A stretch of DNA of 64,000 bases, from positions 60,586 to 124,585 of the IMG/VR virus record IMGVR_UViG_3300042453_004661, one strand, 5' to 3'. The DNA comes from a virus. Shown here piece by piece: positions 1 to 64,000 of the stretch (position 1 is its first letter; each line of letters starts with the position of its first letter). A program made the position numbers and the translations under genes. A model generated the notes under the pieces. That model was not told the origin of the DNA, made no database searches, and was given only the letters and a program-made list of their open reading frames with translations.

Positions 1-1
1 C

Positions 2-1237
2 CGGGAAGGCTGGAGAGCATCCGATAGCCCAACAGAAATGCCAGAACACTCGAGGGAATACTGGGAAGGAAGAGCAAAACCCACTATCACACAAATGAGG
101 GCCAGTAAAGGAACTGGAAGGCAGGCCGGAGATATTGTTAAGCTCGGGTCTCTTGATGCATTTAGTGACAGGATTCAAAAATACCCACAGGCCCATAGAT
201 ATATTGCAGATCTAGTTGCTCAGCATGGTGGGGATACCCAAAAGATCGTATCCCAGATGATGGCCGATAGATCAAATGGAAAACTCCCCGATGATCATCC
301 AATGCAAATTGGCGTAGGCCTTGGATCTAAGACTTCACGATTTGCCGTATCAATGATGGGCGGAGGCCAATCTGTTGTCCCTGATACCCATTTTGTAAGG
401 CACATATTTGGACTTGATTCAAATACGGATTCAGATACAATCCACTATCTCAAGAATGTTTTGTGGAAATACAAAAATCATCATATTTTGAACTCATTGG
501 ATCAATTTTACAGAGAAAATCATCCTGCCGTAGATTTTGTCAAGAATGCATACTTTGGCGGTAAGGATGATCCTCATTCGGTATTTCCGGCATTCTGGCT
601 ACACTGGCTAGGCATTTCTCCGCACGAAAGAGAACAAGGGATTGGCAAGCCAGAAGGGGCCAAAAACATTAGCGATCATACTCCTTACTTCGACACCGCA
701 AACGAGATCCTTGATAGGCATGGGCTTGGAAATATTATTACCAAGTCCGAAGACGAGGAAAGACCACTGGTTCATAGAACTGCAAGTGCAGTTCATGAAA
801 TTGCCGAGAAGCTCGGAACATCTTTTGCTTCTATGATTTACTACTCCCATATCGTTCCTAAGCTTTTGGGAGAAACAACAGAAGATCATCATACGCATGC
901 GATAGATGTAAATAAAGCCAAAAAAGTTCTTAAGCTTGCTAAGAGCCTGCTTATGGAAAAAATTGGTCAAATGACTCACAATACCCAGCCACTCTCTGTT
1001 GGGCATGATGTTTTTCAAAAAGAACTAGAATCTATCATGGGCGGATTCTCTGTTGACAACGGAGGACTTAGGTCAATGAATGACAAGAAAAAGTCTGAAG
1101 ATCGTTCAAATTCATTGAGTCAAGTTCCCAAAAAACACAGAAAGAAATTTGAAAAAGCGATGGACGAGGCCAAAAAGAAAGACAGCGTGTATGGCAGGCT
1201 CGTAATGCTTAAGTCCAAGATTAAGGATAAAAAGTAA
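2..1237 (+). CDS. HhH-GPD-like DNA glycosylase/AP-lyase-signature protein, 5' truncated
   Basis: The reading frame is open to the left edge, so the true start lies outside the window; an in-frame ATG occurs at base 38. Counting from that ATG, residues 92-118 match the core of endonuclease III-type glycosylases: a hairpin-like GVGLGSKTS with Lys98, then VVPDTH with Asp116. The Lys-Asp spacing is 18 residues, the spacing known for the catalytic Lys120/Asp138 pair of E. coli Nth. The preceding HGGDTQKI stretch and a later Trp/His-rich segment (FWLHW) also fit that fold. No four-cysteine Fe-S loop is present. The C-terminus (about 340-399) is Lys-rich. It directly precedes virion genes with a 2-nt gap. 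Base-excision activity is inferred from the motif only; a purely structural virion role is possible. Confidence 0.5.
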   Translation, partial: REGWRASDSPTEMPEHSREYWEGRAKPTITQMRASKGTGRQAGDIVKLGSLDAFSDRIQKYPQAHRYIADLVAQHGGDTQKIVSQMMADRSNGKLPDDHPMQIGVGLGSKTSRFAVSMMGGGQSVVPDTHFVRHIFGLDSNTDSDTIHYLKNVLWKYKNHHILNSLDQFYRENHPAVDFVKNAYFGGKDDPHSVFPAFWLHWLGISPHEREQGIGKPEGAKNISDHTPYFDTANEILDRHGLGNIITKSEDEERPLVHRTASAVHEIAEKLGTSFASMIYYSHIVPKLLGETTEDHHTHAIDVNKAKKVLKLAKSLLMEKIGQMTHNTQPLSVGHDVFQKELESIMGGFSVDNGGLRSMNDKKKSEDRSNSLSQVPKKHRKKFEKAMDEAKKKDSVYGRLVMLKSKIKDKK

Positions 1238-1239
1238 AT

Positions 1240-3459
1240 ATGCCAGTAATCACGGTTGCATCAGTAACGCCAGCCACGATAACAGTTCCAGCTACTTCTC
1301 CATTTGCTGTAGGGCCAGATGCTATTGTGATTAAAGATCAATTCATGACTTACGAGTCGTATAATTCAGCCACTGGCTTATTTGTTGGCGTAGTGCCAAA
1401 TCCAATTAGCCTTGGCGTAACTGTTGGCGATGTGATTGAGCAGGCTACCCAGGAGCAAAAAAGAGTCAATTCAGCCTATGAAAGACTGCTATCAAAGTTT
1501 CCTAAGAGATACCAAGTCAAGGGCACAAAGTATCTAAAAGCTTTATTGCAGGCATTGGCTAAGGGCGACGGGTTTATCGATTATGAGGTTGAGGCCGTCA
1601 GGGATAATCTTCTTGTGATGTCAGCAATCGGTAAATATCTAGATCGATTGGCTGGGCAATACGGCGTAGTCCGTGGCCAAGGTAGTGGCGTTCAAGATCC
1701 TGACTTCAGAAAGCTTGTTCCATTGGTCGGGATGAGCCCAAAGCAGATCACAAATATCCTAAATAAAGTTATCGATGTTGTATATGGTCCTTTTGCTTCT
1801 CATGCAAATGTTACCTGTTCTTTACCGGAGCCATACAATTTTCAAAACGGATGGAGCTTGCTACTTGTCGTTGACGGCAGAGAGACCCAGGTTAAGTTTC
1901 AGTCTTCAGACTTTGCTTCTATATCAAATGCATCTGCCGAAGAAGTCGCCAATATCATTACCCAAAGAACAGATGGAAAAGTTACGGGCCAAGTTATTAC
2001 GAATGTAAGGACTGGGGAAAAGTTTGTCAACATCAGGACATCAACGGTAGGCGCCCAGGGCTTTATCCGGGTGTTGGGTGGGGAATGCCAAAGCAAGATG
2101 AGGTTTCCAATAATTCGCCCCACCATCATGAGTAGTGCGGTATGGAATGTCGTCCGGGTTGGTGGAACAGACGAAGTCGAATTCCAGCTAGTTTCTGGTC
2201 TTTCTCCTGCCATGAAAAATGCTGGTGTTCAAGCTGGAGACTATGTCACGATCAGGCCTGATTCCGGATTCAATGTTGCAAACGCAGGAAGCTTTGAAGT
2301 AACCTACGCCGACAACAATGTATTCAGAGTCAAAAACCCTACCGGAGTTCCAGAGTCTGGGATCACGAATGTAAATATGGATGATTTTACATTCTTCCAG
2401 TCTAGAACAGCCAATATTCTCCTTTCAAGCAGGCCTGCCACAGTTATCGAGACTGCTCCGAATGAGCTAACTGTTATCTTGCCAGTGACTTCGCCTCTCG
2501 TTAAAAGGACGCTGAAGGGATCTCACCATTTGCGTGGCGGTCTAACAAATTGCATCTCAGTCACATCCAATACTGTTGAGCTTGGATCTTCTGCAGAGTT
2601 TCCTGCAGACGGAGGTTGCGTCCAGCCTACATCTTCCAGGAATACGGCAAGAGGTATTGTTTCAGCAAAAACATCTACCACGATTAGCCTTATTTCAGCA
2701 GAAGGGTGGCCGACCCGTGGCGCTGTGTGGTCCCAGGTAACTGGTGATTTTTATTACTATTCTGGAATATCTGGCAACACACTTACTGGCGTATCTCCAT
2801 CTCCGCCTAACTCAATCATCAGCGGAGAGTGCAAGTATTCGGAAAGATATTCTTTTACAGCGATTTCAGGCAACACTTTGACAGGCGTCTATCCTGATCC
2901 TGTTAATCTACTTAATAGAGAGGTAACACAAGGATCGTCCCAGCTCGTAGATGAATACGAGGGATCTTTCTTGTATGATCTTTCTGCTCCTTTTATCGGC
3001 GCCTCAGAAAACACAACAATATCAGAACAAATTGATCAGGGATCTGCCAGGACCGTAATCCAGGTAGGAAATGTATCTGACTTCCCGGACAAAGGATATA
3101 TTGTGTTCCGCTTTGGTGAAGACGGGCAAGAAGGCCCGGTTCGGTATCAGGCAAAAGTAGGAACAGAAGCTTTAGTTATTGACCCTGGTCATGTGTTCAA
3201 AAATACACACCGATCTGGGGCAGGAATAAGACTCGTAAGGAAAATCGGGTCATACATACCTAGAGCAACGGGAGATGATCTAGCTGTCTATCTGACATCT
3301 ACATCCCCTGCTAGGGATCTAATCGCAAATTACCTAAGAAGCATCGCTGCATCCGGAGTAAAAGTAAAGTTTGAAATTAGAATTCCTGACCAAAAATGGG
3401 AAGTATTGCCTAATCTATACACGACCATTCCGCTCGACAATAGCCTAGTTCCACCCTAA
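1240..3459 (+). CDS. virion (tail/baseplate-type) structural protein, 739 aa
   Basis: No named family is recognised. The protein is Ser/Thr/Gly/Val-rich and predicted beta, typical of tail or baseplate-associated proteins. Residues about 65-185 are a helical region (VNSAYERLLSKFPKRYQ... and LVGMSPKQITNILNKVIDVVYG). Around it are copies of a short beta module of the form TYxSYxxATGLFxGVxPxP followed by a Val-Gly-Asp: clear at residues 33-65, and degenerate near 500-560 (ISGNTLTGVSPSP, ISGNTLTGVYPDP). The same module recurs in the next gene. It lies between the HhH-GPD-like gene and a 1,067-aa fibre gene in one co-directional block. Virion location is inferred from composition and neighbours. 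Confidence 0.55.
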   Translation: MPVITVASVTPATITVPATSPFAVGPDAIVIKDQFMTYESYNSATGLFVGVVPNPISLGVTVGDVIEQATQEQKRVNSAYERLLSKFPKRYQVKGTKYLKALLQALAKGDGFIDYEVEAVRDNLLVMSAIGKYLDRLAGQYGVVRGQGSGVQDPDFRKLVPLVGMSPKQITNILNKVIDVVYGPFASHANVTCSLPEPYNFQNGWSLLLVVDGRETQVKFQSSDFASISNASAEEVANIITQRTDGKVTGQVITNVRTGEKFVNIRTSTVGAQGFIRVLGGECQSKMRFPIIRPTIMSSAVWNVVRVGGTDEVEFQLVSGLSPAMKNAGVQAGDYVTIRPDSGFNVANAGSFEVTYADNNVFRVKNPTGVPESGITNVNMDDFTFFQSRTANILLSSRPATVIETAPNELTVILPVTSPLVKRTLKGSHHLRGGLTNCISVTSNTVELGSSAEFPADGGCVQPTSSRNTARGIVSAKTSTTISLISAEGWPTRGAVWSQVTGDFYYYSGISGNTLTGVSPSPPNSIISGECKYSERYSFTAISGNTLTGVYPDPVNLLNREVTQGSSQLVDEYEGSFLYDLSAPFIGASENTTISEQIDQGSARTVIQVGNVSDFPDKGYIVFRFGEDGQEGPVRYQAKVGTEALVIDPGHVFKNTHRSGAGIRLVRKIGSYIPRATGDDLAVYLTSTSPARDLIANYLRSIAASGVKVKFEIRIPDQKWEVLPNLYTTIPLDNSLVPP

Positions 3460-3478
3460 CCTTAAAGAGGTAAAATAG
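3459..3478 (+). promoter_or_regulatory. 20-nt repeated element, candidate late promoter (copy 1)
   Basis: ACCTTAAAGAGGTAAAATAG begins on the last base of the upstream stop codon and is repeated perfectly at 63487-63506, also just before a virion gene. It contains a small inverted repeat (ACCT/AGGT) followed by a TAAAAT -10-like box. No good TTGACA-type -35 is seen. Sixteen bases lie between it and the next ATG, with an AGGAG ribosome site between them. Confidence 0.5.
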
Positions 3479-3494
3479 TAACAGGAGTAATTAA

Positions 3495-6400
3495 ATGGCC
3501 GTACTACAACGGGTCGCCCTATACCCCAACGAACGATTAGACATACCCGATGCAAGATCTCTTGAAGGATTCAGTTTAAATGACTGGAGATTCTTCATTA
3601 AGGGGATCATGGCTGGCCAGTCCTATGTCATTCAGGGATTCGAAGTATCCAACTATGCTAATATCTTCTTGGTCCCGGGATTCAAGCTTAGGCTAAATAC
3701 GGTTGCCCTGCTCCACCCAAATGCAACTAGCCAGGCTGCAGGATTTTACATTACAAACGGGCAAGAGCCTGATGCTACCGTTACGCTATCTTCAAATGCC
3801 GTCAATTATGTCGAAGCTGACATGACGACACTGTCCGGCACTCCTGATGTCCGGGCATTTTGGGACCCAGGCGCAAACTCTGGAGCTGGCGGAGAATATA
3901 CTGATACGATTGATACCGTTATCAATCTTCAACTTACGGTTGCGTCGAATGTTTCTGGATTTACTTCTGGAAAAATCCCTCTATATAAAGTTACCACAAA
4001 CACATCCGGTGTGGTAACTTCTTTAACAGATTGCCGTCCAATGTTTTTCAGACTTGGTACTGGCGGAAACTCTCCAGATCCTTTTGCTTCCTATGCATGG
4101 CCTAGTTTGCCTAGCGCATCCAAAGCTCGTCAAGAGGGTGCAGTAACAGTTACGACTGCCACCACAAGCAATGCGCCATTCCAGGGTGGCGATAAGAACA
4201 TCAAGACACTCAAGGAGTGGATGGATGCGGTCATGACCGTCATCCGTGAGATCAAGGGCACTACCTATTGGTACACTGGCACTACCGGATCTCCTCTTGT
4301 TAATGCATACCAGAACGCAGCTCTCACTATCCTCCTTGGCGGTACGCTTAAACAGCTAGGCACAACAAGGATTGTAAAGAATGTCAGCTCATCAACTGTT
4401 TCGGTTGATATCGGATCTATATTTGATGTAGGCCCCAGCTCTTTTGTTCACAACACTACGACATACACCTATAGCTCATTCTCTTCTGCTACTGGGGTAT
4501 TCAGTGGGGTTAGTCCGAATCCCGTTGGAAGCATTACCGTAGGAGATGCTATTCGTCAAGGTCCATATGGACACCTCCAGCTTCAAGATGGATCGACCGT
4601 CTATAGGATGGGTCGTACATTTAACAATTCAATAGCTGCATTCAGCGATATTGATTTGTCCCCTTTGTCCCAGAGAAATCTATATATTATTCTTCCGGTT
4701 GCCGATGAAAATGCCGTACATGGATTCGGTGACGATGGCGCAACTCCCGTTAAGCCAAAGCTTGTAACTGCTGTCTCTTCAATTGATATCAATGTCGGTA
4801 CTGGCGGTAACTATGCCTCTGGCGGTGGCAAGATCCTTATCCGTGGCACAGAATTTACATACACATCTTATGTTCCTGCCACTGGGCTCTTTTCTGGAAT
4901 TAGTCCAGATCCTACTGGTGTTGTTCAAGTTGGCGATACAGCATACGCCTGCCCGAGTGGAGGCGTGGGGTATTTGCATGTATCTTCAAGGGATCAGATT
5001 CCTGGCCAAACAGGCGCAATATCCGAAGGAGCAGAAAGGGTATTTTGGCTCGCTGTTTATGACGGCGTAAGCACTATCAGGACTCGAGACGGTGCAGTTC
5101 AGCCGGGAGAGGTCATCCAGGTAGGTAACAACGATACCACAAATATCATTCAGTATATTGGATCTACTGGTCCATCCGATAACTTCCCGGTTTATAATGT
5201 CTTGTCGATTCCAAACGGAACAGACCTTACAAATGCAATTAGGGTTGCATTTGAAATTATCGAGACACCAATCTACGACGAGACTGTTACGGTCCCGATT
5301 GAAGATGTCGCTCTTTACTGGCCTGCTTCTGCACCAGTCGATGGTCCGGTTATCGATGCAACAAACAAGGCATTCTCTCAAGGCTTTACATCTTTAGGCA
5401 ACTTTAGTTTGGGGTCTATCAAGTTCAAGGCTCGAGAAGTAGGCGCACCAGATGCTTTTTATATTTGCGAAATTAGGGATAATATTGGCGGATCTCCTGG
5501 CCCAACAGTATTGGGAACATCTACTCTATTCCAGGCAGGAACCCTTACAGCTCCATTTAGCGATGTTACTTTCTATTTCCCCACCCCGGTCTCCGTAGCT
5601 AACGGTCAAATTTACCATGCAGTAGTAAAGGTCCAGGGGTCGCCTCTTGTTCTTGACGCATCTAACTACAGTATTTTTGGGGTCGGCGCATCTAATCCAT
5701 ATGCTGGTGGCCAAGCCTTCAGTTCTACAGATGCCGGGGTAACTTTTGCTCCAGATACATGGGACCTACATTTTTATGCCCAAGACGATTCTGGCTTGGC
5801 TCCGCTAGACATTACAGGCCTCCCCCTCAATACCAAGACTCTTTTGCCGGGATCATACAATGTTGGCACAGACGCTCTTGTCGTTTATGTCGATGGCGTA
5901 CTCATGGAGCCAAATCAAGATTACACAGAATTTAGTACAAACTCCATCAGATGGCTTAAACCTGTTACTGCTGGAGGAAGGATTAGGTTCAGGATTGGAA
6001 ATATCGGCGGAGCAATGACTTCGCTCTCCAGTGGCTCCCTACAGAGTGCCTATGACTCTGGAAGCAATATCAATACTACTCCAGGAAATCCTGTCACGAT
6101 CTTGGCAGCTACAGGAAAAGCCTTGTCCGTTCAAGGAGATATGGAAGTTACTGGTCTAATAGATCCGACTGGTATTCAATTTACCCCAGTTCCTTCTAAT
6201 CCATTCCCTACAGGCCAGATCGGTATCTGGGTCGATTCAGACGATGAGCTATTGCGCTATACAAAACAAACTGGTGAAGTTGTAAATGTAGGCGAAGTTA
6301 TTGAAGATCTCGGCGGTAACTCACAGCATCTTTCGAGAGTTAAGCTTAATAATTCTGGCGCCACTATCCCTTCTGGCTCAGCCGTATGCATTAAGTCTGA

Positions 6401-6698
6401 TGGGTCAATAAGCCTTGCTGACGCAGATGATCCTGCTAATGCTATCTTTTTTGGGATTACAGCAGAATCAATTCCTCACGGATCTTCTGGGAAAGTAATT
6501 TACAATGGAGTTGTAGCAGGAATATTGACCGGATTAGGGCTTACTAGCGGTACATACCTGTGGCTATCTACCACTCCAGGCCAGCTATCTACTTCGCCCC
6601 CCACGACTCAAGGCTCTTACCTTGTAATTGTTGGAATAATTGACGGAAATGATCTAATTATACAAACTCAGGTAAGTGGACAGGTAAACGGATCTTGA
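3495..6698 (+). CDS. large tail-fibre-type virion protein, 1,067 aa
   Basis: A long beta-rich protein with several recognisable modules. The ATGVFSGVSPNP / ATGLFSGISPDP element seen in the preceding gene occurs twice (about residues 330-350 and 455-475). A carbohydrate-binding-like beta-sandwich (about 640-770) ends in DTWDLHFYAQ and resembles a segment of the 970-aa protein. Next is a VYVDGVLMEPNQDYTEFS module (about 795-835) that exists as a free-standing gene at 10131. The Gly-rich C-terminal domain resembles virion decoration or trimerising domains (LNNSGATIPSGSAV... GITAES). An AGGAG site lies 8 nt before the ATG. Fibre or tail-surface function is inferred; no enzymatic motif is seen. 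Confidence 0.6.
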   Translation: MAVLQRVALYPNERLDIPDARSLEGFSLNDWRFFIKGIMAGQSYVIQGFEVSNYANIFLVPGFKLRLNTVALLHPNATSQAAGFYITNGQEPDATVTLSSNAVNYVEADMTTLSGTPDVRAFWDPGANSGAGGEYTDTIDTVINLQLTVASNVSGFTSGKIPLYKVTTNTSGVVTSLTDCRPMFFRLGTGGNSPDPFASYAWPSLPSASKARQEGAVTVTTATTSNAPFQGGDKNIKTLKEWMDAVMTVIREIKGTTYWYTGTTGSPLVNAYQNAALTILLGGTLKQLGTTRIVKNVSSSTVSVDIGSIFDVGPSSFVHNTTTYTYSSFSSATGVFSGVSPNPVGSITVGDAIRQGPYGHLQLQDGSTVYRMGRTFNNSIAAFSDIDLSPLSQRNLYIILPVADENAVHGFGDDGATPVKPKLVTAVSSIDINVGTGGNYASGGGKILIRGTEFTYTSYVPATGLFSGISPDPTGVVQVGDTAYACPSGGVGYLHVSSRDQIPGQTGAISEGAERVFWLAVYDGVSTIRTRDGAVQPGEVIQVGNNDTTNIIQYIGSTGPSDNFPVYNVLSIPNGTDLTNAIRVAFEIIETPIYDETVTVPIEDVALYWPASAPVDGPVIDATNKAFSQGFTSLGNFSLGSIKFKAREVGAPDAFYICEIRDNIGGSPGPTVLGTSTLFQAGTLTAPFSDVTFYFPTPVSVANGQIYHAVVKVQGSPLVLDASNYSIFGVGASNPYAGGQAFSSTDAGVTFAPDTWDLHFYAQDDSGLAPLDITGLPLNTKTLLPGSYNVGTDALVVYVDGVLMEPNQDYTEFSTNSIRWLKPVTAGGRIRFRIGNIGGAMTSLSSGSLQSAYDSGSNINTTPGNPVTILAATGKALSVQGDMEVTGLIDPTGIQFTPVPSNPFPTGQIGIWVDSDDELLRYTKQTGEVVNVGEVIEDLGGNSQHLSRVKLNNSGATIPSGSAVCIKSDGSISLADADDPANAIFFGITAESIPHGSSGKVIYNGVVAGILTGLGLTSGTYLWLSTTPGQLSTSPPTTQGSYLVIVGIIDGNDLIIQTQVSGQVNGS

Positions 6699-6728
6699 TA
6701 ACTATTTGATCTGTATTATCTTTGTCAA

Positions 6729-6762
6729 TTAGACCTAGCGTCTAAGCTGATTGCTCTATAAT
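6729..6762 (+). promoter_or_regulatory. hairpin plus TATAAT box in the gap before the 1,104-aa fibre gene
   Basis: The 109-nt gap contains TTAGAC-CTAGC-GTCTAA, a perfect 6-bp stem with a 5-nt loop, followed 11 nt later by a consensus TATAAT at 6757. No convincing -35 lies at the expected distance. The ribosome site of the next gene is a weak GAGG/AGGGGG region. It could be a promoter with an upstream operator. Confidence 0.35.
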
Positions 6763-6807
6763 GTAAATACAATTTAGGCCTATCATCGAGGCAACATAGG
6801 GGGCAAA

Positions 6808-9800
6808 ATGGCTTTTATCAAAACACTCAAGTTTCTCAACGGGATAGTCACAGAGATTGACTTATCCAATGATTCATTAGTAGCTAAGTCTATAAAAGTT
6901 GGCGGTAATTCCGGAACAGAATTAACGAAAGCCGCGCTAGATACTCTCGTATCTGGGCTTTCTGAAGCTTCTGGCTTACACAATCACAATTCGATATACT
7001 TTTCTAAATCAGAGTTTATTAACTCTACCTTTGGCGCACCTGATGCAGACAAGCCAGTAAAGTCAAATGGATCTGGAAGAATCTCAGCCTCTTTCCTTAA
7101 CTACTCGGGATTTGCCTCCCACTCTAATCTTTCTAATCTTTCTTCTGATGATCACACCCAATACCATACCGATGCCCGTGGTGATATTAGGTACTTCACA
7201 AAATCTGAATTCATCAATTCTTCAGCCGGATCTGCAGATGCAAATAAGCCAGTAAAGACAAACTCATCCGGTAAAGTTGACCCCTCTATGGTCGATGCCG
7301 GAGCTGTTGACCACAATTCCCTTAATGGACTTCAGGGCGGTGTAGCGTCAGGCGGTGGCGGTGGAATAATCGTTAATTCGCTCCCAGAGCCAACAAGTAG
7401 TACATATCAGCTTAATGTCACGACTGCTGGATTGGGCGGCTATACTATTGGGTTGAATTCTGTAACGGCCTCTCCTCTTCAAAGATTTACGATGTCCGGC
7501 GCATCGATCTCTCAAGCCGTCTTTGCATACAATAAATCCGACAATTCATCAGTTCCACCATTAGCTTTTTATGAAGCAGTAATCTATAAGCTCTCTGGAA
7601 ATTTAGTTGAAGGAATGACTACAAGTCCAGATCCAGCAAATGTAAATAATCCAGTAGCTATATCTAATCCGATTTTAGTTTCTTCGGTCGAGCTTGGGAC
7701 AGATAAAAATATTACATTTACATTTAACTCCATGGCGTTGGAGGATGGGCAAGATTATGCGCTTGCCATGAGGCTTCAAGTTCCAACCGCCGATCTTAAT
7801 TTTGCATCGGCAATGTCTACAAGAATCTTCCTACAAAATATTGCAGGAAGATCAAGTGATCCTGGAATCCTGCAAAGTTTTGGATATTGGTATTTAAGCA
7901 CTCAATTTAGTAGCATTTCTTCTTACCCATACCTTAAAATAAAAATTGAGGGACCAAGCTCAGAGTATTATCACCTTTCCGAAACCCAGCACTCTACTCT
8001 CACTGGCGGATCTGACGCTTCTTCTCTCCACAATCACAATACTCAATATTACACTAAGAGCCAAGTAGACACTAGCCTATCTGCTAAACCAAATTCTACC
8101 GCAGTAATGTTGCTCAACGGCACTCAGGCCATGACAGCAACTATGGATCTTGGCGGTAATCGTATTACAAATCTTGCTTCGCCATCTGGATCTTCTGACG
8201 CAGTAAGAAAACAAGATCTTGATGATCTTGATGCCTTAGTGTTTAAAAAAGACGGATCAGTATCTGCTACCGGAGATTTTGACCTAGATGGAAACAAAAT
8301 CATCGGATTGGCAAATCCAACAAATGATACGGACGCTGCAACTAAGGGTTATGTAGATAACAAGATTACCGGGGTTTCTTGGAGACAGCCTGCTCGTACA
8401 ATAAACATTGTTTCAACCAGCCTTCCTACTGGAACTGGATATTCTCATGACGGAATTGTGCATGTCAATGGGGACAGAGTGCTATTTACTGGCCTTTCTT
8501 CTCCTACAGCAAATAATAAAGTCTACAAGCTTTCTGGAGTTGGATCTTCAATTACTTGGTCAGTTGAAACTGATGGCCAAGCAGGAGATGGGTCTCCAAC
8601 AGACGGCGACGCTATCTATATTCAAGAAGGCACTACCAACGGAGACAGCCAGTGGAACTATAACGGAAGTGCTTTCGTTCAGTTCTCTGGAGCTGGACAG
8701 ATTCAGGCTGGCGTAGGTCTTTCTAAGTCTGGTAATACTATTAGCGCCAATCTAGGTGCTGGTATTGCGGAGCTTCCTACTGGAGAAATTGGCGTAGATG
8801 TCCGTTCTTCTGGTGGGCTAATGCTTACAGAAGATGGCATCATGTCGTCTACTGCCTCTGCAGCCCAGCTTGCAATCAGGTTAAATGGATCTAGCCTAGA
8901 TGTCTCGAGTAATGGTCTAAAAGTATCTGATTCCGGGGTAGATACATCTCAAATTGCAAATGGTGCAATTACTACTGAAAAACTTTCTGATGGGTCTGTA
9001 ACCTCTTCCAAGCTTTCCTCAAGCGCTTCTGTAGATGCAGACAGGGCTGTTGGCACAGATCACATCAAGGATAGTGCAGTAACTGCTAGTAAGATTGCTT
9101 CTAATGCGGTAGATGAAAACAAGCTCGCCTCATCAGTTGCCGGAAGCGGTCTTTCTGGCGGAGCAGGATCTGCGCTTTCTGTAAATGTAGACAACACTAC
9201 TATTGAAATAGCTTCTGATCAATTACAGATTAAAAATGGCGCAATTGATAGAACTAAAATTGGTGTAAATGCTGTTGGTAGTTCAGAAATTGAATTTGGC
9301 ACAGGTCCAAGCCAAGTAAATGCTAGCAGTCTTCCTATCGTAGATTCCGCAGGGGTTCTTTCTGCCACTACAGTAGAAGATGCACTTGCCGAAATTGTTG
9401 CAAGTCAAATTATCAGATCAGAAATGTCTGGTGAGGCAATCTCTGTTGGGGATCTAGTAGCAATCCGTCGTGATGCAAATGGATATGAAAGAGTGTTCAA
9501 AGCCAGTGCGGCTTCGTCTGGAAACCAACAATTTGCCAGCCGTATTATCCAAGATCTTACCTATACCTCTAAAATCTATTCTGGTAATGACATAACCATT
9601 AACTATATCAAGCCAGTCAGCATAAATCAGCCATTGGTTGTTTCTGTTGTAGACAGAGCTATCACGGTCTATCTTGCTACTGACGGATCTGCAGCCGCTA
9701 CCTCTACGGCCTCTGATATCAAAAGTGCAATCGAAGCAGATGCTACTGCAAATGCTCTTGTAAGCATCTCTGTTTCTGGTACTGGATCTACTATTCAGGT

Positions 9801-10122
9801 TTCTACCGCATCATTGCCCTTGCTTGGTGGAATGAGCTATAACGACAATGGTCGTTGGGAAGTATACGGAATGGCACTTGAGAGCGCCGGATCTGCAGAT
9901 GTCTTTGTCAAAGTAAAGATCTCTGGAAAATTGATGTGTAACTTTGTTACCGTACCAGCCTCTTCAGATATTGGCAAATCCGTATTCCTTTCTATCAATA
10001 GTGGATTAGCCTCGCTCTCTGTTCCTTCTGCTCCGGGGGATGCTGTCGTATACCTTGGAAGGCTAGTTTCTGCAAATGAGGTAGAATTTAGGTGTACCTC
10101 CTTGAGGGGTGTCTTAGGATAA
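6808..10122 (+). CDS. tail fibre protein with repeated shaft motifs, 1,104 aa
   Basis: Classical tail-fibre shaft elements are visible. LHNHNSIYFSKSEF, DDHTQYH..RGDIRYFTKSEF and LHNHNTQYYTKSQ are HNHN/YYTK-type repeats near residues 53, 113 and 407. MDLGGNRITNLASP, FDLDGNKIIGLANP and DAATKGYVDNKI (about 445-520) are the hallmark of trimeric beta-fibre shafts. Residues about 660-800 contain ITTEKLSDGSVTSSKL-type repeats. A beta-sandwich lies at about 200-390. The C-terminus (about 870-1104) resembles the decoration-type C-terminus of the 1,067-aa protein. It is probably a homotrimeric receptor-contacting or whisker-type fibre. Which fibre it is cannot be told. Confidence 0.7.
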   Translation: MAFIKTLKFLNGIVTEIDLSNDSLVAKSIKVGGNSGTELTKAALDTLVSGLSEASGLHNHNSIYFSKSEFINSTFGAPDADKPVKSNGSGRISASFLNYSGFASHSNLSNLSSDDHTQYHTDARGDIRYFTKSEFINSSAGSADANKPVKTNSSGKVDPSMVDAGAVDHNSLNGLQGGVASGGGGGIIVNSLPEPTSSTYQLNVTTAGLGGYTIGLNSVTASPLQRFTMSGASISQAVFAYNKSDNSSVPPLAFYEAVIYKLSGNLVEGMTTSPDPANVNNPVAISNPILVSSVELGTDKNITFTFNSMALEDGQDYALAMRLQVPTADLNFASAMSTRIFLQNIAGRSSDPGILQSFGYWYLSTQFSSISSYPYLKIKIEGPSSEYYHLSETQHSTLTGGSDASSLHNHNTQYYTKSQVDTSLSAKPNSTAVMLLNGTQAMTATMDLGGNRITNLASPSGSSDAVRKQDLDDLDALVFKKDGSVSATGDFDLDGNKIIGLANPTNDTDAATKGYVDNKITGVSWRQPARTINIVSTSLPTGTGYSHDGIVHVNGDRVLFTGLSSPTANNKVYKLSGVGSSITWSVETDGQAGDGSPTDGDAIYIQEGTTNGDSQWNYNGSAFVQFSGAGQIQAGVGLSKSGNTISANLGAGIAELPTGEIGVDVRSSGGLMLTEDGIMSSTASAAQLAIRLNGSSLDVSSNGLKVSDSGVDTSQIANGAITTEKLSDGSVTSSKLSSSASVDADRAVGTDHIKDSAVTASKIASNAVDENKLASSVAGSGLSGGAGSALSVNVDNTTIEIASDQLQIKNGAIDRTKIGVNAVGSSEIEFGTGPSQVNASSLPIVDSAGVLSATTVEDALAEIVASQIIRSEMSGEAISVGDLVAIRRDANGYERVFKASAASSGNQQFASRIIQDLTYTSKIYSGNDITINYIKPVSINQPLVVSVVDRAITVYLATDGSAAATSTASDIKSAIEADATANALVSISVSGTGSTIQVSTASLPLLGGMSYNDNGRWEVYGMALESAGSADVFVKVKISGKLMCNFVTVPASSDIGKSVFLSINSGLASLSVPSAPGDAVVYLGRLVSANEVEFRCTSLRGVLG

Positions 10123-10130
10123 GGTGACAA

Positions 10131-10418
10131 ATGGCTCTCATACTTAAATTAGTAGATGGAATTCCCTTCATGGTAGATATATCTACCGGAGGCGTTAGCT
10201 ATGACGAAGAAGAACTACTTACTTCGCCATTGGTTGCTAATTCCAACTATACTATTCCAAATTCAAAAACATACAATTTAGGTCAGTATGATCTTCAGGT
10301 TTTTGTTGATGGTATAGCTCAAAGGGTCGGAACAGACTATCAAGAAGTCAGCACTACACAAATTAGGTTCCCCGGAAAAATGATCGAATCCGGCCAAAGA
10401 ATAAGGATTAGGAGATAA
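10131..10418 (+). CDS. small virion protein with stand-alone VDG module, 95 aa
   Basis: A short beta protein whose C-terminal half (DLQVFVDGIAQRVGTDYQEVS...IRFPGKMIESGQRIRIRR) is the same module found inside the 1,067-aa protein (LVVYVDGVLMEPNQDYTEFS) and the 953-aa fibre (IQVFINGILQQRGSTQDYVE). It is probably a small adaptor or fibre-joining subunit encoded separately from the larger fibres. It sits 8 nt after the 1,104-aa fibre gene and 2 nt before the 970-aa gene, so the three are likely co-transcribed. The function is inferred from the module only. Confidence 0.5.
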   Translation: MALILKLVDGIPFMVDISTGGVSYDEEELLTSPLVANSNYTIPNSKTYNLGQYDLQVFVDGIAQRVGTDYQEVSTTQIRFPGKMIESGQRIRIRR

Positions 10419-10420
10419 AA

Positions 10421-13333
10421 ATGCCTATATTACCTACAAGTAGGACAATCCCACAAACAAAAGATATTGCACAAGTATCTGCATTGCCTCTTCGTGTTGG
10501 ATCACAGGCAAGGCAAGATCTTGACAGTGTTTTAGTGGCTGTAGACTCGGCGCTTGATACCGAAGCCGTTGCAAGGCAGAATGCTGATAATACCATATCC
10601 GCAAACCTTGCGGCCCACATTGCTTCAACTACTGCCCACCCAGCCTCGAGCATTACTGCAGTAAGCCAAGAGCGTGGCGCAGTAGTGGCCTCTGCTCTTC
10701 GCCCTATTGATTCTTTTGCGTCAATCAACAATAACAACTTAAATACATTTGGGCAAAGATTTACTTCCTTAGTAACCTCTACCCTTAATAGCATTAGGCT
10801 TGATCTTAGAAAGATTGGAAGCCCCACTGGAAGCGTTAGCGTAGATGTATATACGAATAGCGCCGGAGTGCCCGGGTCTCTATTGGCATCCTCTGGATCT
10901 GTATCTGTTGCATCTATTCGTCAAGAGCCTGGATATTTGACGGAGTTTACATTTTCTACCCCGGCATCTTTGACTGCATCCACAGATTATGTCTTAGTAA
11001 TCAATAGCTCTGCGGTATCGCTTGCTGATTCTGCAAACTATATTCAGGTGGGGTCTGACTCTTCTGCATCCTATGGCAAATTTGCCGTAGCTTCGACTAA
11101 TGGTGGATCTACTTGGTCGGTCCAGACATATGCACTATTTATGCAGGCAAATTCTGCTCCTGCGACAAAAGTTCAAGATTATTTGGACAATCTTGTTGCA
11201 GAATACAGAAATGCCGACATCGTTGAAGCTGCAGAGCGCTTTAGTCAAGATTCTTTAATCAATTCAAGGATCGATACTGAAATTGCCCAGCTTAGAGCAA
11301 CAGCTAATAATCCAAATAATAAAGTTGTAAATATTGCAAGCTCTATTGCAACAAGGCCTGATGGGACACAGCTTAGATTGCCAAATGGATCTTTGCTTAC
11401 TGACTTTACTGGTGGAAGCATCAATTTTGCAACTGGTGCAGTTACTGGATCAGTAGGTTCTTTTTCTAGAATCAATTTTTCAGGCCAAGCGGGTAAATGG
11501 GCAAAATATTCTTTGATCCTTTTGCCGACTCAGCCGGACGCAGTATTAGTCGTTCCTGGAATCAATTACTACGCTTCTCTATCTGCAGCCCAAAACGACA
11601 CTAGCGATCCTTCTGTTTCGGGCGGGATTCCTATTGCAATTATCTGCGTACAGGATAACGGATCTGGTGGCACAGGCACTATCAATGATATTGCACAAAG
11701 CCACATCATGCAAGTTAGGGCTTCTGGATCAGGATCAGGTGGATCTGGATCGGGATCTCCGTTGGACCCAGATCAAGAATCAAATTATGCATTTTATGCC
11801 CGATCTGATTTTTCTGTTGACAAAAAGCTTTTCTATGGTTCTATTTCAGGATCTGCTGTAGATCAAATCCTTGGTCTTGGAAGGATTTCTTTTACAGGAA
11901 ATGGGATCTTTAACAGTAGCAATTTGGTTGGTGAGCAACAAAGACAAGAAGCGAATGTCATCAACAGGGCGACAGTAAAACTTCGTTACGATAGTAACTT
12001 CAAAGATCCTGCCCCTATCGTTTCTTTATCTCGAAATGGCGGTATTACATACCAGACCGCAACACTCTCTAACCCAGCAAGCTCTACGGAGCTTTGGCTT
12101 GCAGATGCTACTTGGTCTAGTCAAGAATCTGGACAGAATACCACAACAGCAACTCCGATCAGCGATAGAATGATATCTACCTCATTCTCTCCAGCTTACG
12201 ATCAGGTAGTAACTTCTTTTGCTGTTTATATGCGTACTGCTTCTTCATCTGGAACAATAACTGCATATATTAGAAATACTGCTTCCGGTGGGATTATTCC
12301 TACTACGGTAGTGGCCCAGTCTGCTGTCGTCCTTAATTGCGGAGCAGATATTGTTAATACTTTTGCATATTTTACATTTCCAATTTCAGCAGTAACTCTA
12401 AAGGCTGGGACAACATATGCCCTAACCGTAGAGGGAAGTTCTGGCGTAACCATCTCTAGCGTATTGGGATCTACAAGTCTTTCCAATTCGCTTGGATTTG
12501 TTTTTGATGGGGCAGTAAATTCTGGATCTGGCTGGTCGGGAAACCCTAGTGGAATTCCTGTTATAGTTAATTCAGCCGGAACCGATCTTAGGCTCAGGGT
12601 ACAATCTTCCGTACCTACTACCGAGCATAGGCTTCTTGGATTTGGCGTTGACTTTGTCTTGGTTGGGCCAGCAACTGTCAGTGGCATGTTTGGCCAAGAA
12701 GCAAGGACCATTACGGCCACCGAGGCTAGTACCGGGATTGTTACATTTAGTAGCTTGACCTATGTGCCTGGAGCTAGACAGCTATACGCAAAAAGTCTTG
12801 GACACCTTTATATGGGTCCTGAAGACTTTGTTGAATTAGCTCCTAACCAGATTCAATTTACTCCTGGATTCTTTATCGCTGGACAAGTAGTTGTATTCTT
12901 CGTGGCATATGGCCTAGTTGATGGGACCTCAAGCGAGTCTCTTCCTAAGATCAATGCTCTTGAAGAAATAATTGTAGGAACTCCTGCCCAAGTATCTGCT
13001 GGAATGGCCGGATATTCTAATCTTCAAGGAGCTATTTCAATAGCTTCTCCGGGCCAAAGGATAGCGCTCTTAAGGGGTGTATTTACCGGGCCTATTACCA
13101 TAGACAGAGAAGTTCATATTTATGGTCGTGGTAGAGGAAGCGAAATCTCTGGAACTATCACTATTTCATCTACTGGCGGAGGCACATCAATAAAAAATTG
13201 CAGACTCAATGGAAATACTTCAATTGATACTCTTGCAAAAAATGTTGTTGTATGCGATAATTGGGTAGCGCCTACATTTAATGTATCTGGCGGAACTAAC
13301 TCATTTATCTTGAATCTCGGAGAGGTGGTATAG
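10421..13333 (+). CDS. tail fibre/tailspike-like protein with C-terminal beta-helix segment, 970 aa
   Basis: A beta-rich modular fibre. Residues about 105-245 (LNTFGQRFTS...ALFMQANS) and about 560-720 are beta-sandwich domains of the anchor or carbohydrate-binding type, like the one in the 1,067-aa protein. A Gly/Ser linker (GSGSGGSGSGSP) near residue 435 separates the two halves. The last 110 residues (AGYSNLQGAISIASPGQRIALLRGVFTGPITIDREVHIYGRG) read as a right-handed beta-helix of the pectate-lyase type, as in many tailspikes. A catalytic centre cannot be assigned. An AGGAG site lies 5 nt before the ATG. Confidence 0.55.
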   Translation: MPILPTSRTIPQTKDIAQVSALPLRVGSQARQDLDSVLVAVDSALDTEAVARQNADNTISANLAAHIASTTAHPASSITAVSQERGAVVASALRPIDSFASINNNNLNTFGQRFTSLVTSTLNSIRLDLRKIGSPTGSVSVDVYTNSAGVPGSLLASSGSVSVASIRQEPGYLTEFTFSTPASLTASTDYVLVINSSAVSLADSANYIQVGSDSSASYGKFAVASTNGGSTWSVQTYALFMQANSAPATKVQDYLDNLVAEYRNADIVEAAERFSQDSLINSRIDTEIAQLRATANNPNNKVVNIASSIATRPDGTQLRLPNGSLLTDFTGGSINFATGAVTGSVGSFSRINFSGQAGKWAKYSLILLPTQPDAVLVVPGINYYASLSAAQNDTSDPSVSGGIPIAIICVQDNGSGGTGTINDIAQSHIMQVRASGSGSGGSGSGSPLDPDQESNYAFYARSDFSVDKKLFYGSISGSAVDQILGLGRISFTGNGIFNSSNLVGEQQRQEANVINRATVKLRYDSNFKDPAPIVSLSRNGGITYQTATLSNPASSTELWLADATWSSQESGQNTTTATPISDRMISTSFSPAYDQVVTSFAVYMRTASSSGTITAYIRNTASGGIIPTTVVAQSAVVLNCGADIVNTFAYFTFPISAVTLKAGTTYALTVEGSSGVTISSVLGSTSLSNSLGFVFDGAVNSGSGWSGNPSGIPVIVNSAGTDLRLRVQSSVPTTEHRLLGFGVDFVLVGPATVSGMFGQEARTITATEASTGIVTFSSLTYVPGARQLYAKSLGHLYMGPEDFVELAPNQIQFTPGFFIAGQVVVFFVAYGLVDGTSSESLPKINALEEIIVGTPAQVSAGMAGYSNLQGAISIASPGQRIALLRGVFTGPITIDREVHIYGRGRGSEISGTITISSTGGGTSIKNCRLNGNTSIDTLAKNVVVCDNWVAPTFNVSGGTNSFILNLGEVV

Positions 13334-13334
13334 T

Positions 13335-14597
13335 GTGCCTATTATTACTAACCTTAGCCTAGGCGGTGGAATTACTGTTGCCAACACCTTTTCTACCCCG
13401 GTAAATGTATCTAGCACTATATCTATTCCTGATGATAAAGATAGGCTAGTTTATGTGACTGGCAATGCATCAAGGTCTTCTGGAAACAGCCCAGCAGGTG
13501 CTGATACATCCTGGCGATCTATCTGTTGGTCCCCAGAAAGAAGATTGTTTGTCGCCGTTGGCCGAAGTGAAGACACAGGGGCCGCTCGATGTGCAACCTC
13601 ACCTGATGGAATTACCTGGACAGCCCGAAGCCCGCAAAGTGGTTCTTGGTGGTCCGTCTGCTGGTCCCCAGAAAGAGGATTATTTGTTGCTGTTGCGGGA
13701 ACCGGAACCACTCAAAGAGTCATGACTTCACCGGATGGCATTACTTGGACCGCTAGAACAACTCCTGGCACAAATGAATGGTATTCCGTATGCTGGTCTC
13801 CGGAAAGAGGCTTATTTGTAGCCGTTGCAGCCTCTGGGACAAATGGCGTAATGACTTCTCCTGATGGAATTACATGGACAGCCGGGACATCACCGAGCGA
13901 AAGCTGGCGTTCTGTCTGCTGGTCCCCAGAAAGAGGCTTATTTGTTGCCGTTGCACCTGGATTGCTTTCCAACACAGTAATGACTTCGCCAGATGGGATT
14001 ACCTGGACTGCTAGGGCGCCTGCTGTGGGTAATGAATGGAATTGCGTTTGTTGGTCTCCTGAAAGAGGATTGTTTGTTGCGGTGGCTAAAATAGGAGGGG
14101 CATCACCTCAAAGGGCTATGACTTCACCGGATGGAATTAACTGGACTGCTAGGACAACCCCCGCAAGTAGATATTTTGATTCTGTATGCTGGTCTCCGGA
14201 GAGGGGTTTATTTATAGCTGTTGGAGAATTTAACCATCTAATGACTTCTTCCGATGGAATTACTTGGACATTAAGAAGTTTGATTATTACTTCTGGGTAT
14301 GCCATAGTATGGTCTTCTCAATTAGGAAGATTTGTTTCGTCTGGTTTTTCAACTACATTTGACTTAATCAATCTTGCTCAATTTAATGCCTCTCCAATAC
14401 AAAACGGCCAAAAAGAAGGTCAAAGACTTATTTTGGTGGGAACAGACAATTATAATGCTCCAGAACTAAGATCTATTGGAAATATTGATGCAATTAAAAA
14501 TTCAAATGATCCTGTATTTGCAATAGCCTCTCAAGATCAGTACGAGCTTAGATGGGATAGTGTTAATTCTAAATGGGTTAGAAGAGGAGATGTCTAA
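13335..14597 (+). CDS. seven-bladed beta-propeller-like adhesin A, 420 aa
   Basis: This is the first of three tandem paralogues. A shared N-terminal cap of about 45 residues (ITNLSLGGGITVANTFSTPV) is followed by seven blades of roughly 40 residues. Each begins with a [IV]CWSPER-type strand; six are followed by MTSPDGITWT and the seventh (IVWSSQLGRFV) is degenerate. A shared C-terminal domain (PIQNGQKEGQRLILVGTD... WDSVNSKWVRRG) follows. Seven repeats is the commonest propeller number. The start is a GTG one base after the upstream TAG, with a GGAGAGG site before it; both sister genes use ATG. It is probably a receptor-binding or tail-surface protein. No sialidase Asp-box (SxDxGxTW) catalytic set is evident. 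Confidence 0.6.
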   Translation: MPIITNLSLGGGITVANTFSTPVNVSSTISIPDDKDRLVYVTGNASRSSGNSPAGADTSWRSICWSPERRLFVAVGRSEDTGAARCATSPDGITWTARSPQSGSWWSVCWSPERGLFVAVAGTGTTQRVMTSPDGITWTARTTPGTNEWYSVCWSPERGLFVAVAASGTNGVMTSPDGITWTAGTSPSESWRSVCWSPERGLFVAVAPGLLSNTVMTSPDGITWTARAPAVGNEWNCVCWSPERGLFVAVAKIGGASPQRAMTSPDGINWTARTTPASRYFDSVCWSPERGLFIAVGEFNHLMTSSDGITWTLRSLIITSGYAIVWSSQLGRFVSSGFSTTFDLINLAQFNASPIQNGQKEGQRLILVGTDNYNAPELRSIGNIDAIKNSNDPVFAIASQDQYELRWDSVNSKWVRRGDV

Positions 14598-15856
14598 TGC
14601 CTGTCGTCACTAACCTTAGCTTAGGCGGTGGAATTACTGTTGCTAATACCTTTTCTACCCCAGTAAATGTATCTAGCACCATCTCTATTCCTGATGATAA
14701 AGATAGAATGGTATATGTGACTGGGACGAGTAGTTGGGTCAACAGGACGCATGGGGTTGCGGGGACTAATTGGAGATCTATATGCTGGTCTCCAGAAAGA
14801 GCAATATTTGTAGCCGTTGGCGGAAATGCAGTAATGACTTCTCCGGATGGAATTACTTGGACGGCCAGGACATCTGCTTCAAGCGTTAATTGGCAATCCA
14901 TCTGCTGGTCCCCAGAAAGAGGCCTGTTTGTAGCTGTTGGGAATAATGCTGTTATGACTTCACCAGATGGCATTACATGGACATCCAGAACGGCTGCAGC
15001 AAATAATCAATGGTATTCTATTTGCTGGTCAAAAGAAAGAGGTTTATTTGTAGCTGTTGCATGGAGCGGTACGGGTAACAGAGTTATGACTTCGCCAGAT
15101 GGAATTGCCTGGACATCTAGAGCATCTGCTTTAGATAATGATTGGCTTTCCGTATGCTGGTCTCCAGAAAGAGGTTTATTTGTAGCTGTTGCAAGCTCTG
15201 GCACAGGCAACAGGGTTATGACTTCGCCAGATGGAATTGCTTGGACATCTAGGGCATCTGCAAATAATACTTATTCATGGTATTCTGTCTGCTGGTCTGC
15301 AGAAAGAGGTCTATTTGTTGCGGTCGGTAGTTTTTTTGATCTTACAGACCCAGTATCTACGGTAATGACTTCACTAGATGGGATTACTTGGACACAAAGG
15401 GCATCGTCAGCAAGCGTTGGGCTGGAGTATATATGCTGGTCTTCTGAAATGGGAATTTTTGTTGCCGTAGCTCCTGATGGTAATTTTGTTATTACATCAT
15501 CAGACGGGATTACTTGGACACAAAGAAACTTTGGTTCATCGTCTACAGTCAATAGGCGCTCTATTTGTTGGTCTCCACAATTGGGGAAATTTATAATTAT
15601 TGTTTTTGAAAATATAGTTACGACATTTGATCTTTTTCAATTTAATGCCTTTCCAATACAGAATGGTCAAAAAGAAGGCCAAACACTAATTCTTGTGGGC
15701 ACAGATGATTATAATGCTCCAGAAATAAAATCTATTGGGAATCTTGATTCGCTTAAGAATGCAAATGACAAGTGCATTCCCATTTCCTCACAAAAAGTAT
15801 ACTCTTTTGAATGGGATAGTGTCAACTTAAAATGGATAAGAAGGAGTAATGGATAA
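14597..15856 (+). CDS. seven-bladed beta-propeller-like adhesin B, 419 aa
   Basis: Second paralogue, starting in a TAATG overlap with the first and preceded by AGAGGAGAT. It has the same cap, seven CWSxE blades and C-terminal domain. Blade openings are NWRSICWSPERAIF, NWQSICWSPERGLF, QWYSICWSKERGLF, DWLSVCWSPERGLF, WYSVCWSAERGLF, LEYICWSSEMGIF and RRSICWSPQLGKF. Only six SPDGITWT-type strands follow them. The N-terminal GTSSWVNRT resembles the missing seventh strand, so N- and C-termini may share the last blade, as is common in propellers. Surface-exposed loops between blades are the most divergent part relative to the sisters. The role is inferred to be host-surface binding. Confidence 0.6.
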   Translation: MPVVTNLSLGGGITVANTFSTPVNVSSTISIPDDKDRMVYVTGTSSWVNRTHGVAGTNWRSICWSPERAIFVAVGGNAVMTSPDGITWTARTSASSVNWQSICWSPERGLFVAVGNNAVMTSPDGITWTSRTAAANNQWYSICWSKERGLFVAVAWSGTGNRVMTSPDGIAWTSRASALDNDWLSVCWSPERGLFVAVASSGTGNRVMTSPDGIAWTSRASANNTYSWYSVCWSAERGLFVAVGSFFDLTDPVSTVMTSLDGITWTQRASSASVGLEYICWSSEMGIFVAVAPDGNFVITSSDGITWTQRNFGSSSTVNRRSICWSPQLGKFIIIVFENIVTTFDLFQFNAFPIQNGQKEGQTLILVGTDDYNAPEIKSIGNLDSLKNANDKCIPISSQKVYSFEWDSVNLKWIRRSNG

Positions 15857-17157
15857 TGCCTATTATTACTAATCTTAGTTTAGGCGGTGGAGAAGTTACT
15901 GTTGCCAACACCTTTTCTACCCCAGTAAATGTATCTAGCACTATATCTATTCCTGATGATAAAGATAGAATGGTATATGTGACCGGAACAAGTAGTTGGG
16001 TATCCAGAAGCACTCCCACAAGCAACAACTTTAGATCTGTTTGCTGGTCCCCAGAAAGAGGTTTGTTTGTTGCTGTTTCAAATACTGGAACAGTAAGCGA
16101 TAAAGTAATGACTTCACCGGATGGAATTACTTGGACATCTAGATCGGTTCCTGCATCTAACAATTCATGGTTTTCTGTATGCTGGTCTCCGGAAAGAGGC
16201 TTATTTGTTGCTGTTGCAAATTCTGGCGCATCGTTTGATATTGTAATGACTTCACCAGATGGAATTACTTGGACCTCTAGGTCGTCTGCTCAAAATAATA
16301 ACTTTAATTCTGTCTGCTGGTCCCCAGAAAGAGGACTGTTTGTTGCTGTTGCAGCAACGGGTTCGGCAGGAGGAGTAATAACCTCACCAGATGGAATTAG
16401 CTGGACACTAAGATTTGCTTCAGCCCTAAATGCATGGCAATCAGTCTGCTGGTCCCCAGAAAGAGGACTGTTTGTTGCTGTTTCGAGTAGCGGTACGGCC
16501 AACAGAGTTATGACTTCGCCAGATGGAATTACTTGGACATCGAGAAATACCACGGGACTAGATAGCCTTTGGAGATTTGTCTGTTGGTCTCCAGAAAGAG
16601 GTTTATTTGTAGCCGTTGCAAGTAGTGGGACAAATCAAATAATGACTTCGCCAGATGGGATTACTTGGACGGCCAGGACTGCGCCCAATACAAATACATG
16701 GTATTCCGTATGCTGGTCTTCTGAAATGGGAATTTTTGTTGCCGTTGCGGCTGGGACAAATGGTGTAATGACTTCGCCAGATGGGATTACTTGGACGGCC
16801 AGAGCTTCTCTTGCATCAAGTCAAGATTGGCGTTGCGTATGCTGGTCTCCTCAGTTAGGAGAATTTGTTGCGACAGCCCTTACCGGAACGCTTAATCGAG
16901 TCATGACACTAGATCTTCCTCAGTTAAATTCTACTCCAATACAAAATGGGCAAAAAGAAAGTCAAAAGCTTATTTTGGTAGGAACGGATGGCTATAATGC
17001 CCCAGAAGTAAAAACGATTGGCAATATTGAATCAAGAAAAAACTCAAATGATAAATGCCTAGTCTTGGGCTCCCAAAAAAGATTTGAATTTAGATGGGAT
17101 AGTGTTAATTCTAGATGGGTTAGGCAAAAGCCTAAAAAGAACAAAACTGGATATTAA
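15856..17157 (+). CDS. seven-bladed beta-propeller-like adhesin C, 433 aa
   Basis: Third paralogue, again in a TAATG overlap and with an AAGGAG site. Seven blade openings are visible (NFRSVCWSPERGLF to DWRCVCWSPQLGEF), with six MTSPDGITWT-type strands and an N-terminal SSWVSRS that reads like the closing strand of the ring. The C-terminus ends in a Lys-rich extension (KPKKNKTGY) absent from the sisters. Blade 6 shares the CWSSEMGIF variant with blade 6 of paralogue B, and blade 7 the PQLG variant, so blade position is conserved between genes. This suggests whole-gene duplication rather than random blade amplification. Likely a tail-surface protein. Confidence 0.6.
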   Translation: MPIITNLSLGGGEVTVANTFSTPVNVSSTISIPDDKDRMVYVTGTSSWVSRSTPTSNNFRSVCWSPERGLFVAVSNTGTVSDKVMTSPDGITWTSRSVPASNNSWFSVCWSPERGLFVAVANSGASFDIVMTSPDGITWTSRSSAQNNNFNSVCWSPERGLFVAVAATGSAGGVITSPDGISWTLRFASALNAWQSVCWSPERGLFVAVSSSGTANRVMTSPDGITWTSRNTTGLDSLWRFVCWSPERGLFVAVASSGTNQIMTSPDGITWTARTAPNTNTWYSVCWSSEMGIFVAVAAGTNGVMTSPDGITWTARASLASSQDWRCVCWSPQLGEFVATALTGTLNRVMTLDLPQLNSTPIQNGQKESQKLILVGTDGYNAPEVKTIGNIESRKNSNDKCLVLGSQKRFEFRWDSVNSRWVRQKPKKNKTGY

Positions 17158-17163
17158 GGATTT

Positions 17164-17952
17164 ATGCCAAGCATAAGACAGATTGAAGTCATAGGAAGGC
17201 TTACCAAGGTATCGTCAAACACGATATCTCTTTCTGCATCAAGAATAAATATTGGAGCATTTCAGTATTATACTCCATCCCTCCTTTGCAACACAAGCGT
17301 CATAGGGGCTGGAGGAGTAGACTCTGCGATTCAGTCATGGAAACTTTATTATGTCTATGTCGTAGTCACTAGCCTTAACAGGACAATCGAACTCATAGCT
17401 AGCACATCGCCTTCTGCCCCGGCAGGGTTTACTGCTTTTAGGCTTGTAGGGTATTTTGATACTATTTCATCGGGTGCGGTTAATGGAGTGGCGAATTCAA
17501 TTGAGGGTGGGGTTGGCGATATCAAGTCTGCCCACATGACCGAAGTAGAATTTGTCAATGCAAATGGCCCAGGATGGATCTTGGCCGATGGCAGAAATGT
17601 AGCCGGAAGTGCGTGGGCCACAGCTAATAGCGCAACCAACATTCCTGACGCTAGGGGTATGGTATTACGGGGCAAAAATAATGGAAGAGCCGATGGAAAT
17701 CAGAACCCAGCAGGGGATAAAGTTCTTGGTGAATTTGAGGGAGATCAAATGCAGGGGCATGTTCATGGGACAAATATTCATGATGATGCCGTAGGTGGGA
17801 GCGGAAGATCTTTTGGGCAAATGCAGTTTGATAATCCAAATCAAATTTTTACAACTGTTCCAATTAACGATGGAACAAATGGAAATCCCAGAACCGGACC
17901 TGAAACCCGCATGAAAAATATCACCGTAAACTATTTCATAAAAGTCAATTAA
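17164..17952 (+). CDS. tail-collar-domain fibre protein, 262 aa
   Basis: The N-terminal half (residues about 1-105) is a head module beginning MPSIR and ending APAGFTAFRLVGYFD, shared with the genes at 25584 and 26443. The C-terminal half is a phage tail-collar domain: MTEVEFVNANGPGWILADGRNV, IPDARGMVLRGKNNGRADG, NQNPAGDKVLGEFEGDQMQGHVHG and the terminal ETRMKNITVNYFIKVN. Collar domains normally form trimeric tips or needle-like fibre ends and carry metal-binding His residues in the HxH motif seen here (HVHG). It directly follows the propeller genes, with an AAGGA site. Good family match; the attachment target is unknown. Confidence 0.7.
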   Translation: MPSIRQIEVIGRLTKVSSNTISLSASRINIGAFQYYTPSLLCNTSVIGAGGVDSAIQSWKLYYVYVVVTSLNRTIELIASTSPSAPAGFTAFRLVGYFDTISSGAVNGVANSIEGGVGDIKSAHMTEVEFVNANGPGWILADGRNVAGSAWATANSATNIPDARGMVLRGKNNGRADGNQNPAGDKVLGEFEGDQMQGHVHGTNIHDDAVGGSGRSFGQMQFDNPNQIFTTVPINDGTNGNPRTGPETRMKNITVNYFIKVN

Positions 17953-17963
17953 ATCAATCATTA

Positions 17964-17982
17964 AGGTCTAGATAAGAGACCT
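17964..17982 (+). terminator. small hairpin after the collar gene (weak terminator or operator)
   Basis: AGGTCT-N7-AGACCT forms a perfect 6-bp stem 11 nt after the stop codon. It is followed by ACCCCTTTT rather than a pure T-run, so termination would be partial at best. It abuts the inverted-repeat promoter-like element that starts on the next base. Confidence 0.35.
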
Positions 17983-18005
17983 ACCCCTTTTGGGTTAAAA
18001 TATAG
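17983..18005 (+). promoter_or_regulatory. inverted repeat plus TAAAATATAG, candidate late promoter
   Basis: ACCC-CTTTT-GGGT followed at once by TAAAATATAG. The design matches the element at 3459 and 63487 (ACCT-N5-AGGT then AAAATAG): a 4-bp stem, a 5-nt loop and an A-rich -10-like box. It lies 23 nt before the ATG of the 953-aa fibre gene, with an AGGAG site between. Confidence 0.4.
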
Positions 18006-18028
18006 ACAGAAGATCTATAGGAGAAAAT

Positions 18029-20890
18029 ATGTCAGTTAGAGGCTCAGACGGCAAAAATTTTAGAAGGATTCCAAGGACTTCTGGCGACCGAATTCCTGCG
18101 GTCGGCATCAGAAGGCCTCGAGTTGTTTATACTGCGGTCGGGGGAGAAACCTCTATCGACCTAAATACTCTTACTCCTAGGATTTCTTACCAACCCGGCC
18201 AGGCTCAGCTTGAGCTTAAGTCTTCTTTGGGCTCAATGATTTCTGGCGTAGACTTTTTTGAAAACTCAGGAACCTCAATCGGATTCCCTACCCCGGGCCT
18301 TACTGCTGGCGAGATTATAGAGATTACTCAAACTCTTCAGTATTCTGGAAACCTTGTTGCCCAAGTCCGTCCAGACGAATATTCCGCTATAGCAACTGCT
18401 GGTCAGACTATTATTGATGCAGACTTTTCTTGGCCACTTAATCAAAATCCAGGTAAGCGCCACGGAGCTATTCAGGTATTTATCAACGGGATACTCCAGC
18501 AAAGAGGATCTACTCAAGATTATGTAGAGACCCAGATTGGCACAAGCACCAATACCAATCGTATTACTTTGAATTCTGCTTTGATTGGTGGAGAAAATAT
18601 CTCTATCATTCGTTTGTATCAGGCCATAGATGAGACTGCTGCATCGACTCAGTTCAATAATACAAGACTTACCGATATTCAAGAAACCTTTAGGACTGGA
18701 TTCGAACCATATGTAGACGAGTCAGTCAACATGATCAATGTTCCTTCGACTCAAATCGTGAATCGAGCAAGGATTCCCGATCTCACTCAAGACCTGAAGG
18801 TCAGGCTTGGGATTGAGAGAGTAATGACTCAATTTGCGTATCAGCTTCAAAATGAATTTGGACCAAATGGAGAAACTGTATGGGGCATACAAAATGACTC
18901 CAGAGGGCTTGTAAGATTGGTTGGAAGCGGTTTTGTAAACTATAATGACAGCTATGGACAAAAACCATGGTCAACAACTACAAATGACTATATTGAAATA
19001 ATATTTTATGGAACTGGTCTAAACTTATTGACCAGCCTAGACAATGTCGCAAGAGATTGGCGAGTCTCTGTAGACGGTGGGACAGAAGGATCAAACATTT
19101 ATTTGACCTATTCAAATGTCTTAATAGCTACAAATAACAATGTAAACCAAACCATAAATGTGGCGAATGGGCTTACTCCAGGAATTCATACTGTAAAAAT
19201 TAGACAGAATAATGCTAACGGAATTGGATTGTCAGGATATGAAGTTATCAATGCTTCATCTACATTTTCAAGCAATTTGGTAGTAAACCCAGGCGTTGCA
19301 TATTCTTCTGGTCGAAAGCTTTCTCTACTTTCGCAGTCAACCTCACTTCTTAGCAAGCCAGTATCGTTAACTGGCACAAAAGGCGGTCGAGTTGTTACTT
19401 ATCTTGATGTTGATGGAACAGTAAAGCAAGCCGTAAATGCGACAAATGCCAGTCAATTAACCCTCTCCTCTGCAGATCACACAAACGAAGAGGCCGTAAG
19501 GGTTTATAATTTTAGGGAGTTTGGATCTGGTAGGGCCGATGATTTTTCAATTGGCACAACCGCAACAAATTATTCCTATACATTAGATGATGGAACCACC
19601 ACGCTTGTAGGCTCGAGTACCGGGACTACAGTTTTTCAGGGCGTGGATGGAATTACTTTTGCAAGCTCTGCATCATTTATTACAATCATCTTTGTTGGCA
19701 CTGGGATAGATGTTCATTTTGCCACCGACACCGGAACATCAGGACAAGTCACCGTATTTATCGATGGAATTACTGGTGGAAATATGACTTTAACTGCAGG
19801 CAATGGAATTCGATCTTACAAAATTGCCTCTGGACTTGCTTATGGAACTCATACCGTTAAGATACAAAGAAATACAGCGACGAACTTTACTGTTCCAAGG
19901 TTCACTGTGTATCAGCCGAAAAAGCCGTCTATTCCTACTGGATCGGCTGAGCTTGCTGACTACAATGTAATGGGAAATTATGTTAGCGCAATTCAGAGTG
20001 GGCTAATAGACACCATATCTTCAGGCGTCCTGCACAAACAGTCTACAAGAGAAGCCGCATATGTTGGGACTTGGTCAGCATTTTACGCTTCTCCAAATGT
20101 AATTGGCGCTCAATATACCTCATCTAGCACAATTGGTAACTATGTAGAGTATACATTCTATGGAACTGGGGTAAATATAATTGCCTCTGGCGGGACTACA
20201 ACAATTCAATTAGACGGATCAAACTATACAGGATCGGCAACTGCTGTAGGTACGGGATCTTCCTGGACAGCCGGGACCAGCACATGGGTTGGAGCATCAA
20301 CAAATGGAGCTGGCTTAATTATTTCTGGGCTTAACTTAAAGCTTTGGAGGATTAGGATCACCCTATCTGCAGCTACTGCATTCTTTTTCCATGCAATCCA
20401 TGTCATTACTCCAATACACGCAGTCGCATCGACTATTCCTGCCGAAGTTCAAAATGCACTTCCTGTGGGAAGCTGTTCTCTTTCAGACTCAAGAGCTGTT
20501 TCTCCAATTAAGTCTGAAAAACAAAAAAAGAATTGGGCTCAAGCGGTTGGGGTTACAAGCAGCCCCACAACTACCTCGACCACTGCCGTCCCGTTAAGGG
20601 ATATGAGTTGCACAGTCAGAACAAATGGCGGTGATTTAATAATTAGCTATTCCGTAGTTCTTGGGAATAGCAATACTGTCTCTCCAGCAATAACTATTTG
20701 TTTAAATGGTGTTCAACTCAGCGGAAAATATGCAGGCAACAATGCCATGGGGTCAATTTTAATTTCTGATATTTTACGCATTTCGGTTTCGCCTGGAGTT
20801 CATAAAGTAGATCTATACTGGGCAGCTGGCCCAGGCGCTACTGTTACCGCAAATGGAACAAACAGAACCCTGCTTGTAGAAGAGGTATAA
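18029..20890 (+). CDS. tail fibre protein with repeated galactose-binding-like domains, 953 aa
   Basis: The N-terminal region (about 30-215) holds two copies of a fibre module; the second (IQVFINGILQQRGSTQDYVE, about 148-167) matches the stand-alone 95-aa protein. Three beta-sandwich domains follow, each marked by a YIEIIFYGTGLNLL, FITIIFVGTGIDVHF or YVEYTFYGTGVNII strand and a later L/AxGxHTVKI-type strand (about 305-395, 500-630 and 665-790). This looks like triplicated carbohydrate-binding or discoidin-like domains. Another beta domain closes the protein (about 840-953). It follows its own promoter-like element and has a TAGGAG site. Probable receptor-recognition fibre; no enzymatic motif is seen. 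Confidence 0.6.
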   Translation: MSVRGSDGKNFRRIPRTSGDRIPAVGIRRPRVVYTAVGGETSIDLNTLTPRISYQPGQAQLELKSSLGSMISGVDFFENSGTSIGFPTPGLTAGEIIEITQTLQYSGNLVAQVRPDEYSAIATAGQTIIDADFSWPLNQNPGKRHGAIQVFINGILQQRGSTQDYVETQIGTSTNTNRITLNSALIGGENISIIRLYQAIDETAASTQFNNTRLTDIQETFRTGFEPYVDESVNMINVPSTQIVNRARIPDLTQDLKVRLGIERVMTQFAYQLQNEFGPNGETVWGIQNDSRGLVRLVGSGFVNYNDSYGQKPWSTTTNDYIEIIFYGTGLNLLTSLDNVARDWRVSVDGGTEGSNIYLTYSNVLIATNNNVNQTINVANGLTPGIHTVKIRQNNANGIGLSGYEVINASSTFSSNLVVNPGVAYSSGRKLSLLSQSTSLLSKPVSLTGTKGGRVVTYLDVDGTVKQAVNATNASQLTLSSADHTNEEAVRVYNFREFGSGRADDFSIGTTATNYSYTLDDGTTTLVGSSTGTTVFQGVDGITFASSASFITIIFVGTGIDVHFATDTGTSGQVTVFIDGITGGNMTLTAGNGIRSYKIASGLAYGTHTVKIQRNTATNFTVPRFTVYQPKKPSIPTGSAELADYNVMGNYVSAIQSGLIDTISSGVLHKQSTREAAYVGTWSAFYASPNVIGAQYTSSSTIGNYVEYTFYGTGVNIIASGGTTTIQLDGSNYTGSATAVGTGSSWTAGTSTWVGASTNGAGLIISGLNLKLWRIRITLSAATAFFFHAIHVITPIHAVASTIPAEVQNALPVGSCSLSDSRAVSPIKSEKQKKNWAQAVGVTSSPTTTSTTAVPLRDMSCTVRTNGGDLIISYSVVLGNSNTVSPAITICLNGVQLSGKYAGNNAMGSILISDILRISVSPGVHKVDLYWAAGPGATVTANGTNRTLLVEEV

Positions 20891-20891
20891 A

Positions 20892-21263
20892 ATGGTTTTT
20901 GATATTATTTATCCATGGAAATCTTACAAAATTCATCTTCCATCTCTTCATATGTTGATGAAGTCATCCGTAAAGGGATACATTGGCATGTCTGCAGATG
21001 ATCGTTTGACAATCCATTTGTCAGAAGAGCCGTCTGATCTAATGAAAGATCGAGTTCAGATGATGATGGACGCCCTCAATGAAGAAGAAGAGTCTCAAAA
21101 GATTGAACAAGACAAAAAGCGTGACGAAGCCCTTAAGATGGCCAAGAATGAAATCACAAATATGTTTTGGGATTCAATGATTCCTGCAGAAAGAAAAATA
21201 GTCATGGGCCATAATCTCGAGATTTCTGACTTGGACGATCTCGTAAAAAAATACATCAAATAA
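20892..21263 (+). CDS. small helical protein, candidate fibre-assembly factor, 123 aa
   Basis: Not recognised. The first 45 residues look beta (DIIYPWKSYKIHLPSLHML... GYIGMSADDRLTIHL). The rest is charged and helical (MMDALNEEEESQKIEQDKKRDEALKMAKNEI), ending in EISDLDDLVKKYIK. It sits 1 nt after the 953-aa fibre gene and 16 nt before the collagen-like fibre gene. Small helical genes in this position often encode fibre-assembly chaperones, but that is a positional guess. Confidence 0.45.
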   Translation: MVFDIIYPWKSYKIHLPSLHMLMKSSVKGYIGMSADDRLTIHLSEEPSDLMKDRVQMMMDALNEEEESQKIEQDKKRDEALKMAKNEITNMFWDSMIPAERKIVMGHNLEISDLDDLVKKYIK

Positions 21264-21279
21264 TTTTTAGGAAGAAAAT

Positions 21280-23463
21280 ATGTCTCAAGGACCAAAGAGC
21301 TTATATGATGATCACCTTCAAACTGTCACAGAGATAGTTGAAGACCTAGGTCTTGTTAGCGGAACTGTTGGGCCTCCTGGCCCTGTTGGTCCCGAAGGTC
21401 CCGAGGGCAAGTCTGCATATGAAGTTGCAATCAGCCCTCCAAATAATTTTCAAGGAACCGAAGCGCAATGGCTAGAAAGCCTAAAAGGCGAAAAAGGCGA
21501 TGAAGGCAAGTCTGCTTATCAGATTGCGATCAGTCCCCCTCATAATTTTCAAGGAACCGAAGCGCAATGGCTTGAAAGCCTTGAAGGCAAGTCTGCGTAT
21601 GAAGTTGCAGAGTCTATTGGAGCGCCAAATACAGGCACTGAAGCTGAATGGATTGCAAGCTTAAAAGGCGAAAAAGGCGACAAAGGCGACAAGGGAGACC
21701 AGGGCGAAATCGGACCTATCGGACCCCAGGGTCCCGAAGGCGGTCCTCCCGGTCCAGAAGGCCCTGCGGGCCCTGCTGGAGAAGATGGTCTTTCTGCATA
21801 TGACATTGCCTTTGCTCTTGATTCATCAATTGGAGGCGAATCTCAATGGATTGCCAGCTTAAAAGGCGAAAAGGGGGACAAGGGCGACCAAGGCTTTATG
21901 GGGCCCGCTGGCCCGGATGGGCTCTCTGCATATCAAATTGCACAACAACCTCCTCATAATTTTGTAGGAAGTGAAGCAGACTGGTTGGAAAGCCTTAAAG
22001 GAGAAGCGGGGTCGGATGGACTTTCTGCATATCAAGTCGCATTGGACAATGGGTTTGAAGGAGATTCAGTCCAGTGGCTTGAAAGCTTAAAAGGGCCAAA
22101 AGGCGACCAGGGTGAAAAAGGCGACAAAGGCGACCAGGGCTTTGCGGGGCCTGCTGGGGCAGAAGGACCTTCTGCATATGACATTGCCTTTGCTCTTGAT
22201 TCATCAATTGGAGGCGAAGCCCAGTGGCTAGAAAGTTTAAAAGGACCAAAAGGCGATGAAGGCGATATAGGCCCTGCCGGGCCAAAAGGCGACCAGGGCG
22301 ATCCAGGACCAGTGGGGCCAGTAGGTCCAGCCGGGCCAGCAGGGCCAGCAGGAGAAAAAGGCGATCAGGGCGATCCTGGACTTTCTGCATATCAAGTTGC
22401 AGTAGCAAATGGCGATCCAAATACAGAAACCGTATCGCAATGGCTTGAAAGCTTAAAGGGTGAGCAGGGTGAAAAAGGCGACAAGGGCGATCCAGGAATT
22501 CAGGGATTGCCCGGAAGCGTCGGCCCTGCCGGACCAGCAGGAGAAAAAGGCGATCCAGGCGATGACGGGCTTTCTGCATATGAGATTGCAATCAGCCCCC
22601 CAAATAATTTTCAAGGGACTGAGGCCGAATGGCTTGCAAGTCTTAAAGGCGAAAAAGGTGATAAGGGTGACGATGGAGATGTAGGCCCAGCGGGTCCAGT
22701 CGGGCCACAGGGTTTGCCTGGAAATGTTGGACCAGCAGGGCCAGCAGGAGAAAAAGGCGATCAGGGAGACCCGGGACTTTCTGCATATCAGATTGCGCAA
22801 CAGTTTCCTTATAATTTTTCGGGAACCGAGGCAGAATGGCTTGCAAGCCTAAAAGGCGAGCAAGGCGATGTGGGGCCAGCCGGACCAGCGGGGCCAGCCG
22901 GAGAAGTTGGGCCAGCGGGACCAGCGGGAGAAAAAGGCGACCAGGGCGATCCAGGTCAGCCATTTACAATAGCAAAAATATATGCATCCCTAGGCGATCT
23001 TCAGGCTGATACTTTTCCTTCAGGAATATTGCCGGGTCAGTTTGCAATCGTATCTTCAAATGTAAACGATCCCGACAATGCCAAGCTTTATAGATGGGAT
23101 GGGATTCAATATACATTTATTGTAGACATGAGCGGAGCCCCCGGGTCTGGCGGAGGATCTGGCTCTTCCATGTCCGTAAATGGATTGATTGAAGATCCAA
23201 AAGTAAAAAGCTATGTGTTGATTCAGTCTGCTCCATCTTCTGGAACAATAACCTCGTTAAAAGCTCAGACATCAAGCGGTAGCTGTACTGTCCAAATTTA
23301 CAAAAACAGTGTGGCGCAATCTGGATCTACACTTGTTGTTGATAACCTAGTAGAGGCGTCTTTGGTATTGTCTATTGCTGTAGCAGAAGATGACAATATT
23401 GCCTTAGTCGTAACGGCTACTACATTTGCTGAAGACTTGTCTTTTAGCTTAAAAATCATATGA
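21280..23463 (+). CDS. collagen-like tail fibre with ten SAY...WLESLKG modules, 727 aa
   Basis: Long Gly-X-Y tracts ([34 protein letters not shown]) alternate with ten copies of an approximately 25-residue spacer of the form G[KLP]SAY[EDQ][IV]A...QWLESLKG. This architecture is known from phage collagen-like fibres, where the tracts form rigid triple helices. The first 30 residues are a non-collagenous attachment segment ([18 protein letters not shown]). After the last tract (about residue 560) come a [15 protein letters not shown] domain and a small C-terminal beta domain, likely the trimerising tip. The gene ends in a 4-nt ATGA overlap with the LamG-type fibre gene. Confidence 0.8.
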
Positions 23464-25568
23464 AGTACATATACATTCCAAAAGTATACAATTCTTTAAG
23501 GATTTCTAATCGAGTAAATAATCAGCCCTCGGGAGCCGGGGCAAACCTCAATAAGACACTTGCAAGGGGAATTAGAATTTCTCCGACCATAGGGCTTGGA
23601 AATAATAATCAAATAAGTTTTAGTTTTTGCATAAGACCAGCCTTTTTTTCAGAACTTCTTAGGCTATATTCGGTTGCTACTGGGGCTATGGCGCAAAATC
23701 TATCACTGAGTGATGGGTCGATTGCGACAACCGGGATCGGCTTTTCTGCAATTTCATCAAGAAGCGATGGCTCTACTTTATCTCAAATAAATATAAATAA
23801 CTCACTTGCCGATACAGAAAAATGGATAACAGTATTGTTGACAATTGATGCCGTTCCAGCGACAAAGACAATGAGTCTATACATAAACGGCTATCTATTT
23901 AGAACAGTCACTACTACAACAAGCTTTAACTATACATCTAGTTTTTTAGAGTCTTATTTTTTAACAAGCTTTATAGGGACAATAAGAAGTTTTCAAATTT
24001 GGAATTCTTTTTTTAACTCAACCGAAGCTTTAAGCCTTCATAATTCTGCGCTTGCAAGACAAGAATCTTCATTCCCCACCATTTTTTCTTCAAAAAATCT
24101 AAGACAAGGATTCATTTTTGAAAGCAACAAAATTACTAAGGGTACAAATTCAATTGATATTTCATTAAATGATTGGACAACTCCAGCGTCAGATCCACCC
24201 GCACTTTCGATTACGGCAACAACAACATCCGGAAATACAACAATTAGTGGAATAACAAGCACAACAGCTATTAAAGTCGGAATGGTTGTGTTTGGGTCTG
24301 GAATACAGTCAGCAACTAGAGTAACATCAGTTGCAGCGAATTCAATAGTTGTATCAAAAGCTCCAACAGCATCCGCAACTGTAAGCTTGAATTTTTATCC
24401 AAGAAATATTTGGAAACTTGGATCTTTCTATTCATCTATTACTGGAGGAAATACTCTTTACATATCATGTGATGATGGCTCAACTGCTGGATATGTGGAT
24501 GGCACTACGGCATCGTATGTGTATAAAGACATTGCCGTAACATCTAGCGCATCGATTCTTTCTCTAAAATGTTTTTTACCAAGAGAAAGCTCATCGGCTG
24601 ATTTTTTTAAGATTTTGATTTCAAATACTAGCTTTGCGCCAGTTAATGATACTGAATACAATGCCTCTTTGCCTAATGGTGGATCTTATGGAAATGCTAA
24701 CATATTAAAACAAAGCATGAATTTTGTTTATGATGGATATGGGGGTCATGGAAGGCCAAACGATGAAAAAACAATAAATTACGACCTAAGCGATTATGAA
24801 GGGCAAACGGTAAGAGTGATTTTGTGTTTTCGTGCAGACACTTCAATTAACTCTATAGATGGCACAGCGGGCCCGGTTGCTGTATTGTCTGCAAAAATGA
24901 TCGAAAAATCCACAATCGAAGGAATTATTTCTAGAGATTCTTTGGGTCAGCTTATTCCAAACGGAGATTTTGAGCAAGGCACTACTAATTGGAATTTTGC
25001 AAATCAGACAAATGCTTGGGTTATTGGTCCTGCTGATAAGCTTTATAGAAATAGAGCTTTATACATATCTTCAGACAACGGCATTTCTTCTGCCTATAAC
25101 GCAAGCTCTGTATCTATTTCTCATGCATGGACAAACATTACCCTTTCGGACTCTAATCCAAGAATAAAATTTGCCGTTAAAGCGGGAGGGGAAGGGTCTC
25201 CTGGAGCTTTTGATTATTTAAAAATTCGTGTTGTAAGCGATCCTAATAATTCATTCAGCGCTTCCAGCCTAGCGAGTCCGGTAGCAGGAACTCTTGCTAT
25301 ATCCGGGACCTCAATACACGATCAGAATATAAACCTAACAAGTGGCTGGACACTATATGAAATAAATCTTACCGGACTTTTTTTACAAACTTTTGGTGTT
25401 CGACTTGTTTTTACTTGGGTAAATGACTCAGGTGCAGCAACTCAGCCGGGGGCCGTAATCGATGGCGTGTCTGTGTCAAATAACTCAAATGTATCTATGG
25501 GTCCATATGAGCCAATAACTTTACCAATGATATTTAATTTTATGGAGTTTACGGATGATGCTCCTTAA
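23460..25568 (+). CDS. LamG/ConA-like fibre protein, 702 aa
   Basis: Residues about 35-200 read as a concanavalin A/LamG-type sandwich (QISFSFCIRPAFF, TEKWITVLLTIDAVP, MSLYINGYLFRTV, FIGTIRSFQIWN followed by ALSLHNSA), a fold that binds glycans. Later segments are further beta-sandwiches: one about 290-480 (YEGQTVRVILCFRAD), and a CBM-like one opening with LIPNGDFEQGTTNWNF near residue 500. It overlaps the collagen-like gene by 4 nt, so the two are probably translated together and may form one fibre (shaft and binding tip). No catalytic residues are visible. It is more AT-rich at third positions than the neighbouring fibre genes. Confidence 0.55.
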   Translation: MKYIYIPKVYNSLRISNRVNNQPSGAGANLNKTLARGIRISPTIGLGNNNQISFSFCIRPAFFSELLRLYSVATGAMAQNLSLSDGSIATTGIGFSAISSRSDGSTLSQININNSLADTEKWITVLLTIDAVPATKTMSLYINGYLFRTVTTTTSFNYTSSFLESYFLTSFIGTIRSFQIWNSFFNSTEALSLHNSALARQESSFPTIFSSKNLRQGFIFESNKITKGTNSIDISLNDWTTPASDPPALSITATTTSGNTTISGITSTTAIKVGMVVFGSGIQSATRVTSVAANSIVVSKAPTASATVSLNFYPRNIWKLGSFYSSITGGNTLYISCDDGSTAGYVDGTTASYVYKDIAVTSSASILSLKCFLPRESSSADFFKILISNTSFAPVNDTEYNASLPNGGSYGNANILKQSMNFVYDGYGGHGRPNDEKTINYDLSDYEGQTVRVILCFRADTSINSIDGTAGPVAVLSAKMIEKSTIEGIISRDSLGQLIPNGDFEQGTTNWNFANQTNAWVIGPADKLYRNRALYISSDNGISSAYNASSVSISHAWTNITLSDSNPRIKFAVKAGGEGSPGAFDYLKIRVVSDPNNSFSASSLASPVAGTLAISGTSIHDQNINLTSGWTLYEINLTGLFLQTFGVRLVFTWVNDSGAATQPGAVIDGVSVSNNSNVSMGPYEPITLPMIFNFMEFTDDAP

Positions 25569-25583
25569 TCTATCGAGGCTAAA

Positions 25584-26441
25584 ATGCCAAGCATAAAAGG
25601 GCCGGATAGCCCTATCAATTTAATCACAATAGTCTCTGCCAATACAGTTCAGGTTCCTGCATCTGTATCTAGTCCATTGGTCATGACTATTGCTGGCCAG
25701 CAATATAGGATTGTGTCCAACTTACTGCTAGACACTACTAAGGTAGGAGCTGGCGGTCTTGATGTCGGACCAGTATCCGCAAGCGCCTATTCCATACACC
25801 TGGTAGTTCACGAAAGAACACTTGCTCTTGTCGCTTCTTTATCTTCTTCAGCCCCTTCTGGATTTACTGCTTTTAGGTTAATAGGCCGAATGATTGTCAT
25901 GAATGTTAATGGCACATTTAGGGTCGTATTAGCAAATACTTCACTAAACATATCTCTTTCTGACTTAAATCCAATAGGCATGGTCGTGTCGAGCATGCTG
26001 ACCGAGGATCAATTTCAAAGACTAAATGGATCTGGATGGATTTTAATGGATGGCAGAAGCGTGACCGGATCTACCTATGCTAATATTACAGGTAGCAATA
26101 ATATTCCTGACGCTAGAGGTCTTGTTCTTCGCGGAAAGAATAACGGAAGAGGAGATGGCGCTCAGAATCCAGATGGAGACTTTGATTTGGGATTGTATCA
26201 AGGAGATACATATGCAAGCCACAAGCATGCAATTACACTATCTCATGAAGCAAACGGAGGCAAAGACGGCTCCGGATGGCCTGCCGTAGACTTTAGCGGT
26301 CCTATAGTTTTTCACAATGAATTTCAAGCTAGTGGAGCAGAATCGTTCAATAATGGAGTAGGAAACCCCTTGCATAATAGCGGTGGAAACGAAACCCGCA
26401 TGAGAAACATAACAGTAAATCATTTCATAAGGATCAACTAA
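25584..26441 (+). CDS. tail-collar-domain fibre protein, 285 aa
   Basis: Same two-part build as the 262-aa protein. The MPSIKGPDS head module (to about residue 115, ending APSGFTAFRLIGRMIV) is joined to a collar domain (SGWILMDGRSVTGSTYA, IPDARGLVLRGKNNGRGDG, QNPDGDFDLGLYQGDTYASHKHA, NETRMRNITVNHFIRIN). HKHA is the collar metal-ligand motif. The segment between HKHA and NETRM is unique to this copy (AVDFSGPIVFHNEFQASG) and likely forms the variable tip. A GAGG site precedes the ATG. Confidence 0.7.
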   Translation: MPSIKGPDSPINLITIVSANTVQVPASVSSPLVMTIAGQQYRIVSNLLLDTTKVGAGGLDVGPVSASAYSIHLVVHERTLALVASLSSSAPSGFTAFRLIGRMIVMNVNGTFRVVLANTSLNISLSDLNPIGMVVSSMLTEDQFQRLNGSGWILMDGRSVTGSTYANITGSNNIPDARGLVLRGKNNGRGDGAQNPDGDFDLGLYQGDTYASHKHAITLSHEANGGKDGSGWPAVDFSGPIVFHNEFQASGAESFNNGVGNPLHNSGGNETRMRNITVNHFIRIN

Positions 26442-26442
26442 T

Positions 26443-27765
26443 ATGCCAAGCATAAGAGGAACAGATACTCAAGTTACTTTAATTAGCATAACATCTTCTA
26501 CTGCAATTCAGATTTCTGCATCTGTATCTAGTCCATTCTTGGCCACAATTGGTGGACAGCAATACAGGAGGACAACCCCTCTTACTTTAGACATCAGCGT
26601 TTCTGGGGCAGGAGGAATAGATACAGGAGCTGTTGGAGCAAATACTTATTTTATTTTCTTGACCGTAAACCTAGGAGGGCTCGCTCTTGTTGCTTCCTTA
26701 TCGTCTTCCGCCCCTACAGGATTTTCTGCATCAAGACTTATAGGGCGAATGGTTGTCGGATACAACGCAAATGTATTGAATGTTTTGCTTGCTAGCCCAG
26801 AAGATATTTATCAAGTTAATCTCAATGAAAAAGCTCCCAATATACTCGTAAATGGAGATATGGCAATTGCTCAAAGAGGAGTAGGGCCAACTGCCATAAC
26901 TAGCTCCGTGAGATTTGTCGTTGATCGCTGGAATACATTCAGGACAACGGACGCTACTGGACTTACGGCAAGTAGACAATTAAGTGGCATCGCTTCTCTA
27001 CCGTACTGCTATCGCCTACAAAGAAATAGCGGAGACACAAGCACACAAAAGCTTATTACTCTTCAAAATGTTATTACAGAAAATGCTCTTAAATATTCTG
27101 GTAAAGTCGTAACCCTAAGCTTTTACGCTAGGCGTGGCCCAACGGCTTCATCTAGCTCTCTGGCTGTTATTTTTGCTTCTGGAACAGGAACTAATCAATC
27201 TCTTAGAACTGGATATACCGGACAAGTAACGGTTATGAGTACATCTGTTACATTGACCACTAGCTGGCAAAGATTTTCTTTTGCATTGCTTATTCCCTCT
27301 AGCTCAACACAATTTGCCCCAAGCTTTGAATATACTCCAACAGGAACTGCTGGGGCGAATGATTATTTTGAACTTACTGGAGTCATGTTAAATGAGGGTG
27401 GCATCCAAGACTATCGTGGAGTAGGCCCCAATCTTGCTGATGATTTTATAGCGTGTCAGCAATATTATGAACTAATTCAAGGATTCGTTGGATACTGCGA
27501 AGGAACTGCAACCGCCTCTATTACAGGAAATTTTGCGGTCCAAAAATGGACAGTCCCAACAATACTTACCATTGGAAGCGTGGGAATGAGGGCCCCATCA
27601 GGAGGCCAAGACTTTACTTCTGCCTCGCCCACCATAGCTAACCAGACTGCGACTGTAAAAGGATTTTGGACTCAGGTAACTGGTTTTGCAAGTTTGCCTA
27701 ATACTCTTCCAATAACAGACAGGGTCTTTAACTCAAATATACGGGCTGAAGCCGAAATTTATTAA
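26443..27765 (+). CDS. fibre protein: collar-family head fused to a carbohydrate-binding domain, 440 aa
   Basis: The first roughly 115 residues (MPSIRGTDT... SAPTGFSASRLIGRMVV) are the head module of the collar proteins, but no collar follows. Instead residues about 135-345 form the beta-sandwich common at phage fibre ends. It opens with APNILVNGDMAIAQRGVG and FVVDRWNTF, with a VVTLSFYARRG strand and SWQRFSFALLIPS, then ELTGVMLNEGG. The tail (DFIACQQYYELIQGF...) matches the usual C-terminus of such domains. It shows that the head is a common docking unit to which different tips are attached. It begins 2 nt after the previous gene. Confidence 0.65.
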   Translation: MPSIRGTDTQVTLISITSSTAIQISASVSSPFLATIGGQQYRRTTPLTLDISVSGAGGIDTGAVGANTYFIFLTVNLGGLALVASLSSSAPTGFSASRLIGRMVVGYNANVLNVLLASPEDIYQVNLNEKAPNILVNGDMAIAQRGVGPTAITSSVRFVVDRWNTFRTTDATGLTASRQLSGIASLPYCYRLQRNSGDTSTQKLITLQNVITENALKYSGKVVTLSFYARRGPTASSSSLAVIFASGTGTNQSLRTGYTGQVTVMSTSVTLTTSWQRFSFALLIPSSSTQFAPSFEYTPTGTAGANDYFELTGVMLNEGGIQDYRGVGPNLADDFIACQQYYELIQGFVGYCEGTATASITGNFAVQKWTVPTILTIGSVGMRAPSGGQDFTSASPTIANQTATVKGFWTQVTGFASLPNTLPITDRVFNSNIRAEAEIY

Positions 27766-27774
27766 GGAGAACCT

Positions 27775-28275
27775 ATGCCAGCCACACCAAAATTAAATAT
27801 TACTAGATCCCTAACTCAAGGCGATTTAAATCCTATTGGCATGGTTGTATCAAGCATGCTAACTGAAGCTCAATTTCAAAACCTAAATGGCACTGGATGG
27901 GTATTGATGGATGGAAGATCTGTGGCTGGGTCTGCCTATGCATCGGTGACAGGCAATGCCTCAATTCCTGATGCTAGAGGCATGGTATTGCGTGGTAAAA
28001 ACAACTCGAGAGCTGACGGAAATCAAAACCCAGCAGGAGATAGGGCGCTAGGCGAATTCGAAGGCGATCAAATGCAGGGGCATCATCATTCATATTTTGG
28101 TGCAAATAATACGGGCACTGGCTCTAATTCTTTTACAATTCAAAATAATATATTTGGGCCATTCACTGGAGCAGTATCTTCTCCAACAAATGATGGCACT
28201 AACGGACCCCCTCGCACCGGAAATGAAACTCGAATGAAAAATATAACACTCAACCATTTCATAAGGATCAACTAA
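27775..28275 (+). CDS. short tail-collar protein, 166 aa
   Basis: A collar domain with only about 17 residues in front of it (MPATPKLNITRSLTQGD). All collar landmarks are present: GTGWVLMDGRSVAGSAYA, IPDARGMVLRGKNNSRADG, QNPAGDRALGEFEGDQMQGHHHS and NETRMKNITLNHFIRIN. The head module of the longer relatives is absent. It may therefore be an exchangeable tip, or bind through the short N-terminus shared with the next gene. The AAGGAG site is strong. Confidence 0.65.
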   Translation: MPATPKLNITRSLTQGDLNPIGMVVSSMLTEAQFQNLNGTGWVLMDGRSVAGSAYASVTGNASIPDARGMVLRGKNNSRADGNQNPAGDRALGEFEGDQMQGHHHSYFGANNTGTGSNSFTIQNNIFGPFTGAVSSPTNDGTNGPPRTGNETRMKNITLNHFIRIN

Positions 28276-28276
28276 T

Positions 28277-28843
28277 ATGCCAGCCACACCAAGACTTTCA
28301 GTATCAGGATCAGGAGCTTCCCAGTCTCTTTCTGTGGGATCATTTACCGTAAAAACATCGGACCTAAACCCCGTAGGCATGGTTGTGTCAAGCATGCTTA
28401 CTGAAGCTCAGTTTCAGGCACAGAATGGCACTGGATGGGTATTGATGGATGGAAGAAATGTGTCGGGGTCTGCCTATGCCACCATTACCGGAAGCACTAC
28501 AGTCCCCGACGCTAGAGGCATGATTCTTCGTGGTAAGAATAATGGAAGGTCCGATGGAAGCCAAAATCCAGATGGCGACTCAAGTTTAGGCGCTTATCAA
28601 GGGGACAATTTCGGAAGCCATAGACATAACTATGGTCCAGATGGCGGAACTGATGGAACGCACAATAGGCAAGTCGTTTTTAATAGCTCTCCAACTGGTG
28701 GATCTGGTTCTTCTCCAATTGGATTTGGCCAGGCGTTTAATGGTGGTGGAGGATCGGGCCACTGGATGGGAATTTACAACAGCGGCGGAAACGAAACTCG
28801 TATGAGAAACATAACCGTCAACCACTTCATCAAGATCAACTAA
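28277..28843 (+). CDS. short tail-collar protein, 188 aa
   Basis: Nearest in design to the preceding 166-aa protein: the same MPATPxL start, a slightly longer Ser-rich linker, and a complete collar (GTGWVLMDGRNVSGSAYA, VPDARGMILRGKNNGRSDG, QNPDGDSSLGAYQGDNFGSHRHN, NETRMRNITVNHFIKIN). The insert between the HRHN motif and NETRM is Gly-rich and differs from the sisters. It starts 2 nt after the previous stop and is the last fibre gene of the block. Confidence 0.65.
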   Translation: MPATPRLSVSGSGASQSLSVGSFTVKTSDLNPVGMVVSSMLTEAQFQAQNGTGWVLMDGRNVSGSAYATITGSTTVPDARGMILRGKNNGRSDGSQNPDGDSSLGAYQGDNFGSHRHNYGPDGGTDGTHNRQVVFNSSPTGGSGSSPIGFGQAFNGGGGSGHWMGIYNSGGNETRMRNITVNHFIKIN

Positions 28844-28895
28844 ATTAGTAGTTGTAAAAAAATACAAAATAATTCTTGATTCATTTTGTCCAAAA

Positions 28896-28912
28896 ATGTA
28901 TTCTGAATACAT
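28896..28912. promoter_or_regulatory. 17-bp perfect inverted repeat at the start of the PP-loop gene
   Basis: ATGTATTC-T-GAATACAT overlaps the first six codons region: its left end is the first ATG and its right end covers the ATG of codon 6. Such a symmetric element at a start site could be an operator, or an mRNA hairpin that hides the start. The upstream 50 nt are A/T-rich without a clear promoter. Confidence 0.35.
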
Positions 28913-29666
28913 GAAGGACGCAATTCAAATCAATCAAGAGCAAATGCAACAAGTAATGAACTCTGAAGTAATCTTTGTAAACCATTCTGGGGGCAAAGAT
29001 TCTCAAGCCATGATGGCATACATCATGACCCTTGGCTTTAAGGGAGAGATTGTTGTGGTTCACTCTGACCTTGGAGAGATGGAGTGGGAGCCTATGCATC
29101 ACTTCATCCAGGCCAACAGCTTTGGCCTTCCTGTCCATGTTGTTAAGCCTGAGCTTGACTTTTTTCAACTGTGTCGCAAGTACAACCGCCTTCCTTCTGG
29201 CCTCGCCCGGTTTTGCACCAGCGAACTCAAAACTCGCCCTATTTCAAAATTCATTAAGGAATACATGGCATCTAAGGGCTATACCAAGGCAGTCAATGCA
29301 ATTGGAATTAGGGCTGAAGAGTCTCCAGCTCGAGCCAAGAAAGAGCCCTTCAAGAAAAGCAAAATCTCTACTAAGGCCCATAATATCATTGAATGGTTTC
29401 CTATTTTTGATATGAAAATTGGAGATGTTTGGTTTCAAATCAAAAAAGCAGGCCAACAGCCTCATCCTATTTACTCTAAAGGTTTCAGCCGTCTTTCTTG
29501 CGTATTCTGCGTATTTGGCAGGATTGAAGAACACAAAAAGGCTGCCCAGATGCGGCCTGAGCTTTTTCAAAAAATGGCTCAGCTTGAAGTTGAACTCAAC
29601 AAAACCATCAGGCTCAAGCAAGTAGATGGTCAAAAGAAAAATAAATTCATGACCGAGTATTGCTGA
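28896..29666 (+). CDS. PP-loop ATPase, PAPS-reductase/DndC-like family, 256 aa
   Basis: The N-type ATP-pyrophosphatase motif SGGKDS is at residues 31-36 after a beta strand (EVIFVNH), followed by VVVHSDLGEMEW, the usual next element of this family. A FCTSELK segment near residue 110 and SCVFCVFGR near 206 supply cysteines arranged as in thiolation or sulfur-transfer relatives (DndC, phage PAPS-reductase-like proteins), so a bound Fe-S cluster is possible. True PAPS reductase activity is not shown. Two starts are possible, codon 1 or the ATG at codon 6; the region lacks an obvious ribosome site. It ends in a 20-nt convergent overlap with the minus-strand block. Confidence 0.65.
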   Translation: MYSEYMKDAIQINQEQMQQVMNSEVIFVNHSGGKDSQAMMAYIMTLGFKGEIVVVHSDLGEMEWEPMHHFIQANSFGLPVHVVKPELDFFQLCRKYNRLPSGLARFCTSELKTRPISKFIKEYMASKGYTKAVNAIGIRAEESPARAKKEPFKKSKISTKAHNIIEWFPIFDMKIGDVWFQIKKAGQQPHPIYSKGFSRLSCVFCVFGRIEEHKKAAQMRPELFQKMAQLEVELNKTIRLKQVDGQKKNKFMTEYC

Positions 29667-29865
29667 TCTTGGAAACGCTGACATTGCCCATGATCACCAG
29701 CACATTATTTTTTCCAAACACTTTTGACGCCTTTTCCTTTATGGCCAAGAGAGCCTCATAGTCTTCCAGGTCAGGGAAGTGAAGAATGATTTTTTCTCCC
29801 TTATTGACCTTAATAGACTTAAAGCTTGCGATCTTGAAAGAATGAGTGTTTTGATTTTTGTTCAT
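29647..29865 (-). CDS. small hypothetical protein, 72 aa
   Basis: Not recognised. It has a beta-alpha pattern (KIASFKSIKVNKGEKIILHFPDLEDYEALLAIKEKASKVFG then NVLVIMGNVSVSKI). A GGAG site lies 5 nt before the ATG, and the start overlaps the previous gene's stop as ATGA, so it is translationally coupled. It is the last gene of the leftward block and its 3' end overlaps the convergent PP-loop gene by 20 nt. Confidence 0.55.
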   Translation of the reverse strand: MNKNQNTHSFKIASFKSIKVNKGEKIILHFPDLEDYEALLAIKEKASKVFGKNNVLVIMGNVSVSKISNTRS

Positions 29866-30248
29866 AGCTTCTCCACAAATGATTTAACAAAAGCTCCACG
29901 AATAGTCACAAATGCCTCATCGCTCCTGGCACATCGAGTTAGCGTATTTTCTTGCACAAAAGAGTCAAATTTATATGGGTCATAAACAATACGGATTCTT
30001 GAATTCATATTTGGTTTTCTTGCATTCTTAATCCATATACCTTCTACGCCAGCGTGGACATTTTTTGACTCTTCGGCAATCACCCTCTGTCTACGCACCT
30101 CAGATACCTTAAATTTGCAATCCTTTAAGCTAATCGAGTCTACATGGGCAATTACCAGACCCGACTTGACATCCCTTACGCTTAAGCAGTTTTTGTGGAG
30201 ATTCCTGTATACATACACACGAATCCCGCTATTATTTTTCTTTTTCAT
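29862..30248 (-). CDS. conserved small phage/mobile-element-type protein, 128 aa
   Basis: The chosen start is the ATG giving MKKKNNSGIRVYVYRNLHK; a longer frame starts 45 nt upstream but would overlap the preceding gene more. The sequence RNLHKNCLSVRD...GLVIAHVDSISLKDCKFKVSE..RQRVIAEESKNVHAGVEG resembles a family of uncharacterised proteins of about 100-130 residues found in bacteria and mobile elements. No function is known to me. It is coupled at both ends to its neighbours by short overlaps. Confidence 0.6.
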   Translation of the reverse strand: MKKKNNSGIRVYVYRNLHKNCLSVRDVKSGLVIAHVDSISLKDCKFKVSEVRRQRVIAEESKNVHAGVEGIWIKNARKPNMNSRIRIVYDPYKFDSFVQENTLTRCARSDEAFVTIRGAFVKSFVEKL

Positions 30249-30501
30249 TCCAGTCGATTTCCAGCAATAGATCTTTAAAGCTTTCGCTGTCAATTATCGC
30301 AGAGAACCCAAGGCCAATCAGGGAGTCTCTGACGCTAATTGCCCTGGAAGCCCCCATTCGTGTCCTTGGGAATGCAACAGAGCAGTTTTGGATTCCAGAC
30401 TTGGCAATCATTTCTACAAGTCTTAGAGTCCCGGATAGATCTTTTGGTTCACGAAAAGATCTAGTCAGTTTCCTCGCTACTTTTGCGTCTAGTTTTTTCA
30501 T
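30232..30501 (-). CDS. hypothetical protein, 89 aa
   Basis: Not recognised. The start was placed at the ATG giving MKKLDAKVARKL because AGGAAAGGGA lies just upstream; the open frame extends 18 codons further inside the overlapping zinc-ribbon gene. The protein is basic at the N-terminus and has an alternating alpha/beta pattern (LRLVEMIAKSGIQNCSVAFPR... ISVRDSLIGLGFSAIID). It overlaps the next gene by 17 nt. Confidence 0.45.
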   Translation of the reverse strand: MKKLDAKVARKLTRSFREPKDLSGTLRLVEMIAKSGIQNCSVAFPRTRMGASRAISVRDSLIGLGFSAIIDSESFKDLLLEIDWNEKEK

Positions 30502-30631
30502 CTGGGCTTCCCTTTCCTTTGCATGCACAAACAGCTTTGCCGTCAAAGTATTCAATATCTTCCCCGCATTCTTTGCAGGACCTTACCTTCCTTAGATCAT
30601 CTTCAAGAACCATTTCATCCCATTGTCTCAT
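30461..30631 (-). CDS. small zinc-ribbon-like protein, 56 aa
   Basis: A very short gene read from MRQWDEMVLEDD, with CKECGEDIEYF and VCACKGKG forming a CxxC...CxC zinc-binding pattern at residues 19-37. An AAGGAG site lies 5 nt before the start region. It overlaps the following gene by 41 nt in another frame. The first 18 residues are acidic and helical, and the C-terminus is charged. Nucleic-acid or protein binding is possible; no known family is assigned. Confidence 0.5.
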   Translation of the reverse strand: MRQWDEMVLEDDLRKVRSCKECGEDIEYFDGKAVCACKGKGSPDEKTRRKSSEETD

Positions 30632-30663
30632 TCATTCTCCTTTTTATTTTATCACAAAACTCA

Positions 30664-31104
30664 CTACCAAGCTATTCCCAAATCTATCGAAACAAAAGAT
30701 CTGCCTGCTCCTGGAGTGGCAGAAACATGCTTGTAATTTACACCGATAGAAGAGCCAGAGCTGTCCCTTAACCCCACATAAAGGTCATGATTAAGATTTG
30801 GAAAATAGCTATTTATTTGATTGTCTGGGGCAGAAACAAAAGCCAAACCATGAACGGATCTCAAGACTAAATAAGAGACTTTAATCTCAATCCCTAGCGA
30901 GGCATTAGAGAAGAAAGAAGACTTTGGACCAAGCCAAGCCCCTGCCTCATACTGATAAACGACCGAGCCAATCAGGTTATCTCTAAATCCAATCGAGGAC
31001 ATTACCGAACTGTCGGATGATGGAATGCTTGGGCCATGCCTAAAAAAGGATTCGGCAAAGCATGCCTGGGAGAGAAATAAGATCCCTATTAGGGCCCTGA
31101 CCAT
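30664..31104 (-). CDS. secreted outer-membrane-type beta-barrel protein, 146 aa
   Basis: Residues 1-17 are a signal peptide (MVRALIGILFLSQACFA, cleavage after AxA-like CFA). The mature part alternates hydrophobic and polar residues in strands (SVVYQYEAGAWLG, SLGIEIKVSYLVL, HDLYVGLRD, SIGVNYKHVS, FVSIDLGIAW) and ends in an aromatic residue, as outer-membrane barrels do. Its size and the near-terminal YKHVSATPG recall the HxSNA motif of PagL lipid A deacylases, but the Asn is absent and a catalytic acid is not obvious, so enzyme activity is doubtful. It may alter the host surface (for example superinfection exclusion). Preceded by the 46-aa basic gene. Confidence 0.5.
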   Translation of the reverse strand: MVRALIGILFLSQACFAESFFRHGPSIPSSDSSVMSSIGFRDNLIGSVVYQYEAGAWLGPKSSFFSNASLGIEIKVSYLVLRSVHGLAFVSAPDNQINSYFPNLNHDLYVGLRDSSGSSIGVNYKHVSATPGAGRSFVSIDLGIAW

Positions 31105-31107
31105 AAT

Positions 31108-31248
31108 TCATCCCATTAAGAAATAGTTGAAGAATCCATTATCTTCATATTCTTTTAGAATCTTGGCCAGTGGCTTTTTGAGCTTTTTAGGCTTCTTGGG
31201 TGATGCTTTGGTTTTCAGCTTCTTTTTCGATGAGCTTTGTTTTTTCAT
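31108..31248 (-). CDS. tiny lysine-rich protein, 46 aa
   Basis: It begins in an ATGA overlap with the stop of the AAA+ gene and ends 3 nt before the next gene. 15 of 46 residues are Lys, mostly in the first 32 (MKKQSSSKKKLK...KKPKKLKKPLAKILKEY), followed by a hydrophobic end (GFFNYFLMG). The coupling supports real translation. It could bind nucleic acid or be an accessory tail to the AAA+ protein. No family is recognised. Confidence 0.45.
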   Translation of the reverse strand: MKKQSSSKKKLKTKASPKKPKKLKKPLAKILKEYEDNGFFNYFLMG

Positions 31249-32180
31249 GGCGAGGCTTTCTTTCTAAGAAGCTTCTTCAAAGTCTTTATTGTAGATGATG
31301 CATTTTCATGATCCTGAACCCATGAATCTAGATCATATTCATTGTCATCATCTTTTCTGCCCACCCCAATAAATCGAGAAGATGAGTCTTTAATTAGCTG
31401 GATATACTGATCGAGAGGCTTCATCATGCAATAATGACCACGAAGGACCTCTCTTAGCTCATCGATAGTAAATCCTTCTGTCTTTTTTGCAATACTTTCT
31501 ATAGCATCCTTATCAGAGATTTTGGTTGCCAAATATGCCTTTCTCGCATTGAGACTAGGAAATCCGACCTCGATTACAGAGGCAAATCTTCCGGGTCTTC
31601 TAATCCTGGCCGGGATTCTTTCAATGTAATTTGTGGTGGCAATATACATTGCGTTCTTTTTTTGAACTTCACCATCAAGAACATGCAAAAGTCCGGTCTC
31701 GTCATTCTTTACATGCTCATCCATTTCTTCAAAAATAACTAAAACTCGAGTGTCTGGCTGAACAGAATCTAGGACATCGTATGTTGTTTTAAGAGAAGCT
31801 GGCTGTGGGTTAAAAAGAACAATCCCGCCAGAGGCTATTATCTTTTGAGAAACCCGACTAACAATGCATGTTTTTCCTGTTCCTGGGCTACCGTAGAGCA
31901 GGATATTCATCTTTTGAAGAAATCCAAAACTATCAAATCTGGACATGCATTCTGCAGATAGAAACATATCCATATCTTTCATGACGGAGTCGTATTCTGT
32001 TCCAGGTAAATCGACGAGCTGATCATGGTTATTTTCCATGGCTACAAAAGTGACAGCGTCATTTCGCATATCCCAGTCAACTCGATAGACTCCGGGATCA
32101 AGAGTCTTATGAATACTTACACCCGGAACAGGCTGGTATTCTTTGTCTACTTTTAGATATCCTTCGTACTTCTTAACCAT
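31245..32180 (-). CDS. AAA+ ATPase, 311 aa
   Basis: Classical AAA signatures: Walker A GSPGTGKT at residues 97-104, a Walker B-like strand VLVIFEEMDE at 147-155, sensor-1 ATTN at 181-184 and arginine-finger motif RRPGRF at 194-199. The Walker B has Glu-Glu where Asp-Glu is usual. The C-terminal lid helix (GFTIDELREVLRGHY) follows. The N-terminal 90 residues are beta and unassigned and may recognise a substrate. This matches the FtsH/BCS1/proteasome clade, which remodels or unfolds proteins. It lies behind a terminator, so it needs its own promoter. The ribosome site is weak (GAGG). Confidence 0.75.
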   Translation of the reverse strand: MVKKYEGYLKVDKEYQPVPGVSIHKTLDPGVYRVDWDMRNDAVTFVAMENNHDQLVDLPGTEYDSVMKDMDMFLSAECMSRFDSFGFLQKMNILLYGSPGTGKTCIVSRVSQKIIASGGIVLFNPQPASLKTTYDVLDSVQPDTRVLVIFEEMDEHVKNDETGLLHVLDGEVQKKNAMYIATTNYIERIPARIRRPGRFASVIEVGFPSLNARKAYLATKISDKDAIESIAKKTEGFTIDELREVLRGHYCMMKPLDQYIQLIKDSSSRFIGVGRKDDDNEYDLDSWVQDHENASSTIKTLKKLLRKKASP

Positions 32181-32188
32181 GTTCGCCT

Positions 32189-32262
32189 CAAAAAATAAAA
32201 AGGGGAAGCTCTGGATGAAAGGGAGGAAAGGGATTCATCGATATCCCCACAGAGCTTCCCCT
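32189..32262 (-). terminator. intrinsic terminator after the Rrf2-type gene
   Basis: A 12-bp perfect stem (AGGGGAAGCTCT at 32201-32212, its complement at 32251-32262) with a 38-nt loop. Read on the minus strand, the stem is followed by TTTTTATTTTTT just before the AAA+ gene. This is a clear Rho-independent design despite the long loop. Confidence 0.65.
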
Positions 32263-32268
32263 ACTGAA

Positions 32269-32610
32269 TTACGCCTGTCCTTCCATTTGGGTGGAGGAAG
32301 CGGATCGGACAGTGACGCTCTTCAGAAACTTAAGAAGAGATCCATCAAGACCAGACATTTCTTCGTCTGTATATTGAAGGGCTTTTGAAATATCATACAG
32401 TGTAACTTCAGATGCGGTTACTGTATATCCGCCTCGGGGGCCTCGTTGGCCATGGATCAGGCCTGCGCCACGCAGGCGTCGAGCAATCTGTTCCAGGAAG
32501 CTTACAGTGCCTCCTACCTCTGTAACAAGATCAGATACTGGTCTTTTCTTAGTGGTGTCTAGTGACTTTACAATCTTTACGGCTAGCTCTAGTTTCTTTG
32601 GAATCTTCAT
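32269..32610 (-). CDS. Rrf2-family winged-helix transcription regulator, 113 aa
   Basis: The N-terminal winged helix-turn-helix fits Rrf2 regulators closely. LAVKIVKSLD is followed by VSDLVTEVGGTVSFLEQIARRLRGAGLIHGQRGPRGGYTV; the FLEQIARRLRxAGLI recognition helix and RGPRGGY wing are diagnostic. The family (IscR, NsrR, RsrR) usually carries three cysteines for an Fe-S cluster; this protein has none, so it would be cluster-free or respond to something else. Length is slightly shorter than the typical 130-160. AAAGGAG precedes the ATG and a TATAAT box lies 39 nt upstream. It is isolated by a terminator on each side, as expected for a separately controlled regulator. Confidence 0.75.
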   Translation of the reverse strand: MKIPKKLELAVKIVKSLDTTKKRPVSDLVTEVGGTVSFLEQIARRLRGAGLIHGQRGPRGGYTVTASEVTLYDISKALQYTDEEMSGLDGSLLKFLKSVTVRSASSTQMEGQA

Positions 32611-32648
32611 ACTTTTTTCTCCTTTGGATTAAAACCAATCTAAATATA

Positions 32649-32656
32649 ATTATACC
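32649..32656 (-). promoter_or_regulatory. GGTATAAT box upstream of the Rrf2-type gene
   Basis: On the minus strand GGTATAATTATATTT lies about 39 nt before the ATG. The same GGTATAAT core occurs before the genes at 42448 and 43165. No TTGACA-like -35 is evident at 17 nt, so it may act as an extended -10 promoter. Confidence 0.45.
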
Positions 32657-32670
32657 TATTTAGTAGTGTT

Positions 32671-32692
32671 GTGGGGGGCCGAAGCCCCCCAC
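32671..32692 (-). terminator. UUCG-capped hairpin after the DUF932 gene
   Basis: On the minus strand GTGGGGGGC-TTCG-GCCCCCCAC forms a perfect 9-bp GC-rich stem closed by a C(UUCG)G tetraloop, one of the most stable RNA loops. It begins 9 nt after the stop codon. There is no T-run after it, so it may act with Rho or protect the 3' end of the message. Confidence 0.6.
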
Positions 32693-32700
32693 CATTCTCT

Positions 32701-33639
32701 TTAAGCAATCCGCTCAAAGACTTTTGTGATCTCTGCATCTTCAATTTCACTAGCCTGCTTAAGGAGGTTTGTGCCCCCATCTGCAAAGAGCTTTGCAACA
32801 TTGTTGCGGATCTCCCTGTGACGGAGAGGAGAAAGCTCTCCCCCACGGCGACTGGTGGCCCAGGTGAAGCCATTATACATGGCCCATGCAGTTCTCTTAA
32901 TTCCTTCTTGTTCTGCCCGATCACTCTCTACACAGTGCTTGGCAAAAGAAGCTACATTGAGAGGGAGAACTTTCTCTTTGACAGCGACTGCCACAGCCTT
33001 GACAGCAAGCTCTTTGGAGACTTCAGTCTGTCCAAGCTGGCGGTAGAAAGGAACCAGTTTGTTTTCAAAGTTTTCAAGAGCCATCTGAGCAGTCTGAAGA
33101 AGCCCTTCAACACTGACTCCACCTACATGAAGGAAGCGCTGGCTGACATCTTTTACTGCAGACTTTGCCAGGTTCAGGCAGACAAGACGCATGGACTCAA
33201 GCTCAAGGGACAGGGCATTGAGGCCATCATAGCTATTGACCAGAGTCAGGACGGGATAAAGGACATCTCCTTTGTTGCCTGGAGTGATCTGGTATGGCTT
33301 CATAACCTGGAACTGAGCCATCATTTTGGCGCCATTCCGGTCAAGGCTTACATTCTTGAGGGAGAAGGGCATGCCTACATTATTCATGCCTTCAAATGCA
33401 GCCTGCAAAACATCTGCATGAGGAACCAGCTTGTATTCAGGGCTGGCATAGCCAAGAATCTGTGGGCCCTCTTGTCCATCCAGGCGAAAAATAGCATCCC
33501 GCTCTGTTTCCATATTTTGCCCATTATGGGTAAAATTCATTCTTGCCCTGGTGACAGGGAAAGTTACAGCTTGAATAGCTGCCTGTTGATCTTCAGTTTC
33601 CAGTACCTTATAGTTCTTAAGTTCGATGATTTGGCTCAT
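32701..33639 (-). CDS. DUF932 phage/plasmid-like protein, 312 aa
   Basis: It matches the DUF932 group of phage and plasmid proteins: RDAIFRLDGQEGPQILGYASPEYKLVPHADVLQAAF near the N-terminus, and later LTLVNSYDGLNALSLELESMRLVCLNLA, the usual central signature. The biochemical role of the family is unknown; members are common in large phages and mobile elements. It has its own sigma70-like promoter, a strong GAGGAGG site 4 nt before the ATG, and a stable 3' hairpin, so it is probably a highly expressed single-gene unit. Codon usage looks stronger (more C-ending codons) than in its neighbours. Confidence 0.7.
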   Translation of the reverse strand: MSQIIELKNYKVLETEDQQAAIQAVTFPVTRARMNFTHNGQNMETERDAIFRLDGQEGPQILGYASPEYKLVPHADVLQAAFEGMNNVGMPFSLKNVSLDRNGAKMMAQFQVMKPYQITPGNKGDVLYPVLTLVNSYDGLNALSLELESMRLVCLNLAKSAVKDVSQRFLHVGGVSVEGLLQTAQMALENFENKLVPFYRQLGQTEVSKELAVKAVAVAVKEKVLPLNVASFAKHCVESDRAEQEGIKRTAWAMYNGFTWATSRRGGELSPLRHREIRNNVAKLFADGGTNLLKQASEIEDAEITKVFERIA

Positions 33640-33667
33640 ACTTCCTCCTCTGAGCTGTTACTTGTAT

Positions 33668-33696
33668 AGAATAGCAAACAAATGATTATGGGTCAA
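33668..33696 (-). promoter_or_regulatory. sigma70-like promoter of the DUF932 gene
   Basis: On the minus strand TTGACC, a 17-nt spacer, then TATTCT. The expected transcription start gives a leader of about 20 nt containing the GAGGAGG ribosome site. It has 5/6 and 4/6 consensus matches at ideal spacing. Confidence 0.6.
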
Positions 33697-33708
33697 TTCT
33701 TTTTTTTA

Positions 33709-34029
33709 TTATCTTTCCACCAACCTATCAATTATATCCATTAACATGTCGCAGTAAACATCTTTAACTACTGCCTTGGACTTCCAGGCGCCCTTCCAGA
33801 CTCTGCCAATTTCGACAGAATAGGTGTCATTGGCCATCAATCTAACCAAAACAATACCTTTATGTTTCATTCCATTTACCCTAAACTGAAGTCCTCCAAG
33901 GGTATAGTTTTCCTGAATCTTCCCTTCTTTTAGGGCAACATAATCTTTAGAACCCCATGCCCAAAATGCCATTGGGTCGGTTGCTTTAATCTGTTGTTGA
34001 ATTGTGACGGCAACTTCATAAGGTGTCAT
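33709..34029 (-). CDS. conserved small phage protein, 106 aa
   Basis: The pattern AFWAWGSKDYVAL...LGGLQFRVNG...VLVRLMANDTYSVEIGRVWKGAWKSKAVVKDVYCDMLMDIIDRL resembles a widespread family of roughly 100-residue phage and mobile-element proteins (typically xFIAMTGAKNF...YDVEFGxIRG...GVYxDxLxExF). Its function is unknown. AAGGAGAG precedes the ATG. It stands alone between two promoter-like regions. Confidence 0.6.
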   Translation of the reverse strand: MTPYEVAVTIQQQIKATDPMAFWAWGSKDYVALKEGKIQENYTLGGLQFRVNGMKHKGIVLVRLMANDTYSVEIGRVWKGAWKSKAVVKDVYCDMLMDIIDRLVER

Positions 34030-34049
34030 TTTGCTCTCTCCTTACATTC

Positions 34050-34078
34050 AGAGTAACAAAACCCACCATATTGGTCAA
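34050..34078 (-). promoter_or_regulatory. possible promoter of the 106-aa gene
   Basis: On the minus strand TTGACC, a 17-nt spacer and TACTCT. The -35 is identical to that of the DUF932 promoter; the -10 is weak. The rest of the 93-nt gap, to the helicase stop at 34123, is extremely A/T-rich and contains an 8-bp AATAAAAT/ATTTTATT inverted repeat that may aid termination. Confidence 0.4.
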
Positions 34079-34122
34079 CAAAAAATAATCAATAAAATAA
34101 AAAATTTAAACTATTGATTTTA

Positions 34123-35667
34123 TTAAAGATCTAGGCGCTCTTCAATTACTTCGCCAGTTTCTGCATGAATTTCTTTTCGAGATGCAGAATGCCTTGCTAG
34201 CGTGTCGCACATTGGAAAATTAAAATCAATCACTAGGGATGTAGGTTTACGAGGGATTCCTGTCTCTGGATCTGGATCGTTTCTTAGGGCCCGGCCATCT
34301 GCTTGCCTTGTTTTTGATCTAGATGCTCCACCCTGAAGCTGAAACATAACATCAACCGGGATCAAATCTGTGCCCTCGCCAAGAGTGCTAGTGCCCATCA
34401 GAAGCTTTAGCTGTCTTTGGTTAAAAGCCTTCAGGTAGTTCTCATTTTCTTTACCGCCACCAACACAGACCCCGTATTCTACGCCAGACAAGTGTTCGGC
34501 AAATTTTTCAGCATGCTCTTTTTCATCAATTAAGATCAATACTGAAAGACCATCTTCCACAAATGCTTTAGCCATAGAAGCAACCTTAGCTGTCAAAAGG
34601 TCATTTCCCAGGACCCAGTTTTTGTAGCATTTTCCCTCATCGGGATCGTTTGTCGCTTCGGATCTTTGGACTCCAGTTTCGACTCTTTTGTTGTCTTTAG
34701 TTTTCCACTTCTTAAAGCTACCTTGTGTCCGATATACCGAATACACAAAATAAGTAGGTTTTGCTAGATATCCAGACTCAATTGCCTGGGATGCGGTGTA
34801 TTTATACGCAATATCTCCAACCGCAGAATGTACGAGAATAGTACCGCCATCAGCTCTTTCTTCGTCTGCAGTAAGTCCAAACCTATATACTGCGTTAGGT
34901 ATTTTTTCTACTACTGCGCCAAAGAAAGTGTCTGCAGCGACATGGTGAACCTCATCGGCAATGACCAGACTAATGTCATCAAATGTCCCGGGCTCTGAGG
35001 CATAGACAGATTGATATGTGGCAACAGTAATCCAGCAATCTTGTTTTCTTTTGCCAGAATATTCTCCAACCATCTTGTCCCCAAACCTGGCCTTGAATCT
35101 TCTTACTGTCTGATTCAGAATTGGAGTAGACGGCACAAGAAATATAGCCTTGCACCCTAGCTTAGCAATCAGCTCTTCGCCCAGAACCGTTTTGCCTACC
35201 CCAGTTGCGATCTTTAAGAGGCCATTTGATTTGCCCTCAAGAGCCTGGAGGGCTTCCTCTTGAGGCTTTCTTAGCTTTTTCTTTTCGCCTTTTTGACCAA
35301 GATGTTTTTTGTTTGGCTCGAAATTTCTGGTTTCATCTATTTGTACTGTAGCTTTGCCATTTAAGAATTCTATGGTTCGATCCAAAAGACCAATAGGCAC
35401 AAGTAAAGAACTGCCTTCTGTTTTACAGCACTTAACGATGATAGAATCTTTAATCTCTTTTATCTTTTTTGCGTACCAGCCATCATACCATTCTGGTTTG
35501 TCTTCCATTCTGGATCTACGAAACTTCTCGGCCTTCAAGAAGCGGGTCATTTCATATTGAGCTGATTTGTTGGTGTAAGAAAAGTGCTTATCTATTTCTT
35601 CCAAGATACTGCTCGGAGCAGTAACAACAACCCAGGCTGGCTTTAGGGTAAGGTTGGCATGCATCAC
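34123..35667 (-). CDS. SF2 DNA helicase, UvsW-like, 514 aa
   Basis: Superfamily 2 motifs appear in order: Walker A ATGVGKT (154-160), ATYQSV (motif Ib region, 216-221), DEVH box (238-241), FGLTADEE (motif III region), a second RecA domain with STLGEGTD, and motif VI RQADGRALR. An N-terminal 130-residue domain precedes the core, as in T4 UvsW. UvsW-type enzymes unwind R-loops and branched DNA and steer the switch to recombination-dependent replication. That fits the UvsX, gp47-like and SSB genes in this window. The start could be GTG or the next-codon ATG. No nuclease domain is fused. Confidence 0.75.
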   Translation of the reverse strand: MMHANLTLKPAWVVVTAPSSILEEIDKHFSYTNKSAQYEMTRFLKAEKFRRSRMEDKPEWYDGWYAKKIKEIKDSIIVKCCKTEGSSLLVPIGLLDRTIEFLNGKATVQIDETRNFEPNKKHLGQKGEKKKLRKPQEEALQALEGKSNGLLKIATGVGKTVLGEELIAKLGCKAIFLVPSTPILNQTVRRFKARFGDKMVGEYSGKRKQDCWITVATYQSVYASEPGTFDDISLVIADEVHHVAADTFFGAVVEKIPNAVYRFGLTADEERADGGTILVHSAVGDIAYKYTASQAIESGYLAKPTYFVYSVYRTQGSFKKWKTKDNKRVETGVQRSEATNDPDEGKCYKNWVLGNDLLTAKVASMAKAFVEDGLSVLILIDEKEHAEKFAEHLSGVEYGVCVGGGKENENYLKAFNQRQLKLLMGTSTLGEGTDLIPVDVMFQLQGGASRSKTRQADGRALRNDPDPETGIPRKPTSLVIDFNFPMCDTLARHSASRKEIHAETGEVIEERLDL

Positions 35668-35680
35668 CCTACTATTATAC

Positions 35681-35950
35681 TCAGCAAAGATTCCTATCTA
35701 TTTCGATTAAAGAAAACCGAGTGCCCGACTTAAGAATAATCTCCCAGCCATCGGACTTATTGATTATTGCAAAAGTTTCTTCAGTAGCAACATTCCATTT
35801 AGGGTGGCTTTTTTTGTTGAGGCCACGAAGATAGACTGGCTGCCAAGGAAGGGGCTCTTCAATAGGATTACCGCCTTGGTCTACTAGGTAGCCTTCTACC
35901 GCCTCCTCGTCTTCCCTTGCCTCTGCGTCCATCGGTAGGATTCTGGTCAT
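35681..35950 (-). CDS. hypothetical protein overlapping its upstream gene, 89 aa
   Basis: Not recognised. The start chosen is the ATG (MTRILPMDAEARED) with GGAAGG 8 nt upstream; the open frame extends 42 codons further inside the upstream gene. The protein is acidic at the N-terminus (EAREDEEAVEGYLVDQ) and beta-rich later (WQPVYLRGL, TFAIINKSDGWEIILKSGTRFSLIEID). It overlaps the upstream gene by 83 nt in the +1 frame and lies 13 nt before the helicase gene. Confidence 0.45.
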   Translation of the reverse strand: MTRILPMDAEAREDEEAVEGYLVDQGGNPIEEPLPWQPVYLRGLNKKSHPKWNVATEETFAIINKSDGWEIILKSGTRFSLIEIDRNLC

Positions 35951-36236
35951 CAATACGGCCTTCCAAGGCTTCTGAAAGAAATTCTTCAATTTCTTTTTGC
36001 TTTTTAGCTTTTTTGGATTTCGCTGGGTCTTCATCTGGAGCCTCCTCGACTTCTTCGGGACTGGAGTCAACAACATTTAGGTGCTGTCTCGGGACTACAA
36101 GTATTGATCTGGTGTGATTCTCGACCTCGACAAGGTAGGTTTCGCCATAGGCTAGGCCAAGAATAATTCCAAACCCTTTATATCCTGATTTGCTATAAGT
36201 GATGTAAACAGAAGTTCCGGCTTTAAGTTCCACCAA
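35868..36236 (-). CDS. SH3-like small protein with charged tail, 122 aa
   Basis: The first 55 residues form a small beta-barrel-like domain (KAGTSVYITYSKSGYKGFGIILGLAYGETYLVEVENHTRSILVVPRQHLNVVD), as in SH3-type translation or nucleic-acid-binding modules. Then comes an acidic segment (SSPEEVEEAPDEDP), a Lys-rich helix and a very Arg-rich end (RRGKGRRGGGRR). The Arg-rich end is inside the region overlapped by the next gene. The start is TTG or the adjacent GTG, with AAGGGA 8 nt upstream. It begins 12 nt after the nrdA stop. Confidence 0.45.
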   Translation of the reverse strand: MVELKAGTSVYITYSKSGYKGFGIILGLAYGETYLVEVENHTRSILVVPRQHLNVVDSSPEEVEEAPDEDPAKSKKAKKQKEIEEFLSEALEGRIDDQNPTDGRRGKGRRGGGRRLPSRPRR

Positions 36237-36248
36237 GGATATTATCCC

Positions 36249-37952
36249 TTACCCCTCACAGGCCTTGCATTCATCAATTTTTCTCTCGTAATCTCGAGTA
36301 GATAGGTCTCCCTTAAGGACGGATTCTGACCTAAAGTAGTAAAGCGACTTCAGCCCCTGCTTCCAAGCCTCCATATGTACTTGGTGAATGTACTTAGGCG
36401 ATGCATTTTGTGGAAAAAACAAGTTTACGGACTGGCCCTGATCAATGAACTTTTGACGCTGTCCGGCCTGTTTAACAATAGCAAATTGATTGATCTCCCT
36501 TGCAGTCAAAAACACTTCTTTTTCGTGTTCGCTAAGAAAATCAAGATGCTGAATAGATCCGCTGTTCTCGAGGATAGTTTTCCAGACATCTTCTGTATCT
36601 TTGCCTTTTTCCTGCAAAAGCTTTCTAAGCAATGGATTTTGCTGAACAAAATTGCCTTTTGCGGTCTTTTTAGCATAGGCATTGGCAACTATTGGCTCAA
36701 TCCCAGCCGATACATTCCCAGAAATAATTGAATTAGAGGCAGTCGGTGCGATAGCCGTAAGGTGGCTATTCCGCATGTTGGTCCCAGCACACCATTCTGG
36801 CTCACCATATTCCTGAGCAAGCTTCCTGGAGGCTGCATGAGACTGGTCTTTGATCTGCTTAAAAATTTGAGAATTAAGCATCATAGACTCAAAAGAATCG
36901 AAAGCAAGCATCTTCGACTGAAGCAGGGAATGCCACCCCAAGACTCCAAGGCCAAGGGCTCGGCTCTTTTGAGCAAAACGCACAGACCTTTCAAAGCCTC
37001 TCAAGTTCTTTGCTTTTTGAATAAACTCTTCCATGACTCCATCGAGAAAGTATGTTGCAATTTCTACAAGATCGGTATCTTTCCATTCGTCCCATTTAGT
37101 CAAATTAAGAGAAGAAAGACAGCAAACAAAAGAATGGTCTTCATCGGTATACAAGAAAATTTCTGTGCAAATATTGCTTGTCTTAACAGTTAGATTGTTG
37201 TTTAGGTAGGCCTGGGGGCGTTGGCGATTAACATTATCTTTGAAGAAGATATACGGCTCCCCGGTTTCTGCTCGGGTGCGGATAATCTCTTTCCAGATCT
37301 CTCTGGCTTTTTTGTCGCCAGATTCTACCTTGTTCATAAAATCATCGCCTACACAAACCCCCTGATGAATATTCTGGCACTGGCGATTCTCGTCTCCTGT
37401 AGGCCTGCGAACACGAAGAAATTCTTCAATATCACCATGCTCAACATCAAGATACCCGGCAGTAGCGCCCCTACGAGTTTGTCCCTGGCTGACAGAGATA
37501 GTTGTGGAGTCGAGAACCTTGAGCCAGGGAACTACACCTTCGGATTTGCCATTTCCAGTAATAAAGGCTCCCCGGGCCCGGACATCGCCCCAGTAAGATC
37601 CCACTCCCCCACCGTACTTTGACAGCATAGCGATTTCATGGATTGTGGTAAAGATACCATCAACCGAATCTGGAACATGGACAGAAAAACAAGAAATAGG
37701 CAGACCCCTAAGAGTGCCTGAGTTGGCAGCTACAGGAGTCGCAAGGCAAAGCCATCCCTTCCACATGGCATCAAAAAATTTAGCTTCAAGATCAGGCCTC
37801 TTGAGATATCCGGCAACAGACTTAGACACTCGAGACCACATACCTCGAGGAGTTTCTCCTTCAAGTAAATACCCGCTTGATAGGGTCTGGAATCCTTCTG
37901 TCGTCATCCATTCTGGAGCCTGATTGTCTTGCTTAAGTTGTTCTAGCTTCAT
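36249..37952 (-). CDS. nrdA: ribonucleoside-diphosphate reductase, class I, large subunit
   Basis: It reduces ribonucleotides to deoxyribonucleotides with NrdB. Active-site residues are visible: Cys88 (PISCF), the N260-I-C262-T-E264 radical-site motif, a partner Cys at 277/278 (CCLSSLNL), the radical-transfer Tyr538-Tyr539 pair (SLYYFRS) and C-terminal redox cysteines CKAC (562-565). At 567 aa it is much shorter than E. coli NrdA (761) and begins almost directly in the catalytic barrel, so the ATP-cone that senses dATP is missing. Such an enzyme would escape dATP shut-off, useful for a virus. It lies 9 nt after nrdB with an AAGGAG site, in one operon. Confidence 0.9.
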   Translation of the reverse strand: MKLEQLKQDNQAPEWMTTEGFQTLSSGYLLEGETPRGMWSRVSKSVAGYLKRPDLEAKFFDAMWKGWLCLATPVAANSGTLRGLPISCFSVHVPDSVDGIFTTIHEIAMLSKYGGGVGSYWGDVRARGAFITGNGKSEGVVPWLKVLDSTTISVSQGQTRRGATAGYLDVEHGDIEEFLRVRRPTGDENRQCQNIHQGVCVGDDFMNKVESGDKKAREIWKEIIRTRAETGEPYIFFKDNVNRQRPQAYLNNNLTVKTSNICTEIFLYTDEDHSFVCCLSSLNLTKWDEWKDTDLVEIATYFLDGVMEEFIQKAKNLRGFERSVRFAQKSRALGLGVLGWHSLLQSKMLAFDSFESMMLNSQIFKQIKDQSHAASRKLAQEYGEPEWCAGTNMRNSHLTAIAPTASNSIISGNVSAGIEPIVANAYAKKTAKGNFVQQNPLLRKLLQEKGKDTEDVWKTILENSGSIQHLDFLSEHEKEVFLTAREINQFAIVKQAGQRQKFIDQGQSVNLFFPQNASPKYIHQVHMEAWKQGLKSLYYFRSESVLKGDLSTRDYERKIDECKACEG

Positions 37953-37961
37953 TGCTTCTCC

Positions 37962-38924
37962 TTATTCGTACATGCTGTCCCAGTTTTGATTGCCCTTAGA
38001 ATAATCCGAAACTCTCTGAGAGAAAAAGTCGGTATGCTGAACTCCTGCGGTGAAATAGTCAAACCACTTCATCCTTCCAACTGCTTCTTTATCTATGTTG
38101 TTCCAGTTTGGCTTAAATCCAATATCACCAAGCTTTACATTTGCACGATGCCTAATGTATGCCTTCAAGTCTTTCGCAGACAATCCTTCAATATCTCCCA
38201 TCTCGAAAGCTTTGTCAATAAATTCGTCTTCAAGTTTTACGGTAAGTCTTGCAGCCTCATAGATAGCCTTTTTAAGATCGTCAGTTAGTAGGGAGGGGTT
38301 TTCACTCACGATCTGCCTAAATAGCCAGCACCCGGCCTCAGAATGGAGAGATTCATCCCTGACGGAAAAAGAAATAATCTGGCCAAGGCCTTTCATTAGA
38401 TTTCTCTGACTAAAAGACAACAGAATAGCAAACTGGCTAAATAAAGCTACGCCTTCCCCAAAAGCAGAGAAGATAGCGATAGATTTTGCAATTTCAGAAT
38501 GGCTATTGCTACTCTTGACATCAATCAAGCGGTCGATTCTGGCTTTGGCTGTAGGCTCATGAAGAAACGCATCATAATCCTCGAGCCCTAGGGATTCGTT
38601 TAGGTAAGCATAGGACTTGGTATGGATCGTTTCCATGTTTGCAAAAGCCGAAGACATCATGCCGATCTCAACTTTGGGAAACCACTTATGGACCTTGCGA
38701 CCCCAATAATCATTCACAATAGTCTCTACTTGAATGAATCCTTTTAGGGTTTGGCCGATAAGATTTTTTTCGGCTGTGGTCAGGTTTTCTTTCCAGTCTG
38801 TAATGTCTGACGACATAGAGATTTCGGAATGAAGCCAGTGAGCCTGATTTTGCTTTAGCCAATACTGGTAGGCCTGATCATACTCAAAAGGCATATAGGT
38901 ACTGCGACGAGAAAAAATAGACAT
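37962..38924 (-). CDS. nrdB: ribonucleoside-diphosphate reductase, class I, small subunit
   Basis: The ferritin-like radical-generating subunit. All expected ligands are in place: Glu67 (VETIV), Glu98 and His101 (METIHTKSY), Glu157 (FGEG), Glu191 and His194 (RDESLHSE), plus the radical tyrosine at Tyr105. The first ligand is Glu rather than the Asp of E. coli NrdB (Asp84), as in some other R2 subgroups. Because Tyr105 is kept, it should be a tyrosyl-radical enzyme rather than the Tyr-less class Ic type. Length 320 is normal. AAAAGGAG precedes the ATG. It is transcribed before nrdA. Confidence 0.9.
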   Translation of the reverse strand: MSIFSRRSTYMPFEYDQAYQYWLKQNQAHWLHSEISMSSDITDWKENLTTAEKNLIGQTLKGFIQVETIVNDYWGRKVHKWFPKVEIGMMSSAFANMETIHTKSYAYLNESLGLEDYDAFLHEPTAKARIDRLIDVKSSNSHSEIAKSIAIFSAFGEGVALFSQFAILLSFSQRNLMKGLGQIISFSVRDESLHSEAGCWLFRQIVSENPSLLTDDLKKAIYEAARLTVKLEDEFIDKAFEMGDIEGLSAKDLKAYIRHRANVKLGDIGFKPNWNNIDKEAVGRMKWFDYFTAGVQHTDFFSQRVSDYSKGNQNWDSMYE

Positions 38925-38965
38925 GATGCTCCTTTTGGCAATAACGCCAAGGTGTTTACTCTAGG

Positions 38966-39532
38966 TTATTGGGAAATGTTTTTAAGACGATCTACAAACC
39001 GCAGAACATCTTTTTCGGTAAAGCCGGGGTTGTGACTTGGGTACATCAAAGAATTCGGATCAGATTCATGATCAAGACCATAACAATGTCCGATTTCATG
39101 CAGTACAGTAGAGCGGAACTTCATACCATCATCATATATCCAATCTTCGTTAATAGCAAGTTCGATTTTGCAATCAAACTTATCCTGGACCGCCTGGCCA
39201 AGAGTGCCATCTTTTGATTGGTTTCCCCAGCTAATTGTGATTGGATAGGTTCCTTCTCTTTTCATGCAATTATCGCATTTCTGATTGTAATAATCAACAG
39301 TTTGATCTACCCACTCACATAGCATTTGCTGTTTCTTATCAAACATAGATGCGCTACACTTTTTGTAATAAGCATTCTTGGGGGGATCTGCAATCTCATC
39401 TGTAAATTTAGATGAATAAATAGCAATAGGAATCATAAGCAGAGTCACCACGACAGAATCAACTACGCTTCCTAGCAGGCTTAAGGACTTCAAGCTTCCC
39501 CCTTTTGGCGACAACTTCGGTCGCTGGTACAA
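38966..39532 (-). CDS. membrane-anchored metzincin zinc metalloprotease
   Basis: A complete metzincin active site HEIGHCYGLDH (His145, Glu146, His149, His155 in the longest frame) is followed by a Met-turn SLMYPSH (Met163), as in matrixins. A hydrophobic segment (VVVTLLMIPIAIY, about 27-39) is a signal peptide or anchor, so the catalytic domain (about 45-188) would be exported. Six cysteines in that domain suggest disulphides outside the cytoplasm. The longest frame overlaps the previous gene by 74 nt, so the true start is probably a GTG or ATG near residue 28-33. It lies between aminotransferase and reductase genes with no obvious pathway link. The substrate is unknown. Confidence 0.7.
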   Translation of the reverse strand: MYQRPKLSPKGGSLKSLSLLGSVVDSVVVTLLMIPIAIYSSKFTDEIADPPKNAYYKKCSASMFDKKQQMLCEWVDQTVDYYNQKCDNCMKREGTYPITISWGNQSKDGTLGQAVQDKFDCKIELAINEDWIYDDGMKFRSTVLHEIGHCYGLDHESDPNSLMYPSHNPGFTEKDVLRFVDRLKNISQ

Positions 39533-39731
39533 ATTTTAACTTAGAAACCGATCTTTGTAAACCGTCATCGCATTCAACGACTATAGTTAAGTCACTCTTG
39601 CCTGCCGATACATCGATCAGCTTTGACAGTTCTTCGCCACGGACAACTTCATATTCTTTCCCTTTTGTAAGGTAATCGACGCCATAGGCAGAACGGCATA
39701 CAACCATATCTCCGGCCCTATACTTCATCAT
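39459..39731 (-). CDS. small SH3-like hypothetical protein, 90 aa
   Basis: A short beta protein (YRAGDMVVCRSAYGVDYLTKGKEYEVVRGEEL...LTIVVECDDGLQRSVSKLKFVP), like the many phage proteins whose GKxYxV...DDxG pattern forms an SH3-type barrel. It ends in a basic tail (KPARKRS). The ATGATGA start overlaps the aminotransferase stop, so it is translationally coupled. Function unknown. Confidence 0.5.
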   Translation of the reverse strand: MMKYRAGDMVVCRSAYGVDYLTKGKEYEVVRGEELSKLIDVSAGKSDLTIVVECDDGLQRSVSKLKFVPATEVVAKRGKLEVLKPARKRS

Positions 39732-40762
39732 TTTCTCCCGAGCCTCTGCCCTGCCAAATAAGCATCGGAAGGATTTAATGCGCCCAGGCTAAACCTAACC
39801 ATGCCTGGGGCCCCAAAGGCTTCGCCTTTAACAAATCTGACTTCAGATTGCATATTGAGTCCATCTGCAGGAAGCCATACAAACATTCCGCCCCTGGACA
39901 ATACAGACTGAGCTGTCTGTTCGTCAATCGCACTTCCTAGACCTTTGATGAAGCTTTCCCGGTTAGCCTTAAAGGCACTAGAGCATTCTGAGTAAAACAT
40001 ATTCTTAGAGTAGGAATTTTCGTCCATCAAGGTAATGATGTCAGCAACCATATTTTGCGCCAAGGTGCAAACACCGCTAGTGATGATTTCGGTCAATTCC
40101 TGGAGATGAGAATCTAGCTCTTGCCACTTAGTAGTAACCCAGCCAACCCGAATTCCAGAAAGACCGTATCGTTTAGCTGCAGAGTAAACCTTGATGTCTG
40201 CTCCAAGATCTTCCAGCTTTTCAAATCCGTATGCTTTAGATTCATATACGGCATCATGAATTACTTTCAGTCCAGGCTTACTAAGGCGGATAGCGTCTAC
40301 AGACTCTCTGGAGGTAAGGGCGCTATTCGGATTATTTGGAGAGGTAATTAGGAGAACATCAGTAGATACATCAAGCGACCTGAAATTGTCTTCAGGACTA
40401 TTTACGACAAACTCTAGACCAGCCTCAGAGGCTATTGCGGGAAAAGAAACCCAGTAAGGGGCGTCAGAGAAGATCCTCTTGTACCCTAGCCTACTAAGGG
40501 CCTTGAACACTAAGAAGAGACCATTCTTTGCTCCAACGGTAACTGTGACCTTTTGAGAATACTTGCTCTCCAAGATCCTTACTAGGCGAGGGAGACCCCG
40601 GGGACCCTGGTAAGAATAATCGACTCTCCTGCTAGAGGTCATCCCTCTAAGAGAGCGGAAGTTGTTCATTAGTGACTCCCTTACTATAACAGCATCACCT
40701 ACACCCATATCGATCCATCCGAGAGGGAGAGGAGATTTTGCTAGTAGCATGTCTTTGTCCAT
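39728..40762 (-). CDS. PLP-dependent aminotransferase, class I/II fold, 344 aa
   Basis: The fold-type I signature is intact: SPNNPNS (Asn144), HDAVYES (Asp170, Tyr173), the Schiff-base lysine Lys197 in YSAAKRYGLSGIRVGW with the following Arg205, and a C-terminal MVRFSLG that supplies the substrate-carboxylate arginine. It therefore looks catalytically competent. It is about 50 residues shorter than typical aspartate or histidinol-phosphate aminotransferases, and the substrate cannot be told. It is the first gene of the leftward operon that includes nrdB and nrdA. A phage-encoded aminotransferase of this class is uncommon; it may feed amino-acid, nucleotide or modified-base metabolism. Confidence 0.8.
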   Translation of the reverse strand: MDKDMLLAKSPLPLGWIDMGVGDAVIVRESLMNNFRSLRGMTSSRRVDYSYQGPRGLPRLVRILESKYSQKVTVTVGAKNGLFLVFKALSRLGYKRIFSDAPYWVSFPAIASEAGLEFVVNSPEDNFRSLDVSTDVLLITSPNNPNSALTSRESVDAIRLSKPGLKVIHDAVYESKAYGFEKLEDLGADIKVYSAAKRYGLSGIRVGWVTTKWQELDSHLQELTEIITSGVCTLAQNMVADIITLMDENSYSKNMFYSECSSAFKANRESFIKGLGSAIDEQTAQSVLSRGGMFVWLPADGLNMQSEVRFVKGEAFGAPGMVRFSLGALNPSDAYLAGQRLGRK

Positions 40763-40961
40763 GAGAAACCCTTCCTGTTTTATATTTTACCCCGATCAGG
40801 GTAACTAAATCCAGTGAAAAAAACAATAAAAATCTCAAACGGTTAATTGAATTAGTTACATGAATTTTTATTAAAAATTTATGTATTTTTTGTTTGTCTA
40901 GATAAAAGGACTATGAGAGTATGGATATGTAACATTCCCTACTAAGGGAGAGGAGACAAAT
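40763..40961. other. divergent intergenic regulatory region (199 nt)
   Basis: The only divergent boundary in the window, separating the leftward metabolic block from the rightward replication block. It is very A/T-rich in the middle, with a 6-bp ATTTTT-ATT-AAAAAT inverted repeat. On the plus strand TTGTTT, 16 nt and TATGAG form a weak promoter. The minus-strand element is listed separately. No RNA gene was recognised. Confidence 0.5.
40781..40802 (-). promoter_or_regulatory. inverted repeat plus TAAAATATA upstream of the aminotransferase gene
   Basis: On the minus strand ACCC-TGATCG-GGGT followed by AAAATATA, 18 nt before the ATG with an AGGAAGGG site between. It resembles the candidate late element at 17983 (ACCC-N5-GGGT-TAAAATATAG). 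It could be a promoter with a built-in operator. Confidence 0.35.
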
Positions 40962-41138
40962 ATGGGACGAGTCAAGGCACAGTTGATTGAAGAGATGGAA
41001 AGCAACGATAACTGGGAAAATGAAATGGGAGACATGGAAGAGTACCAAGTCCATCTTCCTAAGAGCGTGAAAGAGAAAGACTTTTGGTCTTCTCTCGACC
41101 GTGAAGAAGAAGGAGACCCAGAAGAGCTTGATTTTTGA
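40962..41138 (+). CDS. small acidic protein, 58 aa
   Basis: First gene of the rightward block, with a strong GGAGAGGAGA site. The protein reads MGRVKAQLIEEMESNDNWENEMGDMEEYQVHLP and ends EEEGDPEELDF; it has many Glu/Asp and few basic residues. No family is recognised. Small acidic leader proteins like this are typical of early phage regions, where they may mimic DNA or bind host proteins; that is speculation. Confidence 0.55.
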   Translation: MGRVKAQLIEEMESNDNWENEMGDMEEYQVHLPKSVKEKDFWSSLDREEEGDPEELDF

Positions 41139-41211
41139 TCTCTATAGGAGTATAGTAGTTCTTAGCATACAGGACTTCCTATTAGAGAAGAATCTTGCTT
41201 GTATAGTGACT

Positions 41212-41631
41212 ATGAAGAACACTAAGACTAAGAGAGAGACTACTACTAAGAAAGAAACAAAACCTAGTAAGGCTAATAACAACAAGAGTAACTACGGTTA
41301 CACAGTGACAAAGGAAATCAAGAATAAGGAGAATGAAAATAATCTCATGAACAGTGACAGACTCACAGGCTCTAAGCTAATCGAAACTGCATCGAAGATG
41401 CTGGCTCGAAAGCATAGATCAATTTCAAAAGACACTTGGCGTAAAGAAGCTTTTGACCTGTATGAACACAATGAAAGATTCGATGGAGAACTTGTCTCCC
41501 TAGACTGGTTTATGACTAAGCTAGAGGATCTAATTGCTGTTAAATATGGTCGGAAATCTGATGCTAAGGCTAATGAAGGAGAATATGATCTTCAAAGCTT
41601 CCTAGAAGCCAAGAAGAGAAATGACCTATGA
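41212..41631 (+). CDS. hypothetical protein with Lys/Thr/Asn-rich N-terminus, 139 aa
   Basis: Not recognised. The frame is open from 41101, but that start would overlap the previous gene, so the ATG giving MKNTKTKRETTTKKE is preferred. A third option is the ATG giving MNSDRLTG at 41348, which has AAGGAG 15 nt upstream. The first 40 residues are low-complexity. From SKLIETASKMLARKHRSISKDTWRKEAFDLYEHNERFDGELVSLDWFMTKLEDLI on, it is helical and looks like a compact domain. The stop overlaps the next start as ATGA. Confidence 0.45.
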   Translation: MKNTKTKRETTTKKETKPSKANNNKSNYGYTVTKEIKNKENENNLMNSDRLTGSKLIETASKMLARKHRSISKDTWRKEAFDLYEHNERFDGELVSLDWFMTKLEDLIAVKYGRKSDAKANEGEYDLQSFLEAKKRNDL

Positions 41632-42020
41632 GTAGTTCTGAGCATAACTCTCTTTTTTCTTCCTTGAGAAGAACGGATATTAAGGCTGCACAACTCCTAG
41701 GGTTTATGGTTATTGAAACTGACCAATCCAACGGAGTTGATAATCTCTGGATGTCTAAGAATGGAATTACTCCTGCCAAAGACGAAAGAGGCGCAGATCT
41801 TGATCTTCCGTTCTTCTCCTCTTCTAACCATAGCGCCCTAGATCTCTTTACTGCTCTTGCTGATGTCTGTGCAGAGAGAGAGACTGGTCCCACAATGGAA
41901 TTGACCTTTGATGGCTTCTGGCATTTTAAGATTGGTGAGCTTACTTACCAAGGCGATTTTGCCCAGATCATCACTAAGGGTATTGTTGATTATTTCTGTA
42001 AGGATACCACAAATCTCTAG
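41628..42020 (+). CDS. hypothetical phage protein, 130 aa
   Basis: Coupled to the previous gene by ATGA. The alpha/beta pattern (DIKAAQLLGFMVIETDQ..NLWMSKNG... ALDLFTALADVCAERE... FWHFKIGELTYQGDFAQIITKGIVDYF) is similar to the small phage ABA-sandwich-type proteins that have a Trp-centred strand and a C-terminal helix. Identification is tentative and the function unknown. Confidence 0.45.
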   Translation: MSSSEHNSLFSSLRRTDIKAAQLLGFMVIETDQSNGVDNLWMSKNGITPAKDERGADLDLPFFSSSNHSALDLFTALADVCAERETGPTMELTFDGFWHFKIGELTYQGDFAQIITKGIVDYFCKDTTNL

Positions 42021-42046
42021 TCAAAGACTTTGCGGTTAATGAATAT

Positions 42047-42094
42047 GTATCCTATTCTATACATTTTGTGTATTTTGTATGGAATAAGATACAC
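42047..42094 (+). other. long imperfect RNA hairpin in the 42.0-42.1 kb gap
   Basis: Bases 42047-42064 pair with 42077-42094: an 18-position stem with one C/A mismatch and one T/G wobble, and a 12-nt loop. It starts 27 nt after the upstream stop. It has no T-run after it, so it is not a normal terminator. A second short GGGG-ATAG-CCCC hairpin follows at 42112-42123. The remainder of the 122-nt gap has no ribosome site. Confidence 0.55.
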
Positions 42095-42142
42095 CTGTAG
42101 CTCTAGGGTGGGGGATAGCCCCCTCTCAGAAACATATTTCAA

Positions 42143-42418
42143 ATGAAGGTTTTTGTATTTCAGACTGAAATTAGATTTTATGAACAAGACGGCTGGTCTA
42201 GTCCCTTACTATCTTGCTACATCACTAAGGGTGAGATGGTCTCTATAGGCTGTGACTCGACTGACACTAAGAAGTATTGGGTAATGAAAAACAAATCTAG
42301 CATCGACACTGACCAGATGTTTATCGATAAAAAAATTACAGAGGTTGTTAGGCAAGATGGCCTGGAGCCTACCCTAACAGACACAGAGCTTCTAAGGTCT
42401 AGGTCTTGGATCGCCTAG
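42143..42418 (+). CDS. hypothetical protein, 91 aa
   Basis: Not recognised. It has beta strands at the start (MKVFVFQTEIRFYEQDGWSSPLLSCYITKGEMVSIG) and a polar end. No Shine-Dalgarno sequence is visible upstream; instead two hairpins precede the start by 20-50 nt, so translation may depend on mRNA structure. It lies just before the promoter of the methyltransferase-like gene. Confidence 0.4.
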   Translation: MKVFVFQTEIRFYEQDGWSSPLLSCYITKGEMVSIGCDSTDTKKYWVMKNKSSIDTDQMFIDKKITEVVRQDGLEPTLTDTELLRSRSWIA

Positions 42419-42427
42419 ATTGTTGTT

Positions 42428-42436
42428 TGGTATAAT
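42428..42436 (+). promoter_or_regulatory. extended -10 promoter before the methyltransferase-like gene
   Basis: TGGTATAAT is a perfect extended -10 (TGnTATAAT). A TTGGAT -35 with a long 19-nt spacer is possible. The -10 ends 11 nt before the ATG, so the message would have a leader of only about 5 nt and no ribosome site. Confidence 0.55.
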
Positions 42437-42447
42437 CTATTTGTATT

Positions 42448-43134
42448 ATGCCAAAACCCAAAAAGACATTGATCCTACCCAATAAGACACTCGCATCAGT
42501 CTTGATCTCTCGGGTTCCTTACTCAAAGAAATATAATTCAAAAGAAATACTTGAAGAATGTCAAAAAGTTGATCTTCGTGGATTGATATGTCTTTCTCTT
42601 CCTATTCATCTCGAGAATCCCATGAACAGCATGAAGCTAATCAACGAGCTAGCCGATGCCGGACTTCATCTTGTCGCCATAGTAAGCTGGCACAGAGATC
42701 GTCATATTGTAGCGTCCAGATCTAAGCGCCTTACTAATGCCTGGGAGCCCATCGCTATCTTTAGCAGATCAAAAGAATGGTTTATCGATAGGGATGGCCC
42801 GGCTCGTCCTAAGAGAGGGGCCGCAGGCAGGGAAGAGCAATTTGACGAAGACGAGTTCCTTACTTGCGTAGGAGACCATTGGCCTATTCGATGTGATCGT
42901 AGGGATCGAAGACTTATACCTTCGCAAGTTGTCCTGAATCTCATTCAGCTAGCAGGAATAGGCAAAGGCGATTCGGTATTAGATCCTTTTGGAAACCCAA
43001 CGATTAAAGAGCAATGCGATTCGTTAGGATTGAAATACATAGATTCTGGCCTAGATAACTCACTAAGAGATGAGTGGCAGAAAAAGAAATCAAAAAGCAA
43101 AAAACTTGATCAAGACGATCAGGATGACAATTAA
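42448..43134 (+). CDS. degenerate DNA methyltransferase-like protein, 228 aa
   Basis: It follows the order of beta-class N4-cytosine/N6-adenine methyltransferases. The motif IV region (RGLICLSLPIHLE), a WHRDRHIVASRSKRLTNAWEPIAIFSRS segment typical of the W-K...E-x-I strand, and a late motif I (GKGDSVLDPFGNPTIKEQ) are all recognisable. The catalytic (S/D)PPY is replaced by SLPI, and the DPFxGSGTT AdoMet loop by DPFGNPTIK. It is therefore probably not an active methyltransferase. It may bind DNA or act as a decoy. The C-terminus is highly charged (KKKSKSKKLDQDDQDDN). Likely expressed from the extended -10 promoter with almost no leader. Confidence 0.55.
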   Translation: MPKPKKTLILPNKTLASVLISRVPYSKKYNSKEILEECQKVDLRGLICLSLPIHLENPMNSMKLINELADAGLHLVAIVSWHRDRHIVASRSKRLTNAWEPIAIFSRSKEWFIDRDGPARPKRGAAGREEQFDEDEFLTCVGDHWPIRCDRRDRRLIPSQVVLNLIQLAGIGKGDSVLDPFGNPTIKEQCDSLGLKYIDSGLDNSLRDEWQKKKSKSKKLDQDDQDDN

Positions 43135-43138
43135 CGCT

Positions 43139-43147
43139 CGGTATAAT
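43139..43147 (+). promoter_or_regulatory. GGTATAAT promoter before the groEL-like gene
   Basis: CTCGGTATAAT matches the core upstream of 42448 and 32610. No clear -35 at 17 nt. The -10 ends 17 nt before the ATG, and an AAGGAG site lies in between, giving a leader of roughly 11 nt. Confidence 0.5.
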
Positions 43148-43164
43148 ATGTTTTAAGGAGAATT

Positions 43165-44880
43165 ATGGGACAGCCTATACATTTTTTGGATAATGCGGAA
43201 CTGAGAAAAGAAGTAGCTAAAGCAATTTATGATTTGGCCAGGCTTGTTTCTGTGACTCTTGGGCCAGGTGGACGACCTGTATTGCTCGAGCAGGCCGATG
43301 GCAAACCTCCTCTTAGTACCAAAGACGGAGTGACCGTAGCTAGGCACTTTGCTGGCAAGAATGCAGTTTCTCGAGTAGTAGCAGATACTGCCCGGGAAGT
43401 ATGCGAAAGGACCGCCCGGATTGCTGGAGATGGAACGACCACAGCTATTGTCCTTGCTGATGCCCTAGTAAGGGAAGGCCAGGAATACATGAAAGCAAAT
43501 CCGGCCACAAGTCCCCAGAAGCTTACCAGGGAGCTTAGGGAAATCTTCCTTAAGAAAGTAAAGCCTATGGTTTTAGATCTCTCTAAGCCAGTAAAGGGCT
43601 TGTCTAAAGAAAAGGGCCTAGAGGCTATTACTCATGTTGCAAAAGTTTCAGCCAACCACGATATCGAAATTGCAGAAGCCGTAGCCAGGGGCGTAGACCT
43701 TGTTGGTGAGGACGGGATGATTATTGCGGAAGAAGGCGCCGGAGCAGAGACTACCGTCGTACACAGCGACGGCTTCCCCATCAATACCGGACTTAAAGAT
43801 CTAGGCGGATCTGCCTCTACTTCATTCGTAAATGGTTCTGCAGGAGAATGCAGACTTTCTAGCGGAGCTTATGTTCTGCTATATGATGGAGAGATCAGGG
43901 AGCCAGAGGCTCTTGTTCCGATCTTGAATTCTATTCATTCTGAAGTCGATGATAAGGGCCAGCCTCTACGAACTCCTCTTGTTATTTTTTGCCATGGATA
44001 TTCTGATCAGGTTCTAAAGATTCTTGCTCAAAACTTTCGACAAGGACGGTTTAGCTGTCTCCCTCTAACTACCCCACGGAATGGGCAGGCCCACTACCGC
44101 CAGGCCTTCTTGCATGACATGTCTGCCTATGTCGGTGGAGTAGTATTTGATCCCCATGGAGTAACTTTGGCCCAGGCTAATCCGGCTAATCTTGGATTCC
44201 TTGTGACAATTAAGGCAGGGCAATCCGAGACCGTAATTACTGCCGAGCCTGATGTAGAGAAAATCGAGGCTCGTATTGAAGACCTAAAAAAGCAAATGGA
44301 CAACTCTAGCGAATTTGACAAGGATCGCCTTCGCTATCGTATTGGCCAATTGTCTGGCGGTGTAGCCACCGTATTTGCTGGAGGAGTAACTGCCCTAGAA
44401 GCTAAAGAACGCCACGCTCGAGTAGTTGATGCTATCTCTGCTGTCCGGAGCGCTATGGACCTCGGGGTTGTGCCTGGGGGCGGATCTACCTTGCTGTATG
44501 TCTCCGGGAGGCTCAGTGATACTGGTCCCGAAAGCATCCTTAAAAGAGCCCTAATGGTTCCTTTTGCTCAGATTCTTAAGAATGCCGGAGCATTGAACAC
44601 AGAGAACGATGAAGAGAATGTCATGATGAGCGATATTGGACCTACATCAAATGATGGATTTATGGTCTTTGACGCTCTGGATATGAAATATGTAGACTGG
44701 TGGGAGGCAGGGATTTTGGACCCGGCCAAAGTCACTATTACTGCATTAGAAAATGCTTTATCAGTAGCTCAGCTATTGATGACCCTTGGTGGATTGGTAG
44801 CTTTGTCTCATACCGAAGGTGAACAACAGGTCAAGGCTATGCAAGAAGGCTTAATGAGAGCCATGAACCAGGAGGTATGA
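43165..44880 (+). CDS. groEL: GroEL-type chaperonin
   Basis: An ATP-dependent folding chamber subunit. Group I chaperonin signatures are clear: TLGPGGRPV (31-39), KDGVTVA (53-59), AGDGTTTA with Asp89 equivalent to E. coli Asp87, RVVDAISAVRSA with Asp422 equivalent to catalytic Asp398, and VPGGGSTLLY. Length 571 is slightly above the bacterial 548. The Gly-Met-rich tail is missing; it ends EGLMRAMNQEV. The apical domain is divergent, which would fit specialised viral clients. No GroES-like gene was recognised in this window, so it may use the host cochaperonin or none, as some phage chaperonins do. It shares its stop with the start of the protease gene. Confidence 0.88.
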   Translation: MGQPIHFLDNAELRKEVAKAIYDLARLVSVTLGPGGRPVLLEQADGKPPLSTKDGVTVARHFAGKNAVSRVVADTAREVCERTARIAGDGTTTAIVLADALVREGQEYMKANPATSPQKLTRELREIFLKKVKPMVLDLSKPVKGLSKEKGLEAITHVAKVSANHDIEIAEAVARGVDLVGEDGMIIAEEGAGAETTVVHSDGFPINTGLKDLGGSASTSFVNGSAGECRLSSGAYVLLYDGEIREPEALVPILNSIHSEVDDKGQPLRTPLVIFCHGYSDQVLKILAQNFRQGRFSCLPLTTPRNGQAHYRQAFLHDMSAYVGGVVFDPHGVTLAQANPANLGFLVTIKAGQSETVITAEPDVEKIEARIEDLKKQMDNSSEFDKDRLRYRIGQLSGGVATVFAGGVTALEAKERHARVVDAISAVRSAMDLGVVPGGGSTLLYVSGRLSDTGPESILKRALMVPFAQILKNAGALNTENDEENVMMSDIGPTSNDGFMVFDALDMKYVDWWEAGILDPAKVTITALENALSVAQLLMTLGGLVALSHTEGEQQVKAMQEGLMRAMNQEV

Positions 44881-45815
44881 TGAAAAAATCAATAGAAAGT
44901 ATAAAACAAAAAGCGATCAAAGCAATACAAAAAGCAATAATCCCGCTATCAATAATTGCAGGAGTCGCTTTCTTGATTCTTGTAGGCGACGCACTCAAGT
45001 CTCCTCATCCTAGTAAGTTTACTGTAATGATTACTAATTTAAAAGGTAATAGCGGTGGATCTGGGTCTATTGTTGAAACATCTATCAGCGAATCTAAGAT
45101 TCTTACAAATGCCCATGTTTGTGTTGGAGCCCTAAAAGAAGGCGGTAAGGTCCGTAAAGTAAATGGTGAGGAATATCGTGTTACCGGATATCATCTTTCT
45201 GATGATCACGATCTATGCCTTGTCACTGTAGCCGCAGACCTAAAGCACTCTGCCAGGCTAGCCAGTAGTCCACCAAAGCCATATGATGAGGCAACTATAT
45301 CTGGCCATCCATCTCTACTTCCTAACCTACTAACTAAGGGTCATTTTAGCGGAAGAATGATTATTGAGGTCATGGTTGGGGCAAGAAAATGCACAGCTAG
45401 AGATGCCCAAGACCCTAAAACAGGAATACTGTGTGCTGTTTTTGGGATGGTTCCAATTGTAAAGTCTTTTGAGTCAGTAGTAGCTTCACCTACCATCATG
45501 CCCGGATCTAGCGGTAGCCCTGTACTGAATTCTGATAATGAGATATCCGGAGTCGTATTTGCTGGCTCTATGGGTCTTAGCTATGCATTCATAGTACCTT
45601 ATGAATCTGTCAGAAATTTTTTGCTTAAAGAGATGAAGAAAAAAGAACAAAAAGAAAAGCTTCGTCCTTGGGAGAATCCGGCAGAGGACGAAAAATCACA
45701 AGAAGAAGAGCTTGCTCAAAAATTAGCAGATAGTGTTCAAAAAGCTTGTAACGATCCGAATCACAAAGAAAAGCTTAAAGAAATTTGTGGTTCTTCATAC
45801 GGGAGGCATATATGA
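44877..45815 (+). CDS. membrane-anchored trypsin-like serine protease, 312 aa
   Basis: An N-terminal helix (IIPLSIIAGVAFLILVG, about 21-37) anchors a trypsin/DegP-type domain. The triad is His80 (LTNAHVC), Asp112 (DDHDLCLV) and Ser212 in PGSSGSP, the GxSGxP motif. Cysteines at 82, 114, 172 and 186 could form disulphides, which would fit a periplasmic domain. No PDZ domain follows; the C-terminus is a charged helix (KKKEQKEKLRPWENPAEDEKSQEEE). The ATGATGA junction couples it to the chaperonin gene. It may degrade misfolded or host envelope proteins; this is inference from fold and neighbours. Confidence 0.75.
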   Translation: MMKKSIESIKQKAIKAIQKAIIPLSIIAGVAFLILVGDALKSPHPSKFTVMITNLKGNSGGSGSIVETSISESKILTNAHVCVGALKEGGKVRKVNGEEYRVTGYHLSDDHDLCLVTVAADLKHSARLASSPPKPYDEATISGHPSLLPNLLTKGHFSGRMIIEVMVGARKCTARDAQDPKTGILCAVFGMVPIVKSFESVVASPTIMPGSSGSPVLNSDNEISGVVFAGSMGLSYAFIVPYESVRNFLLKEMKKKEQKEKLRPWENPAEDEKSQEEELAQKLADSVQKACNDPNHKEKLKEICGSSYGRHI

Positions 45816-46051
45816 GTGAAGAAAATAAACAACGGCTACCAGTCATTACAGTCATCTCTAGAGCAAACGCAAAAGGCTCAATAGATAAAACTTCCATAAT
45901 TCTTATGGACGGAAAAGTAATATCGGGTCTGGCAAACTTTAAAATAGAGATGGATGGCGAAGACCCTAGCGGTATCCCTACGGTAAATCTAAAAATAAAG
46001 GCTTTTGTCCAGGTAGTCCAGGAGCCATCTGATGAACAGCCTTCTAAGTAA
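45812..46051 (+). CDS. small beta-rich hypothetical protein, 79 aa
   Basis: The start was set at the ATG in an ATGA overlap with the protease stop (MSEENKQRLPVITVIS); a 9-codon longer frame exists inside the protease gene. A beta pattern with Ile/Val strands (KTSIILMDGKVISGLANFKIEMDG..PTVNLKIKAFVQVV). It was checked as a GroES candidate and no cochaperonin signature was found. It is part of the chaperonin-protease-envelope operon; function unknown. Confidence 0.5.
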   Translation: MSEENKQRLPVITVISRANAKGSIDKTSIILMDGKVISGLANFKIEMDGEDPSGIPTVNLKIKAFVQVVQEPSDEQPSK

Positions 46052-46358
46052 AATAAAAGAAAAGATATCATCCCTAGACTTGCTTAAGAAGATAGGGATG
46101 ATTATCTTCCTGCCCCTAATAGTTGTTTCTATTCTGCTGAAGATCACAAAGGCGATCCAGGGATCGATCAGAGAGAGTAGAATAAAAGAAACAGACGAAA
46201 GAGATAGGCAAATGATGGAAGAGATATCAAAAATTCAAAATGAAATCTCACGCAAAGAAGGAAAGCTAGAGGCTCTCCAGGAGGCGAAAAAAGAAGCCAT
46301 GGAATCATCTAAAGATGAAGATCCAGTTTCTTTTCATAATTCGAGGAAGAAAAAATGA
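46032..46358 (+). CDS. membrane protein with coiled coil, 108 aa (spanin-like shape)
   Basis: One transmembrane helix (IGMIIFLPLIVVSILL, about 21-36), then a long charged coiled coil (about 45-90, ERDRQMMEEISKIQNEISRKEGKLEALQEAKKE) and a polar tail. The layout resembles inner-membrane spanins, which disrupt the envelope at lysis, but no sequence family was recognised. A CAGGAG site lies 7 nt before the ATG. It overlaps the neighbouring genes by a few bases on each side. Confidence 0.5.
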   Translation: MNSLLSKIKEKISSLDLLKKIGMIIFLPLIVVSILLKITKAIQGSIRESRIKETDERDRQMMEEISKIQNEISRKEGKLEALQEAKKEAMESSKDEDPVSFHNSRKKK

Positions 46359-46756
46359 AAAAAATCATTTCCTTAGCCCTGCTATTGTCTATTTTTTCAA
46401 ATCTAGCAATGGCTGAATGTCCTCCGTCGGTTCTCCTAAAGCAGGGAGATAGGGTTACGGACTGCGCTAGGGTTGGATTAAGCCTTGAGTATGACGAGCA
46501 AGTTAGAAAAGACTTGATCGAGGGAGATTACAACAAGCATATCGTTGTCGAACAGCAGAAGATTATAGAGCTAAAAGATCTACAAATTAGACAAATTTCT
46601 GAAAATGCCGATCTCTGGAAGCAGGAGGCGAAACAAGAACGAGAAGCTTTAGATAAAGAAAGAAATAAAACAAACTGGGGCTTTTGGGGGGGACTAATTG
46701 GAGGAGTGGCCCTAACCGTTTTAGCCGGATGGGCAGTTGGTCAAGTAAGTAGGTGA
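46355..46756 (+). CDS. secreted coiled-coil protein with C-terminal membrane helix, 133 aa
   Basis: Signal peptide MKKIISLALLLSIFSNLAMA with an AMA cleavage site and Cys just after. Next come a helical coiled-coil region (about 60-100) and a Gly-rich transmembrane helix at the end (WGFWGGLIGGVALTVLAGWAVG, about 108-129). The topology would place the coil in the periplasm. Together with the previous gene it may form a two-part envelope device (lysis or exclusion). Coupled by ATGA. Confidence 0.5.
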   Translation: MKKIISLALLLSIFSNLAMAECPPSVLLKQGDRVTDCARVGLSLEYDEQVRKDLIEGDYNKHIVVEQQKIIELKDLQIRQISENADLWKQEAKQEREALDKERNKTNWGFWGGLIGGVALTVLAGWAVGQVSR

Positions 46757-46759
46757 CAT

Positions 46760-47164
46760 ATGGAAGAGCATACACTGTGTATTATTAAGCCGGATGCATA
46801 TGAACATAAAGAAGCTATAATCGAAGCCGTTGTATCCAAGGGGTTTTCTATCGTTAATCAGGCAGATGAACACATTCCTTCTCACGAATGGAGAAAATTC
46901 TATTCCGAACATGAAGGAAAGCCATTTTTTGATGGCCTCATCAAGCATATGTCTAGCGGTCTTTGTTGTCTCCTGGTTTTGAAAAAAAGAAGCGCTGTAG
47001 CAGACCTTAGACAGATGATCGGAGCCACAGACCCAGCCAAGGCAAGAAAAGGCAGTCTCCGATCTAAGTATGGAACGGTTTCTCCTAAAAATGCCGTCCA
47101 TGGCTCAGACTCTCCAGAGTCGGCAAAACAAGAAATTGCAATGTTTTTTGGAGTCACTTTATGA
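46760..47164 (+). CDS. ndk: nucleoside diphosphate kinase
   Basis: Converts (d)NDPs to (d)NTPs by a phosphohistidine. It has KPDA (10-13), GATDPAKARKGSLRSKYG, and the active-site motif NAVHGSDS with catalytic His114; the following SPESA is the usual family sequence. Length 134 equals the short bacterial enzymes. Together with phage NrdA and NrdB it completes the route from ribonucleotides to dNTPs. The stop overlaps the next start as ATGA. Coverage of the family motifs is complete, so function is likely retained. Confidence 0.9.
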   Translation: MEEHTLCIIKPDAYEHKEAIIEAVVSKGFSIVNQADEHIPSHEWRKFYSEHEGKPFFDGLIKHMSSGLCCLLVLKKRSAVADLRQMIGATDPAKARKGSLRSKYGTVSPKNAVHGSDSPESAKQEIAMFFGVTL

Positions 47165-47313
47165 AGAGATCTTTATCTATCTTTTTGTTTTTCTTCATAT
47201 CTTTTTCTTTGTTTATGTATATTGGCAAAAAAGCCTACACTCTTAGTCAGCAAATATCTGGCGCCATCAATGACACTAGGGTTAAAGTAGAGAAGATTCA
47301 AGAAATTGATTGA
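47161..47313 (+). CDS. tiny membrane protein, 50 aa
   Basis: Starts in an ATGA overlap with the ndk stop. The first 22 residues are hydrophobic and Phe-rich (SLSIFLFFFISFSLFMYIG), forming a signal anchor or transmembrane helix. The remainder is short and polar (KKAYTLSQQISGAINDTRVKVEKIQEID). No family recognised. It fits the size and build of phage membrane peptides such as holin helpers, without proof. Confidence 0.45.
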   Translation: MKRSLSIFLFFFISFSLFMYIGKKAYTLSQQISGAINDTRVKVEKIQEID

Positions 47314-47314
47314 T

Positions 47315-47635
47315 ATGCCGATCTATAAATATCTGTGTCAAAAATGCACCGCAGAGACCAAGCTGTTCAGGCCAGCTTCTCGAGCAGATGAGCTTCCAGA
47401 GTGTCGATGTGGCAATCATATGGCCAGGCAGATATCAGCCCCATCTCTACGGTCAATGGAAACCGCAGACGAATATCGAGACAAAAAGACTGTTCAAGAT
47501 GTTGGACAGATGTCACATGATAGGGCCAGGGAACACTGGAGAAAACACGAACTCCCCAGATTTATTGAGAAAAACGGCATAGAAGAGGCCATTAAAAACG
47601 GCTGGGTAAATCCAGACGGCACTCCTAAAATATAG
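47315..47635 (+). CDS. FmdB-type zinc-ribbon protein, 106 aa
   Basis: Begins MPIYKYLCQKC, the standard opening of FmdB-like zinc ribbons, followed by ECRCG, giving CxxC...CxC zinc binding at about residues 8-34. The rest is a charged helix region (DVGQMSHDRAREHWRKHELPRFIEKNGIEEAIKNGWVNPDG). The start at MPIY is preferred to an ATG three codons upstream. The family often sits in phage genomes with unknown, perhaps regulatory, roles. Confidence 0.6.
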   Translation: MPIYKYLCQKCTAETKLFRPASRADELPECRCGNHMARQISAPSLRSMETADEYRDKKTVQDVGQMSHDRAREHWRKHELPRFIEKNGIEEAIKNGWVNPDGTPKI

Positions 47636-47636
47636 C

Positions 47637-47665
47637 TTTACATTTGCCTAGCGATTCGATATACT
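47637..47665 (+). promoter_or_regulatory. strong sigma70-like promoter
   Basis: TTTACA, a 17-nt spacer and TATACT (5/6 matches in each box), located just after the zinc-ribbon stop. A GGAGG ribosome site follows before the membrane-protein gene, so this is likely the entry point for the 47.7-50.0 kb unit. Confidence 0.7.
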
Positions 47666-47696
47666 TTTCTTATCTCCTGTGGAGGGGGAAAGTATT

Positions 47697-47966
47697 ATGC
47701 TTAGTAAACTATTGAAATTGTCACTTAAGAATGCCATGTTTATAATGGCTTCTCATTTTGTTACTTTTGGTATCATGACCTTTGGAGCCCTATCCGCTTT
47801 TTCGGATCGCCTAGATGTTCAGGGCGGGACACTTGGTCAGGTTGCTATATCTGCCTTAATGGCCTCTTTTTTCTGTTGCGGATTTTCTATCCCATCAGTT
47901 ATTATGTTTTCTGGCCTTATGGCTCTTGATCAAACAAAGGAAGAGGCTCAAGATGGTCAAATTTAA
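47697..47966 (+). CDS. small inner-membrane protein, 89 aa
   Basis: Two hydrophobic helices (NAMFIMASHFVTFGIMTFGALSAF and VAISALMASFFCCGFSIPSVIMFSGLMAL) joined by a short polar loop. The ATG chosen (MLSKLLK) has GGAGG about 10 nt upstream; a start six codons earlier would overlap that site. The size and two-helix hairpin fit class II holins, but this is a shape argument only. It overlaps the following secreted-protein gene. Confidence 0.5.
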   Translation: MLSKLLKLSLKNAMFIMASHFVTFGIMTFGALSAFSDRLDVQGGTLGQVAISALMASFFCCGFSIPSVIMFSGLMALDQTKEEAQDGQI

Positions 47967-48321
47967 TATTATTTTTGCACTTCTTCTTCTGGCCTTGACT
48001 CCCAAGGCCGTAGCTGGTAGCATTACATCTACCATGATATCTTTTGGGTCTTTAGCCCCACATCCAGATGCTGCAAGGACGGCAATTAGCGCTATTCTTG
48101 TTCAGTCTGATGTTGGGCCACAAATCGACAATGCAGAGCGCCAATTAACCGATCAGGCAACTAGAAAAATAGCTTCTATTGTGGGATCAACTGATTCCCT
48201 GGGCGCCACAGCTTTTCTCATTAACAGCATTCGCCAAAGGAGGCTTAACGCAAGAGTAAGAAATAGTACCATTTCTATCAGTCCAGACAGAACCGAATTT
48301 TCAGTAACAATTCCATTTTAA
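47953..48321 (+). CDS. secreted hypothetical protein, 122 aa
   Basis: The start was set at MVKFNIIFALLLLALTPKAVAG, a clean signal peptide (cleavage after AVA); an upstream in-frame ATG adds nine basic residues. The mature part has a helical middle (HPDAARTAISAILVQSDVGPQIDNAERQLTDQATRKIASIVG) and beta-rich end. No family recognised. Presumed periplasmic. Overlaps the previous membrane-protein gene by 14 nt. Confidence 0.5.
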   Translation: MVKFNIIFALLLLALTPKAVAGSITSTMISFGSLAPHPDAARTAISAILVQSDVGPQIDNAERQLTDQATRKIASIVGSTDSLGATAFLINSIRQRRLNARVRNSTISISPDRTEFSVTIPF

Positions 48322-48341
48322 CCCAAAACCAAGGAGAAACC

Positions 48342-48623
48342 ATGAGAGCAAAAAAAGAGAAAAAACCAAAACTTCCCGCAGGCATTACCGATGAATTTGT
48401 TGATCGGGTGTCTGCTCTAGACAACGATAGCAAGAAGGCTCTGATTGTAGAGCTTCAAAAGCATATCGATGATTCCAAAGAATTCTTGAAGACAAAACAA
48501 GAAATCGTAGATGCCCGGGAGGCCCTAAAAGAAATGGAAGGGCCAGCCAAAGAAACGATCAAGCACATGACCAACCGCACCAAATTCTTGATCGATGACC
48601 TTAAGAAAACAGGCGGGCTATGA
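48342..48623 (+). CDS. helical charged protein, 93 aa
   Basis: Not recognised. It starts MRAKKEKKPKLPAGITDEFVD and continues as an uninterrupted charged helix (LDNDSKKALIVELQKHIDDSKEFLKTKQEIVDAREALKEMEG) to the end. It could be a small oligomerising or DNA-associated protein. AAGGAG precedes the ATG; the stop overlaps the next start as ATGA. Confidence 0.5.
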   Translation: MRAKKEKKPKLPAGITDEFVDRVSALDNDSKKALIVELQKHIDDSKEFLKTKQEIVDAREALKEMEGPAKETIKHMTNRTKFLIDDLKKTGGL

Positions 48624-49063
48624 GCGAATACTCAATAGAGCATTCATTGACTTTCAATACCGCCAAGAGGATCTTAAAGTTTATTTCTCCTGATTTCAGG
48701 GTCATAGCTACAGATAATCTTGGCGGTTCTGACTCTAGCTTAGACTTGGTGCGTCGAACGCTTGAGGTTCCGGAAGGCGATGTCTTTATGGCTGCAGGGA
48801 TTATTGTTTTCAATGCCGGGATTTTACAGCTTGAAAATGATGAAAATTTCAATTTTGTTTTTGGTAGAATACCCAGAAACGCATTAGACGAAGACCTTGT
48901 AGAAGAAGCCGTTAATCAGCATGTGCAGGCTGATGAGATAGCTTTTTCGTGGGCCTATAAAATGATCCTGGCATACTTCCCAGAAATCAATGAAAAAGAA
49001 GCCAAAAGAATTTCTGACCATCGCATGGGCAGAAACTACTGGAAAAGTTATTTTTCTTCATGA
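48620..49063 (+). CDS. hypothetical protein, 147 aa
   Basis: Not recognised. Mixed alpha/beta: LKFISPDFRVIATDNLGGSDSSLDLVRRTLEVPEGDVFMAAGIIVFNAGILQLE suggests a small globular domain. The C-terminus is helical and aromatic (FSWAYKMILAYFPEINEKEAKRISDHRMGRNYWKSYF). It is coupled at both ends (ATGA) to the 93-aa and primase genes, so it may serve replication. Confidence 0.5.
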   Translation: MSEYSIEHSLTFNTAKRILKFISPDFRVIATDNLGGSDSSLDLVRRTLEVPEGDVFMAAGIIVFNAGILQLENDENFNFVFGRIPRNALDEDLVEEAVNQHVQADEIAFSWAYKMILAYFPEINEKEAKRISDHRMGRNYWKSYFSS

Positions 49064-50025
49064 GAGATATTGAATCAAAACTAAAGAGATTTATTGAAGA
49101 AAAAGGCATAGACCATAAAGAATCTGGTCAGTCTTGGATTACGGATTGTATCAGCCCGTCCTGTGGCAAAGAGAGGCATATGTATATTCGTCGGAAAGAC
49201 GGCCTTTCAAAATGCTTTAAGTGCGGATCTACCTGGGGTTGGAGAGAGCTGGTATCTCAAATCGATGGATGTCGCCCGTCTGAAGCATGGAATGTTTTGT
49301 TCATGGGGCAGTCCGGCAACTCTTTAGACGCCCTTGATATCACAATCGGAGAAGAAGAATACGAAGAGGAGTCAGAGCTATCTGACATTGATGAGCCATA
49401 TATTGAGCTAAGCAAGGACTTTGTCGGAGTAGAAAAGTCGGACAGAGGCATGTACTATCTTGATAAGAGGGGGGTCAATGATCCAGAGACCATAGTTAAA
49501 TTTGACCTTCGATGGCATGAGGGCATGGAGGCCGTAGTATTTCCGATCTCTCGAGATGGATACATTTATGGATGGCAAGCTCGTAAGGTAAATCCAAAAC
49601 CAGACGAGCCTAGGCTCCTTACTAAAACCGGATTTAATAAGTCTAAATATCTTTTAAACTATGATGCAGTCAAGAAATCGGATTCAGTTGTTTTAGTCGA
49701 GGGCCCATTTGACTGTATTAAGATAGCCCAGGCCGGAATAGGAGCAGTTTGCTCTTTTGGTAAAGAGGTATCCCATCGACAGGTTTTGCTCCTTAGCAAT
49801 CTCGAGGCTTCCAAGGTTTATATCGGCCTTGACCCTGATGCATATAAGGAAGCAGAGAAGGTGATAGATGCCCTATGTTTGAGAAAGAAAGTTTTTCGTG
49901 TCTTGCCCCCAAAAGGCAAAAAAGACTTCGGAGAATGTTCCAGCGAAGAAATATTGCAATCCATAAACAATGCTGTAGAGATTGTCTCAAAAGCCTCAAA
50001 TCTTGAAATCATAATTAAAGATTGA
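49060..50025 (+). CDS. DNA primase with zinc ribbon and TOPRIM domain, 321 aa
   Basis: Zinc ribbon CISPSC (Cys30, Cys35) and CFKC (Cys52, Cys55), like the CHC2/T7-type primase finger. It is followed by a TOPRIM domain with VVLVEGPFDC (catalytic Glu about 214) and VYIGLDPDAYKEA (DxD about 257-259). No helicase domain is fused, unlike T7 gp4, so a separate helicase is needed. It lays RNA primers for lagging-strand synthesis by the phage PolIII alpha encoded just downstream. The start overlaps the previous stop (ATGA). Confidence 0.8.
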   Translation: MRDIESKLKRFIEEKGIDHKESGQSWITDCISPSCGKERHMYIRRKDGLSKCFKCGSTWGWRELVSQIDGCRPSEAWNVLFMGQSGNSLDALDITIGEEEYEEESELSDIDEPYIELSKDFVGVEKSDRGMYYLDKRGVNDPETIVKFDLRWHEGMEAVVFPISRDGYIYGWQARKVNPKPDEPRLLTKTGFNKSKYLLNYDAVKKSDSVVLVEGPFDCIKIAQAGIGAVCSFGKEVSHRQVLLLSNLEASKVYIGLDPDAYKEAEKVIDALCLRKKVFRVLPPKGKKDFGECSSEEILQSINNAVEIVSKASNLEIIIKD

Positions 50026-50050
50026 CATATAAACATCTTTAGTTTATGCT
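50022..50050 (+). promoter_or_regulatory. consensus sigma70-like promoter
   Basis: TTGACA (6/6), a 17-nt spacer and TATGCT (4/6), starting over the primase stop codon. The leader of about 18 nt carries GGAAGGATAAG before the sigma-like gene. It is the best host-type promoter in the window and probably drives the polymerase unit. Confidence 0.75.
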
Positions 50051-50074
50051 AGATAAATCGGAAGGATAAGTGCC

Positions 50075-50785
50075 ATGAGAGTTAAAGGACCAAAAAATAA
50101 AGACCAGGACGGTAGGATTATAGATGATAAGCGCATCATGAAGTATGAAAGAATGTGTCATTTTATGGTACGCAAGTACCTACCAGCCCGGAGCCTATAT
50201 GAGGCCTCTATGGACTATAGCGATCTGATTAACCAATGTCGCTACGAGGTGATGATGGCCCTGGCTAATTTTAGCTCCGAAAAGGCAATGTCATCCTTTA
50301 GGACCAAAAAAGCCCTAGACGAAAACGGGAATCCAATCATCCTGTCCTACAAGGGCGGTAAGCCAATCTACTTAACTGTTCCCGATGTTGAAAAGCGAAA
50401 ACTAGAAGTTATTCGCAAATCAAAAGACAAAGCAACAGCACTTAAAAAAGCCGAAGAAAGCATCGTCTATGGTCGTTTAGATAACTATATGCGTCGTGTT
50501 CGGTGGAAGTTTTCCCCAGAACAAAAAGGCGGTAAGACCGTAGGCATTTCTTCCCTTCTTTCTTTTGATTTTGTGTCCCCAAATAAAGTATTACCACAAA
50601 TTTATTTTGATGCAGTTCCAGAAAAAGAAAAGCTTTTGGACATTCTGTACCAAGAAGGCCCAGAGGCTGCCAAGAAAGCATTTGACAATTTGCCCGAAGA
50701 TGTGAGATTATCTGTATTGGAAAGTATGGAAAGCCCATTTATGGTAAATGGGTTTGTATCTTTGGAGGAAGAAGTAAATGAGTAA
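50075..50785 (+). CDS. sigma-factor-like protein, 236 aa
   Basis: Residues about 40-75 (YLPARSLYEASMDYSDLINQCRYEVMMALANFSSEKAM) resemble sigma region 2 core (DLIQEGxxxLxxAxxxF). After a roughly 55-residue insert, YGRLDNYMRRVRWKF (about 130-145) resembles the DNA-facing end of region 2. The C-terminal LPEDVRLSVLES segment could be a reduced region 4. This fits a T4 gp55-type late sigma. It could direct host RNA polymerase to the GGTAAAATA elements before virion genes. Similarity is short and needs profile confirmation. It is driven by a strong host-type promoter. Confidence 0.45.
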   Translation: MRVKGPKNKDQDGRIIDDKRIMKYERMCHFMVRKYLPARSLYEASMDYSDLINQCRYEVMMALANFSSEKAMSSFRTKKALDENGNPIILSYKGGKPIYLTVPDVEKRKLEVIRKSKDKATALKKAEESIVYGRLDNYMRRVRWKFSPEQKGGKTVGISSLLSFDFVSPNKVLPQIYFDAVPEKEKLLDILYQEGPEAAKKAFDNLPEDVRLSVLESMESPFMVNGFVSLEEEVNE

Positions 50786-50999
50786 GCTATTAACATTGAC
50801 TGGGACTGATGGAGAATCTGTGTTCTCTGTTGTAGTAAACATGGCAAATGTTGCAGTAATGAAACCCATTACCGTATCTAAAGTCGTGAAAACAAAAATC
50901 ATTTTTACTGGAGGGGCAGAGACCAATGTCGTTGAGTCTATCAGTGAAATTGAGAACAAAACAAAACAAGGAGGCCAGGTTTTAAATCTGGTTAAGTGA
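50778..50999 (+). CDS. small beta protein, 73 aa
   Basis: Starts in an ATGAGTAA overlap with the previous stop, after GGAGG. Hydrophobic beta strands (ESVFSVVVNMANVAVMKPITVSKVVKTKIIFTGG) precede a helix (NVVESISEIENKTKQ). No known family. Part of the polymerase unit. Confidence 0.5.
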   Translation: MSKLLTLTGTDGESVFSVVVNMANVAVMKPITVSKVVKTKIIFTGGAETNVVESISEIENKTKQGGQVLNLVK

Positions 51000-51000
51000 T

Positions 51001-51378
51001 ATGGCAGTAAAAAATCAATCTACAGGCCTATATGAGGCCAAGAAAACCCTATCTACTGGACATGAATATGTTGGCGTTGGCTCGACCAAAGAAGAGGCCA
51101 AAGAAGACCTTGCTAAACAGCTAAAAGCGATTGAAATTGATTACGGTCCATTTCAAAGCGACTCCCAGAAAGCCCATGTTCAACGCCTTATTCAGGCAGG
51201 GAAGCTTCCTAAATATAATCCCCCAATGAAAAAAGTAGGAGAAATGAAATCCCCCGGCTACGAAATGAGAGTTGGTGAAGATGGAAGAATCCAGTACCAG
51301 TATAATCCTAATCGTGTTGTTCCTATTCTTGCTAAGGAAGTGACAGCCCGAGAAGCAGTAGAAAAGACAAATGAGTAA
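51001..51378 (+). CDS. hypothetical protein, 125 aa
   Basis: Not recognised. LYEAKKTLSTGHEYVGVGSTKEEAKEDLAKQLKAIEIDYGPF forms a beta-beta-helix start (HicB or dsRBD-like in outline). The middle is Pro/Lys-rich and the C-terminus helical (VVPILAKEVTAREAVEKTNE). The stop lies inside an ATGAGTAA overlap with the polymerase start, so translation is coupled to dnaE. Confidence 0.5.
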   Translation: MAVKNQSTGLYEAKKTLSTGHEYVGVGSTKEEAKEDLAKQLKAIEIDYGPFQSDSQKAHVQRLIQAGKLPKYNPPMKKVGEMKSPGYEMRVGEDGRIQYQYNPNRVVPILAKEVTAREAVEKTNE

Positions 51379-54300
51379 ATCTCCAACTGACAAACAACTT
51401 TGTCCTCTCCATTCCCATACCGTTTATTCGGTTCTCGATGGGGCATCGGATATTGATGAGTATGTTCAGTGGTGCAAAAACAATGGGGCCCCGGGTCTAG
51501 CCGTTACTGATCACGGCTGGATGATCGGGGCCCTTGAGGTCCACCATAAGGCGCAGAAGGCCGGACTCGTCGGCATTCCTGGGGTTGAATTTTATGTTGC
51601 CCCAGAGGCAAGCTATAAGTTTAAGGGCAAGGCATACGATTATTATCACATTACGGCATGGGCCGTCAATGAGGTCGGCTATAGAAACCTCATGAAGCTT
51701 GGGGCCTTGTCATTTGATAATGGCGAAATTCAAACCGTTAGGGCCGTTAAAAAAGACCACCAATGGCTCAATGTAGATGGCTTTCATAAGAGAGTCGTAA
51801 AAAAGTTTGGTCAGTCAAAGCCCAGGATTACTTTTGATGAACTTCTAGAAAATTCTGAAGGTCTTGTTATTGGATCTGGTTGTTTAATCGGAGCCATTAA
51901 CAAGGCTTTGCTATCTGGAGAGAAAGACGGAGCCGAGAGGAATCTTCTTAGGCTTCTTGATGTATTTCGTGGTCGCATGTTTGTTGAGATCATGCCACAT
52001 AATTGCACCCATGACTGGAATCGAGAAACCAAAACATTCGAGCCAAATGAATGCACAGATTTTGCTCCAGATGGCGACATGCAGAAAGCTTGTAACCTTG
52101 AAAATATCGAGATGGCCAGAAAGAACAAGCTTCCTCTGATCATGACTATCGATTCTCATTTTGTTCGCCCAGACCAAAAGCCATTACAGGACATGCTTCT
52201 TCAGAATGGCGAAGAAGATGGTTGGCATTTTTACAACTCTTATCATATGATGACGACCGAGGAGGCCTGGCAACACTGGAGAGACCATTATGGCAACTCA
52301 AAAGAGATGGCCATGGTATTTGCCGAAGCCGTTGAAAACAATCATCAAATTGTAGACTTAGCCAAAAGCCTATCGATCAGTGATCCATACCACCTACCTA
52401 AAATTGAAATCCCCGCCGAGATTCAATCAGGCAATAAAAAAGAAGACCTAAAGGTAATGCTTTTGTCTGCAATTGAAAAGCATGGGCGCATGAAGTGGGA
52501 AGACCCAGAATGGGTTGCCAGGCTCGATAGGGAGATGTCCGTTATTTGCGACAATGGCGAGCAAGACTTCTCGGAGTATTTTCTATTTCTTGAAAGATGG
52601 GCAGAATGGACCCGGGATCATTCTATTCTTTCTGCCCCCGGTCGTGGCTCTGGCGCAGGATCTCTTCTTTGCTACCTCTTGAAGATTACACATCTAGACC
52701 CATTCAGGTTTAAGCTTCCGTTTGAGCGTTTTTTGTCTCCGGGTCGTATTAAGCGTAAGAAATGGCCAGATATCGATTGGGATATGGGGGACAGGGGCCC
52801 GCTTCTTGCCAAGCTTTCGGAGCATTATGGAGATAAGTTTGCTCAGTGTTCAACCCACGGCAAGCTTAAGATTAAGTCTTCGGTTAAAGATGCCCACAGA
52901 ATTCTTGCTATTCGACCGCTTGAAAGAGAATATGCTTTGGCCCCAACATCTGCAAAAGATAAGATCGCCAAAAGGATAGAGCAAGAAAGAATTGATGTTG
53001 AAGAAGTAACCAAGTCTATCAAGAATACCCCACAGGGCGTTGACGACAAAGACTTCTTGATGGGATATGTTGACCAGGACGGAACATTTCATGACGGACA
53101 CCTTGAGCAGAATGATGTCTTGAGATCGTTTTTTGATAAATTTAGTGATGAAAATCCAGCCAAGGACATGAAAAGCATTGTGCTTCAGATGCTTGGAGTC
53201 CCCAGGTCGGTAGGGCGTCATGCTTCTGCTTATTTTGTCAGCGATGAGCCAATCTGGCATTCTGTCCCTACATGCAATGTCAGTGGGCATGTCTGCACAC
53301 AATATACGACCGAATCTGACAACAACTTTGCAGAAAAAGCTGGACTAATCAAATTCGATTTCCTGGGAGTAAATACCCTTCTTGATATTTCAAATTGTAT
53401 CAGAATGGTACAAAAAGCCTACGGATATAAAACCTGGCAAGAAAAGACCACAATTAACGGAGAAGAATTCATCATTTGGCGTGGTGAATTGCCAGTCGAT
53501 AAAGTTCCAAGTCCAGACGGATCTCAGATCCTAGAAGTTTATAACTTGCCAGAGTCTGAGATTGTATTTAAGGAAATCTCTGCCAGAAACACATCTTCTC
53601 TTTTTCAGATTTCTACTCCGCTACTGACAGACTTCTGCGAGAAAGTAAGGCCCGATAAGATTGACGATCTCTCAGCTATTGTAGCCCTTTGTCGTCCGGG
53701 TCCTCTTGATGCGATTATCGAAGATGGCGAAACTACAATGTCAGATGCCTATATCCTTAGAAGGCATAATGAAATGCCAGTTAAGTATGTTCATCCCGGG
53801 ATGGAAGAAATCCTGAAAGATACATACGGCGTAGCTGTATATCAAGAACAGCTTCAGCAAATGTTCCAGGATCTAGCGGGATATTCAGCCGAGGAGGCAG
53901 ACTATGTCCGAGAGCTGGTGGGGAAAAAGAAAAAGCAGGATATGGAAAAGATCCTCCCGGATCTTCGTCAGAGGCTCGAGGAGAGAGGGTGGCAGGATGG
54001 ACAAATTCAAGTCTTTATCAATCTTTGTATCTCTTCAGCCAGGTATTCTTTCAATAGAGCGCATTCTGCATCTTACGGATATGTAGCTTATATGTCTGCA
54101 TACCTAAAGACCCATCACCCTAAAGAATGGTGGACTGCAGTTCTTCAAAACTCTAAGCTTGAGGACATCCGAGAAAAAGGGTACGCCAGAGAGCTTCAGG
54201 GAATGCTTGTTCTCCCCCATATCAATGGCCCAATGGAAACTTTTGAGGCTCTTGAGGATGGCAAGGTGCATTCCCCCATGTGGATGGTCAAGGGAATTGG

Positions 54301-55135
54301 AGAGGCCGCATGTCGGTCAATCCAGCAATCCAGGGGGGATAGGCCATACACTTCTTTGCAGGATTTCTTTGAAAGAATTGACAAAAGAGCTGTCAACGAG
54401 GGGATATTTAAGAAGCTAATCATCTCTGGCGCATTTGACTTAGTCGAGCCCAATAAGACATCCCGGGCGCTTTTGAGGGAGTATTTGTTTTTGAAAAAAT
54501 CTTCATCCCTAAAAAGCTATGGTGCAAATAAGTCAGGAATTGAGCTGAAAGAAGCGACAGAAAGATTTATTGCAGAAAGAGGCGAGAATCGAGAGATGCA
54601 GGATTCTATGGCAGACTTTCCTGCTGACGACCTGGCCCTACAGATTGCAAGGATATCAATGCTTCCAATTTACAGGATGGATGTTCACTGTGACTTTAAG
54701 GATTTGCTATCTAAGCATATAACTTATGGAATTAACGAAGAGACTTTATCAATCGGGACAGCCAGAAGTGCCCCATCTCGAGATGGGAATGAGAGCATTG
54801 CCGAAGTCCACTTTGATACAAATGCTATCTCCGCCAGATATAAAGATGGCCTAGGAAAGACAGAGATTGCCTGGGCCGGGGTGCTGGATGAAAAGTCTGA
54901 ATTTAGATATATTGATAAAAAAACACAGAAACAAGTTTCAGCTTTGCGCCTAAAAGTGGTGAATTCTGGCGATACGGTAGAATGTATATTGTGGCCATCA
55001 ATGCGTGAGAACATGAAGAAGAGAGGGACTGCTGAGCCTGAAGGCTCCAGGATTTTAATATGTATTGGAAATGCAAGGCCTTCTATGATTCCAGGCCAGT
55101 GGAGTATCAGCGTAAACAAAATAATAGAAGTTTAA
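51371..55135 (+). CDS. dnaE: DNA polymerase III alpha subunit (C-family replicative polymerase)
   Basis: The phage replicase. The N-terminal PHP domain keeps its metal motifs (LHSHTVYSVLDG, VTDHG, GVEFYV, SGCLIGA, TIDSHFV), so it may supply proofreading; no DnaQ-type exonuclease was seen nearby. Polymerase core: APGRGSGAGSLLCYLL, catalytic aspartates in PDIDWDM (about 466-468), GLIKFDFLG with the third Asp, GVAVYQEQLQQMFQDLAGYS and SFNRAHSASYGYVAYMSAYLKTHHP. A helix-hairpin-helix region (VKGIGEAACRSIQQ) and a C-terminal OB-fold (about 1150-1254) complete the DnaE1 layout. Length 1,254 is full size. Coupled to the upstream gene. Confidence 0.93.
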   Translation: MSKSPTDKQLCPLHSHTVYSVLDGASDIDEYVQWCKNNGAPGLAVTDHGWMIGALEVHHKAQKAGLVGIPGVEFYVAPEASYKFKGKAYDYYHITAWAVNEVGYRNLMKLGALSFDNGEIQTVRAVKKDHQWLNVDGFHKRVVKKFGQSKPRITFDELLENSEGLVIGSGCLIGAINKALLSGEKDGAERNLLRLLDVFRGRMFVEIMPHNCTHDWNRETKTFEPNECTDFAPDGDMQKACNLENIEMARKNKLPLIMTIDSHFVRPDQKPLQDMLLQNGEEDGWHFYNSYHMMTTEEAWQHWRDHYGNSKEMAMVFAEAVENNHQIVDLAKSLSISDPYHLPKIEIPAEIQSGNKKEDLKVMLLSAIEKHGRMKWEDPEWVARLDREMSVICDNGEQDFSEYFLFLERWAEWTRDHSILSAPGRGSGAGSLLCYLLKITHLDPFRFKLPFERFLSPGRIKRKKWPDIDWDMGDRGPLLAKLSEHYGDKFAQCSTHGKLKIKSSVKDAHRILAIRPLEREYALAPTSAKDKIAKRIEQERIDVEEVTKSIKNTPQGVDDKDFLMGYVDQDGTFHDGHLEQNDVLRSFFDKFSDENPAKDMKSIVLQMLGVPRSVGRHASAYFVSDEPIWHSVPTCNVSGHVCTQYTTESDNNFAEKAGLIKFDFLGVNTLLDISNCIRMVQKAYGYKTWQEKTTINGEEFIIWRGELPVDKVPSPDGSQILEVYNLPESEIVFKEISARNTSSLFQISTPLLTDFCEKVRPDKIDDLSAIVALCRPGPLDAIIEDGETTMSDAYILRRHNEMPVKYVHPGMEEILKDTYGVAVYQEQLQQMFQDLAGYSAEEADYVRELVGKKKKQDMEKILPDLRQRLEERGWQDGQIQVFINLCISSARYSFNRAHSASYGYVAYMSAYLKTHHPKEWWTAVLQNSKLEDIREKGYARELQGMLVLPHINGPMETFEALEDGKVHSPMWMVKGIGEAACRSIQQSRGDRPYTSLQDFFERIDKRAVNEGIFKKLIISGAFDLVEPNKTSRALLREYLFLKKSSSLKSYGANKSGIELKEATERFIAERGENREMQDSMADFPADDLALQIARISMLPIYRMDVHCDFKDLLSKHITYGINEETLSIGTARSAPSRDGNESIAEVHFDTNAISARYKDGLGKTEIAWAGVLDEKSEFRYIDKKTQKQVSALRLKVVNSGDTVECILWPSMRENMKKRGTAEPEGSRILICIGNARPSMIPGQWSISVNKIIEV

Positions 55136-55136
55136 G

Positions 55137-55165
55137 TTGACTATTTTTGATCTATTATGTAAGAT
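55137..55165 (+). promoter_or_regulatory. sigma70-like promoter downstream of dnaE
   Basis: TTGACT, a 17-nt spacer and TAAGAT (5/6 and 4/6), starting one base after the dnaE stop. The predicted leader carries GAAGGAACGG before the ATG at 55188. This explains the in-frame TTG at 55137 as part of the -35 rather than a start codon. Confidence 0.6.
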
Positions 55166-55187
55166 AGATGAAGGAACGGTGGTGTAT

Positions 55188-55613
55188 ATGTTTGGATTAT
55201 TTTTGGAAGAACACGCTAAGGATCATATCGAGGAACTTGTAAGACAGGCCGCATGCCACTCCCCTCTCCCGGGGATGCTTGAGCCATACCTGTATTCAAC
55301 CCTAATGGTTACTGTCCCTGTTGGGGAGCAAAAGTATAAGACTATTGTCTTACGCCGTAAAGTAGTAGCCGAAACAGGTCACGATATTGCAAATGAAGAG
55401 CAGGGAGCCATTCGTTACTTTTCTAATCTGCTTTTCTTTGTTTTGAGCGCTGCAGACTCCATCGAAGAAGACATCTACGCAGACGACGAAGAGACCTATG
55501 ATGTCCCAGTTGGAAAAAGCATGATCTATATCAATAGGGACAGGCTTGGATTCGCAAGGCTTTATAGCAATGGATCAGATATTATTATTGATGTTACAAA
55601 GGATGAGTCATGA
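55188..55613 (+). CDS. hypothetical protein, 141 aa
   Basis: Not recognised. The ATG giving MFGLFLEEHAKDHIEELV was preferred to an upstream TTG that lies in a promoter. Helix first, then strands (TLMVTVPVGEQKYKTIVLRRKVVAE), a helix (GAIRYFSNLLFFVLSAADSI), an acidic loop (EEDIYADDEETYD) and strands to the end. The stop overlaps the next start as ATGA. Positioned between polymerase and SSB genes. Confidence 0.5.
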   Translation: MFGLFLEEHAKDHIEELVRQAACHSPLPGMLEPYLYSTLMVTVPVGEQKYKTIVLRRKVVAETGHDIANEEQGAIRYFSNLLFFVLSAADSIEEDIYADDEETYDVPVGKSMIYINRDRLGFARLYSNGSDIIIDVTKDES

Positions 55614-56188
55614 AAAATAGAGAACTAATTGGTCTAGTAGGAAACAGAGAATCGACAGAGCGAGTGGTAAAGGCTTTACAAAAGAACTTTGGACTCCCAC
55701 CCTCTAGTGTATTGGGAGACCTATATCTCAATGCTGTTGAGCTAATTACCCCAAAAGAATTTAAGGGCATGGTATCTGAAACGGTTATTCGCCAAATGGC
55801 GAATAAGGTCGGGGCCCTTATCTCTGTAACTAAATATGCAGGCAAGAAAGTAGAGAATGAAGAAGAGCAAACCGACTACCTAATCAACCTTGCAGATAAG
55901 TATGCATCTAAGGGGTGGATTGCAAAGCTTTTTGTAGATACTGACTTTTTTCGTCGCAAAACGGGAAAGTATGTTGTCACAATGAACAGGAAAGAAGATT
56001 CCGATTTTCTTTCTCGAGACTTGGGGGTTGACTATAATCCCGTAATGGTGTACGATAGTATAGAGCAAAAACCTGAAAATGAAAATGGCATTTATATTGT
56101 TGTTGGAAATTCTACAGGAAAAGAACTAAACGAAAGAATTACAAAAGCATTTATTAAATTGGATAGTAAAAGAAAAGGAGCAAAGTAA
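55610..56188 (+). CDS. hypothetical protein, 192 aa
   Basis: Not confidently recognised. The opening LIGLVGNRESTERVVKALQKNFG and the later KYVVTMNRKEDSDFLSRDLGVDYNPVMVYD echo the layout of phage deoxynucleoside monophosphate kinases, but the P-loop GK(S/T) is absent, so kinase activity is unlikely. The middle is helical (EFKGMVSETVIRQMANKVGALISVTKY). Coupled by ATGA upstream and TAATG downstream to the SSB gene, so probably replication-associated. Confidence 0.45.
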   Translation: MKNRELIGLVGNRESTERVVKALQKNFGLPPSSVLGDLYLNAVELITPKEFKGMVSETVIRQMANKVGALISVTKYAGKKVENEEEQTDYLINLADKYASKGWIAKLFVDTDFFRRKTGKYVVTMNRKEDSDFLSRDLGVDYNPVMVYDSIEQKPENENGIYIVVGNSTGKELNERITKAFIKLDSKRKGAK

Positions 56189-57174
56189 TGAGTAACGAAA
56201 TCACACTTTCATTTAATCGAGACAAAATCCTATCGGGCATGTCGAGCAGTAAAAGCTTTAATCGCCTAAAGGTTCCCAAGAATGGATCTATTGTGGTCCG
56301 GATCTTGCCACCATATGGAACCAATAATCAAGGTGCGCTATATCATAAATACACCGTACACTGGGGATTTATGGATGCAGAACAGAATCTTCGCCCGGTT
56401 GCCTGTAGCTATCCAACCGAACGCTACTGCCCGGTTTGCGACATGGTTCGCCAGGCTAAGTCAGACCTTGAAGAGCTGAAGCGCCAGGGCGTAGACAGCG
56501 GTAATCGTTTTGACCAACTTAAAAAGACGGTAGAGACTTACGATGCCAAGAATTTTTTCTTGTTCAATGTAGTCGATCAGGCTGATGGAGAAGTCAAAGT
56601 GCTTGAGCTTCCAAAGACTGCCGTAAGCGGTCGTGGACGAGAAGTCTCTCCCAATTCCCTTCTCGGAAAGATGCTTGAAGCTATTGATAAGCGCAAGTTT
56701 GACCCAGTGAGTCTTTCTAACGGCGTTTGGTTTGAAGTTTCTCGTAGCGGAGAAGGCATCAATACTGTGTATTCCGTTGATTTCAATCGGATTATTAAAA
56801 CCGACGCAGACGGAAATGAGTTTGAAGCACTTAACCGGACCCCCCTAGAGGAGTCTTTGGTCTCCAAGGTAAAGGCTCAGACTACTGGAGAGTCTGGACC
56901 TATGTACGATATCCATGCAATGTATGAAGATCGCACTAGCTCTCAGCTCAAATCTTTTATTGATGGGGCCCCAGTTCCGTCTAAAAAGAAGCAGGCCGAT
57001 GCTGATGATGACTCTGCAGAAGACGATACTCCCCCTGCTCCAGCACAGAAAGCTACGCCAAAGGCGCCTAGCCTCGAGAAGCCAGCCCCTGCACCATCCT
57101 CTGGGAATATGCAGAGCGAGATCCAGCGACTCCGGGAAAAGGCTAAGCTCAAGTCTCAGGGAGGCAATCAGTAA
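56188..57174 (+). CDS. gp32-like single-stranded DNA-binding protein, 328 aa
   Basis: The layout matches T4 gp32-type SSB. A short basic N-terminus is followed by a core with KVPKNGSIVVRILPPYG, then YHKYTVHWGF and CSYPTERYCPVCDM supplying His and Cys ligands for a structural zinc (CxxC preceded by another Cys). The C-terminal tail is acidic and Pro/Ala-rich (DADDDSAEDDTPPAPAQ), as needed for partner binding, and ends in a short basic helix. It coats ssDNA during replication and recombination. It is followed directly by the UvsY candidate and near UvsX, as in T4-like modules. Confidence 0.65.
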   Translation: MSNEITLSFNRDKILSGMSSSKSFNRLKVPKNGSIVVRILPPYGTNNQGALYHKYTVHWGFMDAEQNLRPVACSYPTERYCPVCDMVRQAKSDLEELKRQGVDSGNRFDQLKKTVETYDAKNFFLFNVVDQADGEVKVLELPKTAVSGRGREVSPNSLLGKMLEAIDKRKFDPVSLSNGVWFEVSRSGEGINTVYSVDFNRIIKTDADGNEFEALNRTPLEESLVSKVKAQTTGESGPMYDIHAMYEDRTSSQLKSFIDGAPVPSKKKQADADDDSAEDDTPPAPAQKATPKAPSLEKPAPAPSSGNMQSEIQRLREKAKLKSQGGNQ

Positions 57175-57689
57175 TGTCTAGGACGAATGGGGTGGGGGCA
57201 GAAGACGATCTGTCCTCACCCGAGGGCGGTTTTACGATTCCAGAATCTATGAGGCAGATATTTCAATACGAAAATCTCATAGGTGAAATTACTAGAATCA
57301 ACAAGACCAATGGGCCATATTACATGCAGGAATTCCTAAAGGCAATCAATGTTGCTTCTAGGTTTTATACCCAATCCCTTTGGCAGTATGAAGACGCTAT
57401 TGTGCAGGCCAAGGCTACGAGGGCCAGGCTTATGATCGATATGGCTCCAAGTGCTATCCTGGCAAAAGGGCTACGGACAAATGAGGAAAACCTCAAGGCC
57501 TATGCTGACAGCCATGAAGAGTACCTAAAGGCTAAAGAAACAGAGAACTACCTTCAGGCTCTTTCGGAGTTTCTTAGACAAAAAGTCTATAAATTTGAGA
57601 GAGCCCATGATGATGCTCGAAAAATCTTTGAGGCCATGAAAGAGCCATATGGATCAGCCGGAGCCTTACCGTCCGGGAGGGACACTTGA
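57174..57689 (+). CDS. UvsY-like recombination mediator candidate, 171 aa
   Basis: An all-helical protein. Its C-terminal helix (KETENYLQALSEFLRQKVYKFERAHDDARKIFEAM) follows the pattern of the T4 UvsY end (YLxxLxxxLxxxxYxxxxAxDxxR). It sits between the gp32-like SSB and UvsX genes, where a mediator that loads UvsX on SSB-coated DNA is expected. The first 30 residues are acidic and flexible. Sequence similarity is weak, so this is mostly context. TAATG overlap with the SSB gene. Confidence 0.4.
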   Translation: MSRTNGVGAEDDLSSPEGGFTIPESMRQIFQYENLIGEITRINKTNGPYYMQEFLKAINVASRFYTQSLWQYEDAIVQAKATRARLMIDMAPSAILAKGLRTNEENLKAYADSHEEYLKAKETENYLQALSEFLRQKVYKFERAHDDARKIFEAMKEPYGSAGALPSGRDT

Positions 57690-58024
57690 AGAAGCTCGAT
57701 AAGGATGAGGCAATGCCACAGCATGAAGCTATTTTTGCATTAAAGCAAATAGCCCTTGATCGCAATGACCCTTACCTGGCCAGTCAGATTCAGTCCTGGC
57801 TAAATGATTACATTCTTCATCTAAGTCACGAAAACAAAGTAGACCTAGAAACAATAAACTCTGTGAAGAACCCTTCTTACTATCTCAACAACCTTACCAA
57901 GAAAAGCCTGATTGAGCTTGGGGCCGGGGCTGCAAGTATGGCTGCAGAAACATTTCATATTGAGTCTGAAGAAGTTATCAAATTTAGAATGCTTGCTCTT
58001 CGTAGCAAGAAAGAGGAAAAATGA
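57686..58024 (+). CDS. hypothetical helical protein, 112 aa
   Basis: Not recognised. The likely start is TTG in a TTGA overlap with the previous stop, with GGGAGG 5 nt upstream; an ATG nine codons later (MPQHEAIFALKQIALD) is the alternative. Helical throughout (PYLASQIQSWLNDYILHLSHENK, SLIELGAGAASMAAETFHIESEEVIKFRMLAL). It lies in the SSB-UvsX interval. Confidence 0.5.
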   Translation: MKKLDKDEAMPQHEAIFALKQIALDRNDPYLASQIQSWLNDYILHLSHENKVDLETINSVKNPSYYLNNLTKKSLIELGAGAASMAAETFHIESEEVIKFRMLALRSKKEEK

Positions 58025-58260
58025 TAATCCCAATTAAGGCAGGGCCTCTTTACAGGAAAAGATTAAAGGAGGCTATCGAACAGGCAGCTAGTGCATTTAG
58101 TGTAGGAAAATCTGGAACAGAAAACTATGTAATAACTCAGTTGGTCTCTATAGGATTTCAAATGGGCTGGAAAGCTCACAATGAGGCATTGACTAACGCC
58201 GTAGAATCGCTTAATATAGGAGAAAGCAAGAATGACGATGATGGAAAAGGAAGGAAATAA
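58021..58260 (+). CDS. small hypothetical protein, 79 aa
   Basis: Not recognised. Helical (YRKRLKEAIEQAASAFSVGKSGTENYVITQLVSIGFQMGWKAHNEALTNAVESL) with a polar charged end (KNDDDGKGRK). It has an ATGA overlap with the previous gene and ends one base before the uvsX ATG. Confidence 0.5.
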   Translation: MIIPIKAGPLYRKRLKEAIEQAASAFSVGKSGTENYVITQLVSIGFQMGWKAHNEALTNAVESLNIGESKNDDDGKGRK

Positions 58261-58261
58261 C

Positions 58262-59386
58262 ATGACAACAAAAACAGATACTAAAAAATTTATGAGCATG
58301 CTTCTTAAGGACGAAAAGAACCTTAAGAATTCAGATGTCACAAGCCGTGGACGGATCATGACCCCCAGCCATAGCCTGAACTGGGCCCTTGGTGGAGGAG
58401 TCTATAAAGGATATACGACTTGCTTTTACGGACCAGAAGGCTCGGGTAAATCTCTCCTATCCATGATGGCCGCAGGAGCCCTCATGCAAAGCGACCCGGA
58501 CGCTATTGTCGTTACTATCTCTACCGAGATGCGGGCCCCAATCCCAGAAAAAGTGGCACAGCTTGGCGTTGACCCGGAGCGTCATGTGATCCGCCAGGTT
58601 AATACTATTCACGATGTTTTTGACTGGATTAGCTCGGACGATTCTAGCTTTAAGAACTCTGACGGTAGCGGTGGAGGCCCAGGTCTTCTGTATATGCTGA
58701 AGGAAGGCGCCCCAATCAAGGGGATCATTATTGACTCTATTAAGGGAATTCGTGGCCCCAAAGAGATCAATGCAGAAAGCGCCGAAAAGGATGTCATGGG
58801 CGACCTGTCCAAATATCTAAACCCAGCGCTCCGCCAGGTGTTGCCTGTGTTTCGTGACTATAACATTATGGCAATCTTTGTTCAGCAAGTGAACATGAAC
58901 CTTAATCCAGATGAAGTTAAGTACCAAAACAAAAAGTATGTTTTGCCATCTGGCCAGGCTCTTCGCCACTTCTGCGAGACCATGGCTCTGGTAGAGCGAG
59001 TAACCTCCAAGGACTCCAAGCTTTTTTCTGAAGAGCTTAGCTCTCTTCGTGACTCAGAGCTTCAAGAAGGACACACCGTTCGAGTTAAGGTAGAAAAGGC
59101 AAACCTTGATAGCCCCCACCGTGAGGCTGAATTTGTAATTAAATACAATGAAGGCATTGTCAATCGTGGAGCAGAGGTATTCAAGCTGGCCAAGGGCGCC
59201 CGGGTCATTATCCACCCACTTAACGATAAAGGGTCTCCGATCAATACCCAGTATGTCTGGCTTGATTCCAAGACCAAAGAAGTCAAAAAGAAGTGGATTG
59301 GTGAACGAAATGCTGTTGATGAGATCGAAAAAGATCCCGAGCTTCAGCGTCAGATTGCAGAGGATGTAACTCGAAAAACCGGATGA
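58262..59386 (+). CDS. uvsX: RecA/UvsX-type recombinase, 374 aa
   Basis: The strand-exchange ATPase of recombination-dependent replication. Walker A GPEGSGKS is at residues 57-64 after LNWALGGGVYKGYTTCFY, followed by VVTISTEM (catalytic Glu region), KGIIIDSIKGIRG (Walker B) and an FVQQVNMNL strand matching the Gln-containing sensor motif. The start MTTKTDTKK, with AAGGAAGG just upstream, was preferred over an ATG ten codons earlier that lies inside the previous gene. Size matches T4 UvsX (about 390). The C-terminus (about 300-374) is charged. Confidence 0.85.
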   Translation: MTTKTDTKKFMSMLLKDEKNLKNSDVTSRGRIMTPSHSLNWALGGGVYKGYTTCFYGPEGSGKSLLSMMAAGALMQSDPDAIVVTISTEMRAPIPEKVAQLGVDPERHVIRQVNTIHDVFDWISSDDSSFKNSDGSGGGPGLLYMLKEGAPIKGIIIDSIKGIRGPKEINAESAEKDVMGDLSKYLNPALRQVLPVFRDYNIMAIFVQQVNMNLNPDEVKYQNKKYVLPSGQALRHFCETMALVERVTSKDSKLFSEELSSLRDSELQEGHTVRVKVEKANLDSPHREAEFVIKYNEGIVNRGAEVFKLAKGARVIIHPLNDKGSPINTQYVWLDSKTKEVKKKWIGERNAVDEIEKDPELQRQIAEDVTRKTG

Positions 59387-59619
59387 AAACTACTAAAGTA
59401 GATGGTATAAAATGCCTAGACTGTGATGATGTCATCTGGTCTAGGCATCGCCATGACATGGTATGGTGTAAATGTAAAAAGGTAGCCGTAGATGGCGGAA
59501 CAAGCTATATGAAAGTTTCTTTTACAGATACACCCCCACAGTATGTAGAGATAATCCTTAATGAACAAGGCAAAAGGGTAGGATATATTGTATGCAGAGT
59601 AGAGAGACAGTCCTCCTGA
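59383..59619 (+). CDS. small zinc-binding protein (DUF7695-like), 78 aa
   Basis: Cysteines in KCLDCDDVIWSRHRHDMVWCKCKKVAVDGGTSY form a CxxC...CxC site. The phrase IWSRHRHDxxxCxCxxxxVDGG is typical of a small uncharacterised protein family common in phages and Firmicutes-type mobile DNA. It has an ATGA overlap with uvsX and a 28-nt overlap with the nuclease gene that follows. Confidence 0.6.
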   Translation: MKTTKVDGIKCLDCDDVIWSRHRHDMVWCKCKKVAVDGGTSYMKVSFTDTPPQYVEIILNEQGKRVGYIVCRVERQSS

Positions 59620-60614
59620 TTGGAGACCCCCATCTTAAGGTTAGCCGGGCCGAGGACGCCAAAGAGTTCTTGGATAAGCTTATTGTTCATGTAAACACAA
59701 AACAATATCAAAAAGTCGTAATACTAGGCGACTTGTTTGATACCTTTGCTGTGATCCGTAGCGAAATCTTGAGCCTTTGGTATAACTTTGTTTCCCAGGC
59801 CTCTGATGTTATTGGTAGAGAAAACCTTATCATGATTGTTGGGAACCATGACTATGCAGGAGCCAAAGGCGGAACCCATGCTCTAGAGCCTTTTAAGGTT
59901 TTGGCTAAGGTAATTGATGACATTGATATTATTGATATCGGTGGAGTAAATTGCTATTTCATGCCGTTCAAGCGAGACAATGAAGAATTTGAATCTTTGG
60001 CTCGAGAAATGAAGGGTGGGATCTTGTTTTGCCATCAAAGTTTTAATGGGGCAAAATTTGAAAACGGATTCTACGATCCGCATGGAGCAAACCCCGATTC
60101 CGTTTCTCACTTTTCTATAGTTGTATCTGGCCATATTCATTCTAGACAATGTGTAGGCAATAATATCTATTACCCAGGAACGCCTTTTCAGCAATCGTTT
60201 GGCGAGGCTGGTCAAGAAAAAGGCCTGGCGGTAGTAGATATTGGTGGGGAAGATCAGTTTAAGATTAAGGGGTATATTGATCTTGATATGCCAAAATTCC
60301 ATGTGTTGGACTTTGGACATATTTCAAATGCCAAAATTCCAGAAGAATTCAATCCCCGGGACAGCTATAAGATAGTCGCACATGGAGACCCGCAGGAAAT
60401 TGCAGAGTTCTGGAAGTCTGATGACATTAAAAAATTTCGTCATTCAGTACGCAGGCTTGTTGATTCCATAACCACAGTTAAAACAAATGATTCTTATTCT
60501 AGCCAAAAAGCTTCTACTATGGAAGAAAAGCTTGAGGCATTTATTAAATCTAGAAACTGGAGATCATCTCAGGAGGACTTGATTGGACGAGCAAGAATAT
60601 TCTTATCTGAATGA
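59592..60614 (+). CDS. Mre11/SbcD-like nuclease subunit (T4 gp47-like), 340 aa
   Basis: Metallophosphoesterase motifs in order: GDPHL (Asp12, His14), LGDLFD (about 46-51), GNHDY (about 87-91), CHQSF and GHIHS near the expected spacing. A C-terminal alpha region (EEKLEAFIKSRNWRSSQED) ends the protein, as in T4 gp47. With a gp46/SbcC ATPase it resects DNA ends to feed UvsX recombination. No gp46 is in this window, so it may lie elsewhere or the host SbcC could partner. It starts inside the previous gene. Confidence 0.75.
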   Translation: MQSRETVLLIGDPHLKVSRAEDAKEFLDKLIVHVNTKQYQKVVILGDLFDTFAVIRSEILSLWYNFVSQASDVIGRENLIMIVGNHDYAGAKGGTHALEPFKVLAKVIDDIDIIDIGGVNCYFMPFKRDNEEFESLAREMKGGILFCHQSFNGAKFENGFYDPHGANPDSVSHFSIVVSGHIHSRQCVGNNIYYPGTPFQQSFGEAGQEKGLAVVDIGGEDQFKIKGYIDLDMPKFHVLDFGHISNAKIPEEFNPRDSYKIVAHGDPQEIAEFWKSDDIKKFRHSVRRLVDSITTVKTNDSYSSQKASTMEEKLEAFIKSRNWRSSQEDLIGRARIFLSE

Positions 60615-60969
60615 TCGGTTAATGGCAGAAATGTGGCTGGCAGAGGCCGGACTATTCCCTGCCACTATGGCTGATAATCTATATGCCTGGGCCAGAATGC
60701 AACCCGGGATAAAAGAGGCTCGGCTAGAGGTTTCTGTCGGAGTAGATGAAAAGCCAGCCTTTGTAAACTTTGTATTGATACCTAAATACTGGTTTCTATA
60801 CAGACTTCAAGAGAAGTTTAGAGCCAAAGGCGGTATAATAGGTAAGGTAATGCTAATTGTCTTGTCAAAGATTGGAAGCCCCGTATTCGCTGGGGAGATA
60901 TTAACAAGCATGGCAAAAGGCTACTTACCAAAAAACTACGATGTCAGATACCAATTCTCCAGAGAATAA
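60583..60969 (+). CDS. hypothetical protein, 128 aa
   Basis: Not recognised. The start is TTG (MDEQEYSYLNDRLMAEMW) with a perfect AGGAGG 6 nt upstream; no ATG in range has as good a site. Aromatic and helical (LFPATMADNLYAWARMQPG... FVLIPKYWFLYRLQEKFRAKGG), with a hydrophobic segment (IIGKVMLIVLSKIG). It overlaps the nuclease gene by 32 nt and the next gene by 29 nt. It leads the packaging segment. Confidence 0.5.
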   Translation: MDEQEYSYLNDRLMAEMWLAEAGLFPATMADNLYAWARMQPGIKEARLEVSVGVDEKPAFVNFVLIPKYWFLYRLQEKFRAKGGIIGKVMLIVLSKIGSPVFAGEILTSMAKGYLPKNYDVRYQFSRE

Positions 60970-61585
60970 AACTCAGATACAGATTTATCAAGATAAAGGA
61001 CTTACCGAAAAAGAGTCAGAGATCTTGGCAAAGTATGTTGAAGATGGGAAGCCCGGACTAGCAAAGGCAAGATCGGACTCGATGAGGACTATTTATGCCC
61101 TCGGGTATACTTGTGAAGAAATACATGAGATGTTTCCAGAGTATCCCCTGGGCTTAATCCTTCATGCTCGAGTTACTCATGAATGGGACAAGACAAAGAT
61201 AGACCTAAGCCAAAAGCTGAGCAAGATAAAAGAAAATGTCATCATCAGCAAGCTTGAGTCGGTTCAGTTTTTGACCGAAATGCTAAAGGCCGTACATGTC
61301 AAGCATCGGCAAGACATCTTAAGATTCTTGGCCAATCCCGAACGAGAAGAAGCCCCAAAAGTATTACCCAATAATCTTTATGGGTATCAGCAGATTCTTT
61401 CCTTGCTAGACGAGGTGATGGGCAATAATCAAAATAAAGATCAAAAAGGTGCAGAAATGGTGTCTAGCCCATTAGTCTCTGTGACCATCAATACAGAACA
61501 GCCCAAGACGGTAGAGGCCAAAGCAGTAGACGCAAAGACTATTCTTAAGAAAAAGGCCGAAGCCGTTAGGGGCAAAAAAGAATAA
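60941..61585 (+). CDS. terminase small subunit candidate, 214 aa
   Basis: It lies directly before the large terminase gene. A helix-turn-helix-like stretch (DSMRTIYALGYTCEEIHEMFPEYPLGLILHARVTHEWDK, about 48-87) is followed by coiled helices (KLSKIKENVIISKLESVQFLTEMLKAVHVKHRQDILRFL) and a charged tail. DNA-recognition plus oligomerisation is the normal build of TerS. Sequence identity to any family is not evident, so the call rests on position and fold pattern. Confidence 0.5.
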   Translation: MSDTNSPENKTQIQIYQDKGLTEKESEILAKYVEDGKPGLAKARSDSMRTIYALGYTCEEIHEMFPEYPLGLILHARVTHEWDKTKIDLSQKLSKIKENVIISKLESVQFLTEMLKAVHVKHRQDILRFLANPEREEAPKVLPNNLYGYQQILSLLDEVMGNNQNKDQKGAEMVSSPLVSVTINTEQPKTVEAKAVDAKTILKKKAEAVRGKKE

Positions 61586-61597
61586 TCCGAGGCTAAA

Positions 61598-63487
61598 ATG
61601 GTTAATGAAGATATCATAGCCTTGATGACTCCTCTCGAATCCAAGGAAGACCTCCAGGATTGGATATTGGTTCATTTAGGGTTTGAGCTTCCCGATACAA
61701 TCGTTAGCAGATTTGCTGACAGCAGCCCCCTAGACTTTGTTTGGGAAGCATATCAATCTATCATCCAGGGCAAGCCACTAGCCATGATGGCCCTGGCTGG
61801 CCGAGACTCTGCTAAGACCGTAGGCCTATCTATTATCGACCTTTTAGCCTTCCTCCATGATAAGAGAGACACCGTCCATGTTGCCATGACTTCCGAACAG
61901 GCCAAGAGAGCCAAGGCATATCTTGAGGGGTATACGGGTAAGATCAATCTGCTCAAGCAGGCAATCACTAAGCAAAATGAAAAACAAATCAAAATTAAAA
62001 TTGACGATGAAGAAGTCGGAATGGAAATCCTTCCGGCTACCCCCAAGGCCGTTCAGGGGGCCCACTGTTCACTACTTACATTTGATGAGCTTGCCTCTTC
62101 AATGGAACCAAACAATGTCAGAGCGATTAAAGACGCATCCGGTATCGTTGGGACATCAAGAACCGGGAAGGCGGCTGTCGTTATCAAGATCACATCAAGA
62201 CAGGCAGGCTATTCTCTGGCTGAACAAGAAATCCGTCTAGGAAAAACTAAGATTAGGAAATGGACAACATTTGAAAATACAGAAAGATGCCCAGACGAAA
62301 AGAGCGGGACCATACCCACTCCGTTAATGGTTAATCACCTAAAGGGTGAGCAATACACTATTGAGGAATTCAAGAATCTAGAGCCAGCCAAGCAGGATGG
62401 ATTCTATAAGACAGAAAGCACATTTGATGGATGTCATAAATGCCCGCTTGCGTCTATCTGCCAGGGCGACTTAAAAAAGCAAAAATCAAAATCTGCTCTA
62501 CTTAGGAAGATAGACGATGTCGTCACCAAGATCGAGGCCGCAGGGTCTTGGGATTGGGCCCTGGCTCAAATCATGTCTCTCAAGCCCAGCACCGAGGGCC
62601 TTATTTATTGGGAGTTCGATAGGCGCATCCATATTCCTGGGTGGGACGCTATGTGGGAAAGGCTTACGGATGAAAAGCCAACACAGCCAGTCACTCGAGA
62701 AATGTTTGTCAAAGAACTCAAGAAAAGAAGGGCGCTATTCTATGCGGGGTTAGACTGGGGGTTTAATCCATCTCCATCTGTCGTTGTCGTACTGGCTGTA
62801 GACAGGAGGGGATTCATGTATGTCCTCGAGGCCGTTGCCAAGATTAAAATGAACGATTCTGAATTTATTGAATCTGTAGTAAGGAATGATATTCAGCCTC
62901 GCTATAATATTCAAATGTGGTGTCCCGACTTGGCAAACGGATCTGGCCGAGACATCCTTAAGCAGGCTGGCGTCCCAGTTACGGACGATATCGATAAGAG
63001 CATTATGCTTGGAGTCAACTTGGTCAAGGGATGCTTAAGGGTCCCGGGAGGCAATGGCAGGACAAGGATCATGCTCGCCCCAGATCTAGACAAGGGCCTG
63101 CCCAGGACTACCGAGGGCCCGATTGACTCTATTTATGATGAATTTGAACTCTACCACAAGAAAACAGACTCTGCTGGTCGGGTTATGGATATGGATAAGC
63201 CAGAAGATGGGTATGACCATTTCCTTGATGCTCTTCGATATGTCATTTACTGGCTAATCGGTCGTGGCCGGGCAGAAGTAGCATTCGGACTACCAGAGTC
63301 TGATTTGTTGGCCAATCCATTTCAAACCAAGGACCCTAACAAAAACACAAATATCCCAAATCCTCAAGAGTTATTAAGGCAACAGGGCATTTCTTTTGAG
63401 GATAATTCTGATGTAAATTCTGGCGACCAGGACGATGGCGATGGCCAGCCCCCAGAGGCTGGAGGGCCAATGTGGCGCTGGACCTGA
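61598..63487 (+). CDS. terL: terminase large subunit, 629 aa
   Basis: The packaging motor and nuclease. Walker A-type ALAGRDSAKT (residues 65-74) has Asp-Ser-Ala where the usual loop is GSGKT-like, followed by a Walker B LLTFDELA (about 160-167). A nuclease domain starts AGLDWGFNPSPSVVVV (Asp about 386), with a later acidic YDHFLDALRYVIYWL (about 540-553) typical of the RNase H-like fold. Between them an insertion CHKCPLASIC (about 279-288) looks like a small metal-binding knuckle. The Pro/Gly/Asp-rich end (about 590-629) is disordered. A GAGG site precedes the ATG. Confidence 0.88.
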   Translation: MVNEDIIALMTPLESKEDLQDWILVHLGFELPDTIVSRFADSSPLDFVWEAYQSIIQGKPLAMMALAGRDSAKTVGLSIIDLLAFLHDKRDTVHVAMTSEQAKRAKAYLEGYTGKINLLKQAITKQNEKQIKIKIDDEEVGMEILPATPKAVQGAHCSLLTFDELASSMEPNNVRAIKDASGIVGTSRTGKAAVVIKITSRQAGYSLAEQEIRLGKTKIRKWTTFENTERCPDEKSGTIPTPLMVNHLKGEQYTIEEFKNLEPAKQDGFYKTESTFDGCHKCPLASICQGDLKKQKSKSALLRKIDDVVTKIEAAGSWDWALAQIMSLKPSTEGLIYWEFDRRIHIPGWDAMWERLTDEKPTQPVTREMFVKELKKRRALFYAGLDWGFNPSPSVVVVLAVDRRGFMYVLEAVAKIKMNDSEFIESVVRNDIQPRYNIQMWCPDLANGSGRDILKQAGVPVTDDIDKSIMLGVNLVKGCLRVPGGNGRTRIMLAPDLDKGLPRTTEGPIDSIYDEFELYHKKTDSAGRVMDMDKPEDGYDHFLDALRYVIYWLIGRGRAEVAFGLPESDLLANPFQTKDPNKNTNIPNPQELLRQQGISFEDNSDVNSGDQDDGDGQPPEAGGPMWRWT

Positions 63488-63506
63488 CCTTAAAGAGGTA
63501 AAATAG
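63487..63506 (+). promoter_or_regulatory. 20-nt repeated element, candidate late promoter (copy 2)
   Basis: Identical over all 20 bases to the element at 3459-3478 and likewise starts on the last base of the upstream stop codon. It precedes the next virion gene by 35 nt, with an AGGAGCCCC site in between. Confidence 0.5.
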
Positions 63507-63541
63507 GATAGAGAAAGCATACTTATGCATAGGAGCCCCAA

Positions 63542-64000
63542 ATGCCACTTTTGAATGTAAACTTAAATGTCCTTGGATATTTAGATGGTCCCAAGACCGC
63601 AAATCCAAGAATGAAGCTTCATGACACAACTCTTTCAATCATGGGCCTTCCTACTGAGGCCATGAATACAACCCCGATTGACTTGGCTCCAGGAGAATCT
63701 GTTACGCTGGCGTCTACTCTTCGTACTGTTTCATATACCCCAGCTACTACTTTTGCTATCACTAAGAACCAGGCGACCGCAAGGCTTAGTGGATCTTTTG
63801 GGCAAAGAACCGGGAGGCTAGATGGGGACGCAACTACTCAATGGACGGTATCTATATCCCAAGAGCTTGTGACCCTAACATATACCGGAACCGGGACTGC
63901 ACCTACTTTTTCTAGCATGCAGTCTGGCGATGGCGTAACCCTTGACGCCCCATTCAGCTCCCTTAATAGGGGAGACTTTACTGTTGTTAAGGTAGGATCT
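63542..64000 (+). CDS. virion structural protein, 3' truncated by the window
   Basis: The frame is open from MPLLNVNLNVLGYLDG to the right edge (153 codons). It is beta-rich and Thr/Ser/Gly-rich (PIDLAPGESVTLASTLRTVSYTPATTFAITKNQATARLSG), like the tail and fibre proteins at the left of the window. Preceded by the candidate late promoter and following terL, it is probably the first gene of the head/tail block. No family is recognised from this fragment. Confidence 0.6.
   Translation, partial: MPLLNVNLNVLGYLDGPKTANPRMKLHDTTLSIMGLPTEAMNTTPIDLAPGESVTLASTLRTVSYTPATTFAITKNQATARLSGSFGQRTGRLDGDATTQWTVSISQELVTLTYTGTGTAPTFSSMQSGDGVTLDAPFSSLNRGDFTVVKVGS

What the first reader, a model, noticed from the sequence alone, without database searches (positions are those of the whole stretch)
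13335..17157. Three tandem seven-bladed propeller paralogues with shared caps and ends
Each protein has exactly seven CWS strands and six SPDGITWT strands. The N-terminal SSWVSRS in paralogues B and C resembles the missing seventh strand, which fits closure of the ring by the N-terminus. Position-specific variants (SSEMG in blade 6, PQLG in blade 7) are conserved between B and C, so the genes arose by whole-gene duplication. Near-identical DNA at the 5' ends and repeated interior strings give a built-in route to swap blades and loops. They are candidates for a family of exchangeable receptor-binding proteins.
Basis: partly seen in the sequence, partly recalled or inferred. Interest (0 to 1): 0.65.

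Follow-up and report, generated by a model that had tools for sequence, protein, structure and literature searches.

The report
Three variable-faced propeller phage fibre genes
A tailed phage carries three side-by-side genes for ring-shaped, seven-bladed proteins, probably tail fibres; across the relatives examined, the rings stay almost constant except for a few positions on one face that change fast, as expected of a surface that recognises changing partners.

Summary
Three translationally coupled paralogues (13335-17157) each appear to be a closed seven-bladed beta-propeller; AlphaFold2 models of C and A show the N-terminus supplying the missing strand. Seven is also the commonest blade number in relatives: 67 of 91 propellers in viral contigs, 64 of 97 in genome contigs.

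The whole-gene-duplication claim holds only for the caps and blades 6-7. Interior blades 1-5 show no positional orthology between paralogues and share exact DNA tracts at mismatched positions: ten pairs of at least 25 nt against 0.4 expected. They look shuffled or homogenised.

The main new result: variation is confined to one face. In relatives with similar blades, positions 3 and 19 have pN/pS of 2-3.5 against 0.16-0.19 in the core, and near-orthologues differ preferentially there. Fungal HNWD WD40 receptors are selected in the same two loops. No reverse transcriptase was found, so a DGR is unlikely.

Most likely these are tail-fibre proteins whose variable face binds host surface ligands. 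They lie in a fibre module absent from the two core-gene relatives examined in full. Receptor binding is inferred. "Exchangeable" as a switch is unsupported: the three genes look co-expressed.

The parts
13335..14597 (+). Paralogue A, 420 aa, GTG start; seven-bladed propeller between short N- and C-caps
14597..15856 (+). Paralogue B, 419 aa; ATG overlaps A's stop (TAATG)
15856..17157 (+). Paralogue C, 433 aa; ATG overlaps B's stop (TAATG)
13335..13463 (+). N-cap of A (residues 1-43); DNA nearly the same in B (14597-14725) and C (15856-15987)
   Evidence: 78-83% identity at fourfold sites against 39-51% in blades 1-5
13467..13481 (+). Predicted ring-closing strand of A (residues 45-49)
   Evidence: AF2 strand 45-49, pLDDT about 61-70
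14729..14749 (+). Predicted ring-closing strand of B (SSWVNRT)
   Evidence: aligned with C; B was not modelled separately
15991..16011 (+). Ring-closing strand of C (SSWVSRS, residues 46-52)
   Evidence: AF2 strand 47-51 completes blade 7
13509..14375 (+). Seven blades of A
14768..15631 (+). Seven blades of B
16027..16914 (+). Seven blades of C
   Evidence: pLDDT over 90 for most of residues 50-350
14379..14594 (+). C-cap of A (PIQNGQKEGQ..LILVGTD..WDSVN.KW); copies at 15638-15853 (B) and 16921-17154 (C)
16312..16350 (+). 39-nt exact tract in blade C3, identical to 16444-16482 in blade C4
   Evidence: coordinates
16709..16745 (+). 37-nt exact tract in blade C6 shared with B6 (15432-15468); the second half of C6 shares another 37 nt with C5, so C6 looks like a mosaic

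Best explanation
The three genes encode tail-fibre proteins of a large tailed phage. Each displays a closed seven-bladed beta-propeller between short caps that may attach it to the virion or hold it in a small C-terminal domain. The propeller frame and one face (turns a-b and c-d) are kept constant. Residues in the d-a and b-c loops, on the opposite face, vary in identity and length and form a ring of binding residues. In relatives the changes at positions 3 and 19 are favoured by selection, most simply because that face binds variable host surface molecules. Homologous recombination between blades, within and between the three genes, plausibly reshuffles these residues on the conserved frame without a reverse transcriptase. 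Shown: repeat structure, closed-ring models, one-face variation, diversifying selection in relatives, and sharing of DNA between blades at mismatched positions. Inferred: virion location, receptor binding, and recombination as the means of diversification.
For: Closed seven-blade models of C and A. Foldseek: Ycf48 first in PDB, and phage proteins with chaperone, baseplate or tail-fibre names in BFVD. Exactly seven blades in 67 of 91 viral and 64 of 97 genome-contig propeller clusters. Highest entropy in the family at positions 3 and 19. Within proteins of similar blades, pN/pS at 3 and 19 is 2.0 (95% 1.6-2.7), rising to 3.5 (2.4-5.1) in the most uniform ones; core 0.16-0.19; 23 of 24 proteins agree. 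Between near-orthologues L055 and L058 non-synonymous changes hit positions 1, 3 and 19 at 5 of 21 codons against 13 of 275 elsewhere, p = 0.005. In the window's 18 regular blades no indel falls in the a-b or c-d turns, while b-c and d-a loops vary in length. Ten blade pairs share 25 nt or more exactly; synonymous-codon shuffles give 0.43, maximum 2. Blades 1-5 lack positional orthology. Neighbours are tail-fibre and collar proteins; the two core-gene relatives examined lack the module. In relative L014 a propeller interrupts a Sipho_Gp37 tail protein.
Against: No binding data. Caps are modelled with low confidence (pLDDT mostly under 50 in C, 34-66 in A), so virion attachment is a guess. Variation among isolates of this phage is untested. 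The window's own blades are near synonymous saturation (pS 0.60), so selection is shown for relatives and only consistent here. The codon-shuffle null does not model common descent of blades; recent duplication of blades would also give shared tracts. Genome-contig relatives show the same variable positions, so the pattern may not be exclusive to phages.
Confidence: 0.62

Rival explanations
1. Virion adhesins or decoration proteins that bind environmental or generic surface glycans (biofilm, mucus, cell envelope) rather than the specific receptor; paralogues give multivalency.
For: Same fold and same variable face; related propellers occur in many genome contigs, where the partner need not be a phage receptor; three co-expressed copies fit a multivalent coat.
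Against: Diversifying selection at a few residues suits a partner that changes; neighbours are tail-fibre and collar genes.
Confidence: 0.22
2. Blade similarity reflects recent amplification of blades from single units plus whole-gene duplication, with no continuing recombination; loop variation is relaxed constraint.
For: New propellers arise by amplification of single blades in all major lineages (PMC9218822); adjacent blades are often most alike (B1-B2 78%, B3-B4 80%).
Against: Relaxed constraint gives pN/pS near 1, not 2-3.5. Half-blade mosaics such as C6, with its first half shared with B6 and its second with C5, point to recombination. N-caps are more alike at silent sites than the blades.
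Confidence: 0.25
3. Enzymes acting on surface polysaccharide (depolymerase or sialidase-like), as in phage endosialidases that use a propeller.
For: One relative (L022) carries a weak match to an endosialidase N-terminal domain; propellers are common in glycan-active enzymes.
Against: Invariant columns across 32 propellers are S, G, W and T only, at frame positions repeated in each blade; no conserved catalytic-type residue set stands out. The face varies instead of conserving a pocket.
Confidence: 0.06
4. A diversity-generating retroelement or an invertible/cassette switch diversifies the genes.
For: Variable fibre genes are classic DGR targets; the adjacent 17164-17952 protein has a weak Mtd second-domain match.
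Confidence: 0.02

Closest known systems
HNWD/NWD WD40 receptors of Podospora anserina (PMC1805685, PMC2873952)
   Same: Near-identical propeller repeats with concerted evolution within and between genes; positively selected codons in the d-a loop (pair around a conserved site) and the b-c turn; the spacing from codon 9 to codon 25 there equals that from position 3 to 19 here (16).
   Different: WD40 sequence family, fungal NLR proteins; here a different propeller family in a phage fibre module, with blade number held near seven. Works alike; not a member.
Ycf48 (PSII assembly) and the Asp-box propeller group
   Same: Seven-bladed fold; Ycf48 is the best PDB match (5ojr, E 3.9e-12); S-x-D-G-x-x-W repeats resemble Asp-boxes.
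   Different: Motif is one residue shorter than SxDxGxTW; 14-17% identity; no PSII link.
PhiKZ gp131C, phi11 RBP and PRD1 P2 propellers (as described in PMC4901313)
   Same: Beta-propellers in proposed phage host-recognition proteins; gp131C is seven-bladed, and the N-terminal strand closes the phi11 ring.
   Different: phi11 and PRD1 have five blades; gp131C was not among the 50 listed Foldseek matches; none was described there as a tandem, blade-sharing family.
Highly repetitive beta-propellers amplified from single blades (PMC9218822)
   Same: High blade-to-blade identity; ongoing amplification; viruses included in that survey.
   Different: That work does not, in the passages read, describe a phage family with selected top-face positions.
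WD40 top-face hotspots R1, R1-2, D-1 (PMC3419727)
   Same: Binding residues at the start of strand a (i and i+2) and beside the b-c turn, like positions 1, 3 and 19-20 here.
   Different: WD40 family with DHSW tetrad; analogy by fold position only.

Membership tests
Closed seven-bladed beta-propeller (fold) | Seven four-stranded blades, ring closed by N- and C-terminal strands in one blade | tested here: met
   AF2 models of C and A; B inferred from alignment
Asp-box propeller | SxDxGxTW motif | tested here: not met
   All repeats read SxDGxxW, one residue shorter
Asp-box propeller | Structural match to a known member | tested here: met
   Ycf48 ranks 1-3 in PDB Foldseek; TM-score by target about 0.7
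WD40 (PF00400) | Pfam score over gathering cut-off | tested here: not met
   15.6 and 14.2 bits for A and B against 27; C not listed
DUF6242 (PF19755) | Pfam score over gathering cut-off | tested here: not met
   24 and 19.8 bits for A and B against 29; C not listed
Phage receptor-binding protein | Encoded within a tail-fibre module | tested here: met
   Flanking collar/fibre and collagen-like genes
Phage receptor-binding protein | Present in the virion and binds host receptor | not testable with these tools
   needs proteomics and binding assays
DGR target | Linked reverse transcriptase and template repeat | tested here: not met
   No RVT_1 match in own record or 16 relatives' records; records may be fragments
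Diversifying binding propeller (HNWD-like mechanism) | pN/pS above 1 at top-face positions, strong constraint elsewhere | tested here: met
   In relatives; in the window's own genes only consistent (pS near saturation)
Diversifying binding propeller (HNWD-like mechanism) | Exchange of repeats between paralogues | tested here: inconclusive
   Shared tracts exceed the codon-shuffle null and positional orthology is lacking; no population data

The most novel reading that the evidence does not exclude
A widespread phage family of seven-bladed propellers serves as a reverse-transcriptase-free diversification scaffold: near-identical blades are recombination substrates, and two to four selected top-face residues per blade (about 14-28 per ring) are reshuffled to track host receptors, a phage counterpart of fungal HNWD receptors.
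Probability: 0.38. Interest if true: 0.75.

Novelty: new variant of a known kind. Interest (0 to 1): 0.56.

Why it matters
If right, phages and fungi independently arrived at the same solution: a repeat-built propeller in which almost every residue is fixed and a few surface positions per repeat vary under selection. It would give phages without a DGR a common way to diversify host binding, predict from sequence alone which residues decide specificity, and supply natural sets of recognition rings for study. The family is common: at least 452 viral-contig and 274 genome-contig stretches encode relatives, yet PHROGs gave the window's proteins only families of unknown function.

Tried and rejected
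DGR: rejected, no RT and wrong residue spectrum at variable sites. Phase-variable inversion or cassette switch: no long inverted repeats, overlapping coupled genes. MHC_II_beta Pfam hit over cut-off for C (E 4e-9): rejected as an artefact summed over Trp-rich repeats. Whole-gene duplication as sole origin: rejected for blades 1-5. C-cap relatives: none found in phage records or IMG/VR; only a weak match to fibre C-termini of relative G001 (E 0.34; HHalign P 1.5e-4 over 20 columns). The idea that the propeller is inserted in that domain has only p about 0.02 and stays a hypothesis. Collar-protein and C-cap searches for close relatives of the locus led nowhere. A regular-expression blade count was too strict and was replaced by a blade HMM.
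Full report
What is there. Three ORFs run head to tail at 13335-14597, 14597-15856 and 15856-17157. They are 63-67% identical to each other. B and C start inside the preceding stop (TAATG), A starts just after the upstream gene's stop, and each has a purine-rich Shine-Dalgarno-like sequence upstream. That makes co-transcription and coupled translation likely (inference). The window is part of a 124,585-base IMG/VR virus record, and no fourth copy exists in it. Each protein has a 43-44 aa N-cap, seven units of 40-48 aa and a C-cap of about 75 aa.

Fold. AlphaFold2 with a 32-sequence alignment gives, for C, seven blades at pLDDT mostly over 90. The strand at residues 47-51 (within SSWVSRS) supplies the fourth strand of blade 7. 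A gives the same topology with its closing strand at 45-49, less confidently. Caps are modelled poorly (pLDDT mostly under 50 in C, 34-66 in A). Foldseek finds Ycf48, a seven-bladed protein of the Asp-box group, first in the PDB; a virginiamycin B lyase gives TM 0.88 by target length. In BFVD the best hits are viral, mostly phage, proteins, including one with an intramolecular chaperone domain (52% identity), a baseplate wedge initiator and tail-fibre proteins. B was not modelled on its own.

Relatives. Counting blades with an HMM built from the window, 67 of 91 untruncated clusters among the viral loci have exactly seven, and several proteins hold multiples of seven. In genome contigs 64 of 97 have seven. 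Some clusters counted as six may have a divergent last blade, as A has. Seven is thus typical of the family, as a closed ring would require.

History of the three genes. Caps and blades 6-7 resemble their counterparts by position. Blades 1-5 do not: same-index similarity is no better than permuted (p 0.28, 0.82, 0.41 for A-B, A-C, B-C), and adjacent blades in one protein are often the most alike (B1-B2 78%, B3-B4 80%). Ten blade pairs share exact DNA of 25 nt or more, against a mean of 0.43 and maximum of 2 when synonymous codons are shuffled. Tracts join mismatched positions (C3-C4 39 nt, C5-C6 37, A3-C2 32, B3-C4 30), and C6 combines a B6-like first half with a C5-like second half. N-caps are 78-83% identical at fourfold sites against 39-51% in blades 1-5, which suggests recent homogenisation of the 5' ends or constraint on the DNA there. 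The null does not model descent of blades from one another, so recombination is likely but not proven. In two contigs that are 98-99% identical, L031 and L038, the same propeller differs by exactly one 126-nt blade between identical flanks; assembly collapse is not excluded.

Where variation falls. In the window's 18 regular blades there are no indels in the a-b turn (SPERG) or the c-d turn (SPDGI), while b-c and d-a loops vary in length and sequence. Over 472 blades the most variable positions are 3 (start of strand a, entropy 3.6 bits) and 19 (end of strand b, 3.8 bits). Comparing blades within a protein, pN at 3 and 19 exceeds overall pS in 23 of 24 proteins with median blade identity of 0.68 or more. 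The corrected ratio is 2.0 (1.6-2.7), and 3.5 (2.4-5.1) in the ten most uniform proteins; the core ratio is 0.16-0.19. Positions 1 (pN 0.47), 20 (0.40) and 37 (0.37) come next. Between near-orthologues L055 and L058, non-synonymous differences are enriched at positions 1, 3 and 19 (5 of 21 against 13 of 275, p = 0.005). Genome-contig relatives, whose prophage status was not tested, show the same positions with a weaker ratio of 1.5. The window's own blades are near synonymous saturation (pS 0.60), so the inference of selection rests on the relatives.

Genome context. Flanking genes give tail-fibre, collar and collagen-like matches. Two records related through DNA polymerase and terminase (G001, 157 kb; G002, 93 kb) share core genes and the virion genes at 1231-6695. 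Apart from one short match, they lack everything from about 6.8 to 30 kb, including the trio. The trio is therefore part of a lineage-specific fibre module. In L014 a related propeller interrupts a Sipho_Gp37 tail protein: its N-terminal piece matches profile 2-104 and its C-terminal piece 222-370. The window's C-cap resembles the C-terminal domain of G001's fibre proteins (GQ.LIL.GTD..N...WD..W), weakly, and the end of the N-cap may be the strand before it (p about 0.02). If so, the propeller is an insert in a small virion domain; this is only a hypothesis.

How it most likely works. The conserved frame presents a ring of variable residues at sites like the top-face hotspots of WD40 proteins: R1-2 and R1 at the start of strand a, and D-1 (PMC3419727). 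The fungal HNWD family shows the same logic: positively selected codons 7 and 9 flank a conserved site in the d-a loop, 25 and 27 lie in the b-c turn, with concerted evolution among repeats (PMC1805685). Position 3 to 19 here has the same 16-residue spacing as codons 9 to 25 there. I therefore propose a host-binding fibre propeller with diversifying top-face residues, reshuffled by recombination between blades. No RT was found, so a DGR is unlikely.

What remains open. Virion location, partner, variation among isolates, and whether blade shuffling is ongoing. Known phage propellers in proposed receptor-binding proteins (phi11, PRD1 P2, PhiKZ gp131C) are described in PMC4901313. Amplification of propellers from single blades is established (PMC9218822). 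The literature searches found no description of this phage family, but only open-licence papers were searched.

Noticed in passing
window 15856-17154: Pfam PF00969 (MHC class II beta) scores over its gathering cut-off (37.1 against 20.9 bits, E 4e-9) on paralogue C, an artefact of summing short Trp-rich repeats; automated annotation could mislabel such proteins.
   Followed up: partly
window 17164-17952, 25584-26441, 27775-28275, 28277-28843: Four further proteins match tail collar/fibre families; the first also has a weak Mtd second-domain match (E 2e-4). The fibre module seems built from several paralogue sets.
   Followed up: no
window 43165-44880: Phage-encoded GroEL-like chaperonin (PHROG E 5e-95), conserved in core-gene relatives G001 and G002.
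   Followed up: partly
window 21280-23463: Large collagen-like protein with a repeated SAY(E/Q)(V/I)A...EAQWL(E/A)SLKG module, in the fibre module.
   Followed up: no
L031 and L038: Two contigs 98-99% identical carry the same propeller with seven and six blades; the difference is exactly one 126-nt blade between identical flanks.
   Followed up: partly
window 13451-16553, minus strand: Long antisense ORFs run through the blade repeats and have matching antisense ORFs in relatives, a by-product of the repeat codons; they could be mis-annotated (phage B23 gp328 and gp329 are annotated antisense to its propeller, L085).
   Followed up: partly
L035, L039, L040, L043: Contigs of 119-247 kb encode giant proteins (over 3,200 aa in L035, with at least five propellers of seven blades in series).
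   Followed up: no
L095 (Paenibacillus cymbidii): Two neighbouring ORFs hold five propellers of seven blades; whether this is prophage was not tested.
   Followed up: no
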